DNA from: a virus
Virus record (IMG/VR): IMGVR_UViG_3300036770_003738
Span: 20,593-84,592 of that record
Reading direction: 5' to 3' (one strand)
Length of the DNA stretch: 64,000 bases
The notes beneath the pieces were generated by a model that had not been told where the DNA came from, made no database searches, and worked only from the letters and a program-made list of their open reading frames with translations. Positions within the stretch are counted from its first letter, which is position 1. Each line of letters starts with the position of its first letter. Positions 1 through 64,000 of this stretch are shown here, piece by piece. The translations under genes were made by a program, and so were the position numbers.

Positions 1-2
1 CA

Positions 3-302
3 ATGGGCAACCTGATTAAAACTCTGTTGCAAAGCGGTGTTAAATTAGGCGTTTCAAGCCGTGGCTCTGGTAATGTAGACGACAGAACAGGACATGTAAG
101 TGACTTCGAAATAGTCACTATAGATGTGGTTGCCCAACCCAGCGCACCCAATGCCTATCCTACAGCTATCTATGAAGGTTTGCTCAACATGAAGCATGGT
201 CATAGAGTGTTGGAAATGGCTCGAGAGACTGGACAAAGCGACAAAGTGCAAAGATATCTGAAGGACGAAGTAAAACGTCTTATCAGAGATCTTAAAATCT
301 AA
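3..302 (+). CDS. gp21: Prohead core protease, C-terminal part (T4 gp21-like)
   Basis: This is the C-terminal 99 residues of a T4-type prohead maturation protease, which cleaves scaffold and capsid precursors inside the prohead. The reading frame is already open at the window edge, so the first Met is probably internal and the true start lies upstream; T4 gp21 is about 212 aa. The segment has the family-like GVSSRG stretch (residues 17-22) and a following VAQPSAPNAYP stretch typical of these proteases. The gene is followed 12 bases later by the scaffold gene and then the capsid gene, the canonical 21-22-23 order. The identification rests on pattern and synteny. Confidence 0.85.
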   Translation: MGNLIKTLLQSGVKLGVSSRGSGNVDDRTGHVSDFEIVTIDVVAQPSAPNAYPTAIYEGLLNMKHGHRVLEMARETGQSDKVQRYLKDEVKRLIRDLKI

Positions 303-314
303 GGAGAACCAGGC

Positions 315-1403
315 ATGTTTGATGCTATTAAACCATTGCTAGATAGCGGCCTGATTAACGAAGACGTTAGCCGAGAACTCAACGAAGCTTGGGATCAAAA
401 GTTAAACGAAGCTCGTGAATCAGTTCGTGCAGAACTACGTGAGGAGTTTGCACAACGCTATGAGCATGATAAGTCAGTCATGGTCGAAGCCCTAGATAAG
501 ATGGTAACAGATGGTCTTGCAAGTGAGATTCAAGCTGTGGCTGCTGAAAAGCGTGCCTTGGCTGAAGATCGTGTTAAGTTCCAAAGCAAAATGAAAGAGT
601 CAGCACAGAAGTTTAACGGCTTCCTAGTGACCAAGCTTGCTGAAGAAATTAGCGAACTGCGCAAAGATCGTAAAATGCACGCCGAAGGCCTCGAAAAGCT
701 TGAGGGTTTCGTTGTGCATGCTCTAGCTAAAGAAATTCAAGAATTTGCTCAAGACAAGCGTGAAGTAGTTGAAACTAAGGTTAAATTAGTTCGCGAAGCA
801 CGTAGCAAGCTTGAAACTCTAAAAGCACGTTTCGTAAAAGAATCTGCAGAGAAAATGAGCAGAGCTGTTAGCCAACATCTAAAGGCAGAACTTACACAAT
901 TGCACGAAGACGTCAAGATTGCTCGTGAGAACAATTTTGGTCGTCGTATCTTTGAAGCATACGCAGCTGAATTTGGTGCAACTCATCTCAATGAGAAAGC
1001 CGAAGTCAAGAAGCTGTATAGTTTGCTAGATAACAAAGATCGTCAGTTGGCAGAAGCAATTGAACTCACTGAGAAGGCAAAAGTTCTCATTGAGAACAAA
1101 GAGCGCGAAATGCGTATGATCAAGGAATCCAATGCTCGTCAAACAGCTATGGATGAATTGCTTGCACCTCTAAACAAGGAAAAAGCAGAAGTCATGCGTA
1201 ATTTGCTAGAAAGCGTCCAGACTCCTCGTCTGAAAAACGCATTTGAGAAATATCTACCAGCAGTGCTGGAAGATCGTTCAGCGAAAGCTACAAAAGTGAT
1301 CGCAGAATCGGTAACCGCAGTTACTGGAGATAAAACTGTTCCAAGTAGTCCACAGGAAGAACGCAGCAATGTGATCGACCTCAAGCGCCTGGCAGGGTTA
1401 TAA
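315..1403 (+). CDS. gp22: Prohead core scaffolding protein (T4 gp22-like)
   Basis: This gene encodes the internal scaffold on which the T4-type prohead assembles and which is later degraded by the protease. The 362-aa product is highly charged and almost entirely helical in character, with long Glu/Lys/Ala-rich stretches that look like coiled coil (about residues 20-290) and an Ile-Asp-Leu-Lys tail. It contains several Leu-X-Glu triplets that could serve as gp21 cleavage sites. T4 gp22 is about 269 aa, so this one is longer. A GGAG ribosome site sits just before the ATG. The gene lies between gp21 and gp23. Confidence 0.88.
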   Translation: MFDAIKPLLDSGLINEDVSRELNEAWDQKLNEARESVRAELREEFAQRYEHDKSVMVEALDKMVTDGLASEIQAVAAEKRALAEDRVKFQSKMKESAQKFNGFLVTKLAEEISELRKDRKMHAEGLEKLEGFVVHALAKEIQEFAQDKREVVETKVKLVREARSKLETLKARFVKESAEKMSRAVSQHLKAELTQLHEDVKIARENNFGRRIFEAYAAEFGATHLNEKAEVKKLYSLLDNKDRQLAEAIELTEKAKVLIENKEREMRMIKESNARQTAMDELLAPLNKEKAEVMRNLLESVQTPRLKNAFEKYLPAVLEDRSAKATKVIAESVTAVTGDKTVPSSPQEERSNVIDLKRLAGL

Positions 1404-1423
1404 AATTTTTATAGGAGACTTAA

Positions 1424-2620
1424 ATGTCACAAGAACTATTAGAAAGCCGCTGGGGCGAGACCAAAGAAGCTCTGCTTGAAGGTCTGAATGGCACCAAGCG
1501 CAACAGCATGGGTGTTATCCTTGAAAACACTCGTAAGTACTTGAAGGAAAACGCTTCCGCAGGTAGCACAGCAGCTGGCAACATTGCCACTCTGAACCGT
1601 GTGATTCTGCCAGTTATCCGACGTGTAATGCCAACCGTTATTGCTAACGAGTTGGTTGGTGTTCAGCCAATGACTGGACCAGTTGGTCAAATCCACACTC
1701 TGCGTGTGCGTTATGCCCAAAACTTGACAGACTCTTCTGCTGCTGCAACTAGCGTTTCAGCTGGCGAAGAAGCTTTGAGCCCATTCAAGATTGCTACTGC
1801 TTATTCTACAGTGCCTCAGGCAACTGCTACAGCTAGCAGCTATACTGGCGGTTCTACTGCTAGCATGGAAGGTACTGGCGGTAAGCAAATTTCCGTTCAG
1901 ATCTTGAAGCAAGCTGTTGAAGCTAAGACTCGTAAGTTACAAGCTCGTTGGACTTTTGAATCTGCTCAAGACGCTCAAGCTATGCACGGTATTGACGTAG
2001 AAGCTGAAATCATGGCCGCTCTGGCACAAGAAATTACAGCTGAAATTGACCAGGAGATTCTCCTGTCCCTACGTTCTTTAGCTGCTACTGAGTTCACATA
2101 CAACCAAGCTACCGTTTCTGGTACTGCTACATTCGTTGGTGACGAACACGCTGCTCTAGCTGTTCTGATCAACCGTGTTGCTAACTTGATCGCCCAACGT
2201 ACTCGTCGTGGCGCTGGTAACTACGCTGTTGTTTCTTCAGCTGCTTTGACTGTTCTACAGTCTGCAACTACTTCTGCTTTTGCTCGTACCACAGAAGGTA
2301 CTTTCGAAGCTCCTACAAACACCAAGTTCGTTGGTACCCTAAACGGTTCTATGCGTGTGTTTGTTGACTCTTACGCCAGCGACACAACTCCTGTGTTGGT
2401 TGGTTATAAAGGTTCTAGCGAAGCTGACGCTCCAGCATTCTACTGCCCATACATCCCATTGATGAGCAGCGGTGTTGTTCTGGATCCGTCTACTTTCGAA
2501 CCAGTCGTGAGCTTCATGACTCGTTATGGTTACATCGAATTGACCAACACTGCTAGCAGCTTCGGCAACGCTGGCGACTATGTTGGTGAGATCGCTGTGT
2601 CTAACCTGTCTTTCAGCTAA
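1424..2620 (+). CDS. gp23: Major capsid protein precursor (T4 gp23-like)
   Basis: This is the main hexameric shell protein of the head, with an HK97-type fold in the family. The N-terminus carries a removable-looking region ending in YLKE at about residue 42, a match to the T4 protease rule (Leu/Ile-X-Glu), followed by a conserved block with NRVILPVIRRVMP and ANELVGVQPM. At 398 aa it is clearly shorter than T4 gp23 (521 aa), which implies a reduced insertion domain. An AGGAGA ribosome site precedes the ATG and a strong terminator follows the stop. The codon choice is regular, as expected for a highly expressed gene. Confidence 0.95.
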   Translation: MSQELLESRWGETKEALLEGLNGTKRNSMGVILENTRKYLKENASAGSTAAGNIATLNRVILPVIRRVMPTVIANELVGVQPMTGPVGQIHTLRVRYAQNLTDSSAAATSVSAGEEALSPFKIATAYSTVPQATATASSYTGGSTASMEGTGGKQISVQILKQAVEAKTRKLQARWTFESAQDAQAMHGIDVEAEIMAALAQEITAEIDQEILLSLRSLAATEFTYNQATVSGTATFVGDEHAALAVLINRVANLIAQRTRRGAGNYAVVSSAALTVLQSATTSAFARTTEGTFEAPTNTKFVGTLNGSMRVFVDSYASDTTPVLVGYKGSSEADAPAFYCPYIPLMSSGVVLDPSTFEPVVSFMTRYGYIELTNTASSFGNAGDYVGEIAVSNLSFS

Positions 2621-2644
2621 TCAACCAGCTGGATCACAAAATCC

Positions 2645-2668
2645 AAAAGGCCCTTCGGGGCCTTTTTT
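2645..2668 (+). terminator. Rho-independent terminator after the capsid gene
   Basis: A nine-base stem (AAAAGGCCC with GGGCCTTTT) closes on a TTCG tetraloop and runs into six T residues. It lies 24 bases after the gp23 stop and separates the head operon from the accessory gene that follows. Confidence 0.93.
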
Positions 2669-2672
2669 ACTG

Positions 2673-2680
2673 GCTAAGTA
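2673..2680 (+). promoter_or_regulatory. Variant late promoter box GCTAAGTA, short spacing
   Basis: GCTAAGTA differs from the late box CTAAATA at one base and ends 5 bases before the ATG at 2686. No Shine-Dalgarno sequence is present. By analogy with T4 late promoters (start about 6 bases after the box) the transcript would start at the ATG. It lies just after the gp23 terminator. Confidence 0.45.
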
Positions 2681-2685
2681 TTTTA

Positions 2686-3618
2686 ATGATAGAATTTTTA
2701 GATCCTAGTCGCTTTTATACTAACAGACAGTATCTGACACAGTGGTTTTCTGAAGATACATTGTGTATTACAGATAACGATTTTGAAAACATAGAGCACA
2801 CAAAAACTCTGTTGAACAAACACGCTAACCCCAATCGCATACTTGACATCACACACAATCCGTGGGTAGATAGCAGAGTGCCATTGTCTATTACACCGGT
2901 GTTGACTAACAACTATGAGTTCTTTTATCGGCCACAATCTGGGGTCCGTTTCTTTCCGCTATTCTTGTGGATGTACAGTTTGAGAAATTCCTTGTGGTGG
3001 AACACATTTTGCTTTGATCAATCTGCTGACAAAACACAAGGCCTCATGTGTTTGAACAACAGACCAAGACCACACAGAACTCAAGTATGGGCAGAGTTCA
3101 ATCGCCGAGGTATCATTGATCAGTGTATATTCAGTTTTACTGAACCAGAGCATCATGAAAAAGATCAGTACTCATATCCTTATCCTTTGAATATTACTGG
3201 TGAACATTTTGATCCCACTAGAAACGACATAGGTGTCGGACACTCAGTTTATAGAGATTGTGCTGTGAACTTGACGACAGAAACAGCAACAGACTTGGCC
3301 TACATCAGTGAAAAAACCTGCAAGACATTTGTGGCCAGACAAATCCCTGTGTTGATTGGCAGTGCGGGAATCAACCAGTTCTTGTCTGATATAGGGCTTG
3401 ACATGTTTTCTGATCTTGTGCCTTGGACCACTTGGGACAACGAAACTGATGATCGTGTTCGAGTGCTGAAGATTGTGGATTTTGTGGAGTCATGGTTGCG
3501 TTCAGGGACCATGCTAGCAGACTATCGCCGTGTACTGCCCAGGGTGGAAGCTAACAAACGCTACTTTCACAGCGAAGCATTTAGAAATCGCATCATGACG
3601 CAGATGGATTCAATCTAA
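2686..3618 (+). CDS. Putative glycosyltransferase (fucosyltransferase/exostosin-like)
   Basis: This 310-aa protein resembles phage and giant-virus glycosyltransferase-like proteins. The telling region is the C-terminal third, with NLTTET, then YISEKTCKTF, then PVLIGSAG and FLSDIGLDMF, an arrangement like the nucleotide-sugar binding half of GT10 fucosyltransferases. An upstream stretch (LNNRPRPHRTQVW) is shared with the protein encoded at 28715-29785, so the two look like paralogues. The gene stands alone between a terminator and a convergent gene, has a variant late box just before its ATG and no ribosome site. The family assignment is inference; the donor and acceptor are unknown. Confidence 0.5.
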   Translation: MIEFLDPSRFYTNRQYLTQWFSEDTLCITDNDFENIEHTKTLLNKHANPNRILDITHNPWVDSRVPLSITPVLTNNYEFFYRPQSGVRFFPLFLWMYSLRNSLWWNTFCFDQSADKTQGLMCLNNRPRPHRTQVWAEFNRRGIIDQCIFSFTEPEHHEKDQYSYPYPLNITGEHFDPTRNDIGVGHSVYRDCAVNLTTETATDLAYISEKTCKTFVARQIPVLIGSAGINQFLSDIGLDMFSDLVPWTTWDNETDDRVRVLKIVDFVESWLRSGTMLADYRRVLPRVEANKRYFHSEAFRNRIMTQMDSI

Positions 3619-3629
3619 GTCAGATGAAA

Positions 3630-3670
3630 GCCCTAACATCCAGGCAGGTCAGTCCAGGAGTAGTTAGGGC
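3630..3670. other. Inverted repeat between convergent genes
   Basis: GCCCTAAC at 3630-3637 pairs perfectly with GTTAGGGC at 3663-3670 around a 25-base loop. It lies in the 119-base gap between two convergent genes, so it may act as a shared 3' end structure, although neither side has a clear T-run. Confidence 0.45.
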
Positions 3671-3737
3671 CAATAATATAGTTTAACGACCTTGCTAATA
3701 TAGTATCTTATATTGGATACATAGTTATTATAGCAAG

Positions 3738-4886
3738 TTATACCTTGTACCACGAGAGATATTGGGTGATTTTTTCAGTCACACTTGTCCAGTCTCCTCT
3801 AACAGGTTGTCTGAACAATCGTGCGCTCACATACCAAGGGCTAGAATCCCGACCCAACAACCAGCGCCAGTCTGTAGCATAGGCATTGAGCATGAGCCAA
3901 GCAGGACGGCCTAGCGCACCTGCGAGATGCGTAATAGCAGTGTCCACGCTGATCACCACATCTAGGTTCATCATGAGTGCAGCAGTGTCAGCAAAGCTTT
4001 GCACAGCACCAGGATAACGACTTACACCGGCGTCAGCTAGTGCTTGTTCTTCTTCAGGCTCGGCATCTATTTGTAGGTTGATCCACTCGTATTGCGGATT
4101 CTTCCGGATCATGTCTAGCATGGTTTTAAAAGGCACACTCTTGTGTTGATTCAACCATGAATCACGACGCCCGCTCCAGCTAAAGCCTACACGCATGCGA
4201 GTTTTTGGGCCTAGCTTTTGTTGCCATACCCGTACTTGATTAGCATCTGCGTTCAAATAGCTTTGTACCTGAGGCAAGTTTTCTACGGTAACACCTAGTA
4301 TGCCCGGGATGCTCATAATAGGAACCCAGGTATCAAACTCCCCAGGATCGTCTAAGTAAGTGCCAGTCCAGGCAATTATATCACTACGTCCTAGCAACGG
4401 TACTAGCCCGTCTGTGACTTGTAGTTTGATACGAGCACCCATCTGATGCAAGTTGTAGATGAATCTTGAAAACTGAATGTTGTCTCCATGACCTTGTTCA
4501 CCTACAACCAAGATTGTTTGGCCTTGCAAGCTTTCTCCGCGCCAACGAGGTTGCGAGTGCCGAGGTTCAGTACCAGCTAAGTGTTCGTACTCCCAACGAG
4601 TTTCGTAAGCTGGCCACCCTTGTTTGTAATCTCCTAACAACAAATGACACACAGCTAGATTGAAACGTGCAGTGATGTTTTTTGGATCTAGTACAGCAGC
4701 ATGTTGCAAAAACGGAACGGCTCTGTTTGGATAGCCTAGTTCGCGCATGACATTGCCGTAGTTGTTGAATGCTGCAGCCGAATCGGGATCTTGCACAAAT
4801 GCCATTGCATAGCATTGCAGTGCCTTTTCGGGTTGTTGTGCAGCACGAAGCTGATTGCCTTGTTCGATTAGTTCGTTGGAATTCAT
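3738..4886 (-). CDS. TPR-repeat glycosyltransferase (GT9/GT41-like)
   Basis: The 382-aa product has two parts. Residues about 1-105 contain three tetratricopeptide repeats (with motifs such as AAFNNYGNVMRELG and ARFNLAVCHLLLGDYKQGW). The rest looks like a heptosyltransferase or O-GlcNAc-transferase-type GT-B domain, with GEQGHGDNIQFSRF near the start and the hallmark VISVDTAITHLAGALG near the end. Such proteins transfer sugars to proteins or glycans. I chose the Met at 4886 over the Met 20 codons upstream because a TTAAATA late box ends 4 bases before it and the TPR region begins right there. The gene is convergent with the preceding glycosyltransferase-like gene and could modify fibres encoded next door (inference). 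Confidence 0.75.
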   Translation of the reverse strand: MNSNELIEQGNQLRAAQQPEKALQCYAMAFVQDPDSAAAFNNYGNVMRELGYPNRAVPFLQHAAVLDPKNITARFNLAVCHLLLGDYKQGWPAYETRWEYEHLAGTEPRHSQPRWRGESLQGQTILVVGEQGHGDNIQFSRFIYNLHQMGARIKLQVTDGLVPLLGRSDIIAWTGTYLDDPGEFDTWVPIMSIPGILGVTVENLPQVQSYLNADANQVRVWQQKLGPKTRMRVGFSWSGRRDSWLNQHKSVPFKTMLDMIRKNPQYEWINLQIDAEPEEEQALADAGVSRYPGAVQSFADTAALMMNLDVVISVDTAITHLAGALGRPAWLMLNAYATDWRWLLGRDSSPWYVSARLFRQPVRGDWTSVTEKITQYLSWYKV

Positions 4887-4890
4887 CAAG

Positions 4891-4898
4891 TATTTAAG
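4891..4898 (-). promoter_or_regulatory. Late promoter box CTTAAATA, short spacing
   Basis: On the minus strand CTTAAATA ends 4 bases before the ATG at 4886. There is no Shine-Dalgarno sequence, so the predicted mRNA is leaderless. Confidence 0.55.
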
Positions 4899-4926
4899 GG
4901 GTGCAAAACACAGTCTAGACATTTTT

Positions 4927-4934
4927 GCTAAATA
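4927..4934 (+). promoter_or_regulatory. Late promoter box GCTAAATA
   Basis: GCTAAATA lies in the divergent gap upstream of the structural gene at 5024. It is followed at 4941-4954 by a small hairpin (CCGCA, ATAC loop, TGCGG) in the presumed leader, and the gene has a distinct AAGGA ribosome site. Confidence 0.5.
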
Positions 4935-5023
4935 TCTAGTCCGCAATACTGCGGCTTATGCTGAGATTAATACCCACAGCGTAGCGACTAGAACTCGCAG
5001 ACTTATTACAAGGAAACAAACAA

Positions 5024-5728
5024 ATGGGTCGTCCTCTAAAAATCAAAAAATCTACTACCAGTGACATTGGTTTCAATCCGTTTAGCGCATTAACTAACCC
5101 GGTGTATCCATCTGATCCTACTGTGTTCGATGGTACAGAATATCTTGGCGTGGTTGGCGGTGCAAATGCCAACGTAGCGTCTGCTGCGTATCCAGTGGTC
5201 AAGTGTCGTGCTTTTATCACCGGTACAGGGGCAGAAGATGATGCTTACATCATTACACAAAAAGGTACTATTAAGTATCAAGTGGCTACAGTGACCGCAG
5301 TGGCTGACGAAGATCTTGTAGCAGGCCAAGCTTATCGAATTTTAACAGTAGGCACAACCGACTGGGTAGCGTGTGGTGCAAGCGATTCCAACGCTGCAAT
5401 CGGTGATATCTTTACTGCAACAGCAGCAGGTTCAGGCACAGGTACTGCTCAAGCAGTCGGCACATGCATTTTGGCCAATGAAGCTGATTCTGCACTAACC
5501 GAAGGCAACATGAACATTACTTTCAGCACTGGCGACAGTACTGCTCAGTTGATCAGCCGTCTGACCAACAAGTTTGCACTAGACTACAGCACACCGCCAG
5601 TTCGCTATGCTGTAAACTTCTTCAGTGACGAAGGTTACGAAATCAAGAGCGGAACCACTGGTGCAACCAACGTTTCGGGACAGCAAAACCAAGTCAGCTT
5701 GGCGATTGTAGAGAACTTTACATCGTAA
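5024..5728 (+). CDS. Putative virion structural protein
   Basis: This 234-aa protein begins with MGRPLKIKK, like a group of aquatic T4-like phage structural proteins that begin MGRPLNKK. The middle (about residues 98-145) carries a common phage module, AGQAYRILTVGTTDW followed by DIFTATAAGSGTGTA, a small beta-rich repeat seen inside many tail and fibre proteins. No enzymatic motif is visible. It lies just upstream of the fibre block, has an AAGGAAA ribosome site and is followed by a terminator. The exact position in the virion is unknown. Confidence 0.6.
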   Translation: MGRPLKIKKSTTSDIGFNPFSALTNPVYPSDPTVFDGTEYLGVVGGANANVASAAYPVVKCRAFITGTGAEDDAYIITQKGTIKYQVATVTAVADEDLVAGQAYRILTVGTTDWVACGASDSNAAIGDIFTATAAGSGTGTAQAVGTCILANEADSALTEGNMNITFSTGDSTAQLISRLTNKFALDYSTPPVRYAVNFFSDEGYEIKSGTTGATNVSGQQNQVSLAIVENFTS

Positions 5729-5742
5729 TATCTCAAACCCTC

Positions 5743-5777
5743 AAATCCTCTCAGCTACATACTGGGAGGATTTTTTT
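5743..5777 (+). terminator. Terminator hairpin that also contains the next ribosome site
   Basis: AAATCCTC (5743-5750) pairs with GAGGATTT (5766-5773) and is followed by a T-run that abuts the ATG at 5778. The right arm contains the GGGAGGA ribosome site of the downstream gene, so formation of the stem would both end transcription and hide the site. Confidence 0.8.
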
Positions 5778-6365
5778 ATGAGCAGAGCATTTGTATTGGG
5801 CAACGGAATCAGCCGTCAAGGTCTGGACTTAGAACTACTAAAACAGTTAGGGCAAGTTTACGGTTGCAACGCAATCTGTAGAGAGTTTGTGCCAAATGTG
5901 TTGGTCAGCACAGACACTCCGATTAGCAAAAGCATACAAGAATCAGGGTATTCTCAGCAGCACATGATGTATACTAGAAAACCATTGCCTGCATTGGGTG
6001 CTCGCAGAATACCACAAGAATATTATGGGTATAGTTCGGGACCTGCAGCAGTTGGGATAGCAGCAATTGACCGTAATGCTGCAATATATCTAATAGGTTT
6101 TGATATGGGCCCAACTACTACTGGTAAATTTAATAACGTCTATGCGGACTCGGAGTTTTATAAAGCTAGTTCAGCTCCTCCTACCTTTACAGGCAATTGG
6201 GCTACTCAAATAGTAAAAATTTGTCGAGATTTTCCCAAAATAAAATTCATTAGGGTCGTAGGGAAAACTACTGCAGAAATTGCTGCACTAACTAACATAC
6301 CCAATTTGTATCATATGCCAATTGAAGACTTCCTAAACAGAATAAATAACACAAAGGAACTCTAA
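5778..6365 (+). CDS. GT42/DUF115-like Rossmann protein, possible glycosyltransferase
   Basis: The 195-aa product starts with LGNGISRQGLD, then VYGCNA, then LVSTD, followed by SSGPAAVGIA and IYLIGFDMGP. This order resembles the sialyltransferase Cst-II family (GNGPSL, FRCN, SGVYMCAVAIALG, IYLSGIDF) and the related DUF115/MAF flagellin glycosylation proteins. That suggests a CMP-sugar-using transferase fold, but the match is from memory of motifs and the protein is short (Cst-II is near 260-290 aa). Its stop codon directly abuts the first fibre gene, so the two are translated as a pair. A role in decorating fibres is an inference. Confidence 0.4.
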   Translation: MSRAFVLGNGISRQGLDLELLKQLGQVYGCNAICREFVPNVLVSTDTPISKSIQESGYSQQHMMYTRKPLPALGARRIPQEYYGYSSGPAAVGIAAIDRNAAIYLIGFDMGPTTTGKFNNVYADSEFYKASSAPPTFTGNWATQIVKICRDFPKIKFIRVVGKTTAEIAALTNIPNLYHMPIEDFLNRINNTKEL

Positions 6366-9332
6366 ATGTCTATCTATAAGCGTGTCAGTGGGAATCTTGT
6401 TGTTCAAACCATAGGTAATACAGATTCAATCACTTTTCAAGGCGCAAGCGCCAACACTGCCACGGTGGTTATCGATGGCAACTTAACCGTAACTGGCAAT
6501 GCATCGCTGACAGGCAACATTGCAGGCGACAAAATCTTTAACGGCACTACTAGTATTGAAATACCTACGTCAAATGGCAACGCAAATATTAGCGTAGGTG
6601 GTGTGTCTAATGTCTTTGTAACTACTTCAACAGGTGTTGAAGTAGCCGGTACTGCAAGTGCAACCGGCAACGTTACAGGTGGCAATATTGTCACATCAGG
6701 ACAAGTTACAGCAACTGATACAGTCACTGGCGGCAACATTACTACGCCGGGTAACATTAATCTAATTAGAGCTTCGACCGCTACAACAACTCCAATCCTT
6801 CGATTTACAGATTCTAATACTGCAGTTACTAGTTTAGGTTCAAACATTGGTGCAGTCGAATGGTATGTATCTGACCCAACTGGTGCAGGTGCCCGCGTTA
6901 CTGCTGCCGTTAAAGCAGTGTACGCCGATGGCTCAGGCAATGCAAATATTCTAATACAAACTGCTAGTGGTGCTAGTCTAACTAATCGAATAGTAGTATT
7001 AGGAGACACCGGCAACGTTGGTGTTGCTAACAGTGCTCCTTTGCATGGGTTTGCAGTGTCAGGGACTATGTATGGATCTAGTACACTTGACGTAGTAGGC
7101 AACGTAGCAGGCGGTAATATATCTACAGCTGGTCTAGTAACTGCTGGCGGCAATGTAACTGGCGCCAACGTGTTCACTGCAGGGGTGGTTAGTGCAGGTG
7201 GCAATATTACTGGCGCTAACATTAGCGTAGCTGGCGGCGTAATAGGTGGCGCTGGCGGAGTAAGTGTAACTGGTAACGTCACCGGCGGTAACTTAATCAT
7301 TAACGGCACTATGAGTGCGTCAGGTAACTTAGCCACAACAGATATCACTGCAACCACCCTGAATGCTACTGGCAATATCACCGGCGGAAATATAAAAACA
7401 CTAGGCATTAGCAATGTTGGTACTAGCATCGTTACAGGAACACAAACAGTAATTGGTAATATCACTGGTGCAAACGTTAACGCTGGCATTGTATCAGCCA
7501 CGGGCAACGTTGACAGCTTGAACGTTAATACCGGTCTAGTATCAGCAACAGGTAACATTATATCTGCACCTGGCGGCTACTTTGTTGGCGACGGCGGCTA
7601 CCTAAGCAACATCACGGTAGTATCAAACGTGTCTGTAACACAGTTGGCCAGCGGAACCACAAACTGGACCATTCGCGGTTCAGGCGGCAATATTACTGCA
7701 GATATTGGCGGCGCATCAAACACAGTTGTGTTTTACGGTGGCGGCGTTGACATTACTGGTGCGTTTAGTGCAGTAGGCAACGTCACAGGCGGAAACATCA
7801 ACACAGGTGGGTTAGTATCAGCAACCGGAAACATTATAGGCGGCAATATTAGCGGCGCAACTGGTACCTTTACTACAGTTATTGGTGCAGCAAACGCTAC
7901 TAATTTAACGTCTGGCATTGTACCAAGTGATCGATTAATCGGCCAATATACTATTGATATTAATGGTAACTCAGTGATTGCTAATACTGTGGCTACAGCA
8001 GCACAGCCCAACATCACTAGCGTTGGTATATTAACAAGTTTGAGCGTTTCAGGAAACGTAGTTGGCGGAAACATCAACACCGCCGGTTTGGTTAGTGCAA
8101 CCGGTAACGTACGAGGTGGAAACATTACTACCGCTGGTGCAGTTAGTGCAACTGGTGCAATTACCGGCGCTGCAATTTCTGGTACAACCATCTCTGGTTC
8201 AGGCAATGTAACAGGCGCCAATATCAATACAGCTGGATTGGTGTCGGCTACCGGCAACGTCAATGGTGGTAATGTTAATACTACAGCACTAAGTTTGAGC
8301 GGCAACGTTATTTCGGCGCTAAATGCATCGAGTTCGATAACAGCTGGAACAACTGTAAGTGCCATTGGTAACGTCAGAGGCGGAAACGTTACTACTGGTG
8401 GCCAAATGTCAGCAACTGGCAATATTACAGGTAGTTACTTTATTGGTAACGGTAGTCAATTGTCAGGGATTGACGCTACAAGTATTCAAAACGGAACAAG
8501 CAATGTTCGTGTTGTAAGCTCTGGCGGCAATGTAGCAGTTGGAATCGGCGGAACATCCAATGTGGCTGTTTATGCAACCACCGGTCAATATGTTACAGGA
8601 TTGATTTCTGCAAGCGGCAACGTTACAGGTGCATATATCATTGGTAATGGTAGTCTGTTGTCAAGTATTACTGGTGCCAACGTTACAGGTACAGTAAGTA
8701 GTGCTACTACCGCAACCAGTGCAACATCAGCAACCACAGCAGGTACAGTAACCACAGCGGCACAGGGTAACATTACTAGTGTTGGCACCTTAACTAGTCT
8801 AGCAGTATCTGGTAATACCACTAGCGGTAATCTTAGTGTAAGCACTGGTACAGTTACTGTTGGCAATATTGTTAATGCAAACGGCAACGGAGTTGGTAAC
8901 GTTGGTAGTTCAACTACATATTTTAACACAGTATTTGCTAAAGCAACCAGCGCACAATATGCTGACTTGGCTGAAAAATTCCTAGCAGACCAGCCTTATC
9001 AGCCTGGTACAGTTCTAATATTTGGTGGCGAGTTAGAAGTTACAGAGTCAATGACCTATGCTGACCACAGAGTTGCTGGTGTAGTTTCTACAGATCCTAG
9101 TTACTTGATGAACGCCGGATTAGAAGGACAATACGCTGTGGAGCTAGCTTTGCAAGGTCGTGTGCCTTGTGCAGTCGAAGGCCCTGTAGAAAAAGGCGAC
9201 TTACTAGTATCTGCACCAAATGGTCGAGCAAGAGCAGCAAAATCTGCACAAGCTGGTACAATCATTGGTAAGAGTTTAGAAAACTTCAACGGTGCAGTTG
9301 GTACAATTGAAATCGTTGTAGGCCGCGATTAA
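6366..9332 (+). CDS. Repeat-built tail fibre protein with ADLAE C-terminal domain
   Basis: This 988-aa fibre is made almost entirely of short imperfect repeats of the type SATGNVTGGNI (about residues 30-855), which presumably form a long beta-structured trimeric shaft. Interspersed are non-repeat islands such as the segment near residues 135-230. The last 130 residues (from about 858) form a different domain starting AQYADLAEKF and ending in IEIVVGRD, a type found at the end of many phage fibres and resembling peptidase G2 or intramolecular chaperone domains. The same C-terminal domain recurs in the 1124-aa fibre at 15725. The start directly follows the stop of the previous gene. Confidence 0.85.
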   Translation: MSIYKRVSGNLVVQTIGNTDSITFQGASANTATVVIDGNLTVTGNASLTGNIAGDKIFNGTTSIEIPTSNGNANISVGGVSNVFVTTSTGVEVAGTASATGNVTGGNIVTSGQVTATDTVTGGNITTPGNINLIRASTATTTPILRFTDSNTAVTSLGSNIGAVEWYVSDPTGAGARVTAAVKAVYADGSGNANILIQTASGASLTNRIVVLGDTGNVGVANSAPLHGFAVSGTMYGSSTLDVVGNVAGGNISTAGLVTAGGNVTGANVFTAGVVSAGGNITGANISVAGGVIGGAGGVSVTGNVTGGNLIINGTMSASGNLATTDITATTLNATGNITGGNIKTLGISNVGTSIVTGTQTVIGNITGANVNAGIVSATGNVDSLNVNTGLVSATGNIISAPGGYFVGDGGYLSNITVVSNVSVTQLASGTTNWTIRGSGGNITADIGGASNTVVFYGGGVDITGAFSAVGNVTGGNINTGGLVSATGNIIGGNISGATGTFTTVIGAANATNLTSGIVPSDRLIGQYTIDINGNSVIANTVATAAQPNITSVGILTSLSVSGNVVGGNINTAGLVSATGNVRGGNITTAGAVSATGAITGAAISGTTISGSGNVTGANINTAGLVSATGNVNGGNVNTTALSLSGNVISALNASSSITAGTTVSAIGNVRGGNVTTGGQMSATGNITGSYFIGNGSQLSGIDATSIQNGTSNVRVVSSGGNVAVGIGGTSNVAVYATTGQYVTGLISASGNVTGAYIIGNGSLLSSITGANVTGTVSSATTATSATSATTAGTVTTAAQGNITSVGTLTSLAVSGNTTSGNLSVSTGTVTVGNIVNANGNGVGNVGSSTTYFNTVFAKATSAQYADLAEKFLADQPYQPGTVLIFGGELEVTESMTYADHRVAGVVSTDPSYLMNAGLEGQYAVELALQGRVPCAVEGPVEKGDLLVSAPNGRARAAKSAQAGTIIGKSLENFNGAVGTIEIVVGRD
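8469..8600 (+). repeat. Fibre cassette shared with 17171-17302
   Basis: A 132-base coding segment (IDATSIQNGTSNVRVVSSGG and onward) has a counterpart of equal length at 17171-17302. I count about 15 differences, nearly all at third codon positions, so the protein module is conserved while the DNA has diverged silently. Confidence 0.85.
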
Positions 9333-9341
9333 TAGCTAAAA

Positions 9342-9349
9342 CCTAAATA
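9342..9349 (+). promoter_or_regulatory. Late promoter box CCTAAATA
   Basis: CCTAAATA lies 40 bases before the ATG of the giant fibre gene. It is the first of two possible late boxes in this gap, and is followed by an AGGCAAC motif also found in the gp32 leader. Confidence 0.5.
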
Positions 9350-9355
9350 GGCAAC

Positions 9356-9383
9356 TCCTGGTAAATACACTAGATGACCAGGA
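9356..9383 (+). promoter_or_regulatory. Hairpin covering the giant-fibre ribosome site
   Basis: TCCTGGT (9356-9362) pairs with ACCAGGA (9377-9383). The right arm holds the AGGA ribosome site for the ATG at 9390. A transcript from the upstream box at 9342 would contain both arms, while a transcript from the box at 9360 would lack the left arm. Confidence 0.55.
9360..9367 (+). promoter_or_regulatory. Late promoter box GGTAAATA
   Basis: GGTAAATA ends 22 bases before the ATG at 9390 and is the second box in this gap. The resulting leader would start inside the hairpin loop and leave the AGGA ribosome site free. Confidence 0.5.
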
Positions 9384-9389
9384 TTACCT

Positions 9390-12300
9390 ATGACACAACA
9401 GATAATTGACACCGGAGCCCAAGCCAACGATGGAACTGGTGAACCGTTACGCGATGCTTTTACCGCTGTAAACGAAAACTTTACAGAAATATATACTGCT
9501 GGCCCTGTGGGCAGCAATGTTGTAATCAGCGGCAATACTATTGCAGTTACTGGTGTAAACAACAATCTAGTTCTCAAAGCCAACGGCATTGGCAATATTC
9601 AAGCTAACAGCAGCATTGTGCCCAGTATTGATTCTGCATACAATATTGGTAGCCCAGCTTCTAAATTTGATACTGTATATGCTGGTTATTTTTCAGGTAA
9701 CGGTAGTCAGTTAACAGGAGTTGTTTCTTCTGCTGGTTCTTTTATTGCTAACGGTATTAGTAATGTTTCTATTGCTGATGCTAGCGGTCCTGTTACTGTT
9801 AAGATTGGCGCAACTTCAAATCTTGCTGTATTCAGTAGCACTGGGGTAACAGTTGCAGGTAACGTTAGTGGAACTTATATTCTTGGTAACGGTGCATTAC
9901 TAACCGGCATCACTACTTCATATGGCAATTCTAATGTTGCTGCTTACTTACCGACTTATTCAGGAAACCTAAATCCAGACATTATTAGTGCGGCCGGAAA
10001 CATAACCGGTGCAAACATTAACACAAACGGAAATGTTCGCGCACAATACTATATCGGTGACGGTGGTTTTCTAAGTAACATTACAGTAAGCTCTAACGTT
10101 GCTGCTACTCAGTTAGCAAACGGTTCTACTGTTTTAAGTATTGATGGCGCTGATGGTAATATTGTTGCAACTGTTAATGGCACAAGCAATATAGCAGTAA
10201 TAAGTGATCAGGCGTTGACATTAAGTGCAAACTTATTACCAGCAGCAAACGCAACATATAATCTTGGCAGTCCAGCAGCAGCATTTAACGATTTATATCT
10301 ATCCAACAGCACAATTTATCTCGGCAATGCAACAATCAGTGCTAATTCTACTGCGGTTATCTTAACAAACGAAAGTGGTCAACAAACAGTCATCGAAGGT
10401 GCTGGTACGATTGAACCATATGGCGATTCTAATGTGTCTGCTTATCTTGCTAGCGGGACTGATGCTGCTAATATTATTACAATTGGTAATATTAGCGGCG
10501 GCAACTTTATAGGCTCAGGCTCGGCACTTACTTCAATCACTGGTGCCAATGTTACAGGTACAGTAGCTAACGCTACGTATGCTGCAACTGCTGGATTAGC
10601 AACCTCTGCTAGTACTGTAACCACCGCAGCGCAGCCTAACATTACATCGGTTGGTACACTAACTGCACTAAGCATAACTGGTAACGTTACTGCAGACACA
10701 TACTTCATTGGTAACGGTGCGTTACTGACTGGCCTGCCTGCTAGTTACGGGGATTCAAACGTAGTCACATTATTGGATGCGTTTGGATCCAATACTATTG
10801 TTACAACCGGCAATATCAATGGTGGCGCGTTTAATGGACGAGGGTTGTTTAATGGTACCAGCAGTGTAGAAATACCCACTGTTAATAGTAGCATTTTGGT
10901 CGGTGTCAATGGCGTCGGAAGTGTAGAATTCACAGAAGGTGGTATCAATGCTCTGGGCATCACGGCACTAAGCAATATCACTGGTGGAAACCTAACAACA
11001 CAAGGCACTATAAGTGCATTGGGCAACGTTGTTACAGATGGGTATTTTGTTGGTAACTTTGCTGGTAACATCTCTGGTAACTTAACAGTTCCGGGATCAA
11101 ACACACAGGTGCTGTTCAACGTTAACGGCAGCGCTGGCGCAGTAGCAGGTTTCACTTATAACACAGATTCCAACACTATGGCTGTATTGGGTGTTATGTC
11201 TGCTCAAGGCAACGTAATTGCTGCCAATGCTGTGATATCTGGCCTTGCTACCGTAACCGGTAATGTAATTGGTGGCAATCTTGTCACTGCTGGACAAGTT
11301 AGCGCATTTGGCAATATTATTGGTGACTATGTTATTGGTAACGGTGCTTTTTTAACTGGACTACCGGCAACATATGGAAATACCGAAGTTGCTGCTTACT
11401 TGCCAACCTATACTGGTGCATTAGCCGCGCTTGCTGGCGACGTTGTAACTACTGCAAACGTTCAAGGTGCATACATATTAGGAAATGGGTCAGGATTAAG
11501 TGCTATTACTGGCGCTAATGTAACCGGTACCGTGGCCAATGCCACATATGCCGATACTGCCGGTTCTGCAACTAGTGCTACTTCGGCTACAACTGCTGGA
11601 ACAGTTACAACTGCCTCTCAACCGAATATTACATCAGTTGGTACTTTAAGTAGTCTAGAAGTAACCGGCAACACAACATCAGGTAATTTATATTCAAACG
11701 GTAGTTTGACTGCGGTAACCTTTGCTTACCTTAATACAATTGTTCCTCGAACAAATAGCACAGTTCTTATTGCAGCAGGCAATATTGCGTTAACTGGCGA
11801 GATTAATCATACTGGTGCCAATTTAAACACAACTGTTATTGTAGCAAGTGGTAATATTAATGGCGGTAACTTAGTTACAGGCGGAGTAGTTGATGCTGAA
11901 TCAGTTGACGCTAACTCAGCAATCATTGGGGGCAACTTAACTGTAAATGGAAATGTTACTTCTACTACTAATCTAACATTACGTCCAGGAATTGGCAGTA
12001 ACATTAACTTCCCTGTACTCGGTGGTAACATTACTTTTGAATCTGCAACCGGTAATGCTGGATTTCCTGGCGCAGTCTACACCGGAGACCAAGTTGTCAC
12101 TGGTAACATTGGTGCAACAGGATTTGTTAGTGTAGGCGGTAATGTAACTGCAGGCACAGGTAGTTTCTTCATTGGTGACGGTGGACTATTAAGCAATATT
12201 AGTGTAGCTGCCGGATCAACAATTCTTAACGGTAATAGCAACGTTAGTGTTGCAGCAGCAGGCAACGTTACAGTATCAGTTGGTGGAGTTAATAGTGTAC

Positions 12301-15300
12301 TAACCGTTACTGAAACTGGTGCAAACATTGCTGGAACAATTAGTGCCAGTGGTAACATTGATGGTAGCAACATCAATGGCAATGGCTCAGGACTGAGTTC
12401 TATAACTGGTGCCAATGTCACAGGTACTGTGGCCAATGCCACATATGCAGACACTGCTGGATCAGCAACAACTGCTGGCACAGTGACCACTGCAGCTCAA
12501 CCCAATATCACAAGTGTTGGCACTTTGAGTTCGGTGACAGTAACAGGCAACATCGATGGCGCAAACATCAACGGTAATGGTTCTGGATTAACCAGTATCA
12601 CTGGTGCTAATGTCATAGGTATTGTGGCCAATGCCACATATGCTGATAGCGCAGGATCAGCAACAACAGCTACCACAGCTACCACAGCAGGTACAGTGAC
12701 CACTGCAGCACAACCAAATATTACTTCAGTTGGTACCTTGAGTTCGGTGACAGTAACTGGCAATATCTCAGGTGGTAATCTTGACACCACTGGAATTATT
12801 AATGCAGCATCATTGAGTACCAGCGGCAACGCAGTAATCGGTGGCGACCTAGTAGTGAACGGTAACCTTGCGTACCTCAATATCAACGCACTTAGCGTTG
12901 AAGATCCGATTATCAGTATTGGTAGAGGTCCAAACAATGCTCCATTGATTGCCAACGATGGCAAAGATCGTGGCGAACTACTGTACTATTATTCAGGTTC
13001 TGAAAAATCTGCATTTATTGGTTTTGATGACACTACTAATAAATTGTTTGCTGCCTCTGATGTTAGCGTTGCTAACGAGATTGTGTCTGTAAACAGCTAC
13101 GGCACATTTGTAGTTGGTGCACTTGAAGGTACTAGTGTAAGCGTAACAGGTAACATTGATGGTGGCAACATCAATGGCAATGGCTCAGGACTGAGTTCTA
13201 TAACTGGTGCCAATGTCACAGGTACTGTGGCCAATGCCACATATGCAACCAGTGCTGGATCAGCAACAACAGCTACCACAGCTACCACAGCAACCACAGC
13301 AGGTACAGTGACCACTGCAGCACAACCTAATATTACCTCAGTTGGCACACTAACATCTGTTACTGTAACAGGTAACATTGATGGTGGCAACATCAATGGC
13401 AATGGCTCAGGACTGAGTTCTATAACTGGTGCCAATGTCACAGGTACTGTGGCCAATGCCACATATGCAACCAGTGCTGGATCAGCCACTTCGGCAACTA
13501 CAGCTACTTCAGCAACAACCGCTGGCACTGTAACTACAGCAGCACAACCCAATATCACAAGTGTTGGCACACTAACATCTGTTACTGTAACAGGTAACAT
13601 TGATGGTGGCAACATCAATGGCAATGGCTCAGGACTGAGTTCTATAACTGGTGCCAATGTCACAGGTACTGTGGCCAATGCCACATATGCAACCAGTGCT
13701 GGATCAGCAACCACAGCAGGTACAGTGACCACTGCAGCACAACCCAATATCACAAGTGTTGGCACACTAACATCTGTTACTGTAACAGGTAACATTGATG
13801 GTGGCAACTTGACCACAGGCGGACAAGTTAGCGCTGCAGGTAACATCACTGGTGGTAATGTTAATACAGCCGGATTAGTACAAAGTGCGTTGTTGTCAGC
13901 AACTGGCAACGTTATTGGTGGTAACATCGTCAGTCAAGATCAAATACAAGGTGTATCACTAAATGCTAGCAGTAACATAACTGGCGGCAATCTTGTTACC
14001 AGTGGTTTGATTACTGCTACAGGTAGCATTGCTACTAGCAGCAGTTTAACAGTAGCAACAACTGTATCTGCTACCGGTAACATAACTGGCGGCAACATTA
14101 ACACCAGCGGTTCTATCACTGCCACAGGCGGTATAAACGTTGCTAATGTGGTAACGGGCGGGCTGATCACTGCAACTGGTAACGTAAACGGCGGCAATAT
14201 CAACACCGGAGGTTTAGTAAGCTCAACTGGTGACGTAATTGGTGGCAACTTAGTCACCGCTGGCCTGGTTGTAGCAACAGGTAACGTGAGTGGTGCTAAT
14301 ATTTTTGCCACAGGCACAGTTAGTGCCACTGGCAACTTAGATGCAACTGGCAACGTCAATGCCACAAACTTTGTAGGTACGCTAGTAGGTGACATTGCGC
14401 TAACAGGGAGCAACAGTCAGGTATTGTTTAACCTTGACGGAGTGATTGGCAGCGATACTGGATTTGTTTACGACTATGCGGCAAATGCTTTAACAGTTGG
14501 TGGTAACATTGCTACTGCTAACGGTGGTAGTTTGGTAGTATCAGGCATTGTTACTGCAACCGGAAACATCATTAGCGTAGCCAACATAGCAGGCGGCAAT
14601 ATCAGTTCAAGCGGTCAGATTTCTGCTGCTGGTAACGTTACTGGCGGCAACATTATTACTTCTGCCTTAGTACAAGGTGCCATAGTTAGCGCAACTGGTA
14701 ACGTAACTGGCGGAAACATTACTACTGCTGGTCTTGCAACAGTAACCGGTAACGTATCTGGCGGCAACATTAACACTGGCGGTTTGGTTAGTGCAACTGG
14801 TAATGTAATTGGTGGTAATATTGTCACTGCTGGCTCAATTAGTGCAGCAGGCAACATCGATGGCGGCAATATCAATACTGCAGGCCTGATTAGTGTAACT
14901 GGTGATGTCACTGGTGCTAACGTAGTATCAGCTACTACATTTAGCGGAACCACAGTAACCGTGACTGGTAACGTCACAGGCGGTAATATCAACACCGGTG
15001 GATTGATAAGTTCAACTGGTAATGTAATTGGTGGTAACATCAACACTGCTGGTTTAGTAAGCTCGTCTGGTAACGTAATTGGTGGTAATATTGTCACTGC
15101 AGCCCTAGTACAAGGTGCTACTGTTAGTGCAACTGGTAACGTAATTGGCGGTAATGTTAACACAGCTGGTTTGGTTAGTGCAACTGGCAATATAAATGGC
15201 GGCAACGTTAACGCAGCAGGATTGAGCTTGAGCGGCAACGTGCTGAGCGTGATCAACTCTACTTCAAACATTAATACTACTGGCAACATAACTGCCAATA

Positions 15301-15389
15301 ATATCGTCGGCACAACCAGCATAAGTATTAACGGACAGACATTGGCCACAGTGGATGACGCAACAGCTTTAGCAATAGCATTAGGATAA
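9390..15389 (+). CDS. Giant repeat-built tail fibre protein (1999 aa)
   Basis: The N-terminus (DTGAQANDGTGEPLRDAFTAVNENF) is the attachment-type motif of many aquatic phage fibres. It is followed by a shaft of hundreds of short GN-[IV]-xGGN repeats. Longer units recur around residues 990-1470, carrying GNGSGLSSITGANVTGTVANATYA, a variable run of SATTATTA triplets, and AAQPNITSVGTL. Around residues 1150-1245 a distinct island (VEDPIISIGRG, then GELLYYYSGSEKSAFIGFDD) interrupts the repeats; a counterpart occurs in the 1124-aa fibre. Unlike the other two fibres it has no ADLAE domain, ending instead in ATALAIALG. It is translated from an AGGA site inside a hairpin. Confidence 0.85.
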   Translation: MTQQIIDTGAQANDGTGEPLRDAFTAVNENFTEIYTAGPVGSNVVISGNTIAVTGVNNNLVLKANGIGNIQANSSIVPSIDSAYNIGSPASKFDTVYAGYFSGNGSQLTGVVSSAGSFIANGISNVSIADASGPVTVKIGATSNLAVFSSTGVTVAGNVSGTYILGNGALLTGITTSYGNSNVAAYLPTYSGNLNPDIISAAGNITGANINTNGNVRAQYYIGDGGFLSNITVSSNVAATQLANGSTVLSIDGADGNIVATVNGTSNIAVISDQALTLSANLLPAANATYNLGSPAAAFNDLYLSNSTIYLGNATISANSTAVILTNESGQQTVIEGAGTIEPYGDSNVSAYLASGTDAANIITIGNISGGNFIGSGSALTSITGANVTGTVANATYAATAGLATSASTVTTAAQPNITSVGTLTALSITGNVTADTYFIGNGALLTGLPASYGDSNVVTLLDAFGSNTIVTTGNINGGAFNGRGLFNGTSSVEIPTVNSSILVGVNGVGSVEFTEGGINALGITALSNITGGNLTTQGTISALGNVVTDGYFVGNFAGNISGNLTVPGSNTQVLFNVNGSAGAVAGFTYNTDSNTMAVLGVMSAQGNVIAANAVISGLATVTGNVIGGNLVTAGQVSAFGNIIGDYVIGNGAFLTGLPATYGNTEVAAYLPTYTGALAALAGDVVTTANVQGAYILGNGSGLSAITGANVTGTVANATYADTAGSATSATSATTAGTVTTASQPNITSVGTLSSLEVTGNTTSGNLYSNGSLTAVTFAYLNTIVPRTNSTVLIAAGNIALTGEINHTGANLNTTVIVASGNINGGNLVTGGVVDAESVDANSAIIGGNLTVNGNVTSTTNLTLRPGIGSNINFPVLGGNITFESATGNAGFPGAVYTGDQVVTGNIGATGFVSVGGNVTAGTGSFFIGDGGLLSNISVAAGSTILNGNSNVSVAAAGNVTVSVGGVNSVLTVTETGANIAGTISASGNIDGSNINGNGSGLSSITGANVTGTVANATYADTAGSATTAGTVTTAAQPNITSVGTLSSVTVTGNIDGANINGNGSGLTSITGANVIGIVANATYADSAGSATTATTATTAGTVTTAAQPNITSVGTLSSVTVTGNISGGNLDTTGIINAASLSTSGNAVIGGDLVVNGNLAYLNINALSVEDPIISIGRGPNNAPLIANDGKDRGELLYYYSGSEKSAFIGFDDTTNKLFAASDVSVANEIVSVNSYGTFVVGALEGTSVSVTGNIDGGNINGNGSGLSSITGANVTGTVANATYATSAGSATTATTATTATTAGTVTTAAQPNITSVGTLTSVTVTGNIDGGNINGNGSGLSSITGANVTGTVANATYATSAGSATSATTATSATTAGTVTTAAQPNITSVGTLTSVTVTGNIDGGNINGNGSGLSSITGANVTGTVANATYATSAGSATTAGTVTTAAQPNITSVGTLTSVTVTGNIDGGNLTTGGQVSAAGNITGGNVNTAGLVQSALLSATGNVIGGNIVSQDQIQGVSLNASSNITGGNLVTSGLITATGSIATSSSLTVATTVSATGNITGGNINTSGSITATGGINVANVVTGGLITATGNVNGGNINTGGLVSSTGDVIGGNLVTAGLVVATGNVSGANIFATGTVSATGNLDATGNVNATNFVGTLVGDIALTGSNSQVLFNLDGVIGSDTGFVYDYAANALTVGGNIATANGGSLVVSGIVTATGNIISVANIAGGNISSSGQISAAGNVTGGNIITSALVQGAIVSATGNVTGGNITTAGLATVTGNVSGGNINTGGLVSATGNVIGGNIVTAGSISAAGNIDGGNINTAGLISVTGDVTGANVVSATTFSGTTVTVTGNVTGGNINTGGLISSTGNVIGGNINTAGLVSSSGNVIGGNIVTAALVQGATVSATGNVIGGNVNTAGLVSATGNINGGNVNAAGLSLSGNVLSVINSTSNINTTGNITANNIVGTTSISINGQTLATVDDATALAIALG
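12351..12758 (+). repeat. Two long direct-repeat units in the giant fibre gene
   Basis: Two in-frame units, starting at 12351 and 12546 with lengths of 195 and 213 bases, encode GNIDG-x-NINGNGSGL and the following ITGANV segment. They are less alike at DNA level than the units at 13149-13787. Confidence 0.75.
13149..13787 (+). repeat. Three near-identical direct-repeat units in the giant fibre gene
   Basis: Units start at 13149, 13371 and 13593 and are 222, 222 and 195 bases long. The first ~120 bases of each are nearly identical at DNA level. The length difference of 27 bases comes from the number of Ala-Thr-Thr type codons in a low-complexity linker, so every length stays in frame. Confidence 0.9.
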
Positions 15390-15392
15390 AAA

Positions 15393-15725
15393 ATGGCAAA
15401 TACATTTACAAGAAAACTCAGCAGAGGGGTTGGAACCACAGCAGCAGCAATAGGTAGCTATACTGTGGCTGCTAACACAACTGTTGTGATTGTTGGACTT
15501 ACTGTGACCAATACTAGTGGCAGTGCAATTACTGCTAACGTATTCATCAATGACGGTGCTGCTAACACTTCTGTTGTGACTAACGCCCCTATTAGTTCAG
15601 GAGCAAGTTTGATCCCAGTAGGCGGAGATCAAAAGATAGTACTTTTAACAGGAGATTCAGTTTACGTTCAGAGCAGCGCAGCTTCAAGTGTTGATGCAAT
15701 TCTCAGCATAATGGAAATCACCTAA
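15393..15725 (+). CDS. Small virion-associated protein
   Basis: This is a 110-aa beta-rich protein (MANTFTRKLSRGVG start, then TVVIVGLTVTNTSGSAITANVFIND). Proteins of this pattern lie beside fibre genes in aquatic T4-like phages and probably form a small virion or fibre-associated part. It begins 3 bases after the giant fibre stop and its own stop overlaps the next start as TAATG, so the three are coupled in translation. No catalytic motif is visible. Confidence 0.6.
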   Translation: MANTFTRKLSRGVGTTAAAIGSYTVAANTTVVIVGLTVTNTSGSAITANVFINDGAANTSVVTNAPISSGASLIPVGGDQKIVLLTGDSVYVQSSAASSVDAILSIMEIT

Positions 15726-18700
15726 TGAGCTATATTGGTATTAACCCTAATACCCCGTTATTGAACACTAGTTCTCAGAACTTTAGTGGCGACGGGGCAA
15801 CCACGCAGTTTACTCTGTCTAGAGCAGTTGCTTCGGCCTCAGATTTGGACGTAATTGTCAGCAATTCTGCACAACGCCCGGGTGTTGATTTTACAGCACA
15901 AAATACTACATTATTGTTTACTAGTGCTCCGGCTTCAGGTACCAACAATATCACTGTAACCTATCGCGGTGGTGCTCTAAATACCCTAGATCTTACTGCT
16001 ACAGTATTCAATGCTGGTGCCGTTGGCGACCCAAGCGTAGTCAGTTTAGCAGCAGACAACACAGGTATCTACTGGCCTGATGCTAGCACAATGGCAGTTA
16101 CGGTAGCAGGTGCCAATCGTGCGTTGTTCAATGCTACAGCAACTTCAACTAGTTCTACTACAGGTGCTATAACTACACCCGGTGGTGTCGGCGTCGGTGG
16201 CAACATTTTTACAGGTGGCCGAGTTAGCATTGGTAGTACTACAGAAAGTTCAAACATCGGCACAGGTGCTCTTACTGTAGCAGGCGGTGCAGGCATTGTT
16301 GGTAACTTGAACATTGGCGGTGACATCACTTGCGTAGGTGACTTTACTGTTAACGGAACATTTACTACAACAGGCACAGACAGCCTGGATGTAAACGATC
16401 CGTTTATTTTCTTAGCCAATGCTAACCCAGGAGACACCTATGATTCAGGTGTGGTTACTGAATATTACGACGGGGCAACCACAAGATATTCTGGTTACTT
16501 CCGTGACGTAACAGATGGCAAGTACAAACTGTTTGGTAACTTAACTGTTAAACCTAGCACCACAGTTGATACCTCTGATGCTAGCTTTGCTTACAATGAT
16601 CTAATTTTAGCCAATATTTCAGCTACTGGCAACGTAACAGGCACATATATTCTTGGTAATGGATCTTTGCTGACCGGTATTTCTACCGATCAAAGTCAGA
16701 TTTACAGCGGTAACAGCAAAGTAGGCTTTGCTGGGATCAACGGCAACGTTGTAGCCAACGTAAACAACGTGACTATTGCTGTGGTATCAAGCACTGGTGT
16801 TGCAGTAACCGGACAGGTGTCCGGAACCACAGTCAGTGCTAGTGGTAACATCACTGGCGGCAACTTGATCAGCAACGGATCGTTGAGCACAGTTGGCAAC
16901 ATCAACAGTACCGCCGGTAACCTCAGCATGGGCAACTTGATCACTGCTGGACTTGTTACTGCTATAGGTACAGTTACTGGTGGCAACCTAGCCACCAGCG
17001 GAACTGCTAGTGCAGGCGGAAACGTCACGGGTGCTAATGTTGTCACAGGCGGTGTAGTTACTGCAACAGGGAACGTCACAGGTGGTAATATCAATACCGC
17101 AGGTCAAGTAAGTGCTGCAGGCAACGTTACCGGCAGTTACTTTTTGGGCAACGGTAGTCAACTAACTGGTATTGATGCAACAAGTATTCAAAATGGAACA
17201 AGCAATGTTCGTGTTGTAAGTTCTGGTGGTAATGTAGCAGTTGGAATTGGTGGAACATCCAATGTGGCTGTTTATGCAACCACTGGCGAGTATATAACTG
17301 GATTAATCAGTGCTACTGGTAACGTTACTGGCGGCAACGTTAACACTGCTGGTTTGGTATCAGCTACTGGCGCAGTAAATGCAGGAAGTGTTGTAGCAGG
17401 CACTACAATCAGTGCTGCTGGCAACGTTACTGGCGGAAATATTAGAACAGCAGGTCAAGTAAGTGCTACAGGAGCAATTACTGGTGCTGCTATTACTGGA
17501 ACAACAATTTCAGGTTCTGGCAACGTTACTGGTGCCAATATTAACACTGGGGGCTTGATATTAGCTACAGGTTCTATTACTGGTGCTGCTATTACTGGCA
17601 CAACAGTTTCGGGCTCAGGCAACGTTACTGGTGCTAACTTTATTACTAGCGGATTGTTAACTGCCACTGGTAACATTACTGGCGGTAACTTGATTACCGC
17701 CAGTGCAACAATAGGCGCAGACGGAACGATATCTGGCACAGGCACAATCACTGGTGGCAACCTTGTAACTAACGGATACATCACCGCAGGACAATATGTG
17801 TCTGCTACCGGCAACGTAACTGGTGGTAACATCAACACTGCTGGCCTGGTATCAGCTACAGGCAATATCACAAACGGTATTGCTAACGTGCTTACTGGAA
17901 ATGCTATTGTTACTACCTTGGTCCAAGGTACAACGGTTAGTGCTACTGGCAATGTTAACGCCACTGGCAATATTTCGGGTGGTAACATTGCAGTTACAGG
18001 CAATGCATCTGCAGCTACTGCTGCAGCAGATTCTAATACTACGCAATTAGCAACCACAGCTTATGTGGTAGGACAAGCAAGCTCGACTACACCTATAGCA
18101 ATTGGTACTGGTGCAGTAGGCACTAGTGTAAAATATGCTAGAGCAGATCACACTCACACTGGTGTAACTAGTGTAAACGGATCATCTGGTGCTGTCACAG
18201 GCATTGCTACTACAGCAGGCAACTTGGCACAGTTTGCTAGCACTACAAGTTCACAACTAGCTGGGGTAATATTTGATGAAACTGGTTCAGGTAGTTTGGT
18301 ATTTGCTAATACTCCAACCCTGGTTACTCCAATACTTGGTGCAGCAACTGGCACAAGCATAAGTGTTAGCGGTAACGTTACTGCTTCGTATGTAATCGGT
18401 AATGGTAGTCTGTTGTCGAGCATTACTGGTGCCAATATCACAGGTACCGTGGCCAATGCTACATATGCTACATCAGCTGGATCAGCAACAACTGCTACTT
18501 CAGCAACCAGCGCGACCAGTGCAACGTCGGCTACCAATGCAACTAACGCAAGTTATGCATATGTTGAACAAGATCTAACAACCGCTGCAGCTAGATATCT
18601 AACATTTGTTGATTCTACTACTGCTGGTAATCAACGTTTAAATCTTGACAATACACTTAGCTATAACCCAAGTACTGGCACTTTATCTGCAACAATCTTT

Positions 18701-19099
18701 AGCGGTATTGCAACATCAGCCCGATATGCTGACTTGGCAGAAAATTATGCTGCTGATGCAGAATATTCTCCGGGTACTGTTTTGATTTTTGGTGGCACAA
18801 ACGAAGTTACGTTAGCAACACAACCTGGCGATCAACGTATAGCAGGTGTGATTACTACCAATCCTGCTCACCTGATGAATTCTGCTATTGATTGCGAATA
18901 TCCAGCGGCAATTGCGTTGCAAGGTCGTGTACCAACTTTTGTAGTAGGACCGGTGCGCAAAGGTGACATGATGGTGTCAGCTGGCAACGGTCGCGCTCAG
19001 GCATGCTCAACTCCTGCTATCGGCAGTGTGATTGGCAAAGCACTGGAAAACTTTGATGGCGAGCAAGGCGTTATCGAAATTGTTGTAGGAAGATTGTAA
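15725..19099 (+). CDS. Repeat-built tail fibre protein with adaptor N-terminus and ADLAE C-terminus
   Basis: The 1124-aa product has a typical fibre attachment domain at residues 1-90 (SYIGINPNTPLL, FSGDGATTQFTLS, then GVDFTAQNTTLLFTSAPASG), an island near residues 215-285 (VNDPFIFLANAN, then RYSGYFRDVTDGKYKLFG), a long GNVTGGNINT repeat shaft, and a C-terminal ADLAE domain (from about residue 998) closely like that of the 988-aa fibre. The island is a variant of that in the giant fibre. The gene overlaps its neighbours on both sides by TAATG. The fibre family here appears built by exchange of modules. Confidence 0.85.
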   Translation: MSYIGINPNTPLLNTSSQNFSGDGATTQFTLSRAVASASDLDVIVSNSAQRPGVDFTAQNTTLLFTSAPASGTNNITVTYRGGALNTLDLTATVFNAGAVGDPSVVSLAADNTGIYWPDASTMAVTVAGANRALFNATATSTSSTTGAITTPGGVGVGGNIFTGGRVSIGSTTESSNIGTGALTVAGGAGIVGNLNIGGDITCVGDFTVNGTFTTTGTDSLDVNDPFIFLANANPGDTYDSGVVTEYYDGATTRYSGYFRDVTDGKYKLFGNLTVKPSTTVDTSDASFAYNDLILANISATGNVTGTYILGNGSLLTGISTDQSQIYSGNSKVGFAGINGNVVANVNNVTIAVVSSTGVAVTGQVSGTTVSASGNITGGNLISNGSLSTVGNINSTAGNLSMGNLITAGLVTAIGTVTGGNLATSGTASAGGNVTGANVVTGGVVTATGNVTGGNINTAGQVSAAGNVTGSYFLGNGSQLTGIDATSIQNGTSNVRVVSSGGNVAVGIGGTSNVAVYATTGEYITGLISATGNVTGGNVNTAGLVSATGAVNAGSVVAGTTISAAGNVTGGNIRTAGQVSATGAITGAAITGTTISGSGNVTGANINTGGLILATGSITGAAITGTTVSGSGNVTGANFITSGLLTATGNITGGNLITASATIGADGTISGTGTITGGNLVTNGYITAGQYVSATGNVTGGNINTAGLVSATGNITNGIANVLTGNAIVTTLVQGTTVSATGNVNATGNISGGNIAVTGNASAATAAADSNTTQLATTAYVVGQASSTTPIAIGTGAVGTSVKYARADHTHTGVTSVNGSSGAVTGIATTAGNLAQFASTTSSQLAGVIFDETGSGSLVFANTPTLVTPILGAATGTSISVSGNVTASYVIGNGSLLSSITGANITGTVANATYATSAGSATTATSATSATSATSATNATNASYAYVEQDLTTAAARYLTFVDSTTAGNQRLNLDNTLSYNPSTGTLSATIFSGIATSARYADLAENYAADAEYSPGTVLIFGGTNEVTLATQPGDQRIAGVITTNPAHLMNSAIDCEYPAAIALQGRVPTFVVGPVRKGDMMVSAGNGRAQACSTPAIGSVIGKALENFDGEQGVIEIVVGRL
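17171..17302 (+). repeat. Fibre cassette shared with 8469-8600
   Basis: This is the partner of the 132-base cassette in the 988-aa fibre. Reading frame and length are identical and the differences are almost all silent. Confidence 0.85.
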
Positions 19100-19491
19100 T
19101 GGCATATTTAGGTAATACCCCTCAAACAGGACAGTATCGTAAAATGGACTCGTTGAGTTTTGACGGGACAACTAACACATTCAATATCACCGTTGACGGC
19201 GTGGCTTTTACACCACCCACAGCTTATGCTATGATGATAAGTTTGAACAATGTGATATTAAATCCTGACATAGGGTTCAGTGTTAGTGGTAGCACTATCA
19301 GTTTTGCAACCCCTCCGGCTGCACTAACTCCATTTTTTGGATTGATATTTGGAGATACACTATATACTGGCACACCTAGTGATGCAACAGTTATTGACAG
19401 CAAAATTGCAGTAGGAACAATCAGTTATAACAAGTTCTCTACAAACACGCAAGCGACCCTGACAGCAAATCAAATTATATTTGGAGTTTAA
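19099..19491 (+). CDS. Short fibre-adaptor-like protein
   Basis: This 130-aa protein has the pattern of the N-terminal attachment domain of phage fibres on its own: MAYLGNTPQTGQY, then LSFDGTTNTFNITVDG, then a hydrophobic segment and a DSKIAVGTISYNKF end. It resembles the first 90 residues of the preceding fibre. It could be a free adaptor or collar between the tail and a fibre, or the remainder of a fibre that lost its shaft. It overlaps the preceding stop (TAATG) and is followed 3 bases later by the 1318-aa gene. Confidence 0.6.
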   Translation: MAYLGNTPQTGQYRKMDSLSFDGTTNTFNITVDGVAFTPPTAYAMMISLNNVILNPDIGFSVSGSTISFATPPAALTPFFGLIFGDTLYTGTPSDATVIDSKIAVGTISYNKFSTNTQATLTANQIIFGV

Positions 19492-19494
19492 GAG

Positions 19495-22400
19495 ATGGCA
19501 CGACAAAGAGTTTACAAATACGTTTTTACGCCTGGTACATCAGGAGTGGGTACGATACAGGTGCAAGGGCGCTATAATCTTGCTGATTTCCTAGCAATCT
19601 ATAACACAACGGACAACATCAGCATCTACAATTTTGGTGATCCAGCACAAGGCGGTACAGTGTCATGGAGTTCTAGCACTATTAGCGGCTTGCCCACATC
19701 ATATGATGGTGTTACTACACTCACACTAGATGCTGACACTAGCAGCATGTCTGCTAGCGACAAGTTGTCAATATTTGTTGAGGAACAAGCGTTGGAAGTG
19801 CAGCCCTGGGCCTTTGGAATGGATGCCATTGGTCGTAACCGAGTTAGCAATCCCGAAGCCTTAATTGACGCTGACTTCGAATATGGTTTGCAAAACACAA
19901 AATGGCAAAACGTCAGCGTCAACAACAATATTCCTGGTTTCTACGAAGACTTTGGCGCAGACCTGTTGGTCCAAACCAATGGATACATCAGTTTGCTAGC
20001 AGGCGACGACCTTATTACTAGCAATGTTGACACATCAGTTCGATTGAGTAATCCTGGCACACCTGCTTGGGTAGCTAACGACTATGCGCTATTAATAAGC
20101 CAGACACAAGGCAATACTACAGCGTTTACATCAACCTATACCACAGCCAATGTCAACAGCTCTGCTGAACGACTAGTAACAGTGTCGTCGACTAGCAGTT
20201 TTGCAGAAGACGACAATGTGTTGATTATTGGTCGCCCTACATCAGGTGGTACAACTATTTCAACCAGTATTACAAGTACAGCTACTACAACTGTTGTAGT
20301 AGCTAATGCTTCTGCAGCAGGCATTGTTGACGGCTGCTACATCATTGTGTTGACAGACACTGCTGGTGTGTACGAAGTCATGGCGGTCACAAACGTTAGT
20401 ACCAACACACTCACAGTGGTACGACAGTCCAATCGAACCAACGCTGGTGGCGCAAACATTACTACCGGCAATGCAGTTTATGTTGTGGCCAGTCTAGAAG
20501 TTTCTCAAATTGACGAAGTCACAGACGGAACCACACTGCAACTGCAACGTGGCTGGTACAACATTCCTGCACTCAACAGTTTTGCTTCAGGATCTATTGT
20601 TCAAAAGTTGTCCAGCAACGTTGAACTAGTTGAACACACAGCAGTTAGTACCGCTGTGAACGGTGCCCAAACAATCAGCCGTGGTGCTTACAGTACCACA
20701 GCACTGAGCGCAGCAGGTGTAGGATCACCTATGATCCGCATGACCGGTGCGTTCAATGCCACTGGCAATGCCAACATTCCTGAAGTTGCAGTCAACGCTC
20801 CAGATCACGGTTTAACCGCTGGTAATTATGTGAGTGCGTTGAACATGAGCAACAGCAACGCTGAAGGTGTGGATATTGTGGCATCGGCCAACACCAACAA
20901 CTTTGGTTACTATCCTCGCAGAACAACTGGCCTAGCAGTTGGTTATCCGCTGAACCAAACTGATACTGCCCTACGTCAAGCTTTCCCCTACACTGGTGCT
21001 GACCTAGACGTGGTCAGCATTGTGAGCGATGCTGGGACTCCTAGTACCATCACAGTGACTACAACATATGCTCACGGTCTAGTACCTGGAACTCCAATCT
21101 TGGTCAACTTGACTGCTGGTACTAACACTGCCTACGGCGAAGGCAGCTTTATTGTGATCAGCGTACCAAGCACAACCACATTTACATACACTGCCAAATC
21201 TGGTGCCGCAGTAAGTGGCAGCTTGGAAGGTATCATCAACGTTCGCAGCAACGCAACATTCTTGCCAAGACCATTTGATGGTGGTGTTATCTTAGGCCCT
21301 GGTACACCCACTCATGGCGCTAGCGCAATTCGTCAGACCAAGAAGTACTTCCGTTATCAATCTGGTAAGGGCATTTTGTTTACATCTGGTACCATGCTCA
21401 AACCAACATTTGATATTTCAGTGTTGAGCGCTGACGGGACCGCAGTTAACAGCATCATTACAGTCACCACAGATATTGAGCACGGACTAAACATTGGTGC
21501 AATCATTGCAATCCAGGGTGTTGACACTACTGGTTATACCAACACTGGATATGTGGTCACATCCATTGTGAGCGATGTTAGTTTCACAGTACAAGCACAA
21601 GCTGAACTAGGCAGTACCAATCCTGATCTGGCTCCTCAACCACGAGTCAATGTCACAGGTTGGCACGGTGCTAGTATCCGTGCTGGTATTTTTGATGATC
21701 AAAACGGCATGTTCTGGGAGTGCGATGGACAGAGTGTCAACGCAGTTCAGCGTTCAAGCACATTCCAGGTTGCTGGTTTGGTCAGTGTTGGAGTAGGATC
21801 CAACTTGGTCACTGGTGACGGTGTTTGTCGATTCCAAGAGCAGTTAAACAACGGCGACGTTGTGGTTATTCGTGGTATGACACATACTGTGACTAGTATC
21901 CTTGACGAAGCACGTATGACAGTAGTACCTACATTCCGTGGTGTTACTAACCAAAATCGTGTGAAAATGTGCTTGCGCCAAGAGATTCGTGTACGTCAAG
22001 CAGATTTCAACATTGATCCACTGGATGGAACAGGTCCGAGCGGTTACACACTGGATGCTAACAAAATGCAGATGTTAGGTGTTGAATACTCTTGGTACGG
22101 CGCAGGTTATGTACAGTGGATGATTCGTGGACAAAACGGCAACTTTGTTATGGCACATCGTCGTCCTAACAACAACGCCAACAACGAAGCTTACATGCGT
22201 TCGGGTAACTTGCCTGCCCGCTATGAAGCAGTAAACGAAACACCTATTAGCGAGCTTAACGGCGCAATTGATGCTAGCCAAACAACAATTACTTTATTGG
22301 ATGCAACCTACTATCCAGCAGCCAGCGTCACATACCCAGTGTATGTGATGATTGACAGTGAAATCATCAAGTACTCCGGTAAGAGTGGCAACGATCTTAC

Positions 22401-23451
22401 CGGTTGCACACGAGGTGCAACATTTACACAATGGATCGAAGGCGCAAGCCGCAGCTTTACATCTAGTGCTGCTGCAAGTCACGACAGTTCAACCGGTGTA
22501 ATATTGATTTCTAACACCTGTACTCCATTAGTTAACCACTGGGGTAGTTCAGTAATCATGGATGGCAGCTTCGATGGCGACGAAGGCTATCAGTTCACAT
22601 TCAACCGAACTAACTATGGTTTACCAGGAACAATTGGCCAGAAGCAAACTGCTTTCTGTATGCGTCTTGCACCGAGTGTAAGTAACGGTATCATTGGAAA
22701 TCTTGGCCAACGAGATTTGATCAATCGAGCACAGCTCACACTCAGCAACATGATTGTGAACATCACAGCAGGTCGTTACTTGGTTGAAGGTATTCTAAAC
22801 CCTAGCAACATTGATTCGGCTAACACTGTGTGGTCAGGACTCAACAATGCAGGTGGTGGCTACCAACCTAGCTTTACTGAGTTTTCAGTAGCGCCAATCT
22901 ACACCGATGATACCACAGGTGGTGTAACCGGTTCTTTATATGGATCCACAGGCGGTTTTGTTAAGAGTGGCACCAAGCAAACTTTTAGTAGTAATAGAAC
23001 CTATCCTAACTTAGCACCTATTAACGTTTCTAGTTCGGGCTCAGGATCTAACGTCACTGTGCAATTGACTAGGACTGGCACAACTTATACTAACAGTACA
23101 GTACAAATTACTGTGCAAAACCCTGGTTCAGGTTATGCAATCGGCGACACACTAAAGATTCTAGGTAACGCTCTTGGCGGATCAACTCCATCCAACGACT
23201 TAGCACTTACCGTAGCAGCTATTACAACTGAAATCTCAGGTGGTGAGCGCTTGTTTGCTGTACCAATTTCAACAACTAACTCAGGTACATTGGATTTGCG
23301 CTCAGTTAAACAGATTGGTACTAGTGCTATTCCTGGTACAGGAACTTTCCCCAACGGGCCAGAAATTCTAGCTGTGCAAATTACAGCACTAGCTACTGCA
23401 ACAAACCCAACAGGTGAGATACAGTTACAGTTCCAGGAAAGTCAAGCTTAA
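19495..23451 (+). CDS. Large virion structural protein (1318 aa)
   Basis: The motif ALIDADFEYGLQNTKW (about residues 121-136) is a recognisable signature of a very large structural protein of aquatic T4-like phages that is usually annotated only as virion structural. The N-terminus (MARQRVYKYVFTPG) is followed by beta-rich repeats with TTTVVVANAS-type and SVLSADGTAVNSIITVTT-type segments, then a long C-terminal region with conserved WHGASIRAGIFDDQNGMFWE (near residue 722). It probably belongs to the baseplate or fibre periphery. An AAGAG site precedes the ATG. The stop codon is shared with the opposite-strand Nudix gene through TTAA. Confidence 0.7.
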   Translation: MARQRVYKYVFTPGTSGVGTIQVQGRYNLADFLAIYNTTDNISIYNFGDPAQGGTVSWSSSTISGLPTSYDGVTTLTLDADTSSMSASDKLSIFVEEQALEVQPWAFGMDAIGRNRVSNPEALIDADFEYGLQNTKWQNVSVNNNIPGFYEDFGADLLVQTNGYISLLAGDDLITSNVDTSVRLSNPGTPAWVANDYALLISQTQGNTTAFTSTYTTANVNSSAERLVTVSSTSSFAEDDNVLIIGRPTSGGTTISTSITSTATTTVVVANASAAGIVDGCYIIVLTDTAGVYEVMAVTNVSTNTLTVVRQSNRTNAGGANITTGNAVYVVASLEVSQIDEVTDGTTLQLQRGWYNIPALNSFASGSIVQKLSSNVELVEHTAVSTAVNGAQTISRGAYSTTALSAAGVGSPMIRMTGAFNATGNANIPEVAVNAPDHGLTAGNYVSALNMSNSNAEGVDIVASANTNNFGYYPRRTTGLAVGYPLNQTDTALRQAFPYTGADLDVVSIVSDAGTPSTITVTTTYAHGLVPGTPILVNLTAGTNTAYGEGSFIVISVPSTTTFTYTAKSGAAVSGSLEGIINVRSNATFLPRPFDGGVILGPGTPTHGASAIRQTKKYFRYQSGKGILFTSGTMLKPTFDISVLSADGTAVNSIITVTTDIEHGLNIGAIIAIQGVDTTGYTNTGYVVTSIVSDVSFTVQAQAELGSTNPDLAPQPRVNVTGWHGASIRAGIFDDQNGMFWECDGQSVNAVQRSSTFQVAGLVSVGVGSNLVTGDGVCRFQEQLNNGDVVVIRGMTHTVTSILDEARMTVVPTFRGVTNQNRVKMCLRQEIRVRQADFNIDPLDGTGPSGYTLDANKMQMLGVEYSWYGAGYVQWMIRGQNGNFVMAHRRPNNNANNEAYMRSGNLPARYEAVNETPISELNGAIDASQTTITLLDATYYPAASVTYPVYVMIDSEIIKYSGKSGNDLTGCTRGATFTQWIEGASRSFTSSAAASHDSSTGVILISNTCTPLVNHWGSSVIMDGSFDGDEGYQFTFNRTNYGLPGTIGQKQTAFCMRLAPSVSNGIIGNLGQRDLINRAQLTLSNMIVNITAGRYLVEGILNPSNIDSANTVWSGLNNAGGGYQPSFTEFSVAPIYTDDTTGGVTGSLYGSTGGFVKSGTKQTFSSNRTYPNLAPINVSSSGSGSNVTVQLTRTGTTYTNSTVQITVQNPGSGYAIGDTLKILGNALGGSTPSNDLALTVAAITTEISGGERLFAVPISTTNSGTLDLRSVKQIGTSAIPGTGTFPNGPEILAVQITALATATNPTGEIQLQFQESQA

Positions 23452-23885
23452 CGCGATACAAAATCCTGCTCAAGTAGCAGGATTTTGCTTTGTACAGCTT
23501 CGATATTGACTGTGCTCCACAATCCGGGATGCATAGGACGCGGCCAAGTACCAGCATCGATCCAGGCCCACCCTAGGTGCTCGTGATTGAGCACAGGAGT
23601 AAACTCATTAGCGACCACACATACCCAGGTGTGGTATTCGAATGCGCCATCAGCTGAAGTAAATTTTTCTAACGGTATTAGACGTTCGTATATAGGAAAG
23701 TTGCCTAGCTCTTCAATGCATTCGCGCTCCATGCTACCTAGCAAGGTTTCGCCAGCTTCTACCTTGCCACCAGGTAAACCCCAGACGCTGGGATTTTTGC
23801 TGTCATTGCGCAACAGGTACAGGTAACGTCCTGTGCTTTTTGAACGAAACCAAACACCGACTGCCTTCAAAGCACAATGCTCCAC
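23448..23885 (-). CDS. Nudix hydrolase
   Basis: The 145-aa protein carries a Nudix box starting at Gly40: GKVEAGE, seven residues, then RECIEELG. This fits the GX5EX7REUXEEXGU rule except that Cys replaces the aliphatic residue after RE. Such enzymes hydrolyse a nucleoside diphosphate linked to another group, for example oxidised dNTPs, NDP-sugars or ADP-ribose; the substrate cannot be told here. Given the many sugar genes nearby, NDP-sugar cleavage is one possibility. Its start overlaps the end of the gp15-like gene by 19 bases, and it ends tail to tail with the 1318-aa gene. Confidence 0.88.
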   Translation of the reverse strand: MEHCALKAVGVWFRSKSTGRYLYLLRNDSKNPSVWGLPGGKVEAGETLLGSMERECIEELGNFPIYERLIPLEKFTSADGAFEYHTWVCVVANEFTPVLNHEHLGWAWIDAGTWPRPMHPGLWSTVNIEAVQSKILLLEQDFVSR

Positions 23886-25264
23886 TCACCACCAGGGTAG
23901 ATGCCTTGATAGCTCTTGATCCACATTTCTCCAGTCCAGTAGTATTGAAGTCCTGTGGTTATATTAGTAACATACTGTCCACCAGGAATAGTATCAGCAT
24001 TAAATACCACGTGCCAGTAGTTGTTGGAGTATTCAATAATGTCGTTGGCTTCGGCTACAAGCGGCCGCCCATTTGCGCCAACCCAAGCAGTGGCATTGTA
24101 TTGATTGCTGAGGCTACCAGTTGCTTCAGTTAGCAAATAACGTTGTCCTTCGATTGCACTATCGAGCCCGTCTTGAGGAGCACTGGTCTGTGGATTGATC
24201 ACAGCGTCGATGGCTGCTAGTGTGTTCTGTGGCACAGTGTCAGTGTCGGCATCGAACAACATAAAGCGTTCGTCGTTAGGATCCAGTGTAATGGTACCAA
24301 TAACTTCGGTGCCATCAGGCTGCTCTAGTCTGATTTGGCTAATACCTGGGCGCAGCACACCATAAACACTGACCACAGCGGGCCATTGTAAGTTGCTGTT
24401 TTCAACCAAGTCAGGAGCAATTAAACTGGAGTTAGGTTGGTCTACAATAGTAGGACCTTGTAAACACTGTAGCTTGTTGCCAATCAAAACTACTTTGTAG
24501 TTGTAAGGTGTGACTTTGACTCGGGTGCCTAACAACAGATCATTGTTGGTCACAGCATCTTGCAGGTCGCCTTGTGCATCATACATGCTGGCAATTACTC
24601 GCTCAATCACACCCAGCTTCTTGACCTTGGCAGGTGAGCTGATCCAAATTGGCAAGCTGAACTTGAGAGTTGCAATATCGATAGGGTTTTCTGTTCCCAT
24701 TGGAATAGTTCTTGAAGTCCATTGGACTGAGTCTAATTCTACTATACTCAAGCTGGTCCAGTCAATATAGTTGTCAGTCGATTGCACTTCCAGGCTGGGG
24801 TTGAACAGTGTCAGCATCTGTTCCAGCAACTGCATTTTTTGATTAGTGTTGCTAGTCCAGATATCCAAGGTGATACCCAACTTGTAAGGCACAGGCATTA
24901 GTCGTTCGATGGTAAACGCATTGCCTTGGGTGGTCTCGTAAGTTTCAGAATCTTGATCGTAGGTACGTTGACGCACATTGACCTTGCTCACAAAGTACGG
25001 CTCTTGCATGCGCGGACGATCGTAGTCCAGGCTAGACACATAAAATGTCATTAGCGGAGTGCTAGGCATGCTTGATGCTGAGTTTTCCTGAATAATAGTT
25101 TGTGCGTTGCGACTAGCATCGCCGTAACGAACCGGAACACGCAGTAGTGCAGCCTGATCAGTGCCTTCTTCTCTACCGTATTCGATCTGGAAGTTGCTGC
25201 AAATCCTGGTAAACTGAAGCAGGAATCGACGAATTTGAGCGTCGTAAAAGAATTGTTGTGCCAT
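23867..25264 (-). CDS. gp15: Tail sheath stabiliser/completion protein (T4 gp15-like)
   Basis: The N-terminal part looks like T4 gp15, the protein that caps the tail and joins it to the neck: FFYDAQIRRFLLQFTRICSN, then VPVRYGD, NSASSMPSTPLMTFYVSSLDYDR. T4 gp15 is about 272 aa, but this product is 465 aa. The extra C-terminal 190 residues contain a beta-rich segment ending with YYWTGEMWIKSYQG, like short aromatic modules in other proteins of this phage. It lies directly after the gp14-like gene on the minus strand with 5 bases between them, as expected for the neck pair. Confidence 0.75.
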   Translation of the reverse strand: MAQQFFYDAQIRRFLLQFTRICSNFQIEYGREEGTDQAALLRVPVRYGDASRNAQTIIQENSASSMPSTPLMTFYVSSLDYDRPRMQEPYFVSKVNVRQRTYDQDSETYETTQGNAFTIERLMPVPYKLGITLDIWTSNTNQKMQLLEQMLTLFNPSLEVQSTDNYIDWTSLSIVELDSVQWTSRTIPMGTENPIDIATLKFSLPIWISSPAKVKKLGVIERVIASMYDAQGDLQDAVTNNDLLLGTRVKVTPYNYKVVLIGNKLQCLQGPTIVDQPNSSLIAPDLVENSNLQWPAVVSVYGVLRPGISQIRLEQPDGTEVIGTITLDPNDERFMLFDADTDTVPQNTLAAIDAVINPQTSAPQDGLDSAIEGQRYLLTEATGSLSNQYNATAWVGANGRPLVAEANDIIEYSNNYWHVVFNADTIPGGQYVTNITTGLQYYWTGEMWIKSYQGIYPGGEWSIVL

Positions 25265-25269
25265 AATGA

Positions 25270-26592
25270 TTAACCGCCGTTGTCGGCTCTGGGTTTAAGC
25301 AACTCACTGAGACTCTGACGACTTGGAATGGCGCCGCGGTCTGTGGTGTTGACAGTTGCTGTGTTGTTGACAAAGCTAGAACGCAGTGTCTTGTTGTCTG
25401 GACCGTTGTTAAGATCAGTCCGAACACTGTCTTCAATCTTGACCCAACGAACACCGTCATATCGGAACAAACGATTGGGTCTATAATCCAGTCGCAACAC
25501 ATATTGACCAGCTACAGGATTGGGAGGAAAAGCCACTCCTTGAGTAACCGGAAGACCGTTAGGAGCAATCTCGTCGCTGCCAGTGAGATAGCCCATGGTA
25601 TAACCTTCGGCACGTGGGGTAGTACCTTGTCCACCTTGGGTACCGTCTACAGTAGTTGAACTATCTGTGGTCATACCTACTTCTTCAGCTAGTGCAGGCT
25701 GATCGTTTAGCAGAGTTGGAACAATATAAAACTTAGTGGTGTCGTAGCCACTGAGAGGAACTTCGATGTCTGCTTGTGTGAGAATAGCGTCGTTGATTTC
25801 GGTGTCTTTGGTTCTAGTACCTTGAACATCAGCAACAGTAGGCGGTGTGTACTCTTGCCAATATGTTGTATTAGAAATATCAATGTCGGCCGGAGTATTG
25901 ATCTGAGCTTGATAATAGGTATCGCCGTAGTTTACAATACTTCCAGCAGGGTAATAATTGCCATTGTCCCAGATTTGCTCACTGACAAAAGGTTTGTTAG
26001 TAATAGAGTTGTATTCCTGTGCGTCAGTGAGAGGCGTTGCCTTCACACGCCATAAGTGAGGTAACCAAGTTACAGAAAAGCCTTCGCTAGCATAAGCAGC
26101 ATCTTGTATCACATAGTACTTAGGCAGTGCAGCAGGCAGTGTTGAATTTAATGGGTTGTAGTCTTTGAGATTTGGAACTTCGATCACGTCACCACTCATG
26201 AGCTTCCGTCCAAAAGTGTCAATCATGTCGTTGTAGTGGAAGGTGATAAACAAAGTATCATTGTTCAAAAACAAACCAAACTGTGTCAAGTCAAAGTCCA
26301 CGTCTTGAGTATTGTAAACCCCCCGCATGACGTAAATGTCAGGATCGTACACTCGGTCTCTGTTTTCTAGCAACAGCAGATCTTGAATGTTGAGTGGGCT
26401 CAGTGTTTCGTAAACTGGTTGAGTTGCGTCAGCATTGCCACTAAGTGCAGAATCTTCCCCTCCGGTTTGCGGACCCATGTACTTGTGGACATAAAGGTCT
26501 AAACCGCCAACAGTGTACATTTCACTGATTGTGCGGTCCAAAAATTGATAATCTCTGGTGCGATTGGGACGATATAGACTTAAACGTGGCAT
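25270..26592 (-). CDS. gp14: Neck protein (T4 gp14-like)
   Basis: Together with gp13 this protein forms the neck that lets finished heads bind tails. Recognisable features are TISEMYTVGGLDLYVHKYMGP near the N-terminus, then VYDPDIYVMRGVYNTQDVDFDL, FITFHYNDMIDTFGRKLMSGDVIEVP. The 440-aa length is much more than T4 gp14 (256 aa); the added part has YYPAGSIVNYGDTYYQA and RLDYRPNRLFRYDGVRWVKI aromatic modules. I chose the Met at 26592, not one 72 codons upstream, because the family-like sequence starts there and a CATAAATA box lies 8 bases before it. Confidence 0.78.
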   Translation of the reverse strand: MPRLSLYRPNRTRDYQFLDRTISEMYTVGGLDLYVHKYMGPQTGGEDSALSGNADATQPVYETLSPLNIQDLLLLENRDRVYDPDIYVMRGVYNTQDVDFDLTQFGLFLNNDTLFITFHYNDMIDTFGRKLMSGDVIEVPNLKDYNPLNSTLPAALPKYYVIQDAAYASEGFSVTWLPHLWRVKATPLTDAQEYNSITNKPFVSEQIWDNGNYYPAGSIVNYGDTYYQAQINTPADIDISNTTYWQEYTPPTVADVQGTRTKDTEINDAILTQADIEVPLSGYDTTKFYIVPTLLNDQPALAEEVGMTTDSSTTVDGTQGGQGTTPRAEGYTMGYLTGSDEIAPNGLPVTQGVAFPPNPVAGQYVLRLDYRPNRLFRYDGVRWVKIEDSVRTDLNNGPDNKTLRSSFVNNTATVNTTDRGAIPSRQSLSELLKPRADNGG

Positions 26593-26600
26593 AGTAATAC

Positions 26601-26608
26601 TATTTATG
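26601..26608 (-). promoter_or_regulatory. Late promoter box CATAAATA, short spacing
   Basis: On the minus strand CATAAATA ends 8 bases before the gp14-like ATG, without a Shine-Dalgarno sequence. The predicted transcript would begin about 3 bases before the start codon. Confidence 0.6.
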
Positions 26609-26614
26609 TACCGG

Positions 26615-26643
26615 TTGACCACAAATTGAGCAAGTGCTATAAT
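26615..26643 (+). promoter_or_regulatory. Sigma70-like promoter TTGACC-17-TATAAT
   Basis: TTGACC (26615-26620) and TATAAT (26638-26643) are separated by exactly 17 bases, with TGC directly before the -10. A leader ending in AACAAGGAGCCC follows, leading to the ATG at 26669. The promoter is divergent from the gp14 late box. Confidence 0.88.
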
Positions 26644-26668
26644 TACAGCATACAAACAAGGAGCCCAA

Positions 26669-27808
26669 ATGGTTGCTGTAGCAAAAAGTATTAAACCTTT
26701 GAATCCCCGTAGTCCTGACACCAAATACGTTGGGGACGAACCCCTGTGGCGCAGCCAACCCACAGAAAACCGTTTTGCTGAACTTACACGAGCATTTAAC
26801 TGGTACAACTACTTCTATGGCAAAAAAGAAGCCAAAGACTTTGTAGTTGCTTATCTTGAAACTCAAAACAAGGCCAAAGAAGCCAAACAAATTCGCAGTC
26901 TTAGCGATAGTCAAATGCGTCTAACTACAGGTTGGTTGTGCCGTATGACCCTTATGGGACTGCAACTTGACGAGCACGAGCAAATCAAACTGGATAACTT
27001 GATTGCCGATCTGCTGTCTATCAAAGCAGAAGCAAAAAAAGAAGCAGAAACCGCAGAAGACACTCAACCCAAAGTTACGATCCAGGATCGCCTGCGTGAA
27101 AAAGTAAGCGAGTGCGCCGGGGAGCTGGACGGTTTGTTTGATGACTTTGTGGTCGCTGGCGCCAAAATGTCTGCAGACTGGAAGCCTATTGCTACTATCC
27201 GCGGTATGAACGTAGCACCACAAATGGTGTCTACTATTGCTAGTATCTGGCAACAAAAACTTGACGAGTTTACAGCCGTACAAGAAGGCAAGGATGCCCA
27301 ATTGGTCGAAGCATACAGCAACTACAACAAGATTCAACTGCGTAACATCATCAAGTTTTGCGAGCAAGTTATTGCAGACTGCGGTTCTTACGTGCAGATT
27401 AAAAAGGTTGAACGCAAGCCACGCAAAGTCAAGGCAGTGCCGCCGGAGAAAAAGGCTGCTAAGTTTAAGATTTGTGCTGAATTTGCTGAACTCAAACTCA
27501 AGAGTCTCCCGGCTGCACAACTAGTGGACAAGAGCGAAGCCTGGTTGTATGACACCAAAAAGCGCAAGTTGATCCACGTGGTAGCCGACGAGTATGCCAA
27601 GGTGTTTACGGTTAAAAACAATGCCGTGATCGGGTTTAGCACCGTGGAAACACAGCAAAAGACTCTGCGCAAGCCAGCAGAGCAACTTAAACCCATACTA
27701 ACAGCAGGCAAGCCAGCAGCACGTAAAGCCTACAAGGACATCAAGGCCACTGAAACTGCCTGGAACGGGCGCGGCAGTGAGAACCTTGTGGTCATCAGAG
27801 CTTGGTAA
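26669..27808 (+). CDS. Conserved phage protein, early-type promoter
   Basis: I do not recognise a function for this 379-aa protein. It begins with VAVAKSIKPLNPRSPDTKYVGDEP and has a charged, Lys/Glu/Ala-rich helical middle (about residues 100-160) and a basic Lys-rich stretch near residues 245-275 (RKPRKVKAVPPEKKAAKFK). It ends with ETAWNGRGSENLVVIRAW, reminiscent of proteins in other aquatic T4-like phages. The basic character could suit nucleic acid binding, but nothing is diagnostic. It has its own strong host-type promoter and a GGAG ribosome site, unlike the surrounding late genes, so it is probably expressed early. Confidence 0.7.
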   Translation: MVAVAKSIKPLNPRSPDTKYVGDEPLWRSQPTENRFAELTRAFNWYNYFYGKKEAKDFVVAYLETQNKAKEAKQIRSLSDSQMRLTTGWLCRMTLMGLQLDEHEQIKLDNLIADLLSIKAEAKKEAETAEDTQPKVTIQDRLREKVSECAGELDGLFDDFVVAGAKMSADWKPIATIRGMNVAPQMVSTIASIWQQKLDEFTAVQEGKDAQLVEAYSNYNKIQLRNIIKFCEQVIADCGSYVQIKKVERKPRKVKAVPPEKKAAKFKICAEFAELKLKSLPAAQLVDKSEAWLYDTKKRKLIHVVADEYAKVFTVKNNAVIGFSTVETQQKTLRKPAEQLKPILTAGKPAARKAYKDIKATETAWNGRGSENLVVIRAW

Positions 27809-27811
27809 GTA
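27804..27811 (+). promoter_or_regulatory. Variant late promoter box GGTAAGTA, short spacing
   Basis: GGTAAGTA (one mismatch to TAAATA) ends 4 bases before the ATG at 27816. There is no Shine-Dalgarno sequence. The box overlaps the stop codon of the preceding gene. The same TAAGTA variant precedes the gene at 2686. Confidence 0.42.
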
Positions 27812-27815
27812 ACTG

Positions 27816-28715
27816 ATGCATGAGATTACAAACAAAGTTGATTTTTATATTACTAATGTTTGTAATCTCACCTGCGAAGGGTGCAACAGGTTCAACAATC
27901 ACGATTTTCGAGGATGGCAACGCTGGAGTGATTATCGAGCACAGTACGAACAATGGGGTGAGTTGGTTCGATTAAAATCTGCAACTATCATGGGAGGCGA
28001 GCCTTTTTTGAATCCGACATTAGTGGATTGGATACAAGGAATCAATCGTATATTCGGCATTGACGTTCAAGTTCTCACTAACGGTACTAGGTTCAGACAG
28101 TCACAGCACTTGTACGATGCAATGTTGTATCGTTCAACACGCACAAGAGCAATGAACCACATTGGAGTAAGTCTTCATAATCTTGCAGATCAAGAAGAAA
28201 TACTTGATAGTATTCGATCATTCTTTCCTGGCTCATTTAATGAGTACCCTAAAGGACATCTAGCAAACCGTTGGGGGTCAGACTGGTATTTTGTTGACAA
28301 TAACGGAGTAATGGTCAATGTGTATGTTGTTAACAAATTTGTTAATTCGTCGGTGATCCCACAATGGCAAGTCAACGGCGGAATTAAAAAACAATACACA
28401 CTACATAATAGCGATCCAGTAGAGGCGCACCAGGCTTGCGCTTTTGCAAAATTTAAATCATATCATTTCATTCGTGGAAAATTGTACAAATGCGGTCCAG
28501 TAGCTCTCTTGCCCGAGTTTGATCAACAACATCAGCTTACAATAACTGATGCTGATAGAAATTTAATGAGTTCATATCAACCATTGTCAACTGACAACTT
28601 TGATCATTACCACAAAGAATTTTTTGATCACATAGATAAGCCTATTTCACAATGTAAATTTTGCCCTACTGAGCCTAAATTCAGAATAATTGCACCGATT
28701 CGCAAAGGGCTGTAA
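27816..28715 (+). CDS. Radical SAM protein
   Basis: The 299-aa protein has the radical SAM cluster-binding motif C-x3-C-x2-C at Cys16, Cys20 and Cys23 (CNLTCEGC), followed by MGGEPFLNP (SAM-binding GGE motif near residue 61) and VQVLTNGT. Later cysteines (CAFAKF, YKCGP and QCKFCP) may bind an auxiliary cluster of SPASM or twitch type. Such enzymes use a [4Fe-4S] cluster and SAM to make a 5'-deoxyadenosyl radical for modifying peptides, sugars or nucleic acids; the substrate is unknown. Its stop overlaps the next start (TAATG), so it is coupled with a glycosyltransferase-like gene. Confidence 0.88.
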   Translation: MHEITNKVDFYITNVCNLTCEGCNRFNNHDFRGWQRWSDYRAQYEQWGELVRLKSATIMGGEPFLNPTLVDWIQGINRIFGIDVQVLTNGTRFRQSQHLYDAMLYRSTRTRAMNHIGVSLHNLADQEEILDSIRSFFPGSFNEYPKGHLANRWGSDWYFVDNNGVMVNVYVVNKFVNSSVIPQWQVNGGIKKQYTLHNSDPVEAHQACAFAKFKSYHFIRGKLYKCGPVALLPEFDQQHQLTITDADRNLMSSYQPLSTDNFDHYHKEFFDHIDKPISQCKFCPTEPKFRIIAPIRKGL

Positions 28716-29785
28716 TGTTTCAAGATCAATTTTATCAAATACATCAAAGCGAAGCATTTAAAATTAGTCAGTGCATGCAACACGAACATGCCCTGGCTAA
28801 CTTTTTTTCGAGCCTGCTAACCAACCTAGGTTATAGCACTGTTGATCCTGTTAGAAGAATTTGGAAACGTGCTAACAAAACTGTGATCGTTTGTTTAGCA
28901 GATGACTTCAATATCTGTGGAGCAGACCTTTCAAAATCAGCTGATCAGTGGTTTGATGTTGACACCACGATAATAACAGATAACTTTATAACTGCCCCCA
29001 CGCAATATCGAGTTCTGCAATTACCAACTAGTTATTTTGGAATATTTGGCTACACACCCCATCAGCAACATTACGACCCGCAAAAAAGATTTCACTTTTC
29101 TGTAAATCGTCTCGACACTCAACGACAACTGATCTTGTTTGAATTACTAGGTCAAAGCGGTGGACTTGATCAAGTACTTGACCAAGACTACATAAATTTC
29201 AACGCTATGAATCCTGGAAGCATCAACGATACTGTTGAAGATATTCAGACCAATTTTAAAAAATCTTGGGAGCCGGTAGCAAACTTTTATAGTGATACTT
29301 ACAATCAAGACATGTCAGCAGTAGTCAGATTGCTGCCTGTACGCAATCACACACTATCTATTGAGCAAGCTAACGTCGGTGCCTATTTAAATTTAGTAGT
29401 TGAAACATATGCTGGAAATACCACAGTTACATTCAGCGAAAAAACATTTAGGTCCTTGGTAACACCGAGTCCGTGGACTTTGTTTGCTGCTCGCGGTGCA
29501 GTTGAATACATCAAAAATTTAGGATTTGATGTTATGCTGGATCTAATAGATCATAGTTATGACAGTGACATGCACGACCATTGGCCTGGTAATTCTAGAA
29601 TAAAAAAATATATTTCATCTAGCATACAGCAATATCAACATTTAACCACCTTGTCCAAGGAACATATTGCAAACAGAGCCACGATTGCTGCCAAACATAA
29701 TCAGCAACTTTTACAAAAAATGAAGATAAATTGGCCTCGTGACTTTGCTGCTTGGCTCCCTGAAGTGATAGCTCAGCTTGAATAA
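28715..29785 (+). CDS. Glycosyltransferase-like protein, paralogue of 2686-3618
   Basis: The 356-aa product shares the arrangement of the protein at 2686-3618: FHFSVNRLDTQRQLILFELLG matches its LNNRPRPHR region, and NLVVETYAG, then FSEKTFRSLVTP, AVEYIKNLGFDVM, and DHSYD matches its C-terminal half. This resembles phage and viral proteins related to exostosin or GT10 transferases. A sugar transfer role is inferred, and the catalytic residues cannot be assigned. It is translationally coupled to the radical SAM gene by TAATG, which suggests that the two work on the same molecule. The next gene, gp13, has its own late promoter. Confidence 0.5.
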   Translation: MFQDQFYQIHQSEAFKISQCMQHEHALANFFSSLLTNLGYSTVDPVRRIWKRANKTVIVCLADDFNICGADLSKSADQWFDVDTTIITDNFITAPTQYRVLQLPTSYFGIFGYTPHQQHYDPQKRFHFSVNRLDTQRQLILFELLGQSGGLDQVLDQDYINFNAMNPGSINDTVEDIQTNFKKSWEPVANFYSDTYNQDMSAVVRLLPVRNHTLSIEQANVGAYLNLVVETYAGNTTVTFSEKTFRSLVTPSPWTLFAARGAVEYIKNLGFDVMLDLIDHSYDSDMHDHWPGNSRIKKYISSSIQQYQHLTTLSKEHIANRATIAAKHNQQLLQKMKINWPRDFAAWLPEVIAQLE

Positions 29786-29788
29786 ATA
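29781..29788 (+). promoter_or_regulatory. Late promoter box AATAAATA
   Basis: AATAAATA ends 18 bases before the gp13-like ATG at 29807; a GGAG ribosome site lies between. It is a leadered late promoter in contrast to the short-spaced boxes elsewhere. Confidence 0.65.
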
Positions 29789-29806
29789 TAAGCAACGGAG
29801 TCCCTT

Positions 29807-30568
29807 ATGGCTGAAAATACACTACCTCAACTCAAGCAAGATCTCATTGATTATGTGGGCTTGATGTTGGGAAACCAAATTGTTGACATTGAACTTGACC
29901 CTGCGCACTTTGAAGCTGCTTATCAAAAAACAATAGGCACCTTCCGTCAACGAAGCAATGCTGCTTATGAAGAAGCGTATATTTTTATGGAGTTGATGAC
30001 AGACATCAACATCTATACTTTGCCCCAAGAAGTTACCAGTGTACGCCAAATTTTCCGTAGAACTTTTGGTGATGCCACTGGACCTTTTGCTAGTAACTTT
30101 GATCCGTTTGCACAAGCTAGTATCAACGTTTATCTCATGAACTTCAACGTAGCAGGCGGACTTGCGACCTATGACTTTTACAGTCAATATGTGGAATTGG
30201 CAGCCAAGATGTTTGGTGGATTCATGAACTACACATGGAATCCGGTTACTAAGAAGTTGCAGTTGATCCGAGATCCAAAAAACACAGGCGAAAATGTATT
30301 ATTGTGGGTGTGGCAACTCAAGCCTGAGATTCAACTGCTGAGCGACTATCAATCAGGTCAATGGATACGTGATTACATGGTTGCTTCTAGCAAAATGATC
30401 ATTGGCGAAGCTCGAGAAAAGTTTGGAACCATTGCTGGACCGCAGGGCGGCGGCAGTTTGAATGGTGCTGCTATGAAAGCCGAAGCTCAAACACAAATGG
30501 ATGCGCTAATCGAACAACTCAAAATGTACGTGGACGGGAGTCAGCCTCTGACTTGGGTAATTGGCTAA
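29807..30568 (+). CDS. gp13: Neck protein (T4 gp13-like)
   Basis: This gene encodes the head-completion protein that forms the neck with gp14. The 253-aa length fits the family (T4 gp13 about 309 aa). Characteristic stretches are LKQDLIDYVGLMLGNQIVDIELDP at the start, RQRSNAAYEEAYIFMEL, LPQEVTSVRQIFRRTFG and, near the end, YMVASSKMIIGEAREKFG. The gene is on the plus strand although its partners gp14 and gp15 are on the minus strand about 3 kb upstream, unlike the co-linear 13-14-15 order in T4. Confidence 0.82.
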   Translation: MAENTLPQLKQDLIDYVGLMLGNQIVDIELDPAHFEAAYQKTIGTFRQRSNAAYEEAYIFMELMTDINIYTLPQEVTSVRQIFRRTFGDATGPFASNFDPFAQASINVYLMNFNVAGGLATYDFYSQYVELAAKMFGGFMNYTWNPVTKKLQLIRDPKNTGENVLLWVWQLKPEIQLLSDYQSGQWIRDYMVASSKMIIGEAREKFGTIAGPQGGGSLNGAAMKAEAQTQMDALIEQLKMYVDGSQPLTWVIG

Positions 30569-30581
30569 AGGACAGACTCTA

Positions 30582-31289
30582 ATGGTTGGTTGCAGTTTTA
30601 TGTCAAGACTGCAGACTAGACACCCAGGCGACATGGGAATAAATGCTGCAAAGTATCATGTGTTGGCCAGCCCAGGTTCAGGCAACCAGGCTATTGCTGC
30701 AAGAACACAATACCAACTGGCACAAGAGCATTACGATCATGTGGTGGTGTTATGGTCCGGCATCAACAGAATTGATTTCCCAGTTAGTGAAGAACTGCAA
30801 CGCACACAACATAACAATCCCGAAGGCGATTGGGTAGCCAGTTGCAATATTGGACAAGCAGCTTGGTATCATTCCGGTGGCTTTTTGGGCACAGGAGTAT
30901 TTGGTGCAGTGCCAGAACCTGTGCAAATCTTCATGCGAGCACAGTACCTGGGCTCAGAACCCAACAGCAAATATCTAAGCGAACTCACGCTGTCTAGCAT
31001 AGTGAGCTTGCAGAGTCTCCTGCAAGCTCGAGGTATCACTTACCAAATGGCGTTTATATACAATACCCAACATGGTGATGTGGGACGCCAACAAGAGCAT
31101 GCTCACGGCAAATTAAATCACGATTCTCCACTAGATCGATTGGTAGATTGGGACAAATTCAATATGAGCAGCAATCCTTATGAGTGGGCCATGCGTCGAG
31201 ATCAGCTAGAAGGAGACCAATATCACCCTACCAGAAACGCCATGATTGAATGGTTCCGTGAGCAAATGCACATTGACATGACCCAGTAA
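30582..31289 (+). CDS. SGNH/GDSL-type hydrolase-like protein
   Basis: The 235-aa product has the blocks of an SGNH hydrolase: GCSFM at residues 3-7 (nucleophile Ser), GSGNQ near residue 34, LWSGIN near residue 60, and a C-terminal DQYHPT (Asp and His). These enzymes remove acyl or acetyl groups from glycans or lipids. The start is placed at ATG 30582, with AAAGGA 9 bases before it, not at an upstream TTG (30561). A sigma70-like promoter for the next gene overlaps its end. The phage has a second SGNH-like gene at 45663. Confidence 0.68.
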   Translation: MVGCSFMSRLQTRHPGDMGINAAKYHVLASPGSGNQAIAARTQYQLAQEHYDHVVVLWSGINRIDFPVSEELQRTQHNNPEGDWVASCNIGQAAWYHSGGFLGTGVFGAVPEPVQIFMRAQYLGSEPNSKYLSELTLSSIVSLQSLLQARGITYQMAFIYNTQHGDVGRQQEHAHGKLNHDSPLDRLVDWDKFNMSSNPYEWAMRRDQLEGDQYHPTRNAMIEWFREQMHIDMTQ

Positions 31290-31301
31290 ATCTGCTATAC
31301 T
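31273..31301 (+). promoter_or_regulatory. Sigma70-like promoter TTGACA-17-TATACT, leaderless
   Basis: TTGACA (31273-31278) and TATACT (31296-31301) are 17 bases apart with TGC before the -10. The ATG at 31308 lies 6 bases after the -10, the usual distance to the first transcribed base, so the mRNA should be leaderless. Confidence 0.82.
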
Positions 31302-31307
31302 TGCTGC

Positions 31308-31832
31308 ATGGCTGATTTAATGATTGACTTAGAAGGACTAGCAACTGGTCCTGATACCTGTATTCTTACTATTGCTGCTCAGAGCTTTGATCCTTTTGGG
31401 CGAGGCTATTATGAGCAATCATACTATGCTCGAGTCACACTAGAGAGCCAAGAAAATCGTGCCATTGATCAAGGTACTATTGACTGGTGGGCCACCCAAC
31501 CAGCAGTTGTTCGGGAAGAAGCCTTTGCTGAGGAAGACCGCATACCGCTAGATCAAGCACTGGATGAACTAGGTCGACTGATCTGGCACTCTAACAGAGT
31601 CTGGGCACAAGGACCTACATACGATATGAACATTCTAGAGCATGCTTATAAAAGCTACCACAAACCCTTGCCCTGGAAATACTACATGGTGAGAGACAGC
31701 CGCACAGTATTCAGTCTTTGGCCAGACCAACCTATTCCTCCTACTAGCCATCATGCTCTCGAAGACTGTCGCAGACAGATTGGCATGCTACAACACACAC
31801 TCAGACATCTCAACGTAACTGCACTCAAATGA
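31308..31832 (+). CDS. DnaQ-like 3'-5' exonuclease (DexA/DUF5051-like)
   Basis: This 174-aa protein has the acidic residues of a DEDD exonuclease: MIDLEGL (Asp7, Glu9), GPTYDMNIL (Asp near residue 105) and HHALEDC (His and Asp near residues 147-151), consistent with a DEDDh type. The DQGTIDWWATQ stretch is typical of the RNase T or Rv2179c-like family and T4 DexA. It probably degrades DNA or RNA ends, either for host DNA breakdown or RNA turnover. It overlaps the next gene by ATGA and has its own sigma70-like promoter, suggesting early or middle expression. Confidence 0.8.
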   Translation: MADLMIDLEGLATGPDTCILTIAAQSFDPFGRGYYEQSYYARVTLESQENRAIDQGTIDWWATQPAVVREEAFAEEDRIPLDQALDELGRLIWHSNRVWAQGPTYDMNILEHAYKSYHKPLPWKYYMVRDSRTVFSLWPDQPIPPTSHHALEDCRRQIGMLQHTLRHLNVTALK

Positions 31833-32398
31833 CCTTACCAAAACTGCTTATTATTGGCAATGCTCGTCACGGCAAAGACACAGTATGCGACATTCTCAAA
31901 CAAGAATTTGGCTACAACTTTAGATCTAGCTCAGACTTTTGTGCTGAAAAGTTTATCTATGCAGCGCTCAAAGATCGGTATGGCTATGCCACTTATGAGC
32001 AGTGTTTTGAGGACAGACACAATCACCGCGCTGAATGGTATGACATGATTCATGATTACTGCCGAGATGACTATGCTAGATTGGGACGAGAAATCTTTGC
32101 CGAAAATGAAATCTATTGTGGCCTGCGCAACAAATCAGAGTTCCATGCCATGAAGAACACAGGTGTTTTTGATCATGCTATTTGGGTAGATCGTAGTGAT
32201 CACTTGCCTCAAGAAGACAAGAGCAGCATGAGCCTAGAAATTTGGATGGCCGACTATGTGATTGACAACAACGGAACGCTAGCTGATTTGCAACGCAACA
32301 CTAGAGAGCTGGTTACACGTCTGGTTGCAAATCACCAGGCCGCCATACAGAATCAGACTTTGATAAATCGACTTCGCAGTTACGGCACACAGTTTTGA
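31829..32398 (+). CDS. P-loop kinase, deoxynucleoside monophosphate kinase-like (T4 gp1-like)
   Basis: The 189-aa protein begins with LLIIGNARHGKDTVCDIL; GNARHGKD (residues 10-17) is a P-loop of the dNMP kinase type. RSSSDFCAEKFIY and ARLGREIFAENEIYCGLRNKSEF fit the substrate-binding region of this family, and HAIWVDRSDHLP is a later conserved stretch. It would phosphorylate dNMPs released from host DNA, which matches its coupling to an exonuclease by an ATGA overlap. The last 86 bases of the gene overlap the end of the opposite-strand HNH-like gene. Confidence 0.7.
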   Translation: MTLPKLLIIGNARHGKDTVCDILKQEFGYNFRSSSDFCAEKFIYAALKDRYGYATYEQCFEDRHNHRAEWYDMIHDYCRDDYARLGREIFAENEIYCGLRNKSEFHAMKNTGVFDHAIWVDRSDHLPQEDKSSMSLEIWMADYVIDNNGTLADLQRNTRELVTRLVANHQAAIQNQTLINRLRSYGTQF

Positions 32399-32660
32399 GA
32401 TTTTTAGACTCGCAATGAGCTAGATTTCCGTCTGCATGATACACCAGCATCTGTGCTGAATAGCGGGCCCTGAACCCGCAGCGATCACAGATCATCTTCT
32501 TTTTGTACCCAGCTGATTCCCAGCTGGGTTTTCTTTTGGGCAGTTTTTTTGCCTTGCGAATACAGTTTTCACATCTGCTACGATAGTGTACCACATCATC
32601 ACGGCGATAGTTTACAGCACAAGGACGTTGGTTACATACAGGACAAGTGGGTCTATTCAT
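32313..32660 (-). CDS. Zinc-binding HNH-like endonuclease
   Basis: The 115-aa product has cysteine pairs CPVC, CENC and CDRC, then the pattern HADGNLAHC, NLKTVCRNC, which resembles the HNH domains of small phage endonucleases (His-x-Asp-Gly and following Asn-Leu). I chose the ATG at 32660 because CPVC begins at once and an AATAAATA box ends 4 bases upstream, rather than a Met 31 codons earlier. It may be a free-standing homing type or DNA-processing endonuclease. Its 3' end lies over the end of the dNMP-kinase-like gene for 86 bases. Confidence 0.65.
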   Translation of the reverse strand: MNRPTCPVCNQRPCAVNYRRDDVVHYRSRCENCIRKAKKLPKRKPSWESAGYKKKMICDRCGFRARYSAQMLVYHADGNLAHCESKNLKTVCRNCEVDLSKSDSVWRPGDLQPDV

Positions 32661-32664
32661 GGGG

Positions 32665-32672
32665 TATTTATT
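32665..32672 (-). promoter_or_regulatory. Late promoter box AATAAATA, short spacing
   Basis: On the minus strand AATAAATA is followed by CCCC and the ATG at 32660. No Shine-Dalgarno sequence is present, so the predicted transcript is leaderless. Confidence 0.58.
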
Positions 32673-32721
32673 GGTGGACCTTTGCAAAGGGCAGCGTAGA
32701 ACCGCCTTTTTTGAATATACC

Positions 32722-32729
32722 CATAAATA
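32722..32729 (+). promoter_or_regulatory. Late promoter box CATAAATA
   Basis: CATAAATA ends 27 bases before the sheath gene ATG, with an AAAAGGA ribosome site between. It forms a divergent late promoter pair with the box at 32665. Confidence 0.7.
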
Positions 32730-32756
32730 TCTACAACTTGAAAAGGAAACCACAAG

Positions 32757-35700
32757 ATGGCTCTAATCTCTCCAGGCGTAGAAGTAACAGTAATTGATGA
32801 AAGTCAATACATCCCTTCGGCAGTCAACACAGTACCTTACTTTGTTATTGCAACAGCACAAAACAAAGTTTCTAGCGACGGTATAACCGTTGCTGCAGGC
32901 ACTACTGCTGCAAACGCCAACAAAACTTATCTCATCACCAGTCAACGTGAACTGGCAGCTACTTATGGCGTGCCATTCTTCTACAATACCACAACTGGTA
33001 CACCAATCAACGGTTACGAACTCAACGAATATGGTTTGCTTGCTGCTTACTCAGCTTTGGGTGTTACCAATCGTGCTTATGTACAACGTGTTGACATTGA
33101 TCTTACTGAGCTTACAGCCAGTTTGACTCGCCCTGTTGGTGCTGCTGCTGACGGTACCTACTGGTTAGACACTGCAAACAGCACTTGGGGCATATTTGAA
33201 TGGAACCAAACTACCGCAGCTTTTACTGCCGTAACTCCAATTGTGGTCACTAGCACAGCTGACGTCGAAGATGCAGTTGGCGGCGATTATACACCATTGA
33301 GCACCATTGGTAATATTGGTGACTATGCAGTGGTGCCAATCAGCAACTTTGTTACCGGTTACTACAAAAACAGTTCCAACGTTTGGGTACAGGTAGGTTC
33401 AGAAGCCTGGCAAACAGCTTGGCCGACCCTAACCGGTACAAACGCCCCATCTAGTTTAACAGCTGGCAACAACATGTACATCAACGGTAACTTGGTTACT
33501 GTGGGCGCTACTAACACAGTGGCTGGTTTTGCTGCTGTGATCAACGCAGCATCTATCGCTGGTGTTACTGCTGCTGCTGTGTCAGGCAAGCTGACCATTT
33601 ATGCTGACGCTAATGCTACCAATGACGGTTCTACTGCTACCAACGGTGTTGTGTCTATTGAACCTGGTCCAAGTTCAGGTTCAGCATTGCTCACAGCATT
33701 GGGTATCACTGCTGATGAATATCTAGCCCCGGTATACTTCCCTGGCTACAGCTACCAAAGCCCACGTTGGAGAAGCACAGACACTTCACCACGTCCTACA
33801 GGCAGTGTATGGAACAACGTCAGTGCCGCCAACAATGGCCTGAGCTTGTCACTGAAAAAGTACAGTACAGCGTTAGGCTTGTGGGTAGCACAGTCTGTTC
33901 CTGCTTTTGCTAATGATGCTTATGCGTTCGGTACACTTGATCCCACAGGCGGCGGCAAAAACATCCCTGTAGGAACAACTTATGTTCAATATGATGCTCA
34001 ACAGTATCTAACAGACCCAAATAGCTCGTTTGACTTCTTGATTCTTGAGCGTACAACTTTGGGTCAAGCAATTTATACAGGTACAACTACACCAACAGGC
34101 ACAGCTTTTGGTGTTGGTAACAGTTTCTCACTGTCTGCTACTACACAAAACAACCCGCAGCCGCTAAACACAGCAACTGTGACTATTGGCGGCACAGGTA
34201 CTGTGAGTGATTTTATTGCTGCTGTAAGCGCAGCTAATGTTCCACACGTTACTGCTAGTGTTAATTCAGCTGGTAATATTGTGTTGACTCATGCGCTAGG
34301 TGGATCTATCACTGTGAGTAACACCAGTGGGACCCCACTAACTGTAGCTGGATTTACGCTAAGTACACCAAACGGTCGCGAATCTAGTACAGTTGCTAAC
34401 ACCATTGTGTTTAGTAACTTTGCCACCGATCCTGAATTCACATATACTGCTAGCGATACCGAACCTGATCAAGACCCAGCAGATGGCCGCTTGTGGTTCT
34501 ACAGCACCGTTAGCGATGTGGATATCATGATCCAGGACAACGGTACCTGGCAAGGATATCAAAACGTGGCCAATGACGTTCGCGGCTTCGACTTGACATT
34601 AACCAATGCATCAGGACCTATTGTTGCTGCTACCGCTCCAACTACACAAAACGATGCCAATGAAAGTCCTCTGCAATACGGCGACTTGTGGATCGACAGT
34701 TCAGATCTTGAAAACTACCCTAAGATCTATCGTTGGGAACCTGTAAGTGGAGTAGATCAGTGGGTAGCCATTGACACCACAGATCAAGTGACAGACAACG
34801 GTGTGTTGTTTGCTGATGCTCGTTGGGCACCAAACGGTACTACAGATCCTGTAGCAGATGCTTTCCCAACTATCGAAAGTTTGTTGGTTAGTAACTATAC
34901 TGATCTAGATGCTCCGGACTCCACACTATACCCACAAGGTATGTTGTTGTGGAACACACGTCGTTCAGGCTACAACGTCAAGAGCTTCCAAAGCAACTAC
35001 TTTAATTCAACTACATTCCCGGATGACACATTGCCTACCGTGACCAGCACCTGGCTCACGGCCAGCGGTAACAAAACTGACGGAAGCATGTATTCTGGCC
35101 GCCAAGCACAGCGCAAGATGGTTGTAGCTGCAATGAAAGCAGGTATTGATACTAGCACAGCAGCACGTGAAGAACAAAATCAGTTTAATATTATTGCTAG
35201 CCCTGCTTATCCAGAACTGACTCCAAACATGATTGCACTCAGTAACGAGCGCAACAATACATTGTTTGTGGTAGCAGATACACCAATGCGTCTTGGTGCA
35301 ACTGGTACTGAACTTGTAGCCTGGGCAACCAACAACAACGGCGAAGGTCTACCAACAGAAGATGGTAACTCGGCAACTAGCAACTATGCTGGTGCTTTCT
35401 ACCCCAGCTGTTTGACCACAGACCTAGGCGGCAACACAGTTGTTGCTCCTCCAAGTCACATGATGGTACGCACTATCTTGCGCAGCGATGCTGTAAGCTA
35501 TCCATGGTTAGCACCTGCTGGTACACGTCGTGGTGTAGTTGACAATGCTACTGCGATCGGTTACATTGATGCAGCTACAGGTGAGTTCCAACAGATTGGT
35601 GTAAGCCAAGGTGTTCGTGATATTCTTTATGAACGCAATATTAACCCAATCACATTCATCCCCGGGGTTGGTATCACTAACTTTGGTAACAAGACCACAA

Positions 35701-36038
35701 CTACAACTACTACAGCGTTGGATCGTATCAACGTTGCGCGATTGGTTGCGTTCTTACGTGGACGTCTTGAAGAAATTGGTAAACTGTTCTTGTTTGAACC
35801 TAACGATGAGATCACACGTAACGAAGTCACTAACTTGTGCAATAGTTTAATGATTGACTTGATTGCTAAACGAGCAATTTACGACTACCTGGTTGTTTGT
35901 GACTTGAGCAACAACACACCAGCACGTATCGACCGCAACGAATTGTGGGTCGACATTGCAATTGAACCAGTGAAGGCTGTGGAGTTTATCTACATCCCAT
36001 TGCGTATCAAGAACACTGGCGAGATCGCAGCGGGCTGA
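32757..36038 (+). CDS. gp18: Contractile tail sheath protein (T4 gp18-like), enlarged
   Basis: The start MALISPGVEVTVIDES and the C-terminal third (RINVARLVAFLRGRLEEIGKLFLFEPND, then YIPLRIKNTGEI) are clear tail sheath sequence. At 1093 aa it is far longer than T4 gp18 (659 aa). The extra length lies in the middle: two beta-rich inserts near residues 223-325 and 442-550 look like one another and like flagellin hook IN motifs (MYINGNLVTVGATNTVAGFAA and ATVTIGGTGTVSDFIAAV). Aromatic modules (RLWFYSTVSDV, DLWIDSSD) follow. The inserts should face outward on the sheath. Confidence 0.93.
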   Translation: MALISPGVEVTVIDESQYIPSAVNTVPYFVIATAQNKVSSDGITVAAGTTAANANKTYLITSQRELAATYGVPFFYNTTTGTPINGYELNEYGLLAAYSALGVTNRAYVQRVDIDLTELTASLTRPVGAAADGTYWLDTANSTWGIFEWNQTTAAFTAVTPIVVTSTADVEDAVGGDYTPLSTIGNIGDYAVVPISNFVTGYYKNSSNVWVQVGSEAWQTAWPTLTGTNAPSSLTAGNNMYINGNLVTVGATNTVAGFAAVINAASIAGVTAAAVSGKLTIYADANATNDGSTATNGVVSIEPGPSSGSALLTALGITADEYLAPVYFPGYSYQSPRWRSTDTSPRPTGSVWNNVSAANNGLSLSLKKYSTALGLWVAQSVPAFANDAYAFGTLDPTGGGKNIPVGTTYVQYDAQQYLTDPNSSFDFLILERTTLGQAIYTGTTTPTGTAFGVGNSFSLSATTQNNPQPLNTATVTIGGTGTVSDFIAAVSAANVPHVTASVNSAGNIVLTHALGGSITVSNTSGTPLTVAGFTLSTPNGRESSTVANTIVFSNFATDPEFTYTASDTEPDQDPADGRLWFYSTVSDVDIMIQDNGTWQGYQNVANDVRGFDLTLTNASGPIVAATAPTTQNDANESPLQYGDLWIDSSDLENYPKIYRWEPVSGVDQWVAIDTTDQVTDNGVLFADARWAPNGTTDPVADAFPTIESLLVSNYTDLDAPDSTLYPQGMLLWNTRRSGYNVKSFQSNYFNSTTFPDDTLPTVTSTWLTASGNKTDGSMYSGRQAQRKMVVAAMKAGIDTSTAAREEQNQFNIIASPAYPELTPNMIALSNERNNTLFVVADTPMRLGATGTELVAWATNNNGEGLPTEDGNSATSNYAGAFYPSCLTTDLGGNTVVAPPSHMMVRTILRSDAVSYPWLAPAGTRRGVVDNATAIGYIDAATGEFQQIGVSQGVRDILYERNINPITFIPGVGITNFGNKTTTTTTTALDRINVARLVAFLRGRLEEIGKLFLFEPNDEITRNEVTNLCNSLMIDLIAKRAIYDYLVVCDLSNNTPARIDRNELWVDIAIEPVKAVEFIYIPLRIKNTGEIAAG

Positions 36039-36049
36039 TGATGAAAAAT

Positions 36050-36071
36050 GGTGGGTGATTTTTCACCCACC
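36050..36071 (+). terminator. Stem-loop between sheath and tube genes
   Basis: GGTGGGTGA (36050-36058) and TCACCCACC (36063-36071) form a perfect nine-base stem with a TTTT loop. There is no T-run after it on the plus strand, so it may be an RNA-stabilising or processing structure rather than a full terminator. Confidence 0.5.
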
Positions 36072-36078
36072 TGATTCA

Positions 36079-36086
36079 GGTAAATA
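36079..36086 (+). promoter_or_regulatory. Late promoter box GGTAAATA
   Basis: GGTAAATA ends 19 bases before the tube gene ATG at 36106, with an AGGAGA ribosome site between. With the preceding stem-loop this would let the tube gene be transcribed independently of the sheath gene. Confidence 0.6.
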
Positions 36087-36105
36087 AACACATAGGAGAT
36101 AACAA

Positions 36106-36729
36106 ATGGCAGTTTCATCATTACAACGCATGACAGTTCCATTGGCGAGCGATCAAAGTTCGTCAACACAGGGCTTGTTGATGCCCAAACTCAAATATCG
36201 CTTTAGAGTGATGTTTGAAAACTTTGGTGTGTCAAAACCCACCACTGAATTGACCAAACAGGTTATGAGCTTTAGTCGCCCCAACCTGAGCTTTGAGGAA
36301 ATCACTTTGCCTATCTACAACTCAACTTTGAAGTTGGCAGGCAAGCACACATGGGCAGATGCCACATGCGAAATTCGTGATGATGCAGGCGGCTCAGTGA
36401 GCAAGTTGATTGGCGAACAGTTACAGAAGCAAATGGACTTCTTAGAAATGGCTTCGGCAGCTTCGGGTATTGACTACAAGTTTACTACTGTGGTAGAAGT
36501 ACTCGACGGTGGCAACGGTGCATCAACACCAGTGGTTCTTGAAACATGGAATCTGTACGGATGCTACTTGAAGTCAGCTGACTACGGCGCACTCAACTAC
36601 GGTGAAAGCGCACCTGTTACAGTAAACATGACTATTGCTTATGATAACGCCAACCAAGGCGAAGGTCAAGGCGTTGGTACATTGGTTGGTAGAACTATTG
36701 GCGACGTGGTAACTGGCGCTGGAGCTTAA
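36106..36729 (+). CDS. gp19: Tail tube protein (T4 gp19-like)
   Basis: This gene encodes the inner tail tube subunit. The 207-aa product is near the usual tube size (T4 gp19, 163 aa), with LKYRFRVMFENFG, VMSFSRPNLSFEEITLPIYNS and TWADATCEIRDD in the order expected for this family, and a C-terminal YDNANQGEGQG tail. It follows the sheath gene after a stem-loop and late promoter, as in other T4-like phages. An AGGAGA site precedes the ATG. Confidence 0.9.
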   Translation: MAVSSLQRMTVPLASDQSSSTQGLLMPKLKYRFRVMFENFGVSKPTTELTKQVMSFSRPNLSFEEITLPIYNSTLKLAGKHTWADATCEIRDDAGGSVSKLIGEQLQKQMDFLEMASAASGIDYKFTTVVEVLDGGNGASTPVVLETWNLYGCYLKSADYGALNYGESAPVTVNMTIAYDNANQGEGQGVGTLVGRTIGDVVTGAGA

Positions 36730-36734
36730 ACTCC

Positions 36735-37880
36735 ATGGGCAGTTTTGGCCAAGACTTCGCTAAAGGTTTTTTTGGCACCGACAGCTTGCGTGATTATACT
36801 CACGCAAGCCGGGTGTTTACCACCAATGCTTACGAACTTAAACCCAGGTTCAAGTTCCTTTTTCACGTGAGCTTCACAGTCAATTATCAGCAGATTCCTG
36901 CACTCAAAGGTGCTATGGACATTGATGATTTGACCAATATCAGCTACACAGTCAAAACAGTAGACCTTCCCAAGTACAATATCAGCCACGAGTACATGAA
37001 TCAGTACAATCGTAAAAGATTAGTACAGACCAAGATCAATTACGATCCAATAACTCTCACATTTCACGATGACGGCAGCGATACAGTGCGCAACATGTGG
37101 TACAACTACTACAGTTACTACTACAAAGATGCCAGCCAAAAATACGGCAGTACTCCTAATGCTAATGGCAGCATAGGCGCCAGTCAAAACCAGCAGAATG
37201 GCTTTGGTGGCTGGGAACGAGACATTTATTCAGACAATCGTCAGGTAAACGACTGGGGCTATATCGGTGAAGCCATGAACGATGGCACTAATAGCAGTTT
37301 GTCAGGAACCAGCGGTAAGCCTCCATTTTTTAGAGACATTAGAATTTATGGATTTGATACCAACCACAAATACGCTGAGTATGTGCTGATCAATCCTATC
37401 ATTACCAACTGGGCCCACGACCAGTACGACTACAGTGCTAGCAATGGCATCATGCAAAACTCCATGACTATTGCTTACGAAAGTATCAAGTACTATACTG
37501 GTGCTCCTAACAAGAGTGCAGTAGGCTTTGGCAAACCTGAACATTATGATACCACTCGCAGTCCTATCGCACGAGCAGGATCAACTAATAGCATATTTGG
37601 TCAAGGAGGTCTACTTGATGTAATTGGCGGAGTAAGCGAAGACTTGCAGTCAGGGTCAGTGCTAGGCGTGATCGGCGCTGTGCAAAAAGCAGGTACATTC
37701 TACAACACCAACAAACAAAACGGTGGCCTAAAAACTCTAGTGGCCAGTGAAGCTGCGGCCCTAGGCAAAGACGTTATCAAAGGTGCGCTGCCCACTGCTA
37801 CTCGAGCAGCAGCCAACCGCGCTGACGGCTGGATATTCCCTACACCGCAGGCCACACGATCAACTAATACAGGCAATTAA
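36735..37880 (+). CDS. Second tail-tube-like protein (possible gp54-type tube initiator)
   Basis: This 381-aa protein has a tube-like core, with LRDYTHASRVF, KPRFKFLFHVSF, YTVKTVDLPKYNISHEYMNQYNRK and KINYDPITLTFHDDGSDTVR; the order resembles gp19 with long additions. In aquatic T4-like phages such a protein lies after gp19. T4 gp54, which starts the tube on the baseplate, is also a gp19-related protein of 320 aa, so that role is a reasonable inference. The C-terminal ~100 residues are Gly/Ala-rich. No clear ribosome site is seen; it begins 5 bases after the gp19 stop. Confidence 0.65.
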   Translation: MGSFGQDFAKGFFGTDSLRDYTHASRVFTTNAYELKPRFKFLFHVSFTVNYQQIPALKGAMDIDDLTNISYTVKTVDLPKYNISHEYMNQYNRKRLVQTKINYDPITLTFHDDGSDTVRNMWYNYYSYYYKDASQKYGSTPNANGSIGASQNQQNGFGGWERDIYSDNRQVNDWGYIGEAMNDGTNSSLSGTSGKPPFFRDIRIYGFDTNHKYAEYVLINPIITNWAHDQYDYSASNGIMQNSMTIAYESIKYYTGAPNKSAVGFGKPEHYDTTRSPIARAGSTNSIFGQGGLLDVIGGVSEDLQSGSVLGVIGAVQKAGTFYNTNKQNGGLKTLVASEAAALGKDVIKGALPTATRAAANRADGWIFPTPQATRSTNTGN

Positions 37881-37882
37881 TA

Positions 37883-38245
37883 ATGAGCACAGTGAATGAA
37901 GTTAACACAAACCTTGGACAAACTGTGCGGGTGTTTGATTCTTTTTATGCATTTGACGTAAATGTTCCAGCAGCAGAATATGATGTGGTGTTTAGTTTCT
38001 TTCAGAAAGAAATGACCACTCGCAAAGCTGCTGGCAACTTCACTGTGAGCCTGTTTAGAGTAGCACAAGAAACTGGAATCCCTCCACTGACGCTGCTGAG
38101 CCAGTTCCAAGGAACAGGGGCGGGCGTGTCCATGGATGTGCAGTTGGCCTACTACTTGAATCAGATTCGCAACCGTGCTACCTTGTTGGGTGTAGGAGTA
38201 GCTGTACAGCCCAACTATTATCCAGCTAGAGCAGTACTAGAATGA
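37883..38245 (+). CDS. Conserved T4-like phage protein
   Basis: This 120-aa protein is of a type seen between tail and head-completion genes in aquatic T4-like phages. Features are VRVFDSFYAFDVNVPAAEYDVVFSFF, then AAGNFTVSLFRVAQETGIPPLTLL, and a helical end with LAYYLNQIRNRATLLGVG. No catalytic motif is seen; a small virion or assembly protein is likely. It starts 2 bases after the previous stop and its stop overlaps the gp4 start by ATGA. Confidence 0.65.
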   Translation: MSTVNEVNTNLGQTVRVFDSFYAFDVNVPAAEYDVVFSFFQKEMTTRKAAGNFTVSLFRVAQETGIPPLTLLSQFQGTGAGVSMDVQLAYYLNQIRNRATLLGVGVAVQPNYYPARAVLE

Positions 38246-38673
38246 GTCACTGGGCACAAGGCAACTACGACATTGTTAACCGTGCCAAGTATGTGGGCAA
38301 AGGCACGCCCAGATATCGTTCAGGCTGGGAACTTAGCTTCATGCGCTTTTGTGACACCAACGACAACATCCTGCAATGGGCCAGCGAAAGCATTGCTATT
38401 CCCTACAAGCACCCACTCACAGGCAAGATGACTCAGTACATTCCTGACTTCTTGATCACATATCGCACCAGAAACAACACTGTGCGAGCCGAGCTGATTG
38501 AGATCAAGCCCAAGAAACAAAGTGTGATTGAATCAAAAATGAGCAGCCGAGATCGGGCTGTGGTTGCAATCAACTATGCCAAATGGGACGCTGCAACCAA
38601 ATGGGCTCAACGCAACGGCTTGAGCTTTAGAGTGATCACCGAAGATCAAATGTTCCACAACGGTCGAGGCTAA
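38242..38673 (+). CDS. gp4: Head completion protein (T4 gp4-like)
   Basis: The 143-aa length and sequence fit T4 gp4 (150 aa), which stabilises filled heads before tail joining. Shared features are YRSGWELSFMRFCD, IPYKHPLTGKMTQYIPDFLI and LIEIKPKKQ, then a helical part with YAKWDAATKWAQRNG. The PDF...EIKP arrangement is that of a PD-(D/E)XK nuclease fold (Asp near residue 72, then Glu-x-Lys), known for gp4-type proteins, so a nuclease activity is possible. It overlaps the preceding gene by ATGA. Confidence 0.88.
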   Translation: MSHWAQGNYDIVNRAKYVGKGTPRYRSGWELSFMRFCDTNDNILQWASESIAIPYKHPLTGKMTQYIPDFLITYRTRNNTVRAELIEIKPKKQSVIESKMSSRDRAVVAINYAKWDAATKWAQRNGLSFRVITEDQMFHNGRG

Positions 38674-38676
38674 GCC

Positions 38677-38684
38677 ACTAAATA
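38677..38684 (+). promoter_or_regulatory. Late promoter box ACTAAATA, short spacing
   Basis: ACTAAATA is followed by TGGC and the ATG at 38689. No ribosome site precedes the ATG, so the predicted transcript would begin at the start codon. Confidence 0.6.
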
Positions 38685-38688
38685 TGGC

Positions 38689-39189
38689 ATGACACGCAAA
38701 CTCGAAGAGCTTTTTGACCTCCCTCCAACCACAGAAGAAGTAGACGCTTCCTTACCTGAACTACCTGCCAATCGTGAAACTCTTGCAGCACTAGACGCTG
38801 CTATAGACAAGATTGACGAAGCGCTGCCTGCTGTTCGTGGCCTGGAATCAACCGACACCGAAATGGATGAACTGGCGGGACTAGCAACTGGCAGCTACAA
38901 AGATCTCATGGATCTGGGCATGCAGGTTGACAGTCGTTTTGCTAGTGAAATCTTTTCAGTAGCATCAAACATGCTGGGCCATGCTATCACAGCAAAAACC
39001 GCCAAACTGGACAAAAAACTCAAGATGATTGATCTACAGTTGAAGAAAATGCGCCTGGATCAAACAGCCAAACCCGAAGGCGAAGACGGCACAGGCCCCA
39101 TGCAAACAGCACAAGGCGTGGTTTTAAGCCGCAACGATTTGTTGGATAGAATCGTGGGTCGTAAAGATCAAAACGATCAAAAAGAATAA
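38689..39189 (+). CDS. gp16: Small terminase subunit (T4 gp16-like)
   Basis: This gene encodes the DNA-recognition part of the packaging motor. The 166-aa protein (T4 gp16: 164 aa) starts MTRKLEELFDLPP and has the family core ATGSYKDLMDLGMQVDSRF, then ASNMLGHAITAKTAKLDKKLKMIDLQLKK, a coiled-coil oligomerisation segment (about residues 85-125). The C-terminal part is polar. It is well separated from gp17 (46396), whereas in T4 the two adjoin. It has a short-spaced late box and no Shine-Dalgarno. Confidence 0.85.
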   Translation: MTRKLEELFDLPPTTEEVDASLPELPANRETLAALDAAIDKIDEALPAVRGLESTDTEMDELAGLATGSYKDLMDLGMQVDSRFASEIFSVASNMLGHAITAKTAKLDKKLKMIDLQLKKMRLDQTAKPEGEDGTGPMQTAQGVVLSRNDLLDRIVGRKDQNDQKE

Positions 39190-39192
39190 ATA
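39185..39192 (+). promoter_or_regulatory. Late promoter box AATAAATA
   Basis: AATAAATA overlaps the gp16 stop codon and ends 17 bases before the ATG at 39210. An AGGAT ribosome site lies between. Confidence 0.6.
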
Positions 39193-39209
39193 TAGCATAG
39201 GATACTGAC

Positions 39210-39818
39210 ATGAAACCATTTGCAAAATACCTAGCCGAAAGCGAACGCACATACAACTATCGAATCAAGATGGTTGGAGATGTTCCTGCTGGCTTTATCA
39301 AAGACCTAGAAGGCAAGCTGGCACAGTTTGACGTTGTAACAATGAGCAAACCTAAGACTAGTCCAGTGCGTAAAGAAATCCCAGACTTTCCTGCGTTCCC
39401 AAATCAAAGTATGACCATTGTGGATGTGGAGTTCAAGTACCCTGCTATTGAACCACAGATCAAGCAGTTGGCACAGCTCTTAGGCTTTGACCCTAACCGT
39501 ATTGTAATGAATACCACTCCTTACGAAGAAAGTCTCAATAGAGAAAGTGCTAAAATTGGCGAACAAAATCAGGACCTGTTAACCAACACAGACTATCCTG
39601 CTGACGACGCCGAGCAACGTGCTTTGATCAAAGATTATAGTGCAGAACCGCATGATCACGTGGTACTGAAAAATGCTTATCGCAGTGATTTCACTGTAGC
39701 TGGTGGCAAGACCGCCCCAGCAAAAACCACAAATGATTTGCCAATGGGTGACAAAAGTCCAATCAGCAACATCAAGCGTCCACCAAAACCAGCTACTGGT
39801 GCCCAACCCCGAGGATAA
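39210..39818 (+). CDS. Conserved T4-like phage protein
   Basis: This 202-aa protein belongs to a type found near terminase genes in aquatic T4-like phages. The N-terminal domain (about residues 1-125) begins MKPFAKYLAESERTYNYRIKM and includes FDVVTMSKPKTSPVRKEIPDFP, VDVEFKYPAIEPQIKQLAQLLG, and ESLNRE; it looks like an alpha/beta unit. The C-terminal part is Pro/Lys-rich and seems disordered. The function is unknown; it may be an internal virion or assembly factor. Confidence 0.65.
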   Translation: MKPFAKYLAESERTYNYRIKMVGDVPAGFIKDLEGKLAQFDVVTMSKPKTSPVRKEIPDFPAFPNQSMTIVDVEFKYPAIEPQIKQLAQLLGFDPNRIVMNTTPYEESLNRESAKIGEQNQDLLTNTDYPADDAEQRALIKDYSAEPHDHVVLKNAYRSDFTVAGGKTAPAKTTNDLPMGDKSPISNIKRPPKPATGAQPRG

Positions 39819-39822
39819 TAAA

Positions 39823-41559
39823 ATGACATTTTTCTACGATATCAATAAAAAACTGCAACAAGTTTTAGAAACACCCAAGAGTGTACATCAGAATCTTAAC
39901 GAAGGCAATCTTAAATCAGCATCAACTGCTGCACTAAAAGCTGCTGCTAGTAAAGACGCAGAAGCCGATAAAAAATCAGGAGTATCTGCGCAATATTCAA
40001 CTAAGCAAGTTAAGGATGAACTTAAAAAGCGTGATGTCGAAGAAGGCATCGGCGACGTAGTTCGCAAAGGTGTTGATATTGCCAAGAAAGTTGGCAGCAA
40101 AGCTCTTGACACATTAGGCCATGGCAGCGACGAAGACATGCTACGTGACTTGCAAAAGAAAGCTGGTGTACCGCAAACTGGTAAGAAGCCCGAGCAAGCC
40201 AAAGAAGGTGTTGACAAAGAAGCATTTGCTGCTCTAGCTGAACCTAAAGACAAAATCACTTTTGCTGACAAGATTGCTGGCGCCAAGAAAGAAGTTGACG
40301 AAATGTTAGGTGACGTTGCTGCTGAAGCAATGAAATCTGCTGTAGCTAATCGTAAAATTGCTGGTAAACGTTATGGCGGCGCTGCACAGTCCGATGACGA
40401 GCCGCAAGCTAAACCTGAAGCACCACGCGGTCGTGGCCGCCCTAAGAAGCCCACTGACACTGAGCAAGGCGCTGATCTCAAGCCAGACTGGTCTGCCTTT
40501 GGTATTAAGAAAGTTAAGTTGCCAGCACACAAAGGTGCTGTAACCAAGCATACACTAAGTGATAAAGAACCAGGCGAAAAAGTTAAAGAAGCCGACGATA
40601 GTCAAATCAAAGCTGCTATCAAAATGCTGAAGAAAGCCGGTTACTCAGTCGAGAAAGCCGAAGAACTAGAAGAAAAAGCAGTAAGCAAGAAGCAACAAAA
40701 GTTCATGGGCATGGTCCACGCTGCACAAAAGGGTGAAAAGCCTGGCAGCAAGGAAGTTGCCAAAGTAGCCAAGAGCATGGGCAAGAAAGATGCAGAAGAT
40801 TTTGCTGCTACCAAGCACAAAGGCCTGCCAGAAAAAGCTCCTAAGAAAAAAGACGAAGCCGCTGACAAGTCTGCAGAGAAGCCAAAGAAGGCCAAGAAAG
40901 AAAAGACTGAAGAAGCCGGCGGTACTGGTACTCCTACTGCAAGCAGCGGATTCGGATTTGGTCAAGGCATCTACGACAGCCTGAATCGTGAAGTCGAAAC
41001 AATGATTTCTGAAAGCATGAACATTAGCATGAACATGACAAATGATTCAAATGGTGGCCCACAACAAAGTCTAACAGTAACTGCTACTGAGGATGATGCG
41101 ATTAAGCTGGCTTCTCTCTTAAAAATGGCCGGCGTTGGTCAAAGCAAGTTGGCCCCAGAATATGGCGAAGTTGAAGTAGTTGACGAGAATAGCCCAGACT
41201 GGCCAACAGACACAGAAACTAGTGACGATGCTTTGCAGTACGCAGGCGGTCTAAACAAGCCAAAATCAACTGGTCAAACTACTACTCCTATCATTCACAC
41301 CAGTGATGAAGAGCGCCAATACACTTATGCTGAAGCAGAAGAAGATGCTATCAAGCGCATGATGGAAATGGCTGGCATTGCTGAAGCTAAAAAAGTTGAA
41401 GAAGATGACGTTGAAGAAGGTAATAAGTTCACCGGCAACTTAGCTAAAGCTCGTGCTGCTGGTAAAAAAGAAGCTGATCTCGATGGCGATGGTGACATGG
41501 AAAAAGTGCAAGAAAGCATTTTTTCTTTAACCAACTTGTGGAAAGCATACAAAGGCTAA
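39823..41559 (+). CDS. Lys/Glu/Ala-rich conserved phage protein with DUF3008-like segment
   Basis: This 578-aa highly charged protein starts MTFFYDINKKLQQVLE, preceded by GAGG; an upstream in-frame start inside the previous gene was not used. Residues about 287-338 (SKKQQKFMGMVHAAQKGEKP, then KKDAEDFAATKHKGLPE) match the DUF3008 pattern. A segment near 413-436 (LTVTATEDDAIKLASLLKMAG) and a tail near 550 (DLDGDGDMEKV, an EF-hand-like loop) are motifs seen in aquatic phage virion proteins. Repeated KKDE-rich linkers suggest disorder. It could be an internal head protein bound to DNA, but that is inference. Confidence 0.65.
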   Translation: MTFFYDINKKLQQVLETPKSVHQNLNEGNLKSASTAALKAAASKDAEADKKSGVSAQYSTKQVKDELKKRDVEEGIGDVVRKGVDIAKKVGSKALDTLGHGSDEDMLRDLQKKAGVPQTGKKPEQAKEGVDKEAFAALAEPKDKITFADKIAGAKKEVDEMLGDVAAEAMKSAVANRKIAGKRYGGAAQSDDEPQAKPEAPRGRGRPKKPTDTEQGADLKPDWSAFGIKKVKLPAHKGAVTKHTLSDKEPGEKVKEADDSQIKAAIKMLKKAGYSVEKAEELEEKAVSKKQQKFMGMVHAAQKGEKPGSKEVAKVAKSMGKKDAEDFAATKHKGLPEKAPKKKDEAADKSAEKPKKAKKEKTEEAGGTGTPTASSGFGFGQGIYDSLNREVETMISESMNISMNMTNDSNGGPQQSLTVTATEDDAIKLASLLKMAGVGQSKLAPEYGEVEVVDENSPDWPTDTETSDDALQYAGGLNKPKSTGQTTTPIIHTSDEERQYTYAEAEEDAIKRMMEMAGIAEAKKVEEDDVEEGNKFTGNLAKARAAGKKEADLDGDGDMEKVQESIFSLTNLWKAYKG

Positions 41560-41561
41560 TC

Positions 41562-41729
41562 ATGACATACAAGCCGTACAATGAAAATCTAACAACACCT
41601 ACTCAGCAGAACCCACACAGTCCTGCTACCGGTGGGTTCAAGCAACAACCAGTTGAGATTCCTGGCGTACTACATCAGACACGTCAGTTGTTTCAACCAG
41701 TGGTTGCTCAGCCCAAGGATAACAAATAA
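41562..41729 (+). CDS. Small Pro/Gln-rich protein (55 aa)
   Basis: A 55-aa frame starts at ATG 41562, with AAAGG 7 bases before it. It encodes MTYKPYNENLTTPTQQ and is rich in Pro and Gln (EIPGVLHQTRQLFQPVVAQP). It begins 2 bases after the previous stop and ends with a TAATG overlap into the next gene, which supports it being real. I do not recognise a function. Confidence 0.55.
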   Translation: MTYKPYNENLTTPTQQNPHSPATGGFKQQPVEIPGVLHQTRQLFQPVVAQPKDNK

Positions 41730-42019
41730 TGGCTAACGTTTATACCTCACTAGCTAACGCAACAGTTTACACAGATAAACTGAGCATTGCCACAGGCAAC
41801 ACTGCAGTAACTTACAACGTGTATGCTGTGGCCCTAGGCACCGCTGATCCAGTAGGTAACCTGTACAGTGCTGCAGTTCAGATTCCTGCCAATAATGTAC
41901 GAGAAGTTTATACTGGAGCTGGCAACAAGGTTACAGTGACTGGATCAAACTGGACAGCTACTGAACTTGGTACTGCAAGTTCTGCTACAGCCAGCATCTA
42001 CAACGCCGCGGGCAACTGA
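41729..42019 (+). CDS. Small beta-rich protein (96 aa)
   Basis: This 96-aa protein (MANVYTSLANATVYTDKLSI, then VREVYTGAGNKVTVTG) is Ala/Thr/Val-rich and looks like a small beta-structured virion component. It overlaps its upstream neighbour by TAATG and is followed 2 bases later by the next gene. The codon use resembles that of the surrounding structural genes. I do not recognise a function. Confidence 0.58.
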   Translation: MANVYTSLANATVYTDKLSIATGNTAVTYNVYAVALGTADPVGNLYSAAVQIPANNVREVYTGAGNKVTVTGSNWTATELGTASSATASIYNAAGN

Positions 42020-42021
42020 GC

Positions 42022-42393
42022 ATGAGATCAAGAGAGTTTGTATCAGAGCAAAAAGTTGGCGACATTGGCAAACGCAAAAGTGTAGCCACAGTGGGTCTCA
42101 ACAAGTTTAGAGATCAACAGTTTGCTGACCGTGTGTACGAACTCAATCGTGTGATGATGGCAGTAGCCACAACTGACGGAACTAATCCAGCAACTATTGA
42201 CAGCGAGTCATGGGCAGGACGCAACAATATTGCTGCTCCGTATACCAAAGTTGAACAAGACATGCTGAAAAAAGCTTTTCAGGCAGTAGGTAGTCACCAT
42301 GTGGATATCAACAACGGTGACCTTGACTCAGAAGAACTACCGAGCACTAATACACAAAGTCCTGTAAAAGCATTCAAAGGTTATCCAAGATGA
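42022..42393 (+). CDS. Conserved phage protein (123 aa)
   Basis: The 123-aa protein starts MRSREFVSEQKVGDIGKRKS and includes NKFRDQQFADRVYELNRVMMAVA, then ESWAGRNNIAAPYTKVEQDMLKKAFQAVG. The type recurs in aquatic T4-like phages next to virion genes. The REF(V/L)-E-start is shared with short structural proteins in these phages. It overlaps the nuclease gene by ATGA. The function is unknown. Confidence 0.6.
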   Translation: MRSREFVSEQKVGDIGKRKSVATVGLNKFRDQQFADRVYELNRVMMAVATTDGTNPATIDSESWAGRNNIAAPYTKVEQDMLKKAFQAVGSHHVDINNGDLDSEELPSTNTQSPVKAFKGYPR

Positions 42394-42827
42394 AAAAACT
42401 TCTAGCACTGTTGTTGCTGGCACCTGTCCTAGTCCTAGCACAACCTAAACAAAAACCTGGCGTGACTTATGACGCTGTGATCACACGAGTAATTGATGGT
42501 GACACAGTAGGTATCCAAGCCGCGTGGTTGCCGGCACCTCTCAAACCAGAACTCAGCATTCGTGTATTTGGTGTAGATACTCCTGAAAAAGGACACCGTG
42601 CACAGTGCGCCAGCGAAGATCAGCGCGGACAAGCAGCCACAGCGTTTACTAAACAAGCCGTTGCCAGCAGCCAAAAGCGACAGATCGTGCTCATGTCCTG
42701 GGACAAGTATGGCGGCCGAGTATTGGGAGACGTGATTCTAGACGGCAAGAGCCTGCGCCAAGGACTGATTGCCAACGGGTTTGCTCGTGAATATTACGGC
42801 GAAGCCAAAACATCTTGGTGCCAATAA
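42390..42827 (+). CDS. Secreted thermonuclease-like nuclease (SNase family)
   Basis: The 145-aa protein begins with a likely signal peptide (residues 1-18, Lys-Lys then a Leu-rich core ending LAQ). The mature part is a micrococcal-nuclease domain: VIDGDT at 35-40, RVFGVDTPE with Arg58, Asp63 and Glu66, and DKYGGRVLGDV with Arg110, matching the catalytic Arg-Glu-Arg set and calcium-binding Asp. It would cut DNA or RNA outside the cytoplasm, or in the periplasm. Export from an infected cell is unusual for such a phage. It overlaps the previous gene by ATGA. Confidence 0.88.
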   Translation: MKKLLALLLLAPVLVLAQPKQKPGVTYDAVITRVIDGDTVGIQAAWLPAPLKPELSIRVFGVDTPEKGHRAQCASEDQRGQAATAFTKQAVASSQKRQIVLMSWDKYGGRVLGDVILDGKSLRQGLIANGFAREYYGEAKTSWCQ

Positions 42828-42833
42828 CTCGCC

Positions 42834-42841
42834 CGTAAATA
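42834..42841 (+). promoter_or_regulatory. Late promoter box CGTAAATA, short spacing, within a palindrome
   Basis: CGTAAATA is followed by CGGG and the ATG at 42846, with no Shine-Dalgarno. The box lies in the inverted repeat CCCGTA-AA-TACGGG (42832-42845), which ends at the base before the ATG. Confidence 0.6.
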
Positions 42842-42845
42842 CGGG

Positions 42846-43988
42846 ATGAGCAATTTTTATTGTGCGGCCCCTTGGCGCGGTCTGCATATCAATCCCCAAG
42901 GAAGTATTAAGACTTGCTGTGCTGGCAATCCGCACATGCTTGGAAACCTCAACGACCTTGATATCGAACAAGCACTTAACAGCGAAAAAGCACAAGAAAT
43001 ACGTGCAAGCTTGTCTCAAGGTAAACCGCACGAGTATTGTAGTAATTGTGTTAAGGCTGAGAGGTTTGGCGCCGAAAGCGAACGTCACTGGCACAACAGA
43101 GTAAATCCTGACTTTGACCGTGCTTCAGCTGGCTCCGATTATCATTATCCTGTAATTGTGGATGTGCGATGGAACACCACATGCAATCTCAGTTGTAATT
43201 ACTGTGACCCAGCCAACAGCTCAAAATGGGCAAGTCTAAGACATATACCTTTTAAAAGTCAGAGCCGCCCATATTATGAACAAGTGTGTGACTTCCTAGA
43301 GCAACATAACAATCACATACACGAAGTTGCACTAGTTGGTGGCGAACCATTGTTGTTACCTGAAAATGAACGACTGCTAGATGTTATACCTAATGATTGT
43401 ATTGTGACCTTGATCACTAATATGAGTCAAGATTTAGAAAGCAATCGAATATTTAAGAAGCTAGCACAGCGCAAACGAGTAGGGTGGAGCATGAGCTTTG
43501 ACAACACAGGCGCACATTATGAATATGTACGTCATGGTGGCAAATGGGACCTGTTGTTGAACAACTTGCAACAGATCAAATCATTGTTTCATACACAGGG
43601 CCACTGGGGCGGCATCCATGCTGTGTACAATCTTTACAATGCAACTAAGCTGGTTGAATTCAAACAGTTTGCACAAGAACAAGGGCTATCAATAACATGG
43701 ATGAACTTGTTTGGACCCGAAGCATTGGATCCTTTTTTACACGGGCCTGACGTAGCACAGTTAGCAGCGCAACAAATAGAGATACTACAAAATCAACATG
43801 CATTTGCGCCTTCGGAGCAAGCTTTTTTTGCACAAGCACTTGAAAAATATCGCAGAGGAGACTTGCCAAAAAATCAGATTAAAAATAAATTTTGTAACTT
43901 TACTCTTGAAATTGAAAATCGATTTCATCCAGACACTAAAGGACAATTTGATCAACTTTGGCCGGAGCTAGCACATTTATGCAAATAA
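42846..43988 (+). CDS. Radical SAM protein with N-terminal cysteine (twitch/SPASM-like) region
   Basis: The 380-aa protein starts with an N-terminal cysteine domain (CAAPWRGLHINPQG, Cys6, Cys24-Cys25, then CSNC near residue 65-68), like a SPASM/twitch domain placed before the radical SAM core. The core motif CNLSCNYC has Cys113, Cys117 and Cys120, followed by VGGEPLLLP near residue 165 and WSMSFDNTG. It would use SAM and iron-sulfur clusters to modify a substrate I cannot name. It heads an overlapping cassette: its end overlaps the 2OG-oxygenase-like gene by 10 bases. It is related to the protein at 44506. Confidence 0.88.
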   Translation: MSNFYCAAPWRGLHINPQGSIKTCCAGNPHMLGNLNDLDIEQALNSEKAQEIRASLSQGKPHEYCSNCVKAERFGAESERHWHNRVNPDFDRASAGSDYHYPVIVDVRWNTTCNLSCNYCDPANSSKWASLRHIPFKSQSRPYYEQVCDFLEQHNNHIHEVALVGGEPLLLPENERLLDVIPNDCIVTLITNMSQDLESNRIFKKLAQRKRVGWSMSFDNTGAHYEYVRHGGKWDLLLNNLQQIKSLFHTQGHWGGIHAVYNLYNATKLVEFKQFAQEQGLSITWMNLFGPEALDPFLHGPDVAQLAAQQIEILQNQHAFAPSEQAFFAQALEKYRRGDLPKNQIKNKFCNFTLEIENRFHPDTKGQFDQLWPELAHLCK

Positions 43989-44524
43989 CTCCTGTCGACA
44001 ATGAACTTAATTTATTTCGTGTAGAAAATGTATTTTCTAACGAACTTGTGCAACAGGTTAAAGACACTGATTGGTTAAACTTGCCTTGGAGCAGACAACC
44101 CTATCAAGAGAATTGGAATCGTCGCCGTGTTACTGAATCCTCTATCCCGTGGATCGATCAGTGGAATTTTCAGCTCAGCACAAACTGGTCAAGACTTGAA
44201 GAACAATTAAACATAGAGATACAACCCTATTGCGGTACTGCATTTTGGATCGACGAGCCCGGGTTTGTGTGTACCATGCACACAGATGGAGAATTACCAG
44301 GTAGTTTACATTTGACTTGGCAAGGCTCAGGGACTAGTTTTTACTGGCACAATGATCCAAGTACATTGCGTTATCAGGTACCTTCGCAACCTAATGCAGG
44401 TTACATTATGATTAATTGCGAGGATTCTTCAGGATATAGAAAATTGCTATGGCACGCCATGCTAGACCCAGTGCCAGTAAATACATTTAGATTAACGTCA
44501 TACATATGGATAATACCAAAATAA
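43979..44524 (+). CDS. 2-oxoglutarate/Fe(II) oxygenase-like protein
   Basis: The 181-aa protein shows the iron-binding and co-substrate pattern of this family: His101-x-Asp103 (CTMHTDGELPG), a distal His159 (LLWHAML) and Arg171 (NTFRLTSY) twelve residues later. The core strand order (SLHLTWQGSGTSFYWH, then AGYIMIN) fits a double-stranded beta-helix. The substrate is unknown. I place the start at the ATG 43979, not the TTG 21 bases upstream. It lies between two radical SAM genes and overlaps both (10 and 19 bases), which argues for a joint pathway. Confidence 0.65.
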   Translation: MQITPVDNELNLFRVENVFSNELVQQVKDTDWLNLPWSRQPYQENWNRRRVTESSIPWIDQWNFQLSTNWSRLEEQLNIEIQPYCGTAFWIDEPGFVCTMHTDGELPGSLHLTWQGSGTSFYWHNDPSTLRYQVPSQPNAGYIMINCEDSSGYRKLLWHAMLDPVPVNTFRLTSYIWIIPK

Positions 44525-45666
44525 CCGATAGTCCTACATTTTGTGCTGCTCCGTGGACTAGCCTTAACATAGATCAAACAGGTCGCGTTAGTCCTTGTAT
44601 GCATGCATACCACGAAATAGGCAATATTAAACAGAATACTATCCAAGAGATAATAGCAGGACCTAAACTAGCATCTATTAAAGAAGCTATGAAACAAGGC
44701 ACCTGGCATGATACTTGTAGGCTATGTAAACAGAGCGAAGATACAACAGGAGTAAGTGCAAGGACTCAACGCTATTGCGATTCGCACACCCGTGATGTTA
44801 TTGACAATGATATTTCTTGGTTTGACCCCCAGCACTTTGTTGTTAATTGGAGTAACTTGTGTAATCTTAGTTGTGTATACTGTAATCCTAGCACTTCAAC
44901 CGCCTGGCAAAGCATTAAAAAGATACCTATCAATCATGTGCGTAATGATCAGAACAGCATACTAGAATTAATGCAGGACCAAGGAAAAAGTGTACAAGGA
45001 TTAGTTTTAGGAGGCGGAGAGCCGTTGTTACAAAAAGGGTTATTGGATATGTTAAAATGTCTTGACCCGCAAAAAGCTCAAGTAATGGTTACTACCAATC
45101 TCACCATAGATCTTGCTAGTAACCCTATTTACAACGAACTCAAAACTTGGCCCAATGTAGATTGGCAAGTAAGCTTTGACAATTGCACCAAGGATAAATT
45201 CGAATATGTTCGGAATGGTGCTAGTTGGGATCAATTCAAGTCTAACATTGATTTAATGAAAGCAGACGGGCAACGTGTACATGCACATCCAGCATACAGC
45301 ATCTACTGTGCATTTGATCTAGTTGAGTACTACGAATTTTGTGAAGCAAATGACTTGAACTTGTTTTGGTGCGAGCTTACTAATCCCTGGGATCTTGATG
45401 TAAGACGACTAAGCTCAGAAATTCGACAAACAGCAATAAATGAAATAGATAAAGTAACACAGCGGTGGGGGCAAATTAACGAACATAATTTAGCAGTCAG
45501 CACACTGCAAAGATATCGTGCCCAACTGATAGATAACAGTTACATATTCAACGTTAACGAATATGTGCCTGATCCGTTGTCTTGGCATCGTAATATAGAA
45601 CAAGAATTAAACAAAACTCAGCGATTTGAAGATTTGTGGCCGGGCCTGGCCAGGAGATTGAAATGA
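44506..45666 (+). CDS. Radical SAM protein with N-terminal cysteine (twitch/SPASM-like) region
   Basis: This 386-aa protein has the same layout as the one at 42846: an N-terminal CAAPWTSLNIDQTGRVSPC segment (Cys13, Cys31, then CRLC near residues 71-74), and a core CNLSCVYC with Cys119, Cys123 and Cys126, then LGGGEPLLQKG and WQVSFDNCT. The two proteins are paralogues. Two such enzymes in one cassette may act one after another, or on different positions of one substrate. It overlaps the previous gene by 19 bases and the SGNH-like gene by ATGA. Confidence 0.88.
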   Translation: MDNTKITDSPTFCAAPWTSLNIDQTGRVSPCMHAYHEIGNIKQNTIQEIIAGPKLASIKEAMKQGTWHDTCRLCKQSEDTTGVSARTQRYCDSHTRDVIDNDISWFDPQHFVVNWSNLCNLSCVYCNPSTSTAWQSIKKIPINHVRNDQNSILELMQDQGKSVQGLVLGGGEPLLQKGLLDMLKCLDPQKAQVMVTTNLTIDLASNPIYNELKTWPNVDWQVSFDNCTKDKFEYVRNGASWDQFKSNIDLMKADGQRVHAHPAYSIYCAFDLVEYYEFCEANDLNLFWCELTNPWDLDVRRLSSEIRQTAINEIDKVTQRWGQINEHNLAVSTLQRYRAQLIDNSYIFNVNEYVPDPLSWHRNIEQELNKTQRFEDLWPGLARRLK

Positions 45667-46421
45667 AAGCACCTTGGCATTTTGGAACATATCATGCTAA
45701 TACTGTACAGGAATGGTTACCTACAGATACTAAAGAAAACTTTGATCAGTTGATGCAAGACCCTGGTCATCGTGCATACTTTGCACGTCTTGGATGGGAC
45801 CAACCAGGTGCAATAACTTACAATATCAACAGCGAAGGATTTCGCTGTGATGAATTTGATTATGAAACACCATGCATGATTGCCTTGGGTTGTAGTTTTA
45901 CTCTAGGAACAGGATTACCATTGGATTCTATATGGCCTACCTTGGTAGGACAAGCTGCAGGACTAAAAGTGGCCAATCTCGCCTGGGGAGGCAACAGTTC
46001 GGATACCTGCTTCAGATTGGCAGAATACTGGATACCTCGTCTCAAGCCCCGGCTAGTCACAATGTTAGCGCCTCCAAGTAGTCGCACAGAGATATTGTTG
46101 GATAACAATCAGTATCATTTGCCAGCAGAAGTAATCATGCCTGAAACCAATTCTGCAATATTCAACAAGGGCGACACATTCTTAAAGCACTGGCAATTAA
46201 ACGACGAGAACAGCAGATTAAACCAGTTGAAAAATTGCTTGGCTATAAAGCAACTGTGCGCTGAACACAATATACCTTGCGTGATAGAATTAGTGCAGGA
46301 CCACATGCAACACAGTCGTGAAGAAATAGGCTATGCACGTGACCACATGCACGGTGGTCCTATCATACATAAACGAATTGCGGAGAAAATGCTAAATGAT
46401 TGGCGCAAAAAATACACTTGA
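45663..46421 (+). CDS. SGNH/GDSL-type hydrolase-like protein
   Basis: This 252-aa protein has GCSFTLGTGLP with the nucleophile Ser78, WGGNSSDT near residues 108-115 and a DHMHGG...IH end (Asp and His near 230-240), the SGNH block pattern. Such enzymes usually remove acyl groups from sugars or lipids. An N-terminal region of ~70 residues (WHFGTYHANTVQEWLPTDTKEN) is extra. The start is set at ATG 45663 (ATGA overlap), not an upstream CTG. It closes the radical SAM cassette and runs 26 bases into the large terminase gene. Confidence 0.72.
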   Translation: MKAPWHFGTYHANTVQEWLPTDTKENFDQLMQDPGHRAYFARLGWDQPGAITYNINSEGFRCDEFDYETPCMIALGCSFTLGTGLPLDSIWPTLVGQAAGLKVANLAWGGNSSDTCFRLAEYWIPRLKPRLVTMLAPPSSRTEILLDNNQYHLPAEVIMPETNSAIFNKGDTFLKHWQLNDENSRLNQLKNCLAIKQLCAEHNIPCVIELVQDHMQHSREEIGYARDHMHGGPIIHKRIAEKMLNDWRKKYT

Positions 46422-47982
46422 TACAGTACTTGTAAAAGCACCGCATCGCAAAGAAACTTACTCAGAGAAAGAAATTGAAGAGTTCGCTAAGTGCGCAGAC
46501 CCAGTAAATGGGCCCATGTACTTTATGGACCACTTCTTTTATATACAGCACCCCACACGCGGCAAAATGCTGTACCATCCGTTTGAGTATCAAAAGAGGC
46601 TGATCGAAAACTATCACAACAATCGTTTCTCAATTAGCCTGATGCCTCGACAAACAGGTAAGTCAACATCGGCTGCTGGTTATTTGTTGTGGTTTGCTAT
46701 GTTTGTGCCGGATGCTACTATTCTTGTTGCTGCTCACAAATACTTGGGTGCGCAGGAAATCATGCAGCGTATTCGTTACGCATACGAACTGTGCCCAAAC
46801 CATATTCGAGCAGGCGCTACTAGCTACAACAAAGGAAGTCTGGAGTTCGATAATGGATCGCGTATCGTCAGTCAAACCACTACTGAAAACACTGGTCGTG
46901 GTATGTCTATTACACTCCTGTACCTAGACGAGTTTGCGTTCGTTAGACCTACTATTGCCAGCGAGTTCTGGACTTCTATTACACCTACACTGAGTACTGG
47001 TGGTAAAGCCATTATCACATCAACTCCAAACTCAGACGAAGATCAGTTTGCGTTGATCTGGAAAGGTGCTAATAAAGTTGAGGACGAGTACGGTAATCCT
47101 AGGCCCAACGGTGTTGGTATTAATGGATTTAAAGCATATCGTGCATTCTGGAAAGAGCATCCTGATCGCGATGAAAAATGGGCAGATGAACAACGAGCAC
47201 AACTAGGTGAAGAACGATTCCGTCGAGAAATGGATTGTGAATTTGTTCAGGACGAAGAAACCCTCATCAGTCCACTAAAGCTAGTAGAGATGACCGCAAC
47301 AGATCCAATCTACAAAACAGGTCAAGTTCGGTGGTTTAAGAGGCCTGAGAAAAATAAAATTTATGTAGTTGCATTAGATCCTAGCTTGGGCACAGGTGGC
47401 GATGCTGCGGCTATACAAGTATTTGAAGCAAACTCTGCTACTCAAGTAGCAGAGTGGCGCCACAACAAAACTATTGTACCAGAACAAATCCGAATAATGA
47501 CTGATATATGCCGTCATATCAATGAGACAGTGCAAGACACAAAAAGTATCTATTATTCAGTAGAAAACAACACGTTAGGCGAAGCAGCCCTGCTTTCTAT
47601 CGAGCACTACGGAGAAGAAAACATACAAGGTTATTTTTTAAGCGATAAGTCAGTAGTTAGTTCAAGTGGTCGCAGATACCGAAAAGGTTTTACAACTACC
47701 AATAAAAGTAAGTTGTCGGCTTGTAGCAAATTCAAAACCCTAGTAGAAACCAACAAAATGGCGATCAGTAGCTCGTCCCTACTTAGCGAACTAAAGACAT
47801 TTGTTGCCAACGGATCCAGTTATGCAGCAAAACCTGGTGAGACTGATGATCTAGTAATGGCAACTCTGTTAGTGGTTAGGATGCTACAACTGTTGCAAAC
47901 GTACCACAGTGAGCTTGATACACAAATGAAAGATTTTGCAGATGAAATGGACACTCCTTTGCCTTTTATTGTAATGTTCTAA
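46396..47982 (+). CDS. gp17: Large terminase subunit (T4 gp17-like)
   Basis: This is the ATPase and nuclease that packages DNA into the prohead. The 528-aa protein has Walker A PRQTGKST at residues 84-91, Walker B YLDEF at 176-180, a coupling motif (TSTPNSDEDQF), and the nuclease residues ALDPSLGTGGD (Asp near residue 331), SVENNTLG and GETDDLVMA (Asp near residue 480). T4 gp17 is 610 aa; the shorter length is usual for aquatic relatives. The gene overlaps the preceding SGNH-like gene by 26 bases, so an essential gene is coupled in translation to a cargo cassette. Confidence 0.95.
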   Translation: MIGAKNTLDTVLVKAPHRKETYSEKEIEEFAKCADPVNGPMYFMDHFFYIQHPTRGKMLYHPFEYQKRLIENYHNNRFSISLMPRQTGKSTSAAGYLLWFAMFVPDATILVAAHKYLGAQEIMQRIRYAYELCPNHIRAGATSYNKGSLEFDNGSRIVSQTTTENTGRGMSITLLYLDEFAFVRPTIASEFWTSITPTLSTGGKAIITSTPNSDEDQFALIWKGANKVEDEYGNPRPNGVGINGFKAYRAFWKEHPDRDEKWADEQRAQLGEERFRREMDCEFVQDEETLISPLKLVEMTATDPIYKTGQVRWFKRPEKNKIYVVALDPSLGTGGDAAAIQVFEANSATQVAEWRHNKTIVPEQIRIMTDICRHINETVQDTKSIYYSVENNTLGEAALLSIEHYGEENIQGYFLSDKSVVSSSGRRYRKGFTTTNKSKLSACSKFKTLVETNKMAISSSSLLSELKTFVANGSSYAAKPGETDDLVMATLLVVRMLQLLQTYHSELDTQMKDFADEMDTPLPFIVMF

Positions 47983-48003
47983 GCCCAATCTGTTATCTAT
48001 AAC

Positions 48004-48011
48004 ACTAAATA
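48004..48011 (+). promoter_or_regulatory. Late promoter box ACTAAATA, short spacing
   Basis: ACTAAATA ends 7 bases before the ATG at 48019, without a Shine-Dalgarno sequence. The predicted transcript would start about 2 bases before the start codon. Confidence 0.6.
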
Positions 48012-48018
48012 CACAACC

Positions 48019-49734
48019 ATGGCACAAGAACAGAACATTTCAACCCAGCTCAACAACCTGTTGGTCACACGCAATTTCCACCCAGAAACGCTGGACCGAC
48101 AAGGCAAACCATCTGACGCAGCAGAAGCCAAAACATTTACTTTTGACTATGTGAGCGGCAGCGGCAAAAACTATGGAACCATGGTTGTTGTACTGGACTC
48201 CGATGATGACATGAAGGTTTTTTACGGGGACAATCTTGGTCGCGCTATGGAAGGCGATGACAAGGATGAATTCTTTGATTTCCAACAACAACTCAGCAAG
48301 TTTGCCAACGCACACCGTTGGACGTACACTGGCACAGACCTGAGCCAACTCAAGCATACCATGCAGGGCCTAGCAGCGATTCAAGAAGGTTTGTTCGAAG
48401 GTTATTACGGCACACGTAAAATCAGTTATGCTGGTAACCCCACAGAAGCTAGGCTTATGATCAAGCATAACCGCACACTAGGCGAAGCAGATGCTCGTTT
48501 TCGTTATGTAGAAAGCTTGTTCATTGAAACAGCTGAGGGCGAACGTTTCAAACTGCCTTTCAAGAATTTATCAGGCGGCAAAGCCATGCTGGAACATGTG
48601 CGACAAGGTGGTAATCCTTATGATGTTCGCGGTGTACACATTGCTGAAATGGTTATGGAAATTGCTACACTGAGTCGTTTCAATCGCGCTAGTGCTACCC
48701 GTGTGATGGAAGGCGCCACACAAGAACTGATTGCTGAAGCACAAACCTATTACAAGAGCCTGAGAGAAAACATGAAACGCATGGCCAGCTCACGTGGTTA
48801 TGCTGCATATTTTGAAACCTGGCACCCTGCTACTATAGATGAACAGCAAGAGCTGGTGGAAAACATCAAGACACTGTTTATAGAACAAACACTGGACACC
48901 CGAATTGAGGCAGCATTGCCACTGTTGGCCAGAATACAACAACAAGGAACCGCTATGAAAGAAGCTGAAATTTTTGAAAATTGGGCCAACAACTTGGTCG
49001 AAGGCACCTGGGCTGTACCAGAAACTCCTGAACAACAAAACAAGCTGAGAGAGCTACTCAGCAGTAAATTGATTGTGGGACCTGATGCTACCAACGCCAC
49101 AGAACAACTGTATGATCTAATTGGTGATGATCAGTTGTACGATGACCTGGGCTATATTGCTAAAGATAATCCCAATGCAGACATTAGAGATGTAGTGATT
49201 GATCGCCTACGAGAGTTGGGCTATGATTTTAGTACTGATAATCAGTTGAGTGAAAGCCGAATATTAGACGAATCAGGAGAAACACTGGATCACATCCTAA
49301 ATCGATTCAAACACGAAGTAAATCAATTTGAGCAAGGCGCTGACCTAGATACCGATTTGTACCATGCTTTGTTTGACTACTATTCAGATGCTGGCGAAAT
49401 GCCTTACGGTGTGGCCAAAGCTCGTGATGGCGATCCATACGAATGGGTCACACAACAGTTAGATCGAGAACTAGGCACAAATAAATTACCAGTTGACGAA
49501 ATGTTAGGTATGGCTGCGGTTGGAGAAGGTACTGGAACTTGCAATCACACTATGGAGGGCGAATACTGCCCAGAACACGGTTTAGTAGAGTGCGGTACTG
49601 TAGCAGGCGGAATGGCTCCTGTCATGGGAGAAGACTCTAAAGATTCAATGGACCACCGCGGCGCTGTTACTGACAGCTTCTACGAAAGTGAACTGGACAG
49701 ATTAAAAAAATTGTCTTTAATCAAAAGAACATAA
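48019..49734 (+). CDS. Large conserved phage protein with Cys/His cluster
   Basis: This 571-aa protein is mostly helical and acidic. It starts MAQEQNISTQLNNLLVTRNFHPETL; the middle contains YYGTRKISYAGNPTEARLMIKHN and MVMEIATLSRFNRASATRVMEG; toward the C-terminus (near residues 510-530) is CNHTMEGEYCPEHGLVEC, a tight Cys/His cluster that could bind zinc. The type is found in aquatic T4-like phages and has no known function; an internal head or DNA-associated protein is a guess. It stands alone between a short-spaced late promoter and a terminator. Confidence 0.65.
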   Translation: MAQEQNISTQLNNLLVTRNFHPETLDRQGKPSDAAEAKTFTFDYVSGSGKNYGTMVVVLDSDDDMKVFYGDNLGRAMEGDDKDEFFDFQQQLSKFANAHRWTYTGTDLSQLKHTMQGLAAIQEGLFEGYYGTRKISYAGNPTEARLMIKHNRTLGEADARFRYVESLFIETAEGERFKLPFKNLSGGKAMLEHVRQGGNPYDVRGVHIAEMVMEIATLSRFNRASATRVMEGATQELIAEAQTYYKSLRENMKRMASSRGYAAYFETWHPATIDEQQELVENIKTLFIEQTLDTRIEAALPLLARIQQQGTAMKEAEIFENWANNLVEGTWAVPETPEQQNKLRELLSSKLIVGPDATNATEQLYDLIGDDQLYDDLGYIAKDNPNADIRDVVIDRLRELGYDFSTDNQLSESRILDESGETLDHILNRFKHEVNQFEQGADLDTDLYHALFDYYSDAGEMPYGVAKARDGDPYEWVTQQLDRELGTNKLPVDEMLGMAAVGEGTGTCNHTMEGEYCPEHGLVECGTVAGGMAPVMGEDSKDSMDHRGAVTDSFYESELDRLKKLSLIKRT

Positions 49735-49737
49735 ATA
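49730..49737 (+). promoter_or_regulatory. Late promoter box CATAAATA
   Basis: CATAAATA overlaps the stop codon of the preceding gene and stands 136 bases before gp32. A transcript from it would contain the terminator at 49758, so its use is uncertain. Confidence 0.35.
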
Positions 49738-49740
49738 ACA

Positions 49741-49769
49741 TTGACACTTGTAGCAAGACCGCATATACT
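49741..49769 (+). promoter_or_regulatory. Sigma70-like promoter TTGACA-17-TATACT for gp32
   Basis: TTGACA (49741-49746) and TATACT (49764-49769) have a 17-base spacer. The -10 lies inside the left arm of the terminator hairpin that follows. A transcript would start near 49776 and have a leader of about 100 bases before gp32. Confidence 0.82.
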
Positions 49770-49796
49770 ACATTGGTGTATGCGGTTTGTTGTTTG
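49758..49796 (+). terminator. Terminator hairpin overlapping the gp32 promoter
   Basis: ACCGCATATAC (49758-49768) pairs with GTGTATGCGGT (49776-49786), eleven pairs with one G-T, around a TACATTG loop, followed by TTGTTGTTTG. Transcripts from upstream would form it; transcripts from the embedded promoter would carry only the right arm. Confidence 0.62.
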
Positions 49797-49802
49797 TGTC
49801 AC

Positions 49803-49853
49803 AGGCAACATTAGAATCTAAATAATTTAGATAGGCAACATAACATAGGCAAC
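49803..49853 (+). promoter_or_regulatory. gp32 leader: repeated AGGCAAC and palindrome with late box
   Basis: AGGCAAC occurs at 49803, 49833 and 49847. Between the first two lies the perfect inverted repeat TCTAAAT-A-ATTTAGA (49817-49831), whose left half is the late box TCTAAATA (49817-49824). A GGAG ribosome site follows before the ATG. T4 gp32 represses its own translation by binding its leader, so this may be the site. Confidence 0.5.
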
Positions 49854-49873
49854 TTTATTAGGAGAAACATACT

Positions 49874-50875
49874 ATGGCATCTTTAGCAGAAATTCGAGCA
49901 AGACTACAGGCAGCAGAAAACAACAAAGGTGGGCAATCCACTGGCGGCGGGGACAAGTCGATTTATCCTCACTGGAACATGGAAGAAGGCCAATCGGCCA
50001 CACTGCGCTTCCTCCCTGACGGCAACAGCAAAAACACATTCTTCTGGATCGAACGTGCAATGATCCGACTGCCTTTCAACGGCGTCAAAGGAGAAATGGA
50101 CTCCAAGCAGGTTATGGTACAAGTACCTTGCGTGGAAATGTGGGGCGAAGCTTGTCCGATCTTGGCAGAAGTACGCACCTGGTTCAAGGACAAGAGCCTT
50201 GAAGAAATGGGTCGCAAGTACTGGAAAAAGCGTTCGTATATTTTCCAAGGATTTGTGCGTGAGAACCCAATTGGTGACGACAAGACACCAGAAAACCCAA
50301 TTCGCAAGTTTATTATTGGCCCACAGTTGTTTAGCACAATCAAGTCAGCTCTGATGGATCCTGAACTGGAAGAATTGCCAACTGACATGATGCGTGGTCT
50401 GGACTTCCGTATCAGCAAAACATCCAAAGGTGGCTATGCTGACTACTCTACATCCAAGTGGGCACGTAAAGAGTCTGCTTTAACTGAAGCTGAACAAGCA
50501 GCCGTTGATACACATGGTTTGTTTGACTTGAGCACATTCTTGCCCAAGAAGCCAACTGCTACTGAACTAGCAGTAATCAAAGAGATGTTCGAAGCGTCAG
50601 TTGATGGTCAACCATATGACACAGAGCGTTGGGGACAATACTTCCGCCCTGCTGGTGTTAATGCACCTGCTGGTGGCGCAAGCACTGACGCTGATGATGT
50701 TCCTGCAGCAGCACCAGCAGCTCGTCCTGCTCCCGTGGCAGCACCAGCAGCACAATCTGCACCTTGGGAAGAAGATGCAGCCGAAGCAGCCGCAGCACCT
50801 GTTGTTAAACCAGCTGGTGGCAATCAAAAAGCCGAAGACATTTTGGCTATGATCCGTGCACGCCAAGCCAAGTGA
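49874..50875 (+). CDS. gp32: Single-stranded DNA-binding protein (T4 gp32-like)
   Basis: This protein coats single-stranded DNA in replication and recombination. The 333-aa product has the family order: helical N-terminus for cooperative binding (ASLAEIRARLQAAE), core with LRFLPDG, YWKKRSYIFQGFV, FIIGPQLFSTIKSAL and DFRISKTSKGGYADYSTSKW, and an Ala/Pro-rich acidic tail for partner binding ending EDILAMIRARQAK. The T4 zinc site uses one His and three Cys; here I see only Cys86 and Cys94 in that region, so the zinc site seems incomplete. It heads the gp32-uvsX-uvsY group. Confidence 0.92.
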   Translation: MASLAEIRARLQAAENNKGGQSTGGGDKSIYPHWNMEEGQSATLRFLPDGNSKNTFFWIERAMIRLPFNGVKGEMDSKQVMVQVPCVEMWGEACPILAEVRTWFKDKSLEEMGRKYWKKRSYIFQGFVRENPIGDDKTPENPIRKFIIGPQLFSTIKSALMDPELEELPTDMMRGLDFRISKTSKGGYADYSTSKWARKESALTEAEQAAVDTHGLFDLSTFLPKKPTATELAVIKEMFEASVDGQPYDTERWGQYFRPAGVNAPAGGASTDADDVPAAAPAARPAPVAAPAAQSAPWEEDAAEAAAAPVVKPAGGNQKAEDILAMIRARQAK

Positions 50876-50878
50876 TAG

Positions 50879-51799
50879 GTGAAATACTGTATTGATTACA
50901 GAAACGGTGGCATGGGCAATACAATACTTGCTCATGCCTTGTTTGCTTGCAATCAAGTTGATTTAGATTTAAACAATTTTTTTAGTAGCACTGGTAACTC
51001 ACATGCTATAGATAAAATTAACAAATCTAATTTGATTGCGCATCACTTGATTGAATTTCCTGACAGTTCTTTGACATGCGTGGCGCAAGTGGTTTGCCAA
51101 GATTGGTGGGAAGTACTACGTCTCAAGTTGTCTTACGCAAAATGGTTCGGAACTGTGCCAATGTTAATTAACATAGATAAGTTTTTTACTTATTCTGCGG
51201 ACGTTAAAAAAGAACAAGAACAGTTATGGCATCAGTTTTACAACGTTTATAAAGACGTATCGTGGCCTATGTGCAATAGCATTGATGATATTGTAAATCT
51301 TCCAATTAAAATTCAACAAGAGATCAATCAAGTATTTGTCAAAGCAGATATATCTATTCCACGAACTGAAAAACAGTTCGTGGAATGGTTAGCAACTACA
51401 TACTACGATATGTTTTGCAAACTTGACAAAACTGTTCCTCACTCTAAGGTAATTTTGCTAGGTGATTACATTCAGGGAAATTTGACTGGTCTAATAGATC
51501 TCTGCGAATCCGTAATGGATTGGGTGTGGGATCACTCTCGTAGTCAGCAGTTTCGTAACAAGATGTTATCAGTAAATCAGAAATACTTTGATTGGCTAGA
51601 TCAGATCAAAACAGCAACAGTCTCTCGCGTGGTAAACAATTTAGAGACATGGGAACAGTCGTTGGTACTTGCCAAGTGGTGTGTTGATCATAATCAACAC
51701 CCAAGAAATTTAAATTGGGGTAGTATTGATTGCAATACAGATACAAACAATTTATACTTAAACACATTATTAAGGAAACATTATGGGAAAACCATTTGA
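50879..51799 (+). CDS. Unknown protein with GGMGN N-terminus, GTG start
   Basis: This is a 306-aa protein of no recognised family, inserted between gp32 and uvsX. The N-terminus is MKYCIDYRNGGMGNTILAHA, which recalls the GG-(L/M)-GN motif near the start of some nucleotide-sugar-binding transferases (GT11 fucosyltransferases), but the rest shows no such family pattern. The rest is helical with many aromatics (CQDWWEVLRLKLSYAKWFG). It starts with GTG 3 bases after the gp32 stop and overlaps uvsX by 17 bases. A strong hairpin lies within the coding sequence at 51356-51386. Its AT-richer composition compared with gp32 and uvsX hints at later acquisition. Confidence 0.6.
   Translation: MKYCIDYRNGGMGNTILAHALFACNQVDLDLNNFFSSTGNSHAIDKINKSNLIAHHLIEFPDSSLTCVAQVVCQDWWEVLRLKLSYAKWFGTVPMLINIDKFFTYSADVKKEQEQLWHQFYNVYKDVSWPMCNSIDDIVNLPIKIQQEINQVFVKADISIPRTEKQFVEWLATTYYDMFCKLDKTVPHSKVILLGDYIQGNLTGLIDLCESVMDWVWDHSRSQQFRNKMLSVNQKYFDWLDQIKTATVSRVVNNLETWEQSLVLAKWCVDHNQHPRNLNWGSIDCNTDTNNLYLNTLLRKHYGKTI
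51356..51386. other. Perfect 13-base intragenic hairpin
   Basis: ATTCCACGAACTG (51356-51368), a loop of five A, and CAGTTCGTGGAAT (51374-51386) form a perfect stem inside the coding sequence of the gene at 50879. No T-run follows. Confidence 0.85.
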
Positions 51800-52844
51800 C
51801 ATTTCAAAGTTCCGCAAGGAAATCACTAAGAGCATCGACGGCCTTAGTATCGGGTTCAATGACCCAACAGACTGGATTTCAACAGGCAACTATGCCTTGA
51901 ACTACTTGATCTCTGGTGACTTTAATAAAGGTATTCCGTTGGGCAAGGTCACAGTGTTTGCTGGTGATTCTGGCGCAGGTAAAAGTTATATTTGTTCTGG
52001 TAACATTGTCAAGCATGCACAAGAACAAGGTATCTTTGTGGTTCTGATTGACTCAGAAAACGCACTTGACGAAGATTGGCTCAAAGCACTCGGAGTTGAC
52101 ACTAGCGACAGTAAGTTACTCAAATTGAGCATGGCTATGATCGATGATGTAGCAAAAACTATTGCTACGTTCATGAGTGACTACAAGGCTCTGCCTGATG
52201 GTGATCGCCCTAAGGTACTGTTTGTGATTGACAGCTTGGGCATGTTGTTAACCCCCACTGATGTAAACCAGTTTGAATCAGGTGAAATGAAGGGCGACCT
52301 AGGTCGTAAGCCCAAAGCACTTACTGCTTTGGTTCGTAACTGCGTAAACATGTTTGGTAGCTATAACGTGGGTTTGGTATGTACCAACCACACTTATGCA
52401 AGCCAGGATATGTTTGACCCTGATGACAAGATTTCTGGTGGACAGGGCTTTATCTACGCAAGCAGTATTGTGGTTGCTATGAAAAAGATGAAGTTAAAAG
52501 AAGATGAGGACGGCAATAAGGTTTCGGATGTAAATGGTATTCGTGCTGGTTGCAAGGTCATGAAAACACGCTACGCCAAACCGTTTGAAGGGGTGCAAGT
52601 CAAGATTCCTTATACTACAGGTATGAGTCCCTATTCAGGACTAGTGGACTTGATTGAGAAAAAGAACTTGCTCAAGCGTGAAGGTAACAGCTTGGTGTTT
52701 ACCACAAGTGATGGCGAAATCATCAAGAAGTTCCGCAAGGCATGGGAAAAGAATGATGACGGGTGTCTTGACACAGTGATGAAAGACTTTGGGAATCAGA
52801 AAGAAGAGGTAAGTACCGCTGATACTGAACAGGAGGACAACTAA
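51783..52844 (+). CDS. uvsX: RecA-like recombinase (T4 UvsX-like)
   Basis: This protein pairs homologous DNA strands and supports recombination-dependent replication. The 353-aa product has Walker A GDSGAGKS at residues 61-68, VVLIDSENALDEDW, Walker B VLFVIDSLGML, VCTNHTYASQDMFDPDDKISGGQGFIYASS and KTRYAKPFEGVQVKIPY. T4 UvsX is about 391 aa. The acidic tail (EEVSTADTEQEDN) may bind partners. It has AAGGA before the ATG, overlaps the unknown gene upstream by 17 bases and is followed by a TAATG overlap. Confidence 0.95.
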   Translation: MGKPFDISKFRKEITKSIDGLSIGFNDPTDWISTGNYALNYLISGDFNKGIPLGKVTVFAGDSGAGKSYICSGNIVKHAQEQGIFVVLIDSENALDEDWLKALGVDTSDSKLLKLSMAMIDDVAKTIATFMSDYKALPDGDRPKVLFVIDSLGMLLTPTDVNQFESGEMKGDLGRKPKALTALVRNCVNMFGSYNVGLVCTNHTYASQDMFDPDDKISGGQGFIYASSIVVAMKKMKLKEDEDGNKVSDVNGIRAGCKVMKTRYAKPFEGVQVKIPYTTGMSPYSGLVDLIEKKNLLKREGNSLVFTTSDGEIIKKFRKAWEKNDDGCLDTVMKDFGNQKEEVSTADTEQEDN

Positions 52845-53098
52845 TGATTGAATCAGTAGCCAGCGAACTGTGGGGAGAACTCAAGCGTTTTGTAAACACA
52901 GTTGATCGAGCTGAAGCAGCAGATACTGTGCTGAGTATTCTTATTGACAACGATTGTGACATAGATGATATCAAAGAAGCGTTTAAAGGTGATGCTGATA
53001 TCAAACGTGCATTAGCAGTTTACATTGACAACAACGAAGAAGTCGAAGAAGAAGAAGAAGATTTAGATTACGACGAAGACGAAGACTGGGAAAACTAA
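52844..53098 (+). CDS. Small acidic protein between uvsX and uvsY
   Basis: The 84-aa product has an N-terminal helical part (ELWGELKRFVNTVDRAEAADTVLSILIDNDCDIDDIKEAF) and an almost purely acidic tail (VEEEEEDLDYDEDEDWEN). Such tails often mimic DNA or bind basic partners. It overlaps the uvsX stop by TAATG and abuts uvsY, so it may be a recombination accessory factor. No known family name is claimed. Confidence 0.65.
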   Translation: MIESVASELWGELKRFVNTVDRAEAADTVLSILIDNDCDIDDIKEAFKGDADIKRALAVYIDNNEEVEEEEEDLDYDEDEDWEN

Positions 53099-53551
53099 AT
53101 GTGGTACAATCGAATAGTTGCAGACTTGTCTCTAATCCCAGACTTTATTTTGCACTACGAGGCAGAACTGGTCTCGGCTAAAAAAGACTGCGCTATCGGC
53201 GGCCTGGTAGAACGAAATCTCAAAGAACTACCAGGCACTACAGAACATCGTTTTTATCAGCTTCAAGAAATTGAAGCTGTACTAAACTACCTAAACATTC
53301 AACTTCGCAAGATTCGTCGCAAACACTTTCAAAAGTATCTCGAAGGTTATGCTAGAGCATTAACCAGCAGAGATGCTGAAAAGTATGTGGACGGCGAAGA
53401 CGAAGTAATTGATTATGAAACCATTATCAACGAAGTTGCATTATTGCGAAATCGTTGGTTAGGTATCATGAAAGGTCTTGAAACCAAACAATGGCAGCTG
53501 GGGCATATCACTAGATTGCGTACTGCTGGCATGGAAGATATTACTGTTTAA
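53099..53551 (+). CDS. uvsY: Recombination mediator (T4 UvsY-like)
   Basis: UvsY loads UvsX on gp32-coated DNA. The 150-aa product (T4 UvsY 137 aa) has YARALTSRDAEKYVDGE, then VIDYETIINEVALLRNRWLGIMKGLETKQWQLGHITRLRTAGMED, matching the helical C-terminal half of the family seen in aquatic T4-like phages, plus a basic stretch (LRKIRRKHFQKYLEG). The start codon immediately follows the preceding stop. The order gp32, uvsX, uvsY supports the call. Confidence 0.82.
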   Translation: MWYNRIVADLSLIPDFILHYEAELVSAKKDCAIGGLVERNLKELPGTTEHRFYQLQEIEAVLNYLNIQLRKIRRKHFQKYLEGYARALTSRDAEKYVDGEDEVIDYETIINEVALLRNRWLGIMKGLETKQWQLGHITRLRTAGMEDITV

Positions 53552-53558
53552 GGAAAAG

Positions 53559-54659
53559 ATGAGTTATTTGTTTACTAGTGAAAGCGTGAGCGAAGGCCAC
53601 CCAGACAAAGTGGCTGATGCCATCAGCGATGCTGTGCTAGATTTAGTAATGGCACAGCAAAACTCTGCACTGCGTTGTGCATGTGAAACGCTGGTTACTA
53701 CCAATAGAGTAGTTGTTGCTGGTGAGTACAAAGGCACATTAAGCGATCAGGAAGTCGAACAAACCGTTCGTGAAGTTGTGCGAGATGTGGGCTACGAACA
53801 ATCGGGATTTGATTGGCGCACACTAGAAGTTACCAATTTACTACACGGGCAAAGTGCTGACATTGCCTTGGGCACAGACTCATTTGGCGCAGGCGACCAA
53901 GGTCTAATGTTTGGTTATGCATGCAATGAAACTGATAGCTACATGCCCAGCGCCATTTACTGGAGTCACTGTATTGTAGAAGGCCTGGCGCAAGCCCGTA
54001 AACATGGTGTAATTTCCTGGCTCGGCCCTGATGCCAAGAGCCAAGTTACATTTGAGTACGACGAACTCAATCGTCCAGTGCGCATTGCCAAGGTTGTTTG
54101 CAGTACACAGCACAGAGAATCAGTAGATATTACAACAGTTCGAGTTACGGTTGAAGCAATGATTCGCAACATCCTACCCGGAAAGTATGTGGACAATGCT
54201 ACGGAATTTTATATTAATCCTACTGGTCGTTTTGTTATTGGTGGTCCAGATGGTGATACTGGTCTTACTGGCCGGAAGATTATCGTGGACACCTACGGCG
54301 GTTATAGCCCGCACGGTGGCGGCGCTTTTAGTGGAAAAGACCCCACCAAAGTAGACCGATCAGCAGCTTACATGATGCGTTACATTGCTAAAAACATTGT
54401 GGCCAAAGGACACGCACCTTGGGCAACTTGCCAGATTAGTTATGCTATTGGTATGAAGGATCCTATGAGTTTTTATATTGAAACTCAAGATGCAGCATTG
54501 AGTCGCAGACTTACCGCGCAGGTCCAAGATTTAGTTGATTTAACACCACAGGGTATTATCAAACGATTTGATCTGTTCCGACCTATCTATAGTCAGACTA
54601 CCAACTATGGACACTTTGGCAAGGCCGATCTTCCTTGGGAAAAGATTGACCTGTTCTGA
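53559..54659 (+). CDS. metK: S-adenosylmethionine synthetase
   Basis: This enzyme makes SAM from methionine and ATP. The 366-aa protein (E. coli MetK 384 aa) is clearly complete: SEGHPDK with the catalytic His14 and Asp16-Lys17, GAGDQGLMFGYA, PDAKSQVTFEYD, GPDGDTGLTGRKIIVDTYGG and HGGGAFSGKDPTKVDRSAAY, ending in GHFGKADLPWEK. The C-terminal helix is slightly shortened. It is placed 7 bases after uvsY, with AGGAAAAG before the ATG; an upstream in-frame start inside uvsY was rejected. It fits the many SAM-using enzymes elsewhere in the window. No disabling change is seen. Confidence 0.96.
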   Translation: MSYLFTSESVSEGHPDKVADAISDAVLDLVMAQQNSALRCACETLVTTNRVVVAGEYKGTLSDQEVEQTVREVVRDVGYEQSGFDWRTLEVTNLLHGQSADIALGTDSFGAGDQGLMFGYACNETDSYMPSAIYWSHCIVEGLAQARKHGVISWLGPDAKSQVTFEYDELNRPVRIAKVVCSTQHRESVDITTVRVTVEAMIRNILPGKYVDNATEFYINPTGRFVIGGPDGDTGLTGRKIIVDTYGGYSPHGGGAFSGKDPTKVDRSAAYMMRYIAKNIVAKGHAPWATCQISYAIGMKDPMSFYIETQDAALSRRLTAQVQDLVDLTPQGIIKRFDLFRPIYSQTTNYGHFGKADLPWEKIDLF

Positions 54660-54666
54660 CGCTGCG

Positions 54667-54674
54667 TTTAAATA
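54667..54674 (+). promoter_or_regulatory. Late promoter box TTTAAATA, short spacing
   Basis: TTTAAATA ends 5 bases before the ATG at 54680. No Shine-Dalgarno sequence precedes the ATG, so the predicted mRNA is leaderless. It marks the start of the glycan locus. Confidence 0.58.
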
Positions 54675-54679
54675 GCAAT

Positions 54680-55444
54680 ATGAAAATTGTTATCGTTACT
54701 GGCGGATTTGATCCAGTTCACAGCGGTCACCTGGCTTACTTTCAAGCAGCAAAGAAGTTAGGCGACAAACTAATAGTAGGACTCAATTCAGATGCATGGC
54801 TTGCCCGTAAAAAAGGCAAGCCTTTTATGCCTATGAGTGAACGTTTTGCATTGATTAGTGCATTGCGTATTGTAGATGAAGTAATCACCTACAACGACGA
54901 CGATGGTTCTAGTAGAGATGCTATAAGAAAAATCAGACTCAAGTATCCCAACGCTGAAATTATCTTTGCCAACGGCGGAGACCGTACAAAAGAAAACATT
55001 CCCGAAATGGATGTAGCCGACTCTGGCACTACATTTGTATTTGGAGTAGGCGGAGAAGACAAAAAGAATTCTAGTAGCTGGATTCTAGAAGACTGGAAAA
55101 AACCCAAGACTGAACGTACCTGGGGTTATTATCGTGTGCTACACGAAGTTGGCACAGAAACCAAACTCAAAGAACTTACAGTAGCTCCTAAGACTTGTTT
55201 GAGCATGCAACGACACGATCAACGAGCAGAGTTTTGGTTCGTAGCTGAGGGCACAGCCACAGTGTACACACTAGATGAATCGTCAACTGATCAAGAAGTT
55301 AAATGCCATCTTTCGGCGCATGAGCACACATTTATCACTTGTAAAGAATGGCATCAGTTGTGCAACGAAACAGACCAACCTCTTCGACTGATTGAGATTC
55401 AGTATGGTGCTAACTGTGTAGAAGAGGATATCGAACGCCGATGA
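54680..55444 (+). CDS. Cytidylyltransferase-cupin fusion
   Basis: The 254-aa protein has two domains. Residues 1-~130 are a nucleotidyltransferase of the glycerol-3-phosphate or RfaE type (TGGFDPVHSGHLAYF with HxGH at 14-17; FMPMSERFALISALRIVDEVI), which joins a nucleotide to a sugar or polyol phosphate. Residues ~145-254 are a cupin like phosphomannose isomerase C-terminal domains (TWGYYRVL, SMQRHDQRAEFWFVAEGTATVY, LIEIQYG). It would make an activated sugar for the transferases that follow. The stop overlaps the next start by ATGA. Confidence 0.82.
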   Translation: MKIVIVTGGFDPVHSGHLAYFQAAKKLGDKLIVGLNSDAWLARKKGKPFMPMSERFALISALRIVDEVITYNDDDGSSRDAIRKIRLKYPNAEIIFANGGDRTKENIPEMDVADSGTTFVFGVGGEDKKNSSSWILEDWKKPKTERTWGYYRVLHEVGTETKLKELTVAPKTCLSMQRHDQRAEFWFVAEGTATVYTLDESSTDQEVKCHLSAHEHTFITCKEWHQLCNETDQPLRLIEIQYGANCVEEDIERR

Positions 55445-56124
55445 AAGCTATTCCGGTTTATATTGGCTACGATCCTCGAGAAGCCATTGCATACCATACT
55501 TGTGCTAACAGTATTATTCGCAACAGCAGTAGACCTGTAGCAATTGTGCCTATTGCTTTGAATCTATTTAAAGAATACAACGAAACACACACCGACGGTA
55601 GCAATCATTTTATCTATACTCGATTCTTGGTTCCTTATCTCAACGACTTTACTGGACATGCTATCTTTATTGATGGTGATATGATTGTTCGTGGTGATAT
55701 TGCTGAACTATGGGACTTGCGTGATGTCAGCAAAGACGTACAAGTAGTCAAGCACGACTATCAAACACGTATGGCTGAAAAGTATCTAGGAGCAAAAAAT
55801 GAAAACTATCCTAGGAAAAATTGGTCTAGTGTGATCTTATGGAACTGTAACAGTTTCCCTAATAGACGTTTGATGCCTGACTTTGTACAACGATCAACTG
55901 GCGCCGAGTTGCACAGATTTACCTGGCTTGAAGATGAACGTATCGGCGAACTGCCGAGAGAATGGAACTGGTTGCCCGATGAATACGGGCCAAATACCGA
56001 CGCTAAGTTACTGCACTACACACTTGGTACGCCATGCTTTCAAGAGTTTGCTGATACTCCACAAGGCAACGAGTGGCATCGCGAGCGCATACTGACAGAA
56101 TACTGTCAACAAAGGAACATATGA
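55441..56124 (+). CDS. Glycosyltransferase (GT8-like)
   Basis: The 227-aa protein begins IPVYIGYDPREAIAYHTCANSI and has a DxD metal-binding motif at Asp78-Gly-Asp80 (AIFIDGDMIVRGDIAELWDL), then SVILWNCN and a C-terminal LLHYTLGTPCF (His of the HxxGxxK-like site). These features fit a retaining GT8-type nucleotide-sugar transferase. It is encoded within an overlapping run (ATGA at both ends) after the cytidylyltransferase-cupin. The sugar donor is not known. Confidence 0.78.
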   Translation: MKAIPVYIGYDPREAIAYHTCANSIIRNSSRPVAIVPIALNLFKEYNETHTDGSNHFIYTRFLVPYLNDFTGHAIFIDGDMIVRGDIAELWDLRDVSKDVQVVKHDYQTRMAEKYLGAKNENYPRKNWSSVILWNCNSFPNRRLMPDFVQRSTGAELHRFTWLEDERIGELPREWNWLPDEYGPNTDAKLLHYTLGTPCFQEFADTPQGNEWHRERILTEYCQQRNI

Positions 56125-57170
56125 CATTACCATTAGCTGTGGTCGAACGCTGGCCCATGGAGGAATACAAGAATCAACATCCAGATGATCTAGTAGCTGC
56201 GTTGAAACACATCAATCGGGATGCGTTGGCTTTGTATTATGAACTACAGGATCTGTACCAACAATTTCGTAATACCAATGATAAAGACGACAAGCGCCTG
56301 GACAAGTTGTTAGATGTAGAAATTCGCAATAAAGAAGAACGCCTGTTTAGACTGATTAAGTTTAACGATTATCCTGCTATGGTTATGGCGGCATATCCTG
56401 ATGCCCAATTTATAGACAGCTACACTTATAAACGTGCTCGTAAAACAATCACAGATGATATTCTAATACGTGGTATTAGTTCAGGAGATTATGCCAAGCA
56501 TGCTCTAGAAACCAATAGAAACTTTTACTTTATTGAAACCGGCTACTTAGGCAATTATCGCTGTGACAACAATCAAACAGGCAGAAAGATCTATCATCGC
56601 ATAGAAAAAAACTCCATGCAGCAGAGCCGCATTATGGATGTGCCCGACGATCGGTGGCGTGATCTATGTGCGTTCAACCCTAGTCTAAATTATCAAGGCT
56701 GGAAACGCCCTGGCGGCAAGATCTTGTTAATCATGAGCACAGACAAACCCTTTGAATATTACGGTACTACCAAGGATGCCTGGGTTGATTCAACCATTGC
56801 TACTCTAAAACAACACAGCGACAGAGAGATTGTGATCAGACAAAAAGCTGGTCGCGGCGAGCGCACCAATGACACAATCTACGACGCACTGGACCAAGAT
56901 ATCTACGCTGTAGTAACCTATAACAGTATTGCCGCAGTAGAAGCAATACAGTATGGTATTCCTGCTTTTTGCACAGCACCCACTGCAGCTAGCCCTGTAA
57001 CCACAGCAGACTTCTCACAGATAGAAAATCCTCCGAGACTGAGCGAAGACATCATTTACAAATGGTTGAGCAGTGTGGCCTATGGACAGTTTAGTTTGAA
57101 TGAAATATTGACAGGCAAGGCCTGGAGTTTGGTACAAGAAAATGAACAGCGCCCGACCTTTAGTTATTAA
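56121..57170 (+). CDS. Capsule-type glycosyltransferase-like protein, paralogue A
   Basis: The 349-aa protein shares its C-terminal half with the products at 57142 and 59476: ILLIMSTDKPFEYYG, IATLKQHSDREIVIRQKAG, VVTYNSIAAVEAIQYGIPAF, then NPPRLSEDIIYKWLSS. This layout resembles KpsS/LipB-type capsule (Kdo) transferases, whose conserved end has a Ser-x-x-(A/G)-x-E-A-x-x-x-G-x-P signature. The N-terminal region (residues ~1-90) is helical and specific to this copy. The start is ATG 56121 after AAAGGA, overlapping the previous stop by ATGA. Confidence 0.55.
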   Translation: MTLPLAVVERWPMEEYKNQHPDDLVAALKHINRDALALYYELQDLYQQFRNTNDKDDKRLDKLLDVEIRNKEERLFRLIKFNDYPAMVMAAYPDAQFIDSYTYKRARKTITDDILIRGISSGDYAKHALETNRNFYFIETGYLGNYRCDNNQTGRKIYHRIEKNSMQQSRIMDVPDDRWRDLCAFNPSLNYQGWKRPGGKILLIMSTDKPFEYYGTTKDAWVDSTIATLKQHSDREIVIRQKAGRGERTNDTIYDALDQDIYAVVTYNSIAAVEAIQYGIPAFCTAPTAASPVTTADFSQIENPPRLSEDIIYKWLSSVAYGQFSLNEILTGKAWSLVQENEQRPTFSY

Positions 57171-58092
57171 AAGCTATCTCAGCAGTTTGCCCCGGCACAT
57201 CAACGGCGAAGAAAAAATCAACGCACTCACTTTCTTTGCTGAAGGTGCTGCTCGTTGCGGCGACTCGGCTACAACTACACACAGCCAGCATTATGAATCA
57301 TGTGATGTAGGGGCAATCATTGGCAACGCATTTGATGCTAATCCGGGCAAGGTTAACTTGCCGCACTACAAGGTGCGCAAGATGGTGATGGAGCAGCAAG
57401 CAGCTCGCAACAGGTATTGGCTCAGCATTGACAGCAATGTGTTCATCTACAAGGACAAGTTAAATCCGCATAGGTATCTGCGCTACAGTTTCAACGGTGT
57501 GTTTCCTGCTACTGGTATCTATTGCAACGAATCGCCTGGAGAAGAAAATTGGGCCCGCATGAGAGCTCATTATAACATGGACTTGAAACCATGGCGCACT
57601 AAAGGCAATCATATCTTGATCACACTGCAACGTCCTATGGGTTGGAGCATGCGAGGACAAGATCTGATGAATTGGCTAGAGTCTACGTTCAAACGCATTA
57701 GACAACACAGTGATCGTCCTATTGTGATACGTTGGCACCCGGGCGACTGGAAGAACTATCCTAAGTATGGCAACATCTTGGCCAAATACAATGCTGTAGT
57801 CAGTCCACAAGAGAGACATATAACAGAAGATTTAGTAAATTGTTGGGCCTTGGTGTGTCACAATTCTACGCCCAGTGCAGTTGCTCCTATAGAAGGCATT
57901 CCTGCATTTATAACAGATGACCCTAGTTACAGCCAGGGCGGTGATGTAGCTAACACAGATTTTGCTTTGTTGGAAAAACCCAATTTACCTGACCGCGAAC
58001 AATGGATCAGGCGTCTGGCGCAGTGTCACTGGAGCTTCGAAGATCTGCGTTCAGGTCGCTGCTGGGCTCACATGCGGCAGTGGGTCAAGTGA
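57142..58092 (+). CDS. Capsule-type glycosyltransferase-like protein, paralogue B
   Basis: This 316-aa protein is the second of three related copies: ILITLQRPMGWSMRG, FKRIRQHSDRPIVIRWHPGDW, LVCHNSTPSAVAPIEGIPAFI, then NTDFALLEKPNLPDREQWIRRLAQCHWSFEDLRSG. The last stretch recurs in copy A and C. It overlaps copy A by 29 bases and, tail to tail, the FkbM gene by 8 bases. A role in transferring a charged or keto sugar is suggested only by its resemblance to the KpsS family. Confidence 0.55.
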   Translation: MNSARPLVIKSYLSSLPRHINGEEKINALTFFAEGAARCGDSATTTHSQHYESCDVGAIIGNAFDANPGKVNLPHYKVRKMVMEQQAARNRYWLSIDSNVFIYKDKLNPHRYLRYSFNGVFPATGIYCNESPGEENWARMRAHYNMDLKPWRTKGNHILITLQRPMGWSMRGQDLMNWLESTFKRIRQHSDRPIVIRWHPGDWKNYPKYGNILAKYNAVVSPQERHITEDLVNCWALVCHNSTPSAVAPIEGIPAFITDDPSYSQGGDVANTDFALLEKPNLPDREQWIRRLAQCHWSFEDLRSGRCWAHMRQWVK

Positions 58093-58699
58093 TATGCTGA
58101 TAAATGTAGTCGTGCTTGATGTTATCAACCATCTGATAGCCCCATGACAACAACAGTGCATGAGCTTCGGCTCGTGTTTCTTGTTCAACTACCAGCACAG
58201 GATAAGACAGTTTGATATACTGTTCACCGCCTTGTAACACTTGTAGTTCAAACCCTTCTACGTCAATCTTGACAAAATCTGCCGGGGGGAGATTTAGGTC
58301 ATCTAGTCGTTGTAATGGAACCTTGACATCCCCTTGGTCACTTACTCGCGTTTTTCCATAGTTATCTGGAAAACGTTGCATCATTACTGTGCCTGCTTCT
58401 GCACCTAGTGCAGTGTGAAATATTTTTGTAGCAGGAGCATTGATCTTTAGATATTCGCAGTGCAGTTCTATTGGTTCGATAGCAAAGTTTTGTTTGAATT
58501 GTTGTTCTAGTGTGTGACTCCATAAGCCAAAGTTAGCACCTATGTCCACGCTGACCCTGAATTGTTTAACATAGCTCAGTGCTAGTCTGCGCACAGGTCC
58601 TTGATATTCTGCTGGTTCGCCTACTTTGGCATTGCGTTCAATAAACTTGCTGAAATGATCTTCGTCGTCAGGCAACCAGTAGTTGTGCAATTGTTTCAT
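58085..58699 (-). CDS. FkbM-family methyltransferase
   Basis: The 204-aa protein has the SAM-binding VDIGANFGLW motif at residues 51-60, an acidic loop (FAIEPIELHCEYL), and the FkbM signature DFVKIDVEGFELQVLQGG. Such enzymes methylate hydroxyl groups on sugars or polyketides. It is encoded with the GT-like gene upstream on the minus strand (4-base overlap), so methylation of a phage or host glycan is likely. It consumes SAM, which the phage-encoded synthetase could supply. Confidence 0.85.
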   Translation of the reverse strand: MKQLHNYWLPDDEDHFSKFIERNAKVGEPAEYQGPVRRLALSYVKQFRVSVDIGANFGLWSHTLEQQFKQNFAIEPIELHCEYLKINAPATKIFHTALGAEAGTVMMQRFPDNYGKTRVSDQGDVKVPLQRLDDLNLPPADFVKIDVEGFELQVLQGGEQYIKLSYPVLVVEQETRAEAHALLLSWGYQMVDNIKHDYIYQHIT

Positions 58700-59481
58700 T
58701 GGTATTTGCCTTGCTCGTGTTTGAATATATCTAGCTCTTTGCGTTTGCCTTTGGCGCTCCAGATTGCGCTTTCGGGTCGCATAGCCCAGTCAATATAGCT
58801 CATAGGCAGCAAACCTTTACGATACAATGGAACCAATCTGTCCAGTATCACTTGGTCCAAGAACCAATAAAGATCATTCTTTTCTATGCTGGATTTCAAG
58901 TCACTAGCATAATGCTGCAAGAAATCGTGACTGCGCGGCCGTCCGTTGAACAACACAGCACCGGCTAGATGTGTGCCATCTTTGGGTTTTTCGTACAAAT
59001 AAAAATCTGACTGCCCTAGGTCATGCTCAAACGGTCCGCGCACCAAACCGTCTACATCAATGGCCAAACAACGCTGACCTAACTGTAGCACTTGAGCTAG
59101 ACGCACAAATCTGGCACAAGCATAATAGGTCTGGCGAATCAACTTTTCTGCTTCAACTGGTCCACCGACTCGTGCCTTTTTGCTCATTTGTTGTTGACGA
59201 GGGTTCTCAAATACAGTGCGGTTGATCCAGTATTGTGCAATTTCTGCCCAGTTGATCTGGTCAAGGTATTCGTATGTGCAACTTACACCGGTTTGATTGC
59301 AAAAATCAATCTGGTCTGGTCTTGGGTTGTAGATGTGGATATGGACTCCGTAATTAGGAGTGTTGTTTCGCACACTACGAATTAACGGGCGAGCATGAAC
59401 GTCAAAATAAACAGGGTCAGCAGCGGCGTACAAAAAGAATTTGTCTTGTGCTAGCTTTCCTTCTAGTGGTGGCATATGCAT
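58696..59481 (-). CDS. Putative glycosyltransferase (GT-A, DxD)
   Basis: The 261-aa protein has CLAIDVDGLVRGPFEHDLG, with a DxD at Asp142 and Asp144, and earlier HARPLIRSVRNNTPNYGVHIHIYN typical of a GT8-like Rossmann start; the later stretch HLAGAVLFNGRP and WFLDQVILDRL suits the substrate side. I chose the ATG at 59481 rather than 59475 because a GTTAAATA late box ends 6 bases before it. Its start codon overlaps that of the divergent gene at 59476. The FkbM gene follows it. Confidence 0.65.
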   Translation of the reverse strand: MHMPPLEGKLAQDKFFLYAAADPVYFDVHARPLIRSVRNNTPNYGVHIHIYNPRPDQIDFCNQTGVSCTYEYLDQINWAEIAQYWINRTVFENPRQQQMSKKARVGGPVEAEKLIRQTYYACARFVRLAQVLQLGQRCLAIDVDGLVRGPFEHDLGQSDFYLYEKPKDGTHLAGAVLFNGRPRSHDFLQHYASDLKSSIEKNDLYWFLDQVILDRLVPLYRKGLLPMSYIDWAMRPESAIWSAKGKRKELDIFKHEQGKYQ

Positions 59482-60339
59482 ATTAAATATTTAACTGTGA
59501 TCAAAACACTTGCTTATTTTCCACAACAGGTTGCACTAAATGGCAATGTTCCTTTTAATGCGCTGTTAGATTCTGCCCAAGCAGCAGGCATACAAACAAA
59601 AGAAAACTCATATACAGCAGATGCTGCAGTGATATGGAGTGTGCTATGGCACGGTCGCCTTAAAACAAATCAAGCGGTATACGAACATTATAGGCAACAA
59701 AACAAACCAGTAATCATTGTTGAAATAGGTGCATTGTATCGTGGACAAACTTGGAAAGTGTCAGTAAACAACGTCACTGCTGAAGGCTTTTATGGTCACC
59801 AAGATCAACTGGACTGGGATCGCGCTAGGAAACTAAAAATTAGCCTAGCGCAACAAACGCAAACAACTCCTCATGTGATAATTGCATTGCAGCATTCTCA
59901 CAGCTTGCAAGTGGCCAGCATTGCAGACATGACTCAATGGGTGAGTTGCACAGTCGACAAACTCAAAACAGTCACTGATCGCCCTATAGTGGTACGACCA
60001 CATCCTAGAAGCAGATGTGCATTGCCTCCGGGTGTAACAGTAGAGCAGCCACAAAAGTTGGCAGGAACTTATGACAGCTACAACATGCATTTTGATTGTC
60101 ATGCAGTAGTTAACTATAATTCGGGCCCAGGTATTCAAGCAGCTATAGCAGGTGTGCGGCCCTTGGTAGATTCAACCAGTTTGGCTGCGCCGGTTGGTGT
60201 TAACTGGACAAACATTGAACAACCTTACACAGTAGATCGAGATCGCTGGCTAACCGAAATTTGCCACACCGAATACACAGTAGAAGAAATACAAAGAGGA
60301 TTATGGCTAAACAGACTAGCACCAGCATTGACGGCGTGA
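59476..60339 (+). CDS. Capsule-type glycosyltransferase-like protein, paralogue C
   Basis: This 287-aa protein is the third related copy: VIIALQHSHSLQVASIADM, KLKTVTDRPIVVRPHPRSR, AVVNYNSGPGIQAAIAGVRPLVDS, then WTNIEQPYTVDRDRWLTEICHTEYTVEEIQRG. The PIVVRPHPR and NSGPG-x-x-A-A-x-x-G-x-x-P layout is the closest of the three to KpsS-like Kdo transferases. It starts within the start of the opposite-strand gene (CATATGCAT) and overlaps the next gene by 37 bases. Confidence 0.58.
   Translation: MHIKYLTVIKTLAYFPQQVALNGNVPFNALLDSAQAAGIQTKENSYTADAAVIWSVLWHGRLKTNQAVYEHYRQQNKPVIIVEIGALYRGQTWKVSVNNVTAEGFYGHQDQLDWDRARKLKISLAQQTQTTPHVIIALQHSHSLQVASIADMTQWVSCTVDKLKTVTDRPIVVRPHPRSRCALPPGVTVEQPQKLAGTYDSYNMHFDCHAVVNYNSGPGIQAAIAGVRPLVDSTSLAAPVGVNWTNIEQPYTVDRDRWLTEICHTEYTVEEIQRGLWLNRLAPALTA
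59488..59495 (-). promoter_or_regulatory. Late promoter box GTTAAATA, short spacing
   Basis: On the minus strand GTTAAATA ends 6 bases before the ATG at 59481, without a ribosome site. It lies inside the coding sequence of the divergent gene at 59476 and within the palindrome ATTAAATATTTAA (59482-59494 region). Confidence 0.5.
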
Positions 60340-61043
60340 CCGACTGTGCATGTGTGATTCACAGCACAGGATACGACTGGACTTATGTTGACCGACTATA
60401 CAGCATGTTGAGTCGTGCACTACCTGGCGGGATTCGCATGCATGTGTACACTGAAAAATCAAGACCTGTGCCTTCACACATGATCAAACATGTACTGCAT
60501 GAATGGCCTGGACTCGGCGGCCCCAAACGCAGCTGGTGGTACAAAATGCAATTGTTTAACCCTGCACATTTTCGTGGTCAACTGTTGTACTTTGATCTGG
60601 ACTGTGTGATTTTGCGTGACCTGAGTTGGATTACTTCACTTGATCGCAATTTGTTCTGGGGCATTAGAGATTTTAAATATCTTCAGCGCCCTGGCTACGC
60701 AGGCATTAACAGCAGTACCATGTGGTTCAACACCGAACGTTATGCCTGGCTCTGGGACCGATTCAATAGTGTGCCCATTGAGCAAGCACGGTCTGGATGT
60801 CAAGGTGATCAAGACTACATCACAAAAAACGTTGACCTTAGTCAGCTGAGATTTTTTGAAGATCGTTATTTCCAAAGCTATCGCTGGCAGTGTCTAGACG
60901 GAGGATATGACTTTAGATATCGTCGATATCATAAACCTGGCACAGGCGTGCAAATAGCCGGAGATACTGCAGTGGTAGTGTTCCATGGCAGTCCCAACCC
61001 ACATCAAGTACACGACCCCGAAATAGTAAAACTTTGGTGCTAG
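60303..61043 (+). CDS. Putative glycosyltransferase (GT-A, DxD)
   Basis: The 246-aa protein has LLYFDLDCVILRDLSW with a DxD at Asp98 and Asp100, preceded by YDWTYVDRLYSMLSRALPGGIRMHVYTE, and ends in VVVFHGSPNPHQVHDPEIVKLW, where FHGSPNPH resembles the C-terminal His motif of GT8-like enzymes. The start is ATG 60303 with AGAGGA before it, not the Met 14 codons upstream. It overlaps paralogue C by 37 bases and closes the glycan locus. Confidence 0.72.
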   Translation: MAKQTSTSIDGVTDCACVIHSTGYDWTYVDRLYSMLSRALPGGIRMHVYTEKSRPVPSHMIKHVLHEWPGLGGPKRSWWYKMQLFNPAHFRGQLLYFDLDCVILRDLSWITSLDRNLFWGIRDFKYLQRPGYAGINSSTMWFNTERYAWLWDRFNSVPIEQARSGCQGDQDYITKNVDLSQLRFFEDRYFQSYRWQCLDGGYDFRYRRYHKPGTGVQIAGDTAVVVFHGSPNPHQVHDPEIVKLWC

Positions 61044-61072
61044 TTGACCAATAAATCCCAATCTGCTATAAT
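61044..61072 (+). promoter_or_regulatory. Sigma70-like promoter TTGACC-17-TATAAT
   Basis: TTGACC (61044-61049) and TATAAT (61067-61072) are 17 bases apart with TGC before the -10. The leader (AGAATAGTAGCAAAAAGGAGCCA) carries the ribosome site for the ATG at 61101. Confidence 0.88.
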
Positions 61073-61100
61073 ACAAGAATAGTAGCAAAAAGGAGCCAAC

Positions 61101-61304
61101 ATGGGATATCAAGTTTTGCGTGAGCGTGATGCCAAATACCAACCCCGCAAGGGTCTTGAAGGCCCGTTCTTTTACCCCAATGGCGCCGTGTTGTATTACG
61201 ATCCCAAAGAAGGCAAATATTGGGATCCTACGACGGATTTCTTTGTTGAGCACGAGGACGTAGAAGAACTCAAAAATATGTTCTTGCAGGCTCTAGCAAA
61301 GTAA
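61101..61304 (+). CDS. Small early-type protein (67 aa)
   Basis: This 67-aa protein (MGYQVLRERDAKYQPRKGLEGPFFYPNG, then LYYDPKEGKYWDPTTDFFVEH) is not recognised. It has a strong sigma70-like promoter and a well-placed AAGGAG site, like several small early genes in T4-type phages that affect host functions. Its stop lies in an inverted repeat (61301-61318). Confidence 0.75.
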   Translation: MGYQVLRERDAKYQPRKGLEGPFFYPNGAVLYYDPKEGKYWDPTTDFFVEHEDVEELKNMFLQALAK

Positions 61305-61338
61305 TACTCAAGTATTACATTTCGAGTTGACTCGAAAT
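61301..61338. promoter_or_regulatory. Two adjoining perfect inverted repeats at an early promoter
   Basis: GTAATACT-CA-AGTATTAC (61301-61318) is followed directly by ATTTCGAGT-TG-ACTCGAAAT (61319-61338). The second contains the -35 TTGACT of the promoter for the 52-aa gene, and the first contains the stop of the preceding gene. They may be an operator, or RNA hairpins. Confidence 0.6.
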
Positions 61339-61355
61339 TCACCTTTTGCTATAAT
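61327..61355 (+). promoter_or_regulatory. Sigma70-like promoter TTGACT-17-TATAAT
   Basis: The -35 TTGACT spans 61327-61332 and TATAAT spans 61350-61355 with a 17-base spacer ending in TGC. The leader GTATAGTAAGAAACAAGGAGCCA leads to the ATG at 61386. Confidence 0.88.
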
Positions 61356-61385
61356 ATAGGTATAGTAAGAAACAAGGAGCCAGCA

Positions 61386-61544
61386 ATGACACGTATTTTG
61401 TTTTACACCAAAGACGCTCGAGAAATTCTGCGCTATACCAGCCTGGACCTCCAAAAAGCCGGTAGCATTTGGATGGAAGCCTGGGCACATCAGTCCGACA
61501 TTGAAACGTTTCGCCTTAATGGCTGGTGGTTTGAAGCGATTTGA
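61386..61544 (+). CDS. Small early-type protein (52 aa)
   Basis: A 52-aa frame (MTRILFYTKDAREILRYTSL, then GSIWMEAWAHQSDIE, ending GWWFEAI) lies right after a strong promoter and a CAAGGAGCC ribosome site. The stop TGA (61542-61544) overlaps the -35 TTGACC of the next promoter. The perfect signals and close packing support a real gene. Trp-rich ends are notable; no function is recognised. Confidence 0.75.
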   Translation: MTRILFYTKDAREILRYTSLDLQKAGSIWMEAWAHQSDIETFRLNGWWFEAI

Positions 61545-61569
61545 CCAATAATTCGCATTCTGCTATAAT
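61541..61569 (+). promoter_or_regulatory. Sigma70-like promoter TTGACC-17-TATAAT
   Basis: TTGACC (61541-61546) and TATAAT (61564-61569) are 17 bases apart with TGC before the -10. The leader AGAATAGTAAACAAAACGGAGCCACA leads to the ATPase ATG at 61599. Confidence 0.88.
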
Positions 61570-61598
61570 TGAAGAATAGTAAACAAAACGGAGCCACA

Positions 61599-62624
61599 AT
61601 GAGTACAATTCGCATCATCAACGGTAACTACCGCGGCGTTGCCATCCAAAACACCGTGTTCGAACTAGTGTCGGGATTTCAAACTGGCGCTCGCGGCGGC
61701 TATGTTACTGTTAAAAATTTGGGCAATTTTCCCAAGTGCCCCGAAACAATCCGCGTCAAAGTTGACAACATTGCAGATATTGAGTACACTAACGAAATGA
61801 CAGAAAATACAGTGCCCTTTGCTAAACCCGTTGCCGCTGTTCAAGAAACTGACGAACAGGCTATCGAGCGTATTCGTGAGCGTTTTGAAATTTTACACGA
61901 AATGACCAAGGCAGCAACTTCTGGTGACATTCGTGCTATGATTGTGTCTGGCCCCCCGGGCGTGGGCAAATCGTTTGGTGTTGAAGCAGAGATTGACAAG
62001 GCCACAATGTTTGACAAGATTGCTGGCAAGCGACTGCGAGCCGAAGTTGTCAAAGGCAGTGCCACCCCAATCGGCCTGTATCAAACACTGTACAAATACT
62101 CTGACCCCAACAGCGTGATTGTGTTTGACGACTGCGACAGCATTTTGCTGGACGATGTTGCACTGAACTTGCTGAAAGGTGCCCTGGACTCAGGCAAGAA
62201 GCGTAAGATTTCGTGGCTTGCTGACAGCCGTGTACTGCGTCAAGAAGGCATTCCCGACAGTTTTGAATTCAAGGGTTCAGTAATTTTTATTACCAACCTC
62301 AAATTTGACAAGATGAAATCGCAGAAACTGCGTGATCACTTGGATGCACTGCAAAGCCGTTGTCACTATCTGGACTTGACACTGGACACCATGCGTGACA
62401 AGATCTTGCGTATCAAACAAATTGCACAAGACGGTGCACTGTTTGCGGACTACGATTTTGATCAGCAGTGCCAAAACGACATCATTGACTTTATGAGCGA
62501 GAACAAGAATCGCTTGCGTGAAGTTAGCCTGCGTATGGCAATCAAGATTGCAGACCTGCGCAAAATGAGCGAAACCAAGTGGAAGCGACTGGCTGAAACT
62601 ACTTGTATGAAACCCGCAGAATAA
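61599..62624 (+). CDS. AAA-type ATPase
   Basis: The 341-aa protein has an N-terminal domain (residues 1-~85, starting MSTIRIINGNYRGVAIQNT, probably a KOW/SH3-like small barrel) and then an AAA domain with Walker A SGPPGVGKS at 117-125, Walker B VIVFDDCDS near 170-178, and a sensor FITNLKFD. The lid is helical (LREVSLRMAIKIADLRKM). Such ATPases are common in aquatic T4-like phages without a fixed role; remodelling of a replication or host complex is likely. It has its own early-type promoter with GGAG site. Confidence 0.85.
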   Translation: MSTIRIINGNYRGVAIQNTVFELVSGFQTGARGGYVTVKNLGNFPKCPETIRVKVDNIADIEYTNEMTENTVPFAKPVAAVQETDEQAIERIRERFEILHEMTKAATSGDIRAMIVSGPPGVGKSFGVEAEIDKATMFDKIAGKRLRAEVVKGSATPIGLYQTLYKYSDPNSVIVFDDCDSILLDDVALNLLKGALDSGKKRKISWLADSRVLRQEGIPDSFEFKGSVIFITNLKFDKMKSQKLRDHLDALQSRCHYLDLTLDTMRDKILRIKQIAQDGALFADYDFDQQCQNDIIDFMSENKNRLREVSLRMAIKIADLRKMSETKWKRLAETTCMKPAE

Positions 62625-62640
62625 CCCCTGCCGTGTGCGT

Positions 62641-62666
62641 AACGGGCAGTGCCAATAAGTCCCGTT
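62641..62666 (+). other. Small stem-loop between ATPase and next gene
   Basis: AACGGG (62641-62646) pairs with CCCGTT (62661-62666) around a 14-base loop. There is no T-run. The ribosome site TAAGGA of the next gene follows. Confidence 0.35.
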
Positions 62667-62683
62667 TCGATAAGGAAATTAAA

Positions 62684-63412
62684 ATGAGCGTTATTACAGC
62701 ATTTAAGTGTGATACTACAGGTAAACTGTTTGAAGACAAAACCAAATACACTAAACACATCCGCAAGGTTGCCGCAGAGCGCCGTCGTGTTCGTAAAATC
62801 GAACAGGCACATCGTGCCGAAGAACAATGGTGGCATGATAACTTTTGGAACAAGGTGCGTAGTCTAGAGCAACTACATGCGGCTATCCTGCATCACCGTG
62901 ATGTCTTTGCCGCTCGTGGCGTTAAAGAATACTGGGGTGGCTCTAGGAAACTTCTGCCTACTCCTCTGGTTGATTTTGAACGATTCGATCTGCGTTGGAG
63001 TGATTCAGTTAGCAACAGCCACAATTGTCCACATAACGGTACAACCAATTGGGGCAACCGTACTCCTGGTGCACCACAAAGTTACCCAGGCTGGTCCGGC
63101 CGTTTTGACTATGTTGTTCAAAGCCACGCGAAACAACTGCACAGTTACCCTGGTAGCAGTGAAATGTGGAAGAAAACTCGTATTCACACTGGTACCGGTG
63201 GCGGTGGCGGACATCGAGAACAGGACAAGAACTTTCTGCAGAGTTTTGGATTCCAAGTCGAAATGTTTGCCGAAGACTGGCCTGCAATGGCAGAAGCATA
63301 CGAACAGGCACATGCTTGGATGATTCTGAAAGACATTAAACATCATCGAATTGACGATGTTGTTAATCAGATGAACCCTGCTAACATGTACTTTGAAGGA
63401 CTGGCATCGTAA
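62684..63412 (+). CDS. Unknown phage protein with a C2H2-like fragment
   Basis: The 242-aa protein starts MSVITAFKCDTTGKLFEDKTKYTKHIRKVAAE, resembling a degraded single zinc finger (one Cys, one His) and followed by a basic helix (RRRVRKIEQAHR). The middle has Gly/Trp-rich text (NWGNRTPGAPQSYPGWSGR) and THTGTGGGGGHRE. DNA or RNA binding is possible. I chose ATG 62684 with TAAGGA before it. It overlaps the next gene by TAATG. Confidence 0.65.
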   Translation: MSVITAFKCDTTGKLFEDKTKYTKHIRKVAAERRRVRKIEQAHRAEEQWWHDNFWNKVRSLEQLHAAILHHRDVFAARGVKEYWGGSRKLLPTPLVDFERFDLRWSDSVSNSHNCPHNGTTNWGNRTPGAPQSYPGWSGRFDYVVQSHAKQLHSYPGSSEMWKKTRIHTGTGGGGGHREQDKNFLQSFGFQVEMFAEDWPAMAEAYEQAHAWMILKDIKHHRIDDVVNQMNPANMYFEGLAS

Positions 63413-63612
63413 TGGCTGAAGAACGCAAACACATTGGATACATAGAGCGTGAAGAGGGGTATTACAAACTGTATGCTCCTCCAAAAGGATCTATTGTAAC
63501 CCATGCTTTTATACTTTGCAAATACTGTAATGGTGCTATCTATCACTGTATGGGTCCAAAGTATGATGCAGTGTGTCTTGATTGTTATGCTAAAGATCCA
63601 GAGTTGCGATGA
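63412..63612 (+). CDS. Small zinc-ribbon-like protein (66 aa)
   Basis: This 66-aa product has two Cys pairs: CKYC near residue 36-39 and CLDC near residue 55-58, fitting a zinc ribbon. It overlaps neighbours at both ends (TAATG and ATGA), so it is part of a short early-type operon. Confidence 0.65.
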   Translation: MAEERKHIGYIEREEGYYKLYAPPKGSIVTHAFILCKYCNGAIYHCMGPKYDAVCLDCYAKDPELR

Positions 63613-63785
63613 ACGACATTTTAGACAACGAATCTTATCCAGTTGGAGAACGACTGGAGATGGCAAAGGTATTGTTGGAAATGAAGGATCGTGAAATCCA
63701 GCGACTCACTTCACAATTGAATCGAGAAAAATCTACCCGTGCTTGGATTCAAGACCAAGCAAGCGACAAAAGGATGGGACTATGA
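63609..63785 (+). CDS. Small coiled-coil-like protein (58 aa)
   Basis: A 58-aa frame (MNDILDNESYPVGERLEMAK, then LLEMKDREIQRLTSQLNREK) overlaps the preceding gene and the next gene by ATGA. The heptad-like Leu and Glu/Arg spacing suggests a short coiled coil. No function is recognised. Confidence 0.6.
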   Translation: MNDILDNESYPVGERLEMAKVLLEMKDREIQRLTSQLNREKSTRAWIQDQASDKRMGL

Positions 63786-64000
63786 ACGAACGAATTCAAG
63801 AACTTTTAGCGCAAGCATATAAAGAAGCAAGTGTTCCAGGACCTATTGAAGATAAGGTTACTCTACAAGAAAAATTCGCCGAGTTGATTGTTCAACGAAC
63901 ATTGGCGATTGTTGACGCACACACTGAGATTTTCCAGAGCGATGAAGCAAGGGCCATGGTTGAACATATCAAACATTCTGTGAAAACTGATTTCGGAGTT
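63782..64000 (+). CDS. Conserved phage protein, 5' part only
   Basis: The frame starts at ATG 63782 by ATGA overlap and is still open at the window end (73 codons visible). The sequence begins MNERIQELLAQAYKEA and includes EKFAELIVQRTLAIVDAH, a pattern common in small phage proteins of unknown function. The 3' end lies outside the window. Confidence 0.6.
   Translation, partial: MNERIQELLAQAYKEASVPGPIEDKVTLQEKFAELIVQRTLAIVDAHTEIFQSDEARAMVEHIKHSVKTDFGV

Follow-up and report, generated by a model that had tools for sequence, protein, structure and literature searches.

A modular radical SAM cassette, possibly for glycan tailoring, in a fixed slot before the large terminase gene of large aquatic phages

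Four enzyme genes, for two radical SAM proteins, a 2-oxoglutarate (2OG)-oxygenase-like protein and an SGNH protein, lie directly before the large terminase gene (terL) of a large phage, which raises the question of whether they form one pathway and, if so, what that pathway modifies. The locus was found in a window of 64,000 nucleotides, by which we mean the whole stretch of DNA analysed (positions 20,593 to 84,592 of IMG/VR virus record IMGVR_UViG_3300036770_003738), and its genes are here referred to as RSa, OX, RSb and SGNH. We read it, with about even confidence, as an exchangeable tailoring cassette that is centred on RSa, occupies a fixed cargo slot and probably acts on a glycan.

Layout of the locus

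The cassette and its immediate neighbours in the window are as follows.

41562..42393, + strand: three small conserved proteins of 55, 96 and 123 aa
42390..42827, + strand: SNase-like nuclease (PF00565, 45.6 bits), outside the cassette
42846..43988, + strand: RSa, N-twitch radical SAM protein, 380 aa, the constant member of the cassette
43979..44524, + strand: OX, 2OG-Fe(II)-oxygenase-like protein, 181 aa, ATG at 43979
44506..45666, + strand: RSb, second N-twitch radical SAM protein, 386 aa
45663..46421, + strand: SGNH-fold hydrolase or acyltransferase, 252 aa, ATG at 45663
46396..47982, + strand: terL, large terminase subunit, first ATG at 46396, right border of the slot

The four cassette reading frames are intact, with no internal stops, and all are on the + strand. 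They overlap by 10, 19 and 4 bases and then run 26 bases into terL, exact to the base as given in a preliminary description of this DNA, which took the tight overlaps as an argument for one pathway. However, such overlaps are ordinary in this operon (for example at 38242/38245, 42390/42393 and 51783/51799), and since they are common throughout it, overlaps alone are weak evidence for a pathway. It is co-occurrence in relatives that, unlike the overlaps, carries this argument, and carries it strongly. The record of the window has a length of 84.6 kb, while the largest related records reach 300-364 kb, and it is therefore probably a fragment. We infer late expression of the cassette. No T4 late promoter (TATAAATA) was found within the window, and a scan for sigma-70 promoters and terminators gave matches near chance level.

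Proteins encoded by the cassette

RSa and RSb score 211 and 196.7 bits, respectively, against NCBIfam model NF033640 (curated cut-off 170), in both cases over nearly the full model length, and each has an N-terminal SPASM match above the Pfam cut-off (42 and 46.6 bits); RSa also matches Radical_SAM with 32.9 bits. The core CxxxCxxC motif of RSa is C113/C117/C120, and C6, C24, C25, C65 and C68 are kept at its N-terminus in the alignment of homologues. In RSb, the core C119-x3-C123-x2-C126 and the N-terminal C13, C31, C71 and C74 are invariant in 23 sequences; exactly four kept N-terminal cysteines are, judging by the sequence, enough for one auxiliary cluster. With these scores, core motifs and N-terminal cysteines, both proteins appear to belong to the NF033640 twitch radical SAM family, the function of which is unassigned, and they differ from it in forming two distinct clades tied to the terL slot. 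The two are 28% identical over 397 columns and match with a profile-profile probability of 100%, which, with the SPASM match and core motif in both, bears out the earlier view that they are paralogues with an N-terminal cysteine domain. Their clades are well supported and group as sisters within the sample of phage N-twitch proteins, in which some rows are long-branched. Mean column identity of RSa is 79% across 43 homologues. The RSa model has weak matches to solved structures (the best is anSMEcpe, TM 0.37), too weak for the fold search to name a substrate class, and the RSb profile matches BtrN weakly (E 0.0076).

No Pfam, NCBIfam or PHROG family matches OX. The His-x-Asp...His...Arg set that had been noticed in it is invariant in an alignment of 36 homologues (H101-T-D103, H159 and R171), and the beta-helix fold on which the preliminary description had staked its proposal is present in the AF2 model (pLDDT 93.8), which is a prolyl-hydroxylase-like double-stranded beta-helix. 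The best solved matches in Foldseek are the Pseudomonas putida prolyl hydroxylase (P4H) and PHD2 (E about 1e-5, TM about 0.6-0.7). Among viral proteins the best match (TM 0.94) is unnamed, and the model also matches HygX and many annotated viral 2OG oxygenases. OX thus shares the double-stranded beta-helix and the HxD...H...R residues with P4H-like 2OG oxygenases (P. putida P4H, PHD2 and PolD), but at a TM of about 0.6-0.7, with 9-14% identity and no sequence-profile match to them; it is a predicted 2OG-Fe(II)-oxygenase-like protein.

The fourth protein, previously called an SGNH hydrolase, appears to be a divergent SGNH protein that keeps the catalytic Ser and Asp-x-x-His: Ser78 (block I) and D227-x-x-H230 (block V) are invariant in 35 homologues. 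Its match to PF13472 (Lipase_GDSL_2) is 18.4 bits, under the cut-off of 32.9, it has weak profile matches to GDSL esterases of the PDB, and a clear GxND Asn is not evident by eye in block III of the alignment. Because of the low Pfam score and the block III residue, we describe it as a putative hydrolase or acyltransferase. At a further locus, L101, an SGNH relative sits among genes that by eye are dehydrogenase- and glycosyltransferase-like.

Using tblastn, no homologue of RSa, OX or SGNH was found among isolate phages, and RSb reaches only KVP40-type proteins with about 23% identity. A pattern scan of 84,980 bacterial and archaeal genomes, limited to what the patterns can capture, found no relatives of RSa or OX.

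The slot and its flanks

The terL product (Terminase_6N, 62.6 bits; phrog_36964, 407 bits) is closest among isolates to that of PA5oct/Paride-type Pseudomonas phages, with 54% identity. The order of genes in PA5oct (sheath, tube, tube, structural, head closure, hypothetical, structural, structural, terL) matches that in the window, and synteny is the same except that PA5oct has no insert at the slot. Among IMG/VR relatives retrieved by TerL, those with at least about 77% TerL identity have RSa, and those with about 73% or less lack it. The SNase-like gene, which is the usual left neighbour of RSa, and the small genes upstream often stay in these RSa-lacking relatives. In one of them, L150, the slot before terL encodes a B12-type radical SAM protein, another radical SAM protein, a methyltransferase, an SGNH homologue, a protein with an HTDGG motif and, by eye, a sulfotransferase-like protein. 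We suggest that the cargo slot is fixed between the structural genes and terL across PA5oct-related large aquatic phages.

Gene combinations and selection

Gene content was counted in 80 distinct RSa-to-terL intervals among the matches listed by pattern searches, which are not an unbiased census. RSa is in every interval, while OX, RSb and SGNH vary, in nearly always the same order. Among these matches, the combinations are RSa-OX-RSb-SGNH (23 of 80), RSa-OX-SGNH (15, plus one RSa+OX fusion), RSa alone (15), RSa-SGNH (11), RSa-OX (10), RSa-RSb-SGNH (4) and, as the sole variant in order, RSa-SGNH-OX (1). Of the expectation that relatives would keep the four-gene set, what holds is that the genes stay together; the full quartet is found in 23 of the 80 intervals and the only constant member is RSa. 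On supported branches of the RSa tree alone, modular gain and loss amounts to at least 10 changes for OX and at least 11 each for RSb and SGNH.

The variable genes are not independent of one another. Among the matches listed, SGNH is present in all 27 intervals with RSb and in 28 of the 53 without it (Fisher 5e-6, uncorrected for phylogeny). In a redundant set for which OX was retrieved independently, by an alignment query, 118 of the 119 OX places among the matches listed are no more than 1.5 kb from RSa. The one exception, L218, lies in a 65-kb record with one N-twitch gene elsewhere in it. RSa and OX are fused in frame in two assemblies (L009 and L012) that are apparently one virus. Independent searches from RSa, OX, SGNH and TerL converge on one locus type, and the association of the cassette genes is far above chance. 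The tracking of RSa by OX and of SGNH by RSb, together with the fusion, supports the earlier proposal that the genes act together. Median dN/dS is 0.055 for RSa and 0.049 for TerL, that is, RSa is as constrained as the terminase; the values for RSb, SGNH and OX are 0.076, 0.087 and 0.163, the last from four pairs.

It is very improbable that these are unrelated cargo genes gathering in an insertion-tolerant place. Both the slot and the interval between p333 and RecA do accept varied genes, and cassette gene sets vary much between relatives. However, gathering of this kind would not lead one to expect the conserved order, the dependence of RSb on SGNH, the near-absolute linkage of OX to RSa, the fusion or the strong purifying selection on all four genes.

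Candidate substrates

The location of the cassette raises the possibility of virion-protein maturation, in which RSa, OX and RSb would modify side chains of a conserved structural protein and SGNH would trim or transfer acyl groups during assembly. The SPASM-type auxiliary-cluster domain of RSa and RSb, as in RiPP maturases, the nearness of the OX fold to prolyl hydroxylases of EF-Tu and HIF and the position in the virion operon favour a protein substrate. In addition, PA5oct counterparts of the surrounding virion gene module include proteins detected by mass spectrometry, and some relatives have inserts of long, by eye virion-like proteins between the 123-aa gene and RSa.

As in the preliminary description, no obvious precursor was seen: no unannotated, free small open reading frame adjoins the cassette. 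The 55-aa protein at 41562, put forward there as the nearest candidate, has an IPGV core that is also kept in RSa-lacking relatives, and it is rejected as a dedicated precursor along with the 96- and 123-aa proteins, all of which occur in relatives with or without RSa. The 96-aa protein has a weak match to the virion-protein family phrog_486 (E 0.0028). A protein of 65-70 aa that adjoins SGNH in L138 and L150 was also rejected, being confined to relatives without RSa. No flank gene tracks RSa, and the neighbouring structural proteins occur without it too. As no small reading frame adjoins the cassette and the small proteins are independent of RSa, the classic RiPP arrangement is unsupported in the sequence at hand. 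The SGNH protein and, in paralogous cassettes, partners such as carbamoyltransferase and methyltransferase would also be unusual for virion-protein maturation, which we consider rather unlikely.

The neighbourhoods of paralogues point elsewhere. A scan of 11 related or comparison records showed 8-13 N-twitch matches in each of eight, which are 139-364 kb long; in most of these eight, about five of the genes form a tandem group. Three islands of this kind were examined whole; SGNH is present, with carbamoyltransferase, AMP-binding and (by eye) glycosyltransferase-like genes in various combinations and fibre-like genes, also by eye, nearby. In the record with OX only, the N-twitch gene is surrounded by cupin-like, nucleotidyltransferase/kinase and HAD-like genes, and two genes upstream of the N-twitch-like gene of KVP40 lies a glycosyltransferase-type gene (PF00534). 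These neighbourhoods favour sugars, as do L101 and the L150 slot. Against a glycan are the SPASM domain, best known from peptide maturases, the OX fold, which is most like prolyl hydroxylases, and the slot in a structural operon. The glycan reading is built on neighbourhoods of paralogues rather than of the cassette itself, and several of their genes were named by eye; we judge it evenly poised.

The cassette could also have an auxiliary metabolic function, making or altering a metabolite, nucleotide or cofactor in free form. Small molecules are frequent substrates of radical SAM and 2OG enzymes, RSa and RSb match MoaA, QueE and viperin models, albeit far under the cut-offs, and a gene for MetK (SAM synthetase) lies 7 kb downstream. 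However, MetK is present in just one of 11 related records and was dropped as a standing partner, no DNA-modification or nucleotide-biosynthesis partner was seen tracking the cassette, and a fixed place in the virion operon with terminase-level constraint is unusual for an optional metabolic gene. We regard a small-molecule pathway as improbable.

Returning to glycan tailoring, we infer the order of reactions, the substrate and the benefit as follows. RSa, with one radical-SAM [4Fe-4S] cluster and one N-terminal auxiliary cluster, would carry out the first radical step (e.g. oxidation, epimerisation or bond formation), and its substrate would be available whenever an RSa-encoding phage infects. 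OX would next oxidise the product with Fe(II) and 2-oxoglutarate, RSb would perform a second radical step, and SGNH would add or remove an acyl group. The likeliest substrate would be a sugar or glycan on the particle or host surface, followed by a virion protein side chain. With RSa kept and later steps swapped between phages, the end products would differ chemically, perhaps altering recognition by hosts, rival phages or defences. More tentatively, this combinatorial pathway may decorate the phage's own particles or the host envelope with a repeatedly re-tailored group, like O-antigen diversification; the core modification might then be the work of RSa, with OX, RSb and SGNH as the variants that are swapped.

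Relation to known systems

Aminoglycoside-type tailoring sets (BtrN, HygX and TobZ-like) employ a twitch radical SAM enzyme, a 2OG oxygenase and a carbamoyltransferase on sugars. Sequence similarity of the cassette to these is marginal, suggesting analogy rather than membership. RiPP radical SAM/SPASM maturases (anSME, SuiB) have in common with RSa and RSb the radical SAM core and an auxiliary-cluster domain, but in RSa and RSb this domain is N-terminal, no precursor was found and the TM is about 0.37.

The preliminary description knew of no such phage system. Phage radical SAM cassettes have in fact been reported: a T4-like phage genome has 12 radical SAM genes (PMC5332604), and pelagimyophages carry radical SAM cassettes in a glycosyltransferase-rich host-recognition region (PMC7029224), with no function assigned to the enzymes in either case. 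These are likewise large T4-type phages with variable radical SAM cassettes. However, those of pelagimyophages are in a hypervariable region, whereas the cassette analysed here keeps to one place before terL, is built around one constant enzyme and hardly varies in order. No description of the terL-proximal set was found in the open-licence literature, so that what appears to be new is this fixed-slot, modular form.

Radical SAM genes of phages have thus been reported repeatedly, without an assigned function in the papers found, and the cassette offers a tractable entry to them, having one enzyme as constrained as the terminase, an unchanging position and few partners. Natural variants that lack each partner would let the reactions be ordered. 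Should the substrate lie on the virion, phages would build chemically tailored particles by radical chemistry.

Additional radical SAM and cargo genes

The record's third radical SAM gene lies at window 27816-28715 and encodes a 299-aa protein without the N-terminal SPASM domain; a homologue is found in the slot before terL in L150, a relative lacking RSa. The interval between p333 and the RecA-like gene (window 50879-51799), which here carries a 306-aa unknown protein, is a second cargo hotspot, occupied in the related locus L083 by two N-twitch-type radical SAM genes, a short dehydrogenase-like protein and a sulfotransferase-like protein (named by eye). The phage carrying the cassette also encodes an S-adenosylmethionine synthetase (MetK, window 53478-54659) with all three domains, found in one of 11 related records, and sugar-nucleotide genes (window 54680-56124), comprising a cytidylyltransferase fused to a mannose-6-phosphate-isomerase-type cupin, then a GT8 glycosyltransferase.

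Variants in related records

A single unbroken frame spans the SNase-like nuclease and RSa in L094 (3747-5423) and likewise in L073, the two genes possibly being fused in both. A conserved protein of 65-70 aa, seen only in RSa-lacking phages, is encoded directly upstream of SGNH and terL (L138 8013-8225, L150 9116-9313). The sole homologue of the oxygenase-like OX found without RSa nearby (L218 10001-10552) belongs to a 65 kb record, with a single N-twitch gene surrounded by sugar-type genes. N-twitch radical SAM paralogues, five per island, are interspersed with ~350-aa unknown proteins, SGNH, carbamoyltransferase and AMP-binding genes in three loci:

L267 8496-17069, N-twitch island
L268 6294-15920, N-twitch island
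L269 5353-15496, N-twitch island

Follow-up and report, generated by a model that had tools for sequence, protein, structure and literature searches.

A predicted phage glycan locus with KpsC-fold transferases, an absent nucleophilic aspartate and exchangeable cargo

We analyzed a window (the whole stretch of phage DNA under study, 64,000 nucleotides) that carries a set of glycan genes, A to H, at 54680–61043. Our preferred reading, to which we give a probability of roughly 0.55, is that virion proteins receive a short, methylated glycan from a late, cytosolic pathway diversified by cassette exchange. Based on a predicted model, protein D has the double Rossmann fold of KpsC, and alignments indicate that C, D and G are unusual relatives of Kdo transferases, the nucleophilic Asp being absent from all three.

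Gene content of the locus

The genes named in the initial annotation were all found, i.e., a nucleotidyltransferase-cupin, three DxD transferases, an FkbM methyltransferase, and three related proteins. Gene A (54680–55444, + strand) encodes a CTP_transf_like domain (8e-15) fused to a PMI-type cupin (7e-21; both Pfam). The proposed cytidylyltransferase-cupin thus stood as a fusion but not in its likeness to CMP-sugar synthetases, as A is closer to the heptose-1-phosphate adenylyltransferase HldE (TIGR02199, its best NCBIfam match). However, its 78.8 bits fall under the curated cut-off of 181.5 for the HldE C-terminal/rfaE_dom_II adenylyltransferases. B (55441–56124, +) is a GT8-type glycosyltransferase (PF01501, 32.3 bits, cut-off 24.3, E = 1e-7) with the motif D78GD. 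E (58085–58699, −), the exchangeable cargo in this phage, is an FkbM methyltransferase by PF05050 (47.1 bits, cut-off 22.7, E = 3.9e-12) and TIGR01444 (73.2 bits, cut-off 37.7). F (58696–59481, −) and H (60303–61043, +) matched no Pfam family at E = 1. H is a PHROG glycosyltransferase (phrog_1962, 6.9e-19) with the motif D98LD, and its start is more likely the ATG at 60303 than the TTG at 60261. The predicted model of F (pLDDT 94.3) has a GT8/GT6-like GT-A fold, with structural matches to GlyE (Z = 15.9), glycogenin (15.7), and LgtC (15.2); both aspartates of its D142VD motif (D142 and D144) are invariant among 35 sequences.

Two genomic elements lie beyond the limits of the initial annotation yet are part of the locus. 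The first is the gene immediately 5' of A, encoding the S-adenosylmethionine synthetase MetK (53559–54659, +; TIGR01034, 467.6 bits, cut-off 309.4; three Pfam domains), which likely supplies the methyl donor and is present in 2 of 10 records (82% for the copy in G005). The second is a pair of late-promoter-like TAAATA motifs, 11 nt 5' of A (54669–54674, +) and 12 nt 5' of F (59488–59493, −).

A transferase family related to KpsC by predicted fold

The remaining proteins, C (56121–57170, +, starting at 56121), D (57142–58092, +), and G (59476–60339, +), are paralogues by BLASTP (C–D 4e-14, C–G 6e-10, D–G 5e-14), and the similarity is mostly located in the C-terminal half, as initially described. 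They are 24–27% identical, which ruled out a recent tandem duplication. D is 68–89% identical among relatives over 78 loci, and the C gene lies immediately 5' of D and overlaps it in all 77 relatives with an upstream frame. No cultured phage matched this phage at the DNA level. In Caulobacter Ccr phages, family members occur 3' of tail genes and 5' of lysis genes, together with FkbM or glycosyltransferase genes.

The initial annotation had proposed KpsS/LipB-like Kdo transferases and a profile comparison with the KpsS/KpsC families. No Pfam family matched the three window proteins at E = 1, and PF05159 (Capsule_synth, KpsC/KpsS) matched none of the window proteins at that threshold, none of 135 aligned members at 0.05, and nothing in G000 at E = 10. 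In this alignment, the three window proteins stand beside non-identical relatives, 53 of 61 for D, 46 of 59 for C, and 33 of 34 for G. Weak matches to DUF6716, a putative glycosyltransferase family, in 23 of the 135 members (best 7.3e-5) are a hint at the sequence level. Searching family profiles against solved structures gave chance-level matches (for profile A1, Elongator at best, 0.044, with WbbB at 0.88; for A2, an aldo-keto reductase at 0.013 and nothing else), and this route was replaced by a fold search.

Using the predicted model of D (pLDDT 93.8), Foldseek placed KpsC on top (8.8e-7). The top 15 VIA rows were all retaining β-Kdo transferases (Z = 12.6–14.4; next row 10.6), including KpsC (14.4), WbbB (13.1), and KrkA (12.6), with an rmsd of 3.8–4.8 over 240–263 residues at ~10% identity. 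The model of D therefore shares its fold over the whole length with KpsC (GT107), WbbB (GT99), and KrkA (GT140), and we assign C and G to the same fold through their homology to D. The phage family differs from KpsC in being viral, in lacking a PF05159 match, and in that no capsule export genes were found with it. Our search of the open-access literature found no report of KpsC-type transferases in phages.

According to the available parts of two reports (PMC12887879, PMC10148158), the Asp of a QXXXD motif is the nucleophile of retaining β-Kdo transferases. The consulted sources also state that KpsC, WbbB, and KrkA were shown to act via a covalent sugar–enzyme adduct, unlike other retaining transferases. 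Although these three enzymes carry the Asp, the corresponding column of our alignment (167) holds Gly in 53 of 54 D-group members, Ser in all 34 of the G group, and Pro (n = 44) or Ser (n = 3) in the 47 of the C group; window D and G have Gly and Ser, respectively. The Asp is present in one relative (L007:883-1821, QLPGD) and in ct7QV12 (QVPQD). The column was set from family members with a visible QXXXD and by hand alignment, with KpsC numbering also linked by hand, because neither mafft nor HMMER could place the KpsC peptide automatically (in each of four attempts its position 160 was aligned with residues unrelated to it).

The Gln of the motif (Gln163) and RxHP, the counterpart of the CMP-binding (K/R)XHP motif in KpsC, WbbB, and KrkA, were each found in 54/54 D and 34/34 G members (RPHP in window G), whereas the C group has neither the Gln nor (K/R)XHP (0/47 each). 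Asp55 is kept in 50/54 D, 47/47 C, and 34/34 G members, and an NS motif is almost invariable in D and G. Five columns of the alignment are invariant, none of them a Glu that could be a general-base candidate. The loss of the QXXXD Asp may have left the transferases inactive. C, D and G would then be dead descendants of Kdo transferases serving in acceptor binding or as a scaffold, with sugars moved by B, F, and H only, in agreement with the missing Asp and with the further loss of Gln and HP from C. We consider this quite unlikely, as Gln163, RxHP, Asp55, and the NS motif are nearly always kept in the 54 D and 34 G members, and D is well conserved across its loci. In sum, the Kdo-transferase proposal and, with it, the wider reading as a glycan locus with KpsC/KpsS-type enzymes held for the fold, but not for Pfam membership, the catalytic Asp, or the CMP-sugar synthetase.

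A possible link to Kdo comes from more distant relatives. In a scan of viral contigs, a KdsB-like (CMP-Kdo synthetase) gene overlapped a homologous transferase gene in 3/3 confirmed loci, and the virus contig L101 encodes four KpsC-like proteins beside KdsB, none with QXXXD. However, no KdsB-type gene (PF02348) was detected in the 10 nearer records, which would leave the host as the only source of CMP-Kdo, and the general link is weakened by the lack of KpsC-like genes near KdsA/KdsB of cyanophage S-SCSM2R and likewise in L110 and L111.

Exchangeable cargo, late-type motifs, and the destination of a predicted glycan

The gene order A-B-C-D ... F-G is conserved in relatives, and the gap between D and F holds exchangeable cargo of 0–5.8 kb. 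Of 47 contigs, which form 32 clusters when D is grouped at 98% identity, 17 carried a UDP-HexNAc dehydratase/reductase/2-epimerase set in the cargo and 31 at least one methyltransferase; these counts, that of the C–D overlap above, and those of the motif below exclude second loci of counted contigs, the three loci of the phage's own record, and four loci of named phages. Phage pairs with 98.3% identical UvsX bear different D–F cargo. Bacterial capsule and O-antigen loci likewise have conserved flanks and a swapped middle, with nucleotide-sugar pathways and glycosyltransferases in the cargo. Unlike them, the phage locus has flanks that are themselves transferases, and searches for Wzx, an ABC-2 exporter, and an initiating transferase found none.

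TAAATA, which we take to be the core of a T4-like late promoter, heads both operons (A and F) and stands 5' of the sheath, tube, and fibre genes. Against an expectation of 0.6, it lies 5' of 13 of the 51 window genes, including those for fibres, neck, sheath, and tube as well as A and F; counting against the late-promoter reading, the exact TATAAATA was not found in the window. Among distinct upstream sequences of relatives, it was detected for A (36/37), F (31/31), and G (24/35), as compared with uvsX (1/34), ssb (0/17), and the clamp loader (0/15); on the other side, the window ssb bears a copy, at 55 nt. Upstream sequences thus suggest that the A and F operons are probably expressed late, together with virion genes. 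For pelagimyophages, the available text of PMC7029224 states that late promoters could not be found.

None of the nine locus proteins has a transmembrane-like stretch. Across 10 records, which may be fragments, we found no match to PF01943 (flippase; 13/14 controls matched), PF01061 (ABC-2 exporter; 14/14), or PF02397 (polyprenyl-phosphate initiating transferase; 9/14). The motif shared with virion genes and the lack of a detected membrane or export part favour virion decoration over a change of the host surface, a choice that the initial annotation had left open.

The chief rival reading is that host LPS or capsule is modified during infection, e.g., by cytosolic core additions that the host exports, to exclude rival phages. 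In its favour, the Kdo-type, GT8, GT25, and HldE-like enzymes belong to LPS-type families. LPS-core enzymes would need no phage-encoded flippase, and those in the cytosol are likewise free of membrane spans, which leaves the export argument with little force against this reading. The gene islands of pelagimyophages and cyanophages, T4-like phages in which rfaE-type, GT8, and other glycosyltransferase genes are also clustered, were read as host LPS modification (PMC7029224, PMC9602691, as far as consulted), and the former favours host O-chain modification for related phages; the consulted parts of both describe neither a KpsC-fold family nor cassette exchange. Given the late-type motif common to the locus and virion genes, the tail-gene neighbourhood in the Caulobacter phages, and the absence of exporter and lipid-initiating transferase matches in the 10 records, we regard host modification as a serious but rather unlikely reading.

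The locus is surrounded in this phage by replication genes, not tail genes, which counts against the virion reading and could fit transferases that glycosylate modified phage DNA bases in the manner of the T4 glucosyltransferases, a known activity of phage glycosyltransferases (PMC12619734, in part). This is highly improbable. Thymidylate-synthase/hydroxymethylase (PF00303) was found in 1 of 10 records (G004), and exchangeable nucleotide-sugar pathways, methyltransferases, and a late-type motif fit it poorly; Tet_JBP matched 0/10 records, but its control likewise matched nowhere and the comparison is void. The terminase of this phage is closest to the PA5oct group, and the 'moraphages' of PMC12619734, whose consulted text does not mention PA5oct, were set aside as its lineage.

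In the virion pathway that we prefer, A would activate a sugar with host enzymes, and residues would be added successively by B, F, and H (GT-A, DxD) and by D and G, which combine the KpsC fold with the HP motif seen in enzymes that use CMP-sugars. The donor of D and G might be CMP-Kdo from the host, or a CMP-sugar like it, used without the covalent Asp adduct of KpsC, WbbB, and KrkA, whereas C, in which the donor motifs are absent and whose gene always overlaps D, might use another donor or act as a partner of D. E would methylate the sugar, with SAM raised by MetK, and the acceptor would be a tail fibre or capsid protein. Exchange of the D–F cargo would alter the glycan type between sister phages, similar to O-antigen or capsule 'region 2' exchange. 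Glycans have been observed on the capsid and tail tube of mycobacteriophage virions (Freeman 2023, via the available part of PMC12619734), whereas the glycan of the present locus is predicted.

A more far-reaching claim, that D and G are a new family of CMP-Kdo/CMP-sugar transferases without an Asp nucleophile and that cassette-exchanged virion glycan 'serotypes' exist in a widespread large-phage lineage, is doubtful at present. A large family found in nature that shares the fold and donor motif yet lacks the nucleophile would offer a test of how adduct chemistry came about or disappeared. Should the virion carry the glycan, this phage group would have its own exchangeable sugar type, a trait best known from bacteria, which would bear on adsorption and on the annotation of such islands, often read as host LPS modification.

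Genome affiliation and layout of the glycan locus

The window spans positions 20593–84592 of a virus record totalling 84,592 bases, and its head, sheath, tube, terminase, UvsX and ssb genes indicate a large T4-related myovirus. The terminase large subunit (46396–47979) is nearest to those of Pseudomonas jumbo phages in the PA5oct/Paride group (54% identity) and shares 50.5% identity with that of Sinorhizobium phage Phosso. The 84.6-kb record is therefore likely a piece of a jumbo genome. No DNA-level match to window positions 40000–64000 was found among cultured phages.

The glycan locus described in the initial annotation is confirmed and its interpretation partly supported; it is flanked by uvsX and a clamp-loader-like gene. 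It begins with MetK (53559–54659, plus strand), which its curated model identifies as full-length and which occurs in 2 of 10 records; in many relatives (e.g., L013, L018, and L050) the slot between uvsX and gene A instead holds distant radical-SAM homologues. Genes A (54680–55444; nucleotidyltransferase-cupin), B (55441–56124; GT8-type transferase), C (56121–57170) and D (57142–58092) follow on the plus strand, each overlapping or abutting the next, then E (58085–58699; FkbM methyltransferase) and F (58696–59481; DxD transferase) on the minus strand, and G (59476–60339) and H (60303–61043; DxD transferase) on the plus strand. The first half of A shares 51% identity with a protein of cyanophage S-SSM7, and the closest curated model, HldE, scored below its cut-off. 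No sequence family was found for F; its structural model (pLDDT 94.3) is a GT-A fold like that of glycogenin, LgtC and GlyE (Z up to 15.9), and its DxD is invariant.

A three-copy KpsC-like family lacking the nucleophile

The proteins C, D and G had been described as related, and their pairwise similarity is indeed significant. Searching each by tblastn against 50,697 phage records returned 16 records every time with the same make-up, i.e., 14 Caulobacter giant phages (12 named Caulobacter and 2 Bertelyvirus), Pelagibacter phage Mosig, and ct7QV12. Single-sequence scans of viral contigs yielded 78 loci for D, 16 for C, and 6 for G. Modelled with AlphaFold2 (pLDDT 93.8), D had KpsC as its best neighbor among solved structures (8.8e-7). 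In a second aligner, the first fifteen rows were all KpsC, WbbB or KrkA (Z 12.6–14.4), and the first other protein scored Z 10.6. Among the closest predicted viral proteins were CcrColossus K4JVV7 and four of Tetraselmis virus 1 (BFVD A0A2P0VP54, A0A2P0VNK4, A0A2P0VP74, and A0A2P0VP72), two of which are named capsule polysaccharide biosynthesis protein. The earlier suggestion of Kdo transferases was thus right in fold; Pfam and PHROG gave no family for C, D or G (only matches at E 0.02 or worse).

In passages of PMC12887879 and PMC10148158, retaining Kdo transferases have two defining features, the Gln and nucleophilic Asp within QXXXD and a CMP-binding (K/R)XHP. The Gln and RxHP are shared by D (54 of 54 sequences) and G (34 of 34), whereas the Asp position, set from the family's own members as the program could not place the KpsC peptide directly, is Gly in 53 of 54 D sequences and Ser in all 34 of G. 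None of 47 C sequences has the Gln or RxHP, and all carry Pro or Ser at the Asp position. The full motif occurs in two relatives, L007:883–1821 (QLPGD) and ct7QV12 (QVPQD), in the same column, indicating that the Asp column was correctly read within the family. By their motifs, D and G look like predicted transferases with a CMP-type donor site for which the known adduct route is barred, or else inactive proteins. One phage encodes four family frames in succession (L007:75–3550), one of them carrying the full motif (QLPGD), with a MetK copy (82%) upstream in the same record.

A profile scan of bacterial genomes gave three relatives among 15 candidate stretches. One of these, L101 (NZHE01000029.1), was binned as a Rickettsiales MAG and is virus contig UViG_2823573081 (L106) in IMG/VR; the matches in other 'bacterial' MAGs (L102 and L103) may likewise be virus contigs. 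Four family members lie on L101, along with uvsX (74%), ssb and an orthologue of window gene 53099. The contig also encodes a KdsB-like CMP-Kdo synthetase, which scores 196.7 bits with NF003952 (cut-off 193) and stays below the cut-offs of four related models. Scanning with this KdsB confirmed three relatives among 16 stretches, and in all three there is an overlap of ~25 bases between kdsB and the 3' end of a family gene. As L106 and L101 are one and the same contig, and the likeness is 97% for L107 and 68% for L108, these represent two independent cases. Cyanophage S-SCSM2R has KdsA and KdsB, yet the 24.7 kb searched there contain no family member, which counts against the association as a general rule. 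Its adjacent kdsB and kdsA (L109; PQ898602.1, 211918–213339) lie near a 39% homologue of B amid many glycosyltransferases. No KdsB-type synthetase was found in ten records nearer to the window, where CMP-Kdo would have to come from the host.

Variable cargo between D and F

Of 79 D-bearing loci, 77 have an upstream frame, and in every one of these it is C, directly adjoining and overlapping D. F is always encoded on the opposite strand (47 of 47), with a divergent G behind it in 44 of 46. The D–F cargo ranges from 0 to 5.8 kb and consists of FkbM alone in the window. Of the 47 contigs, which form 32 clusters at 98% D identity, 17 have a cargo that includes a UDP-GlcNAc 4,6-dehydratase, an RmlD-like reductase and a WecB-type 2-epimerase, plus methyltransferases and glycosyltransferases, a set that we take to be a UDP-L-FucNAc/L-QuiNAc kind of pathway. 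Other contigs have GT25, GT2, an NDP-sugar dehydrogenase or a TylF-type methyltransferase; at least one methyltransferase occurs in 31 of 47, and no cargo frame was picked in 10. Phages with 98.3% identical UvsX differ in cargo (FkbM in L018–L020, the dehydratase set in L088), as do those with a 97.7% identical clamp-loader pair. Such variation amounts to cassette exchange, as known from bacterial serotype loci.

Late-type motif and likely target of the putative glycan

TAAATA, the late-promoter core of T4, is present 28 times in the 64 kb, counting both strands, and lies within 60 bases upstream of 13 of the 51 window genes (0.6 expected). Among the 13 are A and F, which head the two glycan operons, as well as two fibre genes, neck, sheath, tube, a structural protein and two radical-SAM genes. 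The window encodes three radical-SAM proteins (27816–28715, 42846–43988, and 44506–45666), two with TAAATA just upstream. Among distinct upstream sequences of relatives, the motif precedes nearly every A (36/37, at 10–11 bases) and every F (31/31), as well as many G (24/35) and some B (11/54); the counts are 1/34 for uvsX, 0/17 for ssb, 0/15 for the clamp loader, 0/51 for C, 0/55 for D, and 3/25 for H (chance, 1.3%). The window ssb has one, 55 bases away. In L106 and L108, it stands ahead of both the family/KdsB operon and the B homologue.

The motif is 10–13 bases before several starts (motifs at 54669–54674 and 59488–59493, and before 38689, 42846, and 48019), a spacing that suggests leaderless messages, and 23–33 bases before the sheath, tube, neck and one fibre gene. 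By spacing, the late-type genes divide into two groups, of which one may be leaderless.

The motif shared with virion genes argues for decoration of the virion, as does the lack of membrane or export parts: none of nine proteins has a membrane-like stretch (highest 19-residue mean hydropathy, 1.05), and no Wzx, ABC-2 exporter or polyprenyl-phosphate transferase was found in 10 records, with positive controls. The Caulobacter phages CcrColossus and C1 also favor it, with family members just after tail genes and before lysis genes, accompanied by FkbM or glycosyltransferases. Alternatively, the enzymes may act on the host surface; they belong to LPS-type families, and passages of PMC7029224 and PMC9602691 read pelagimyophage and cyanophage glycan genes in this way. 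We consider virion decoration about twice as likely as action on the host surface.

Phage glycan islands are already known, and this locus is a variant of them. Two points would surprise a specialist: a KpsC-fold family that is present three times and lacks its nucleophile, and a cassette, exchangeable as in serotype loci, that lies under a late-type motif.
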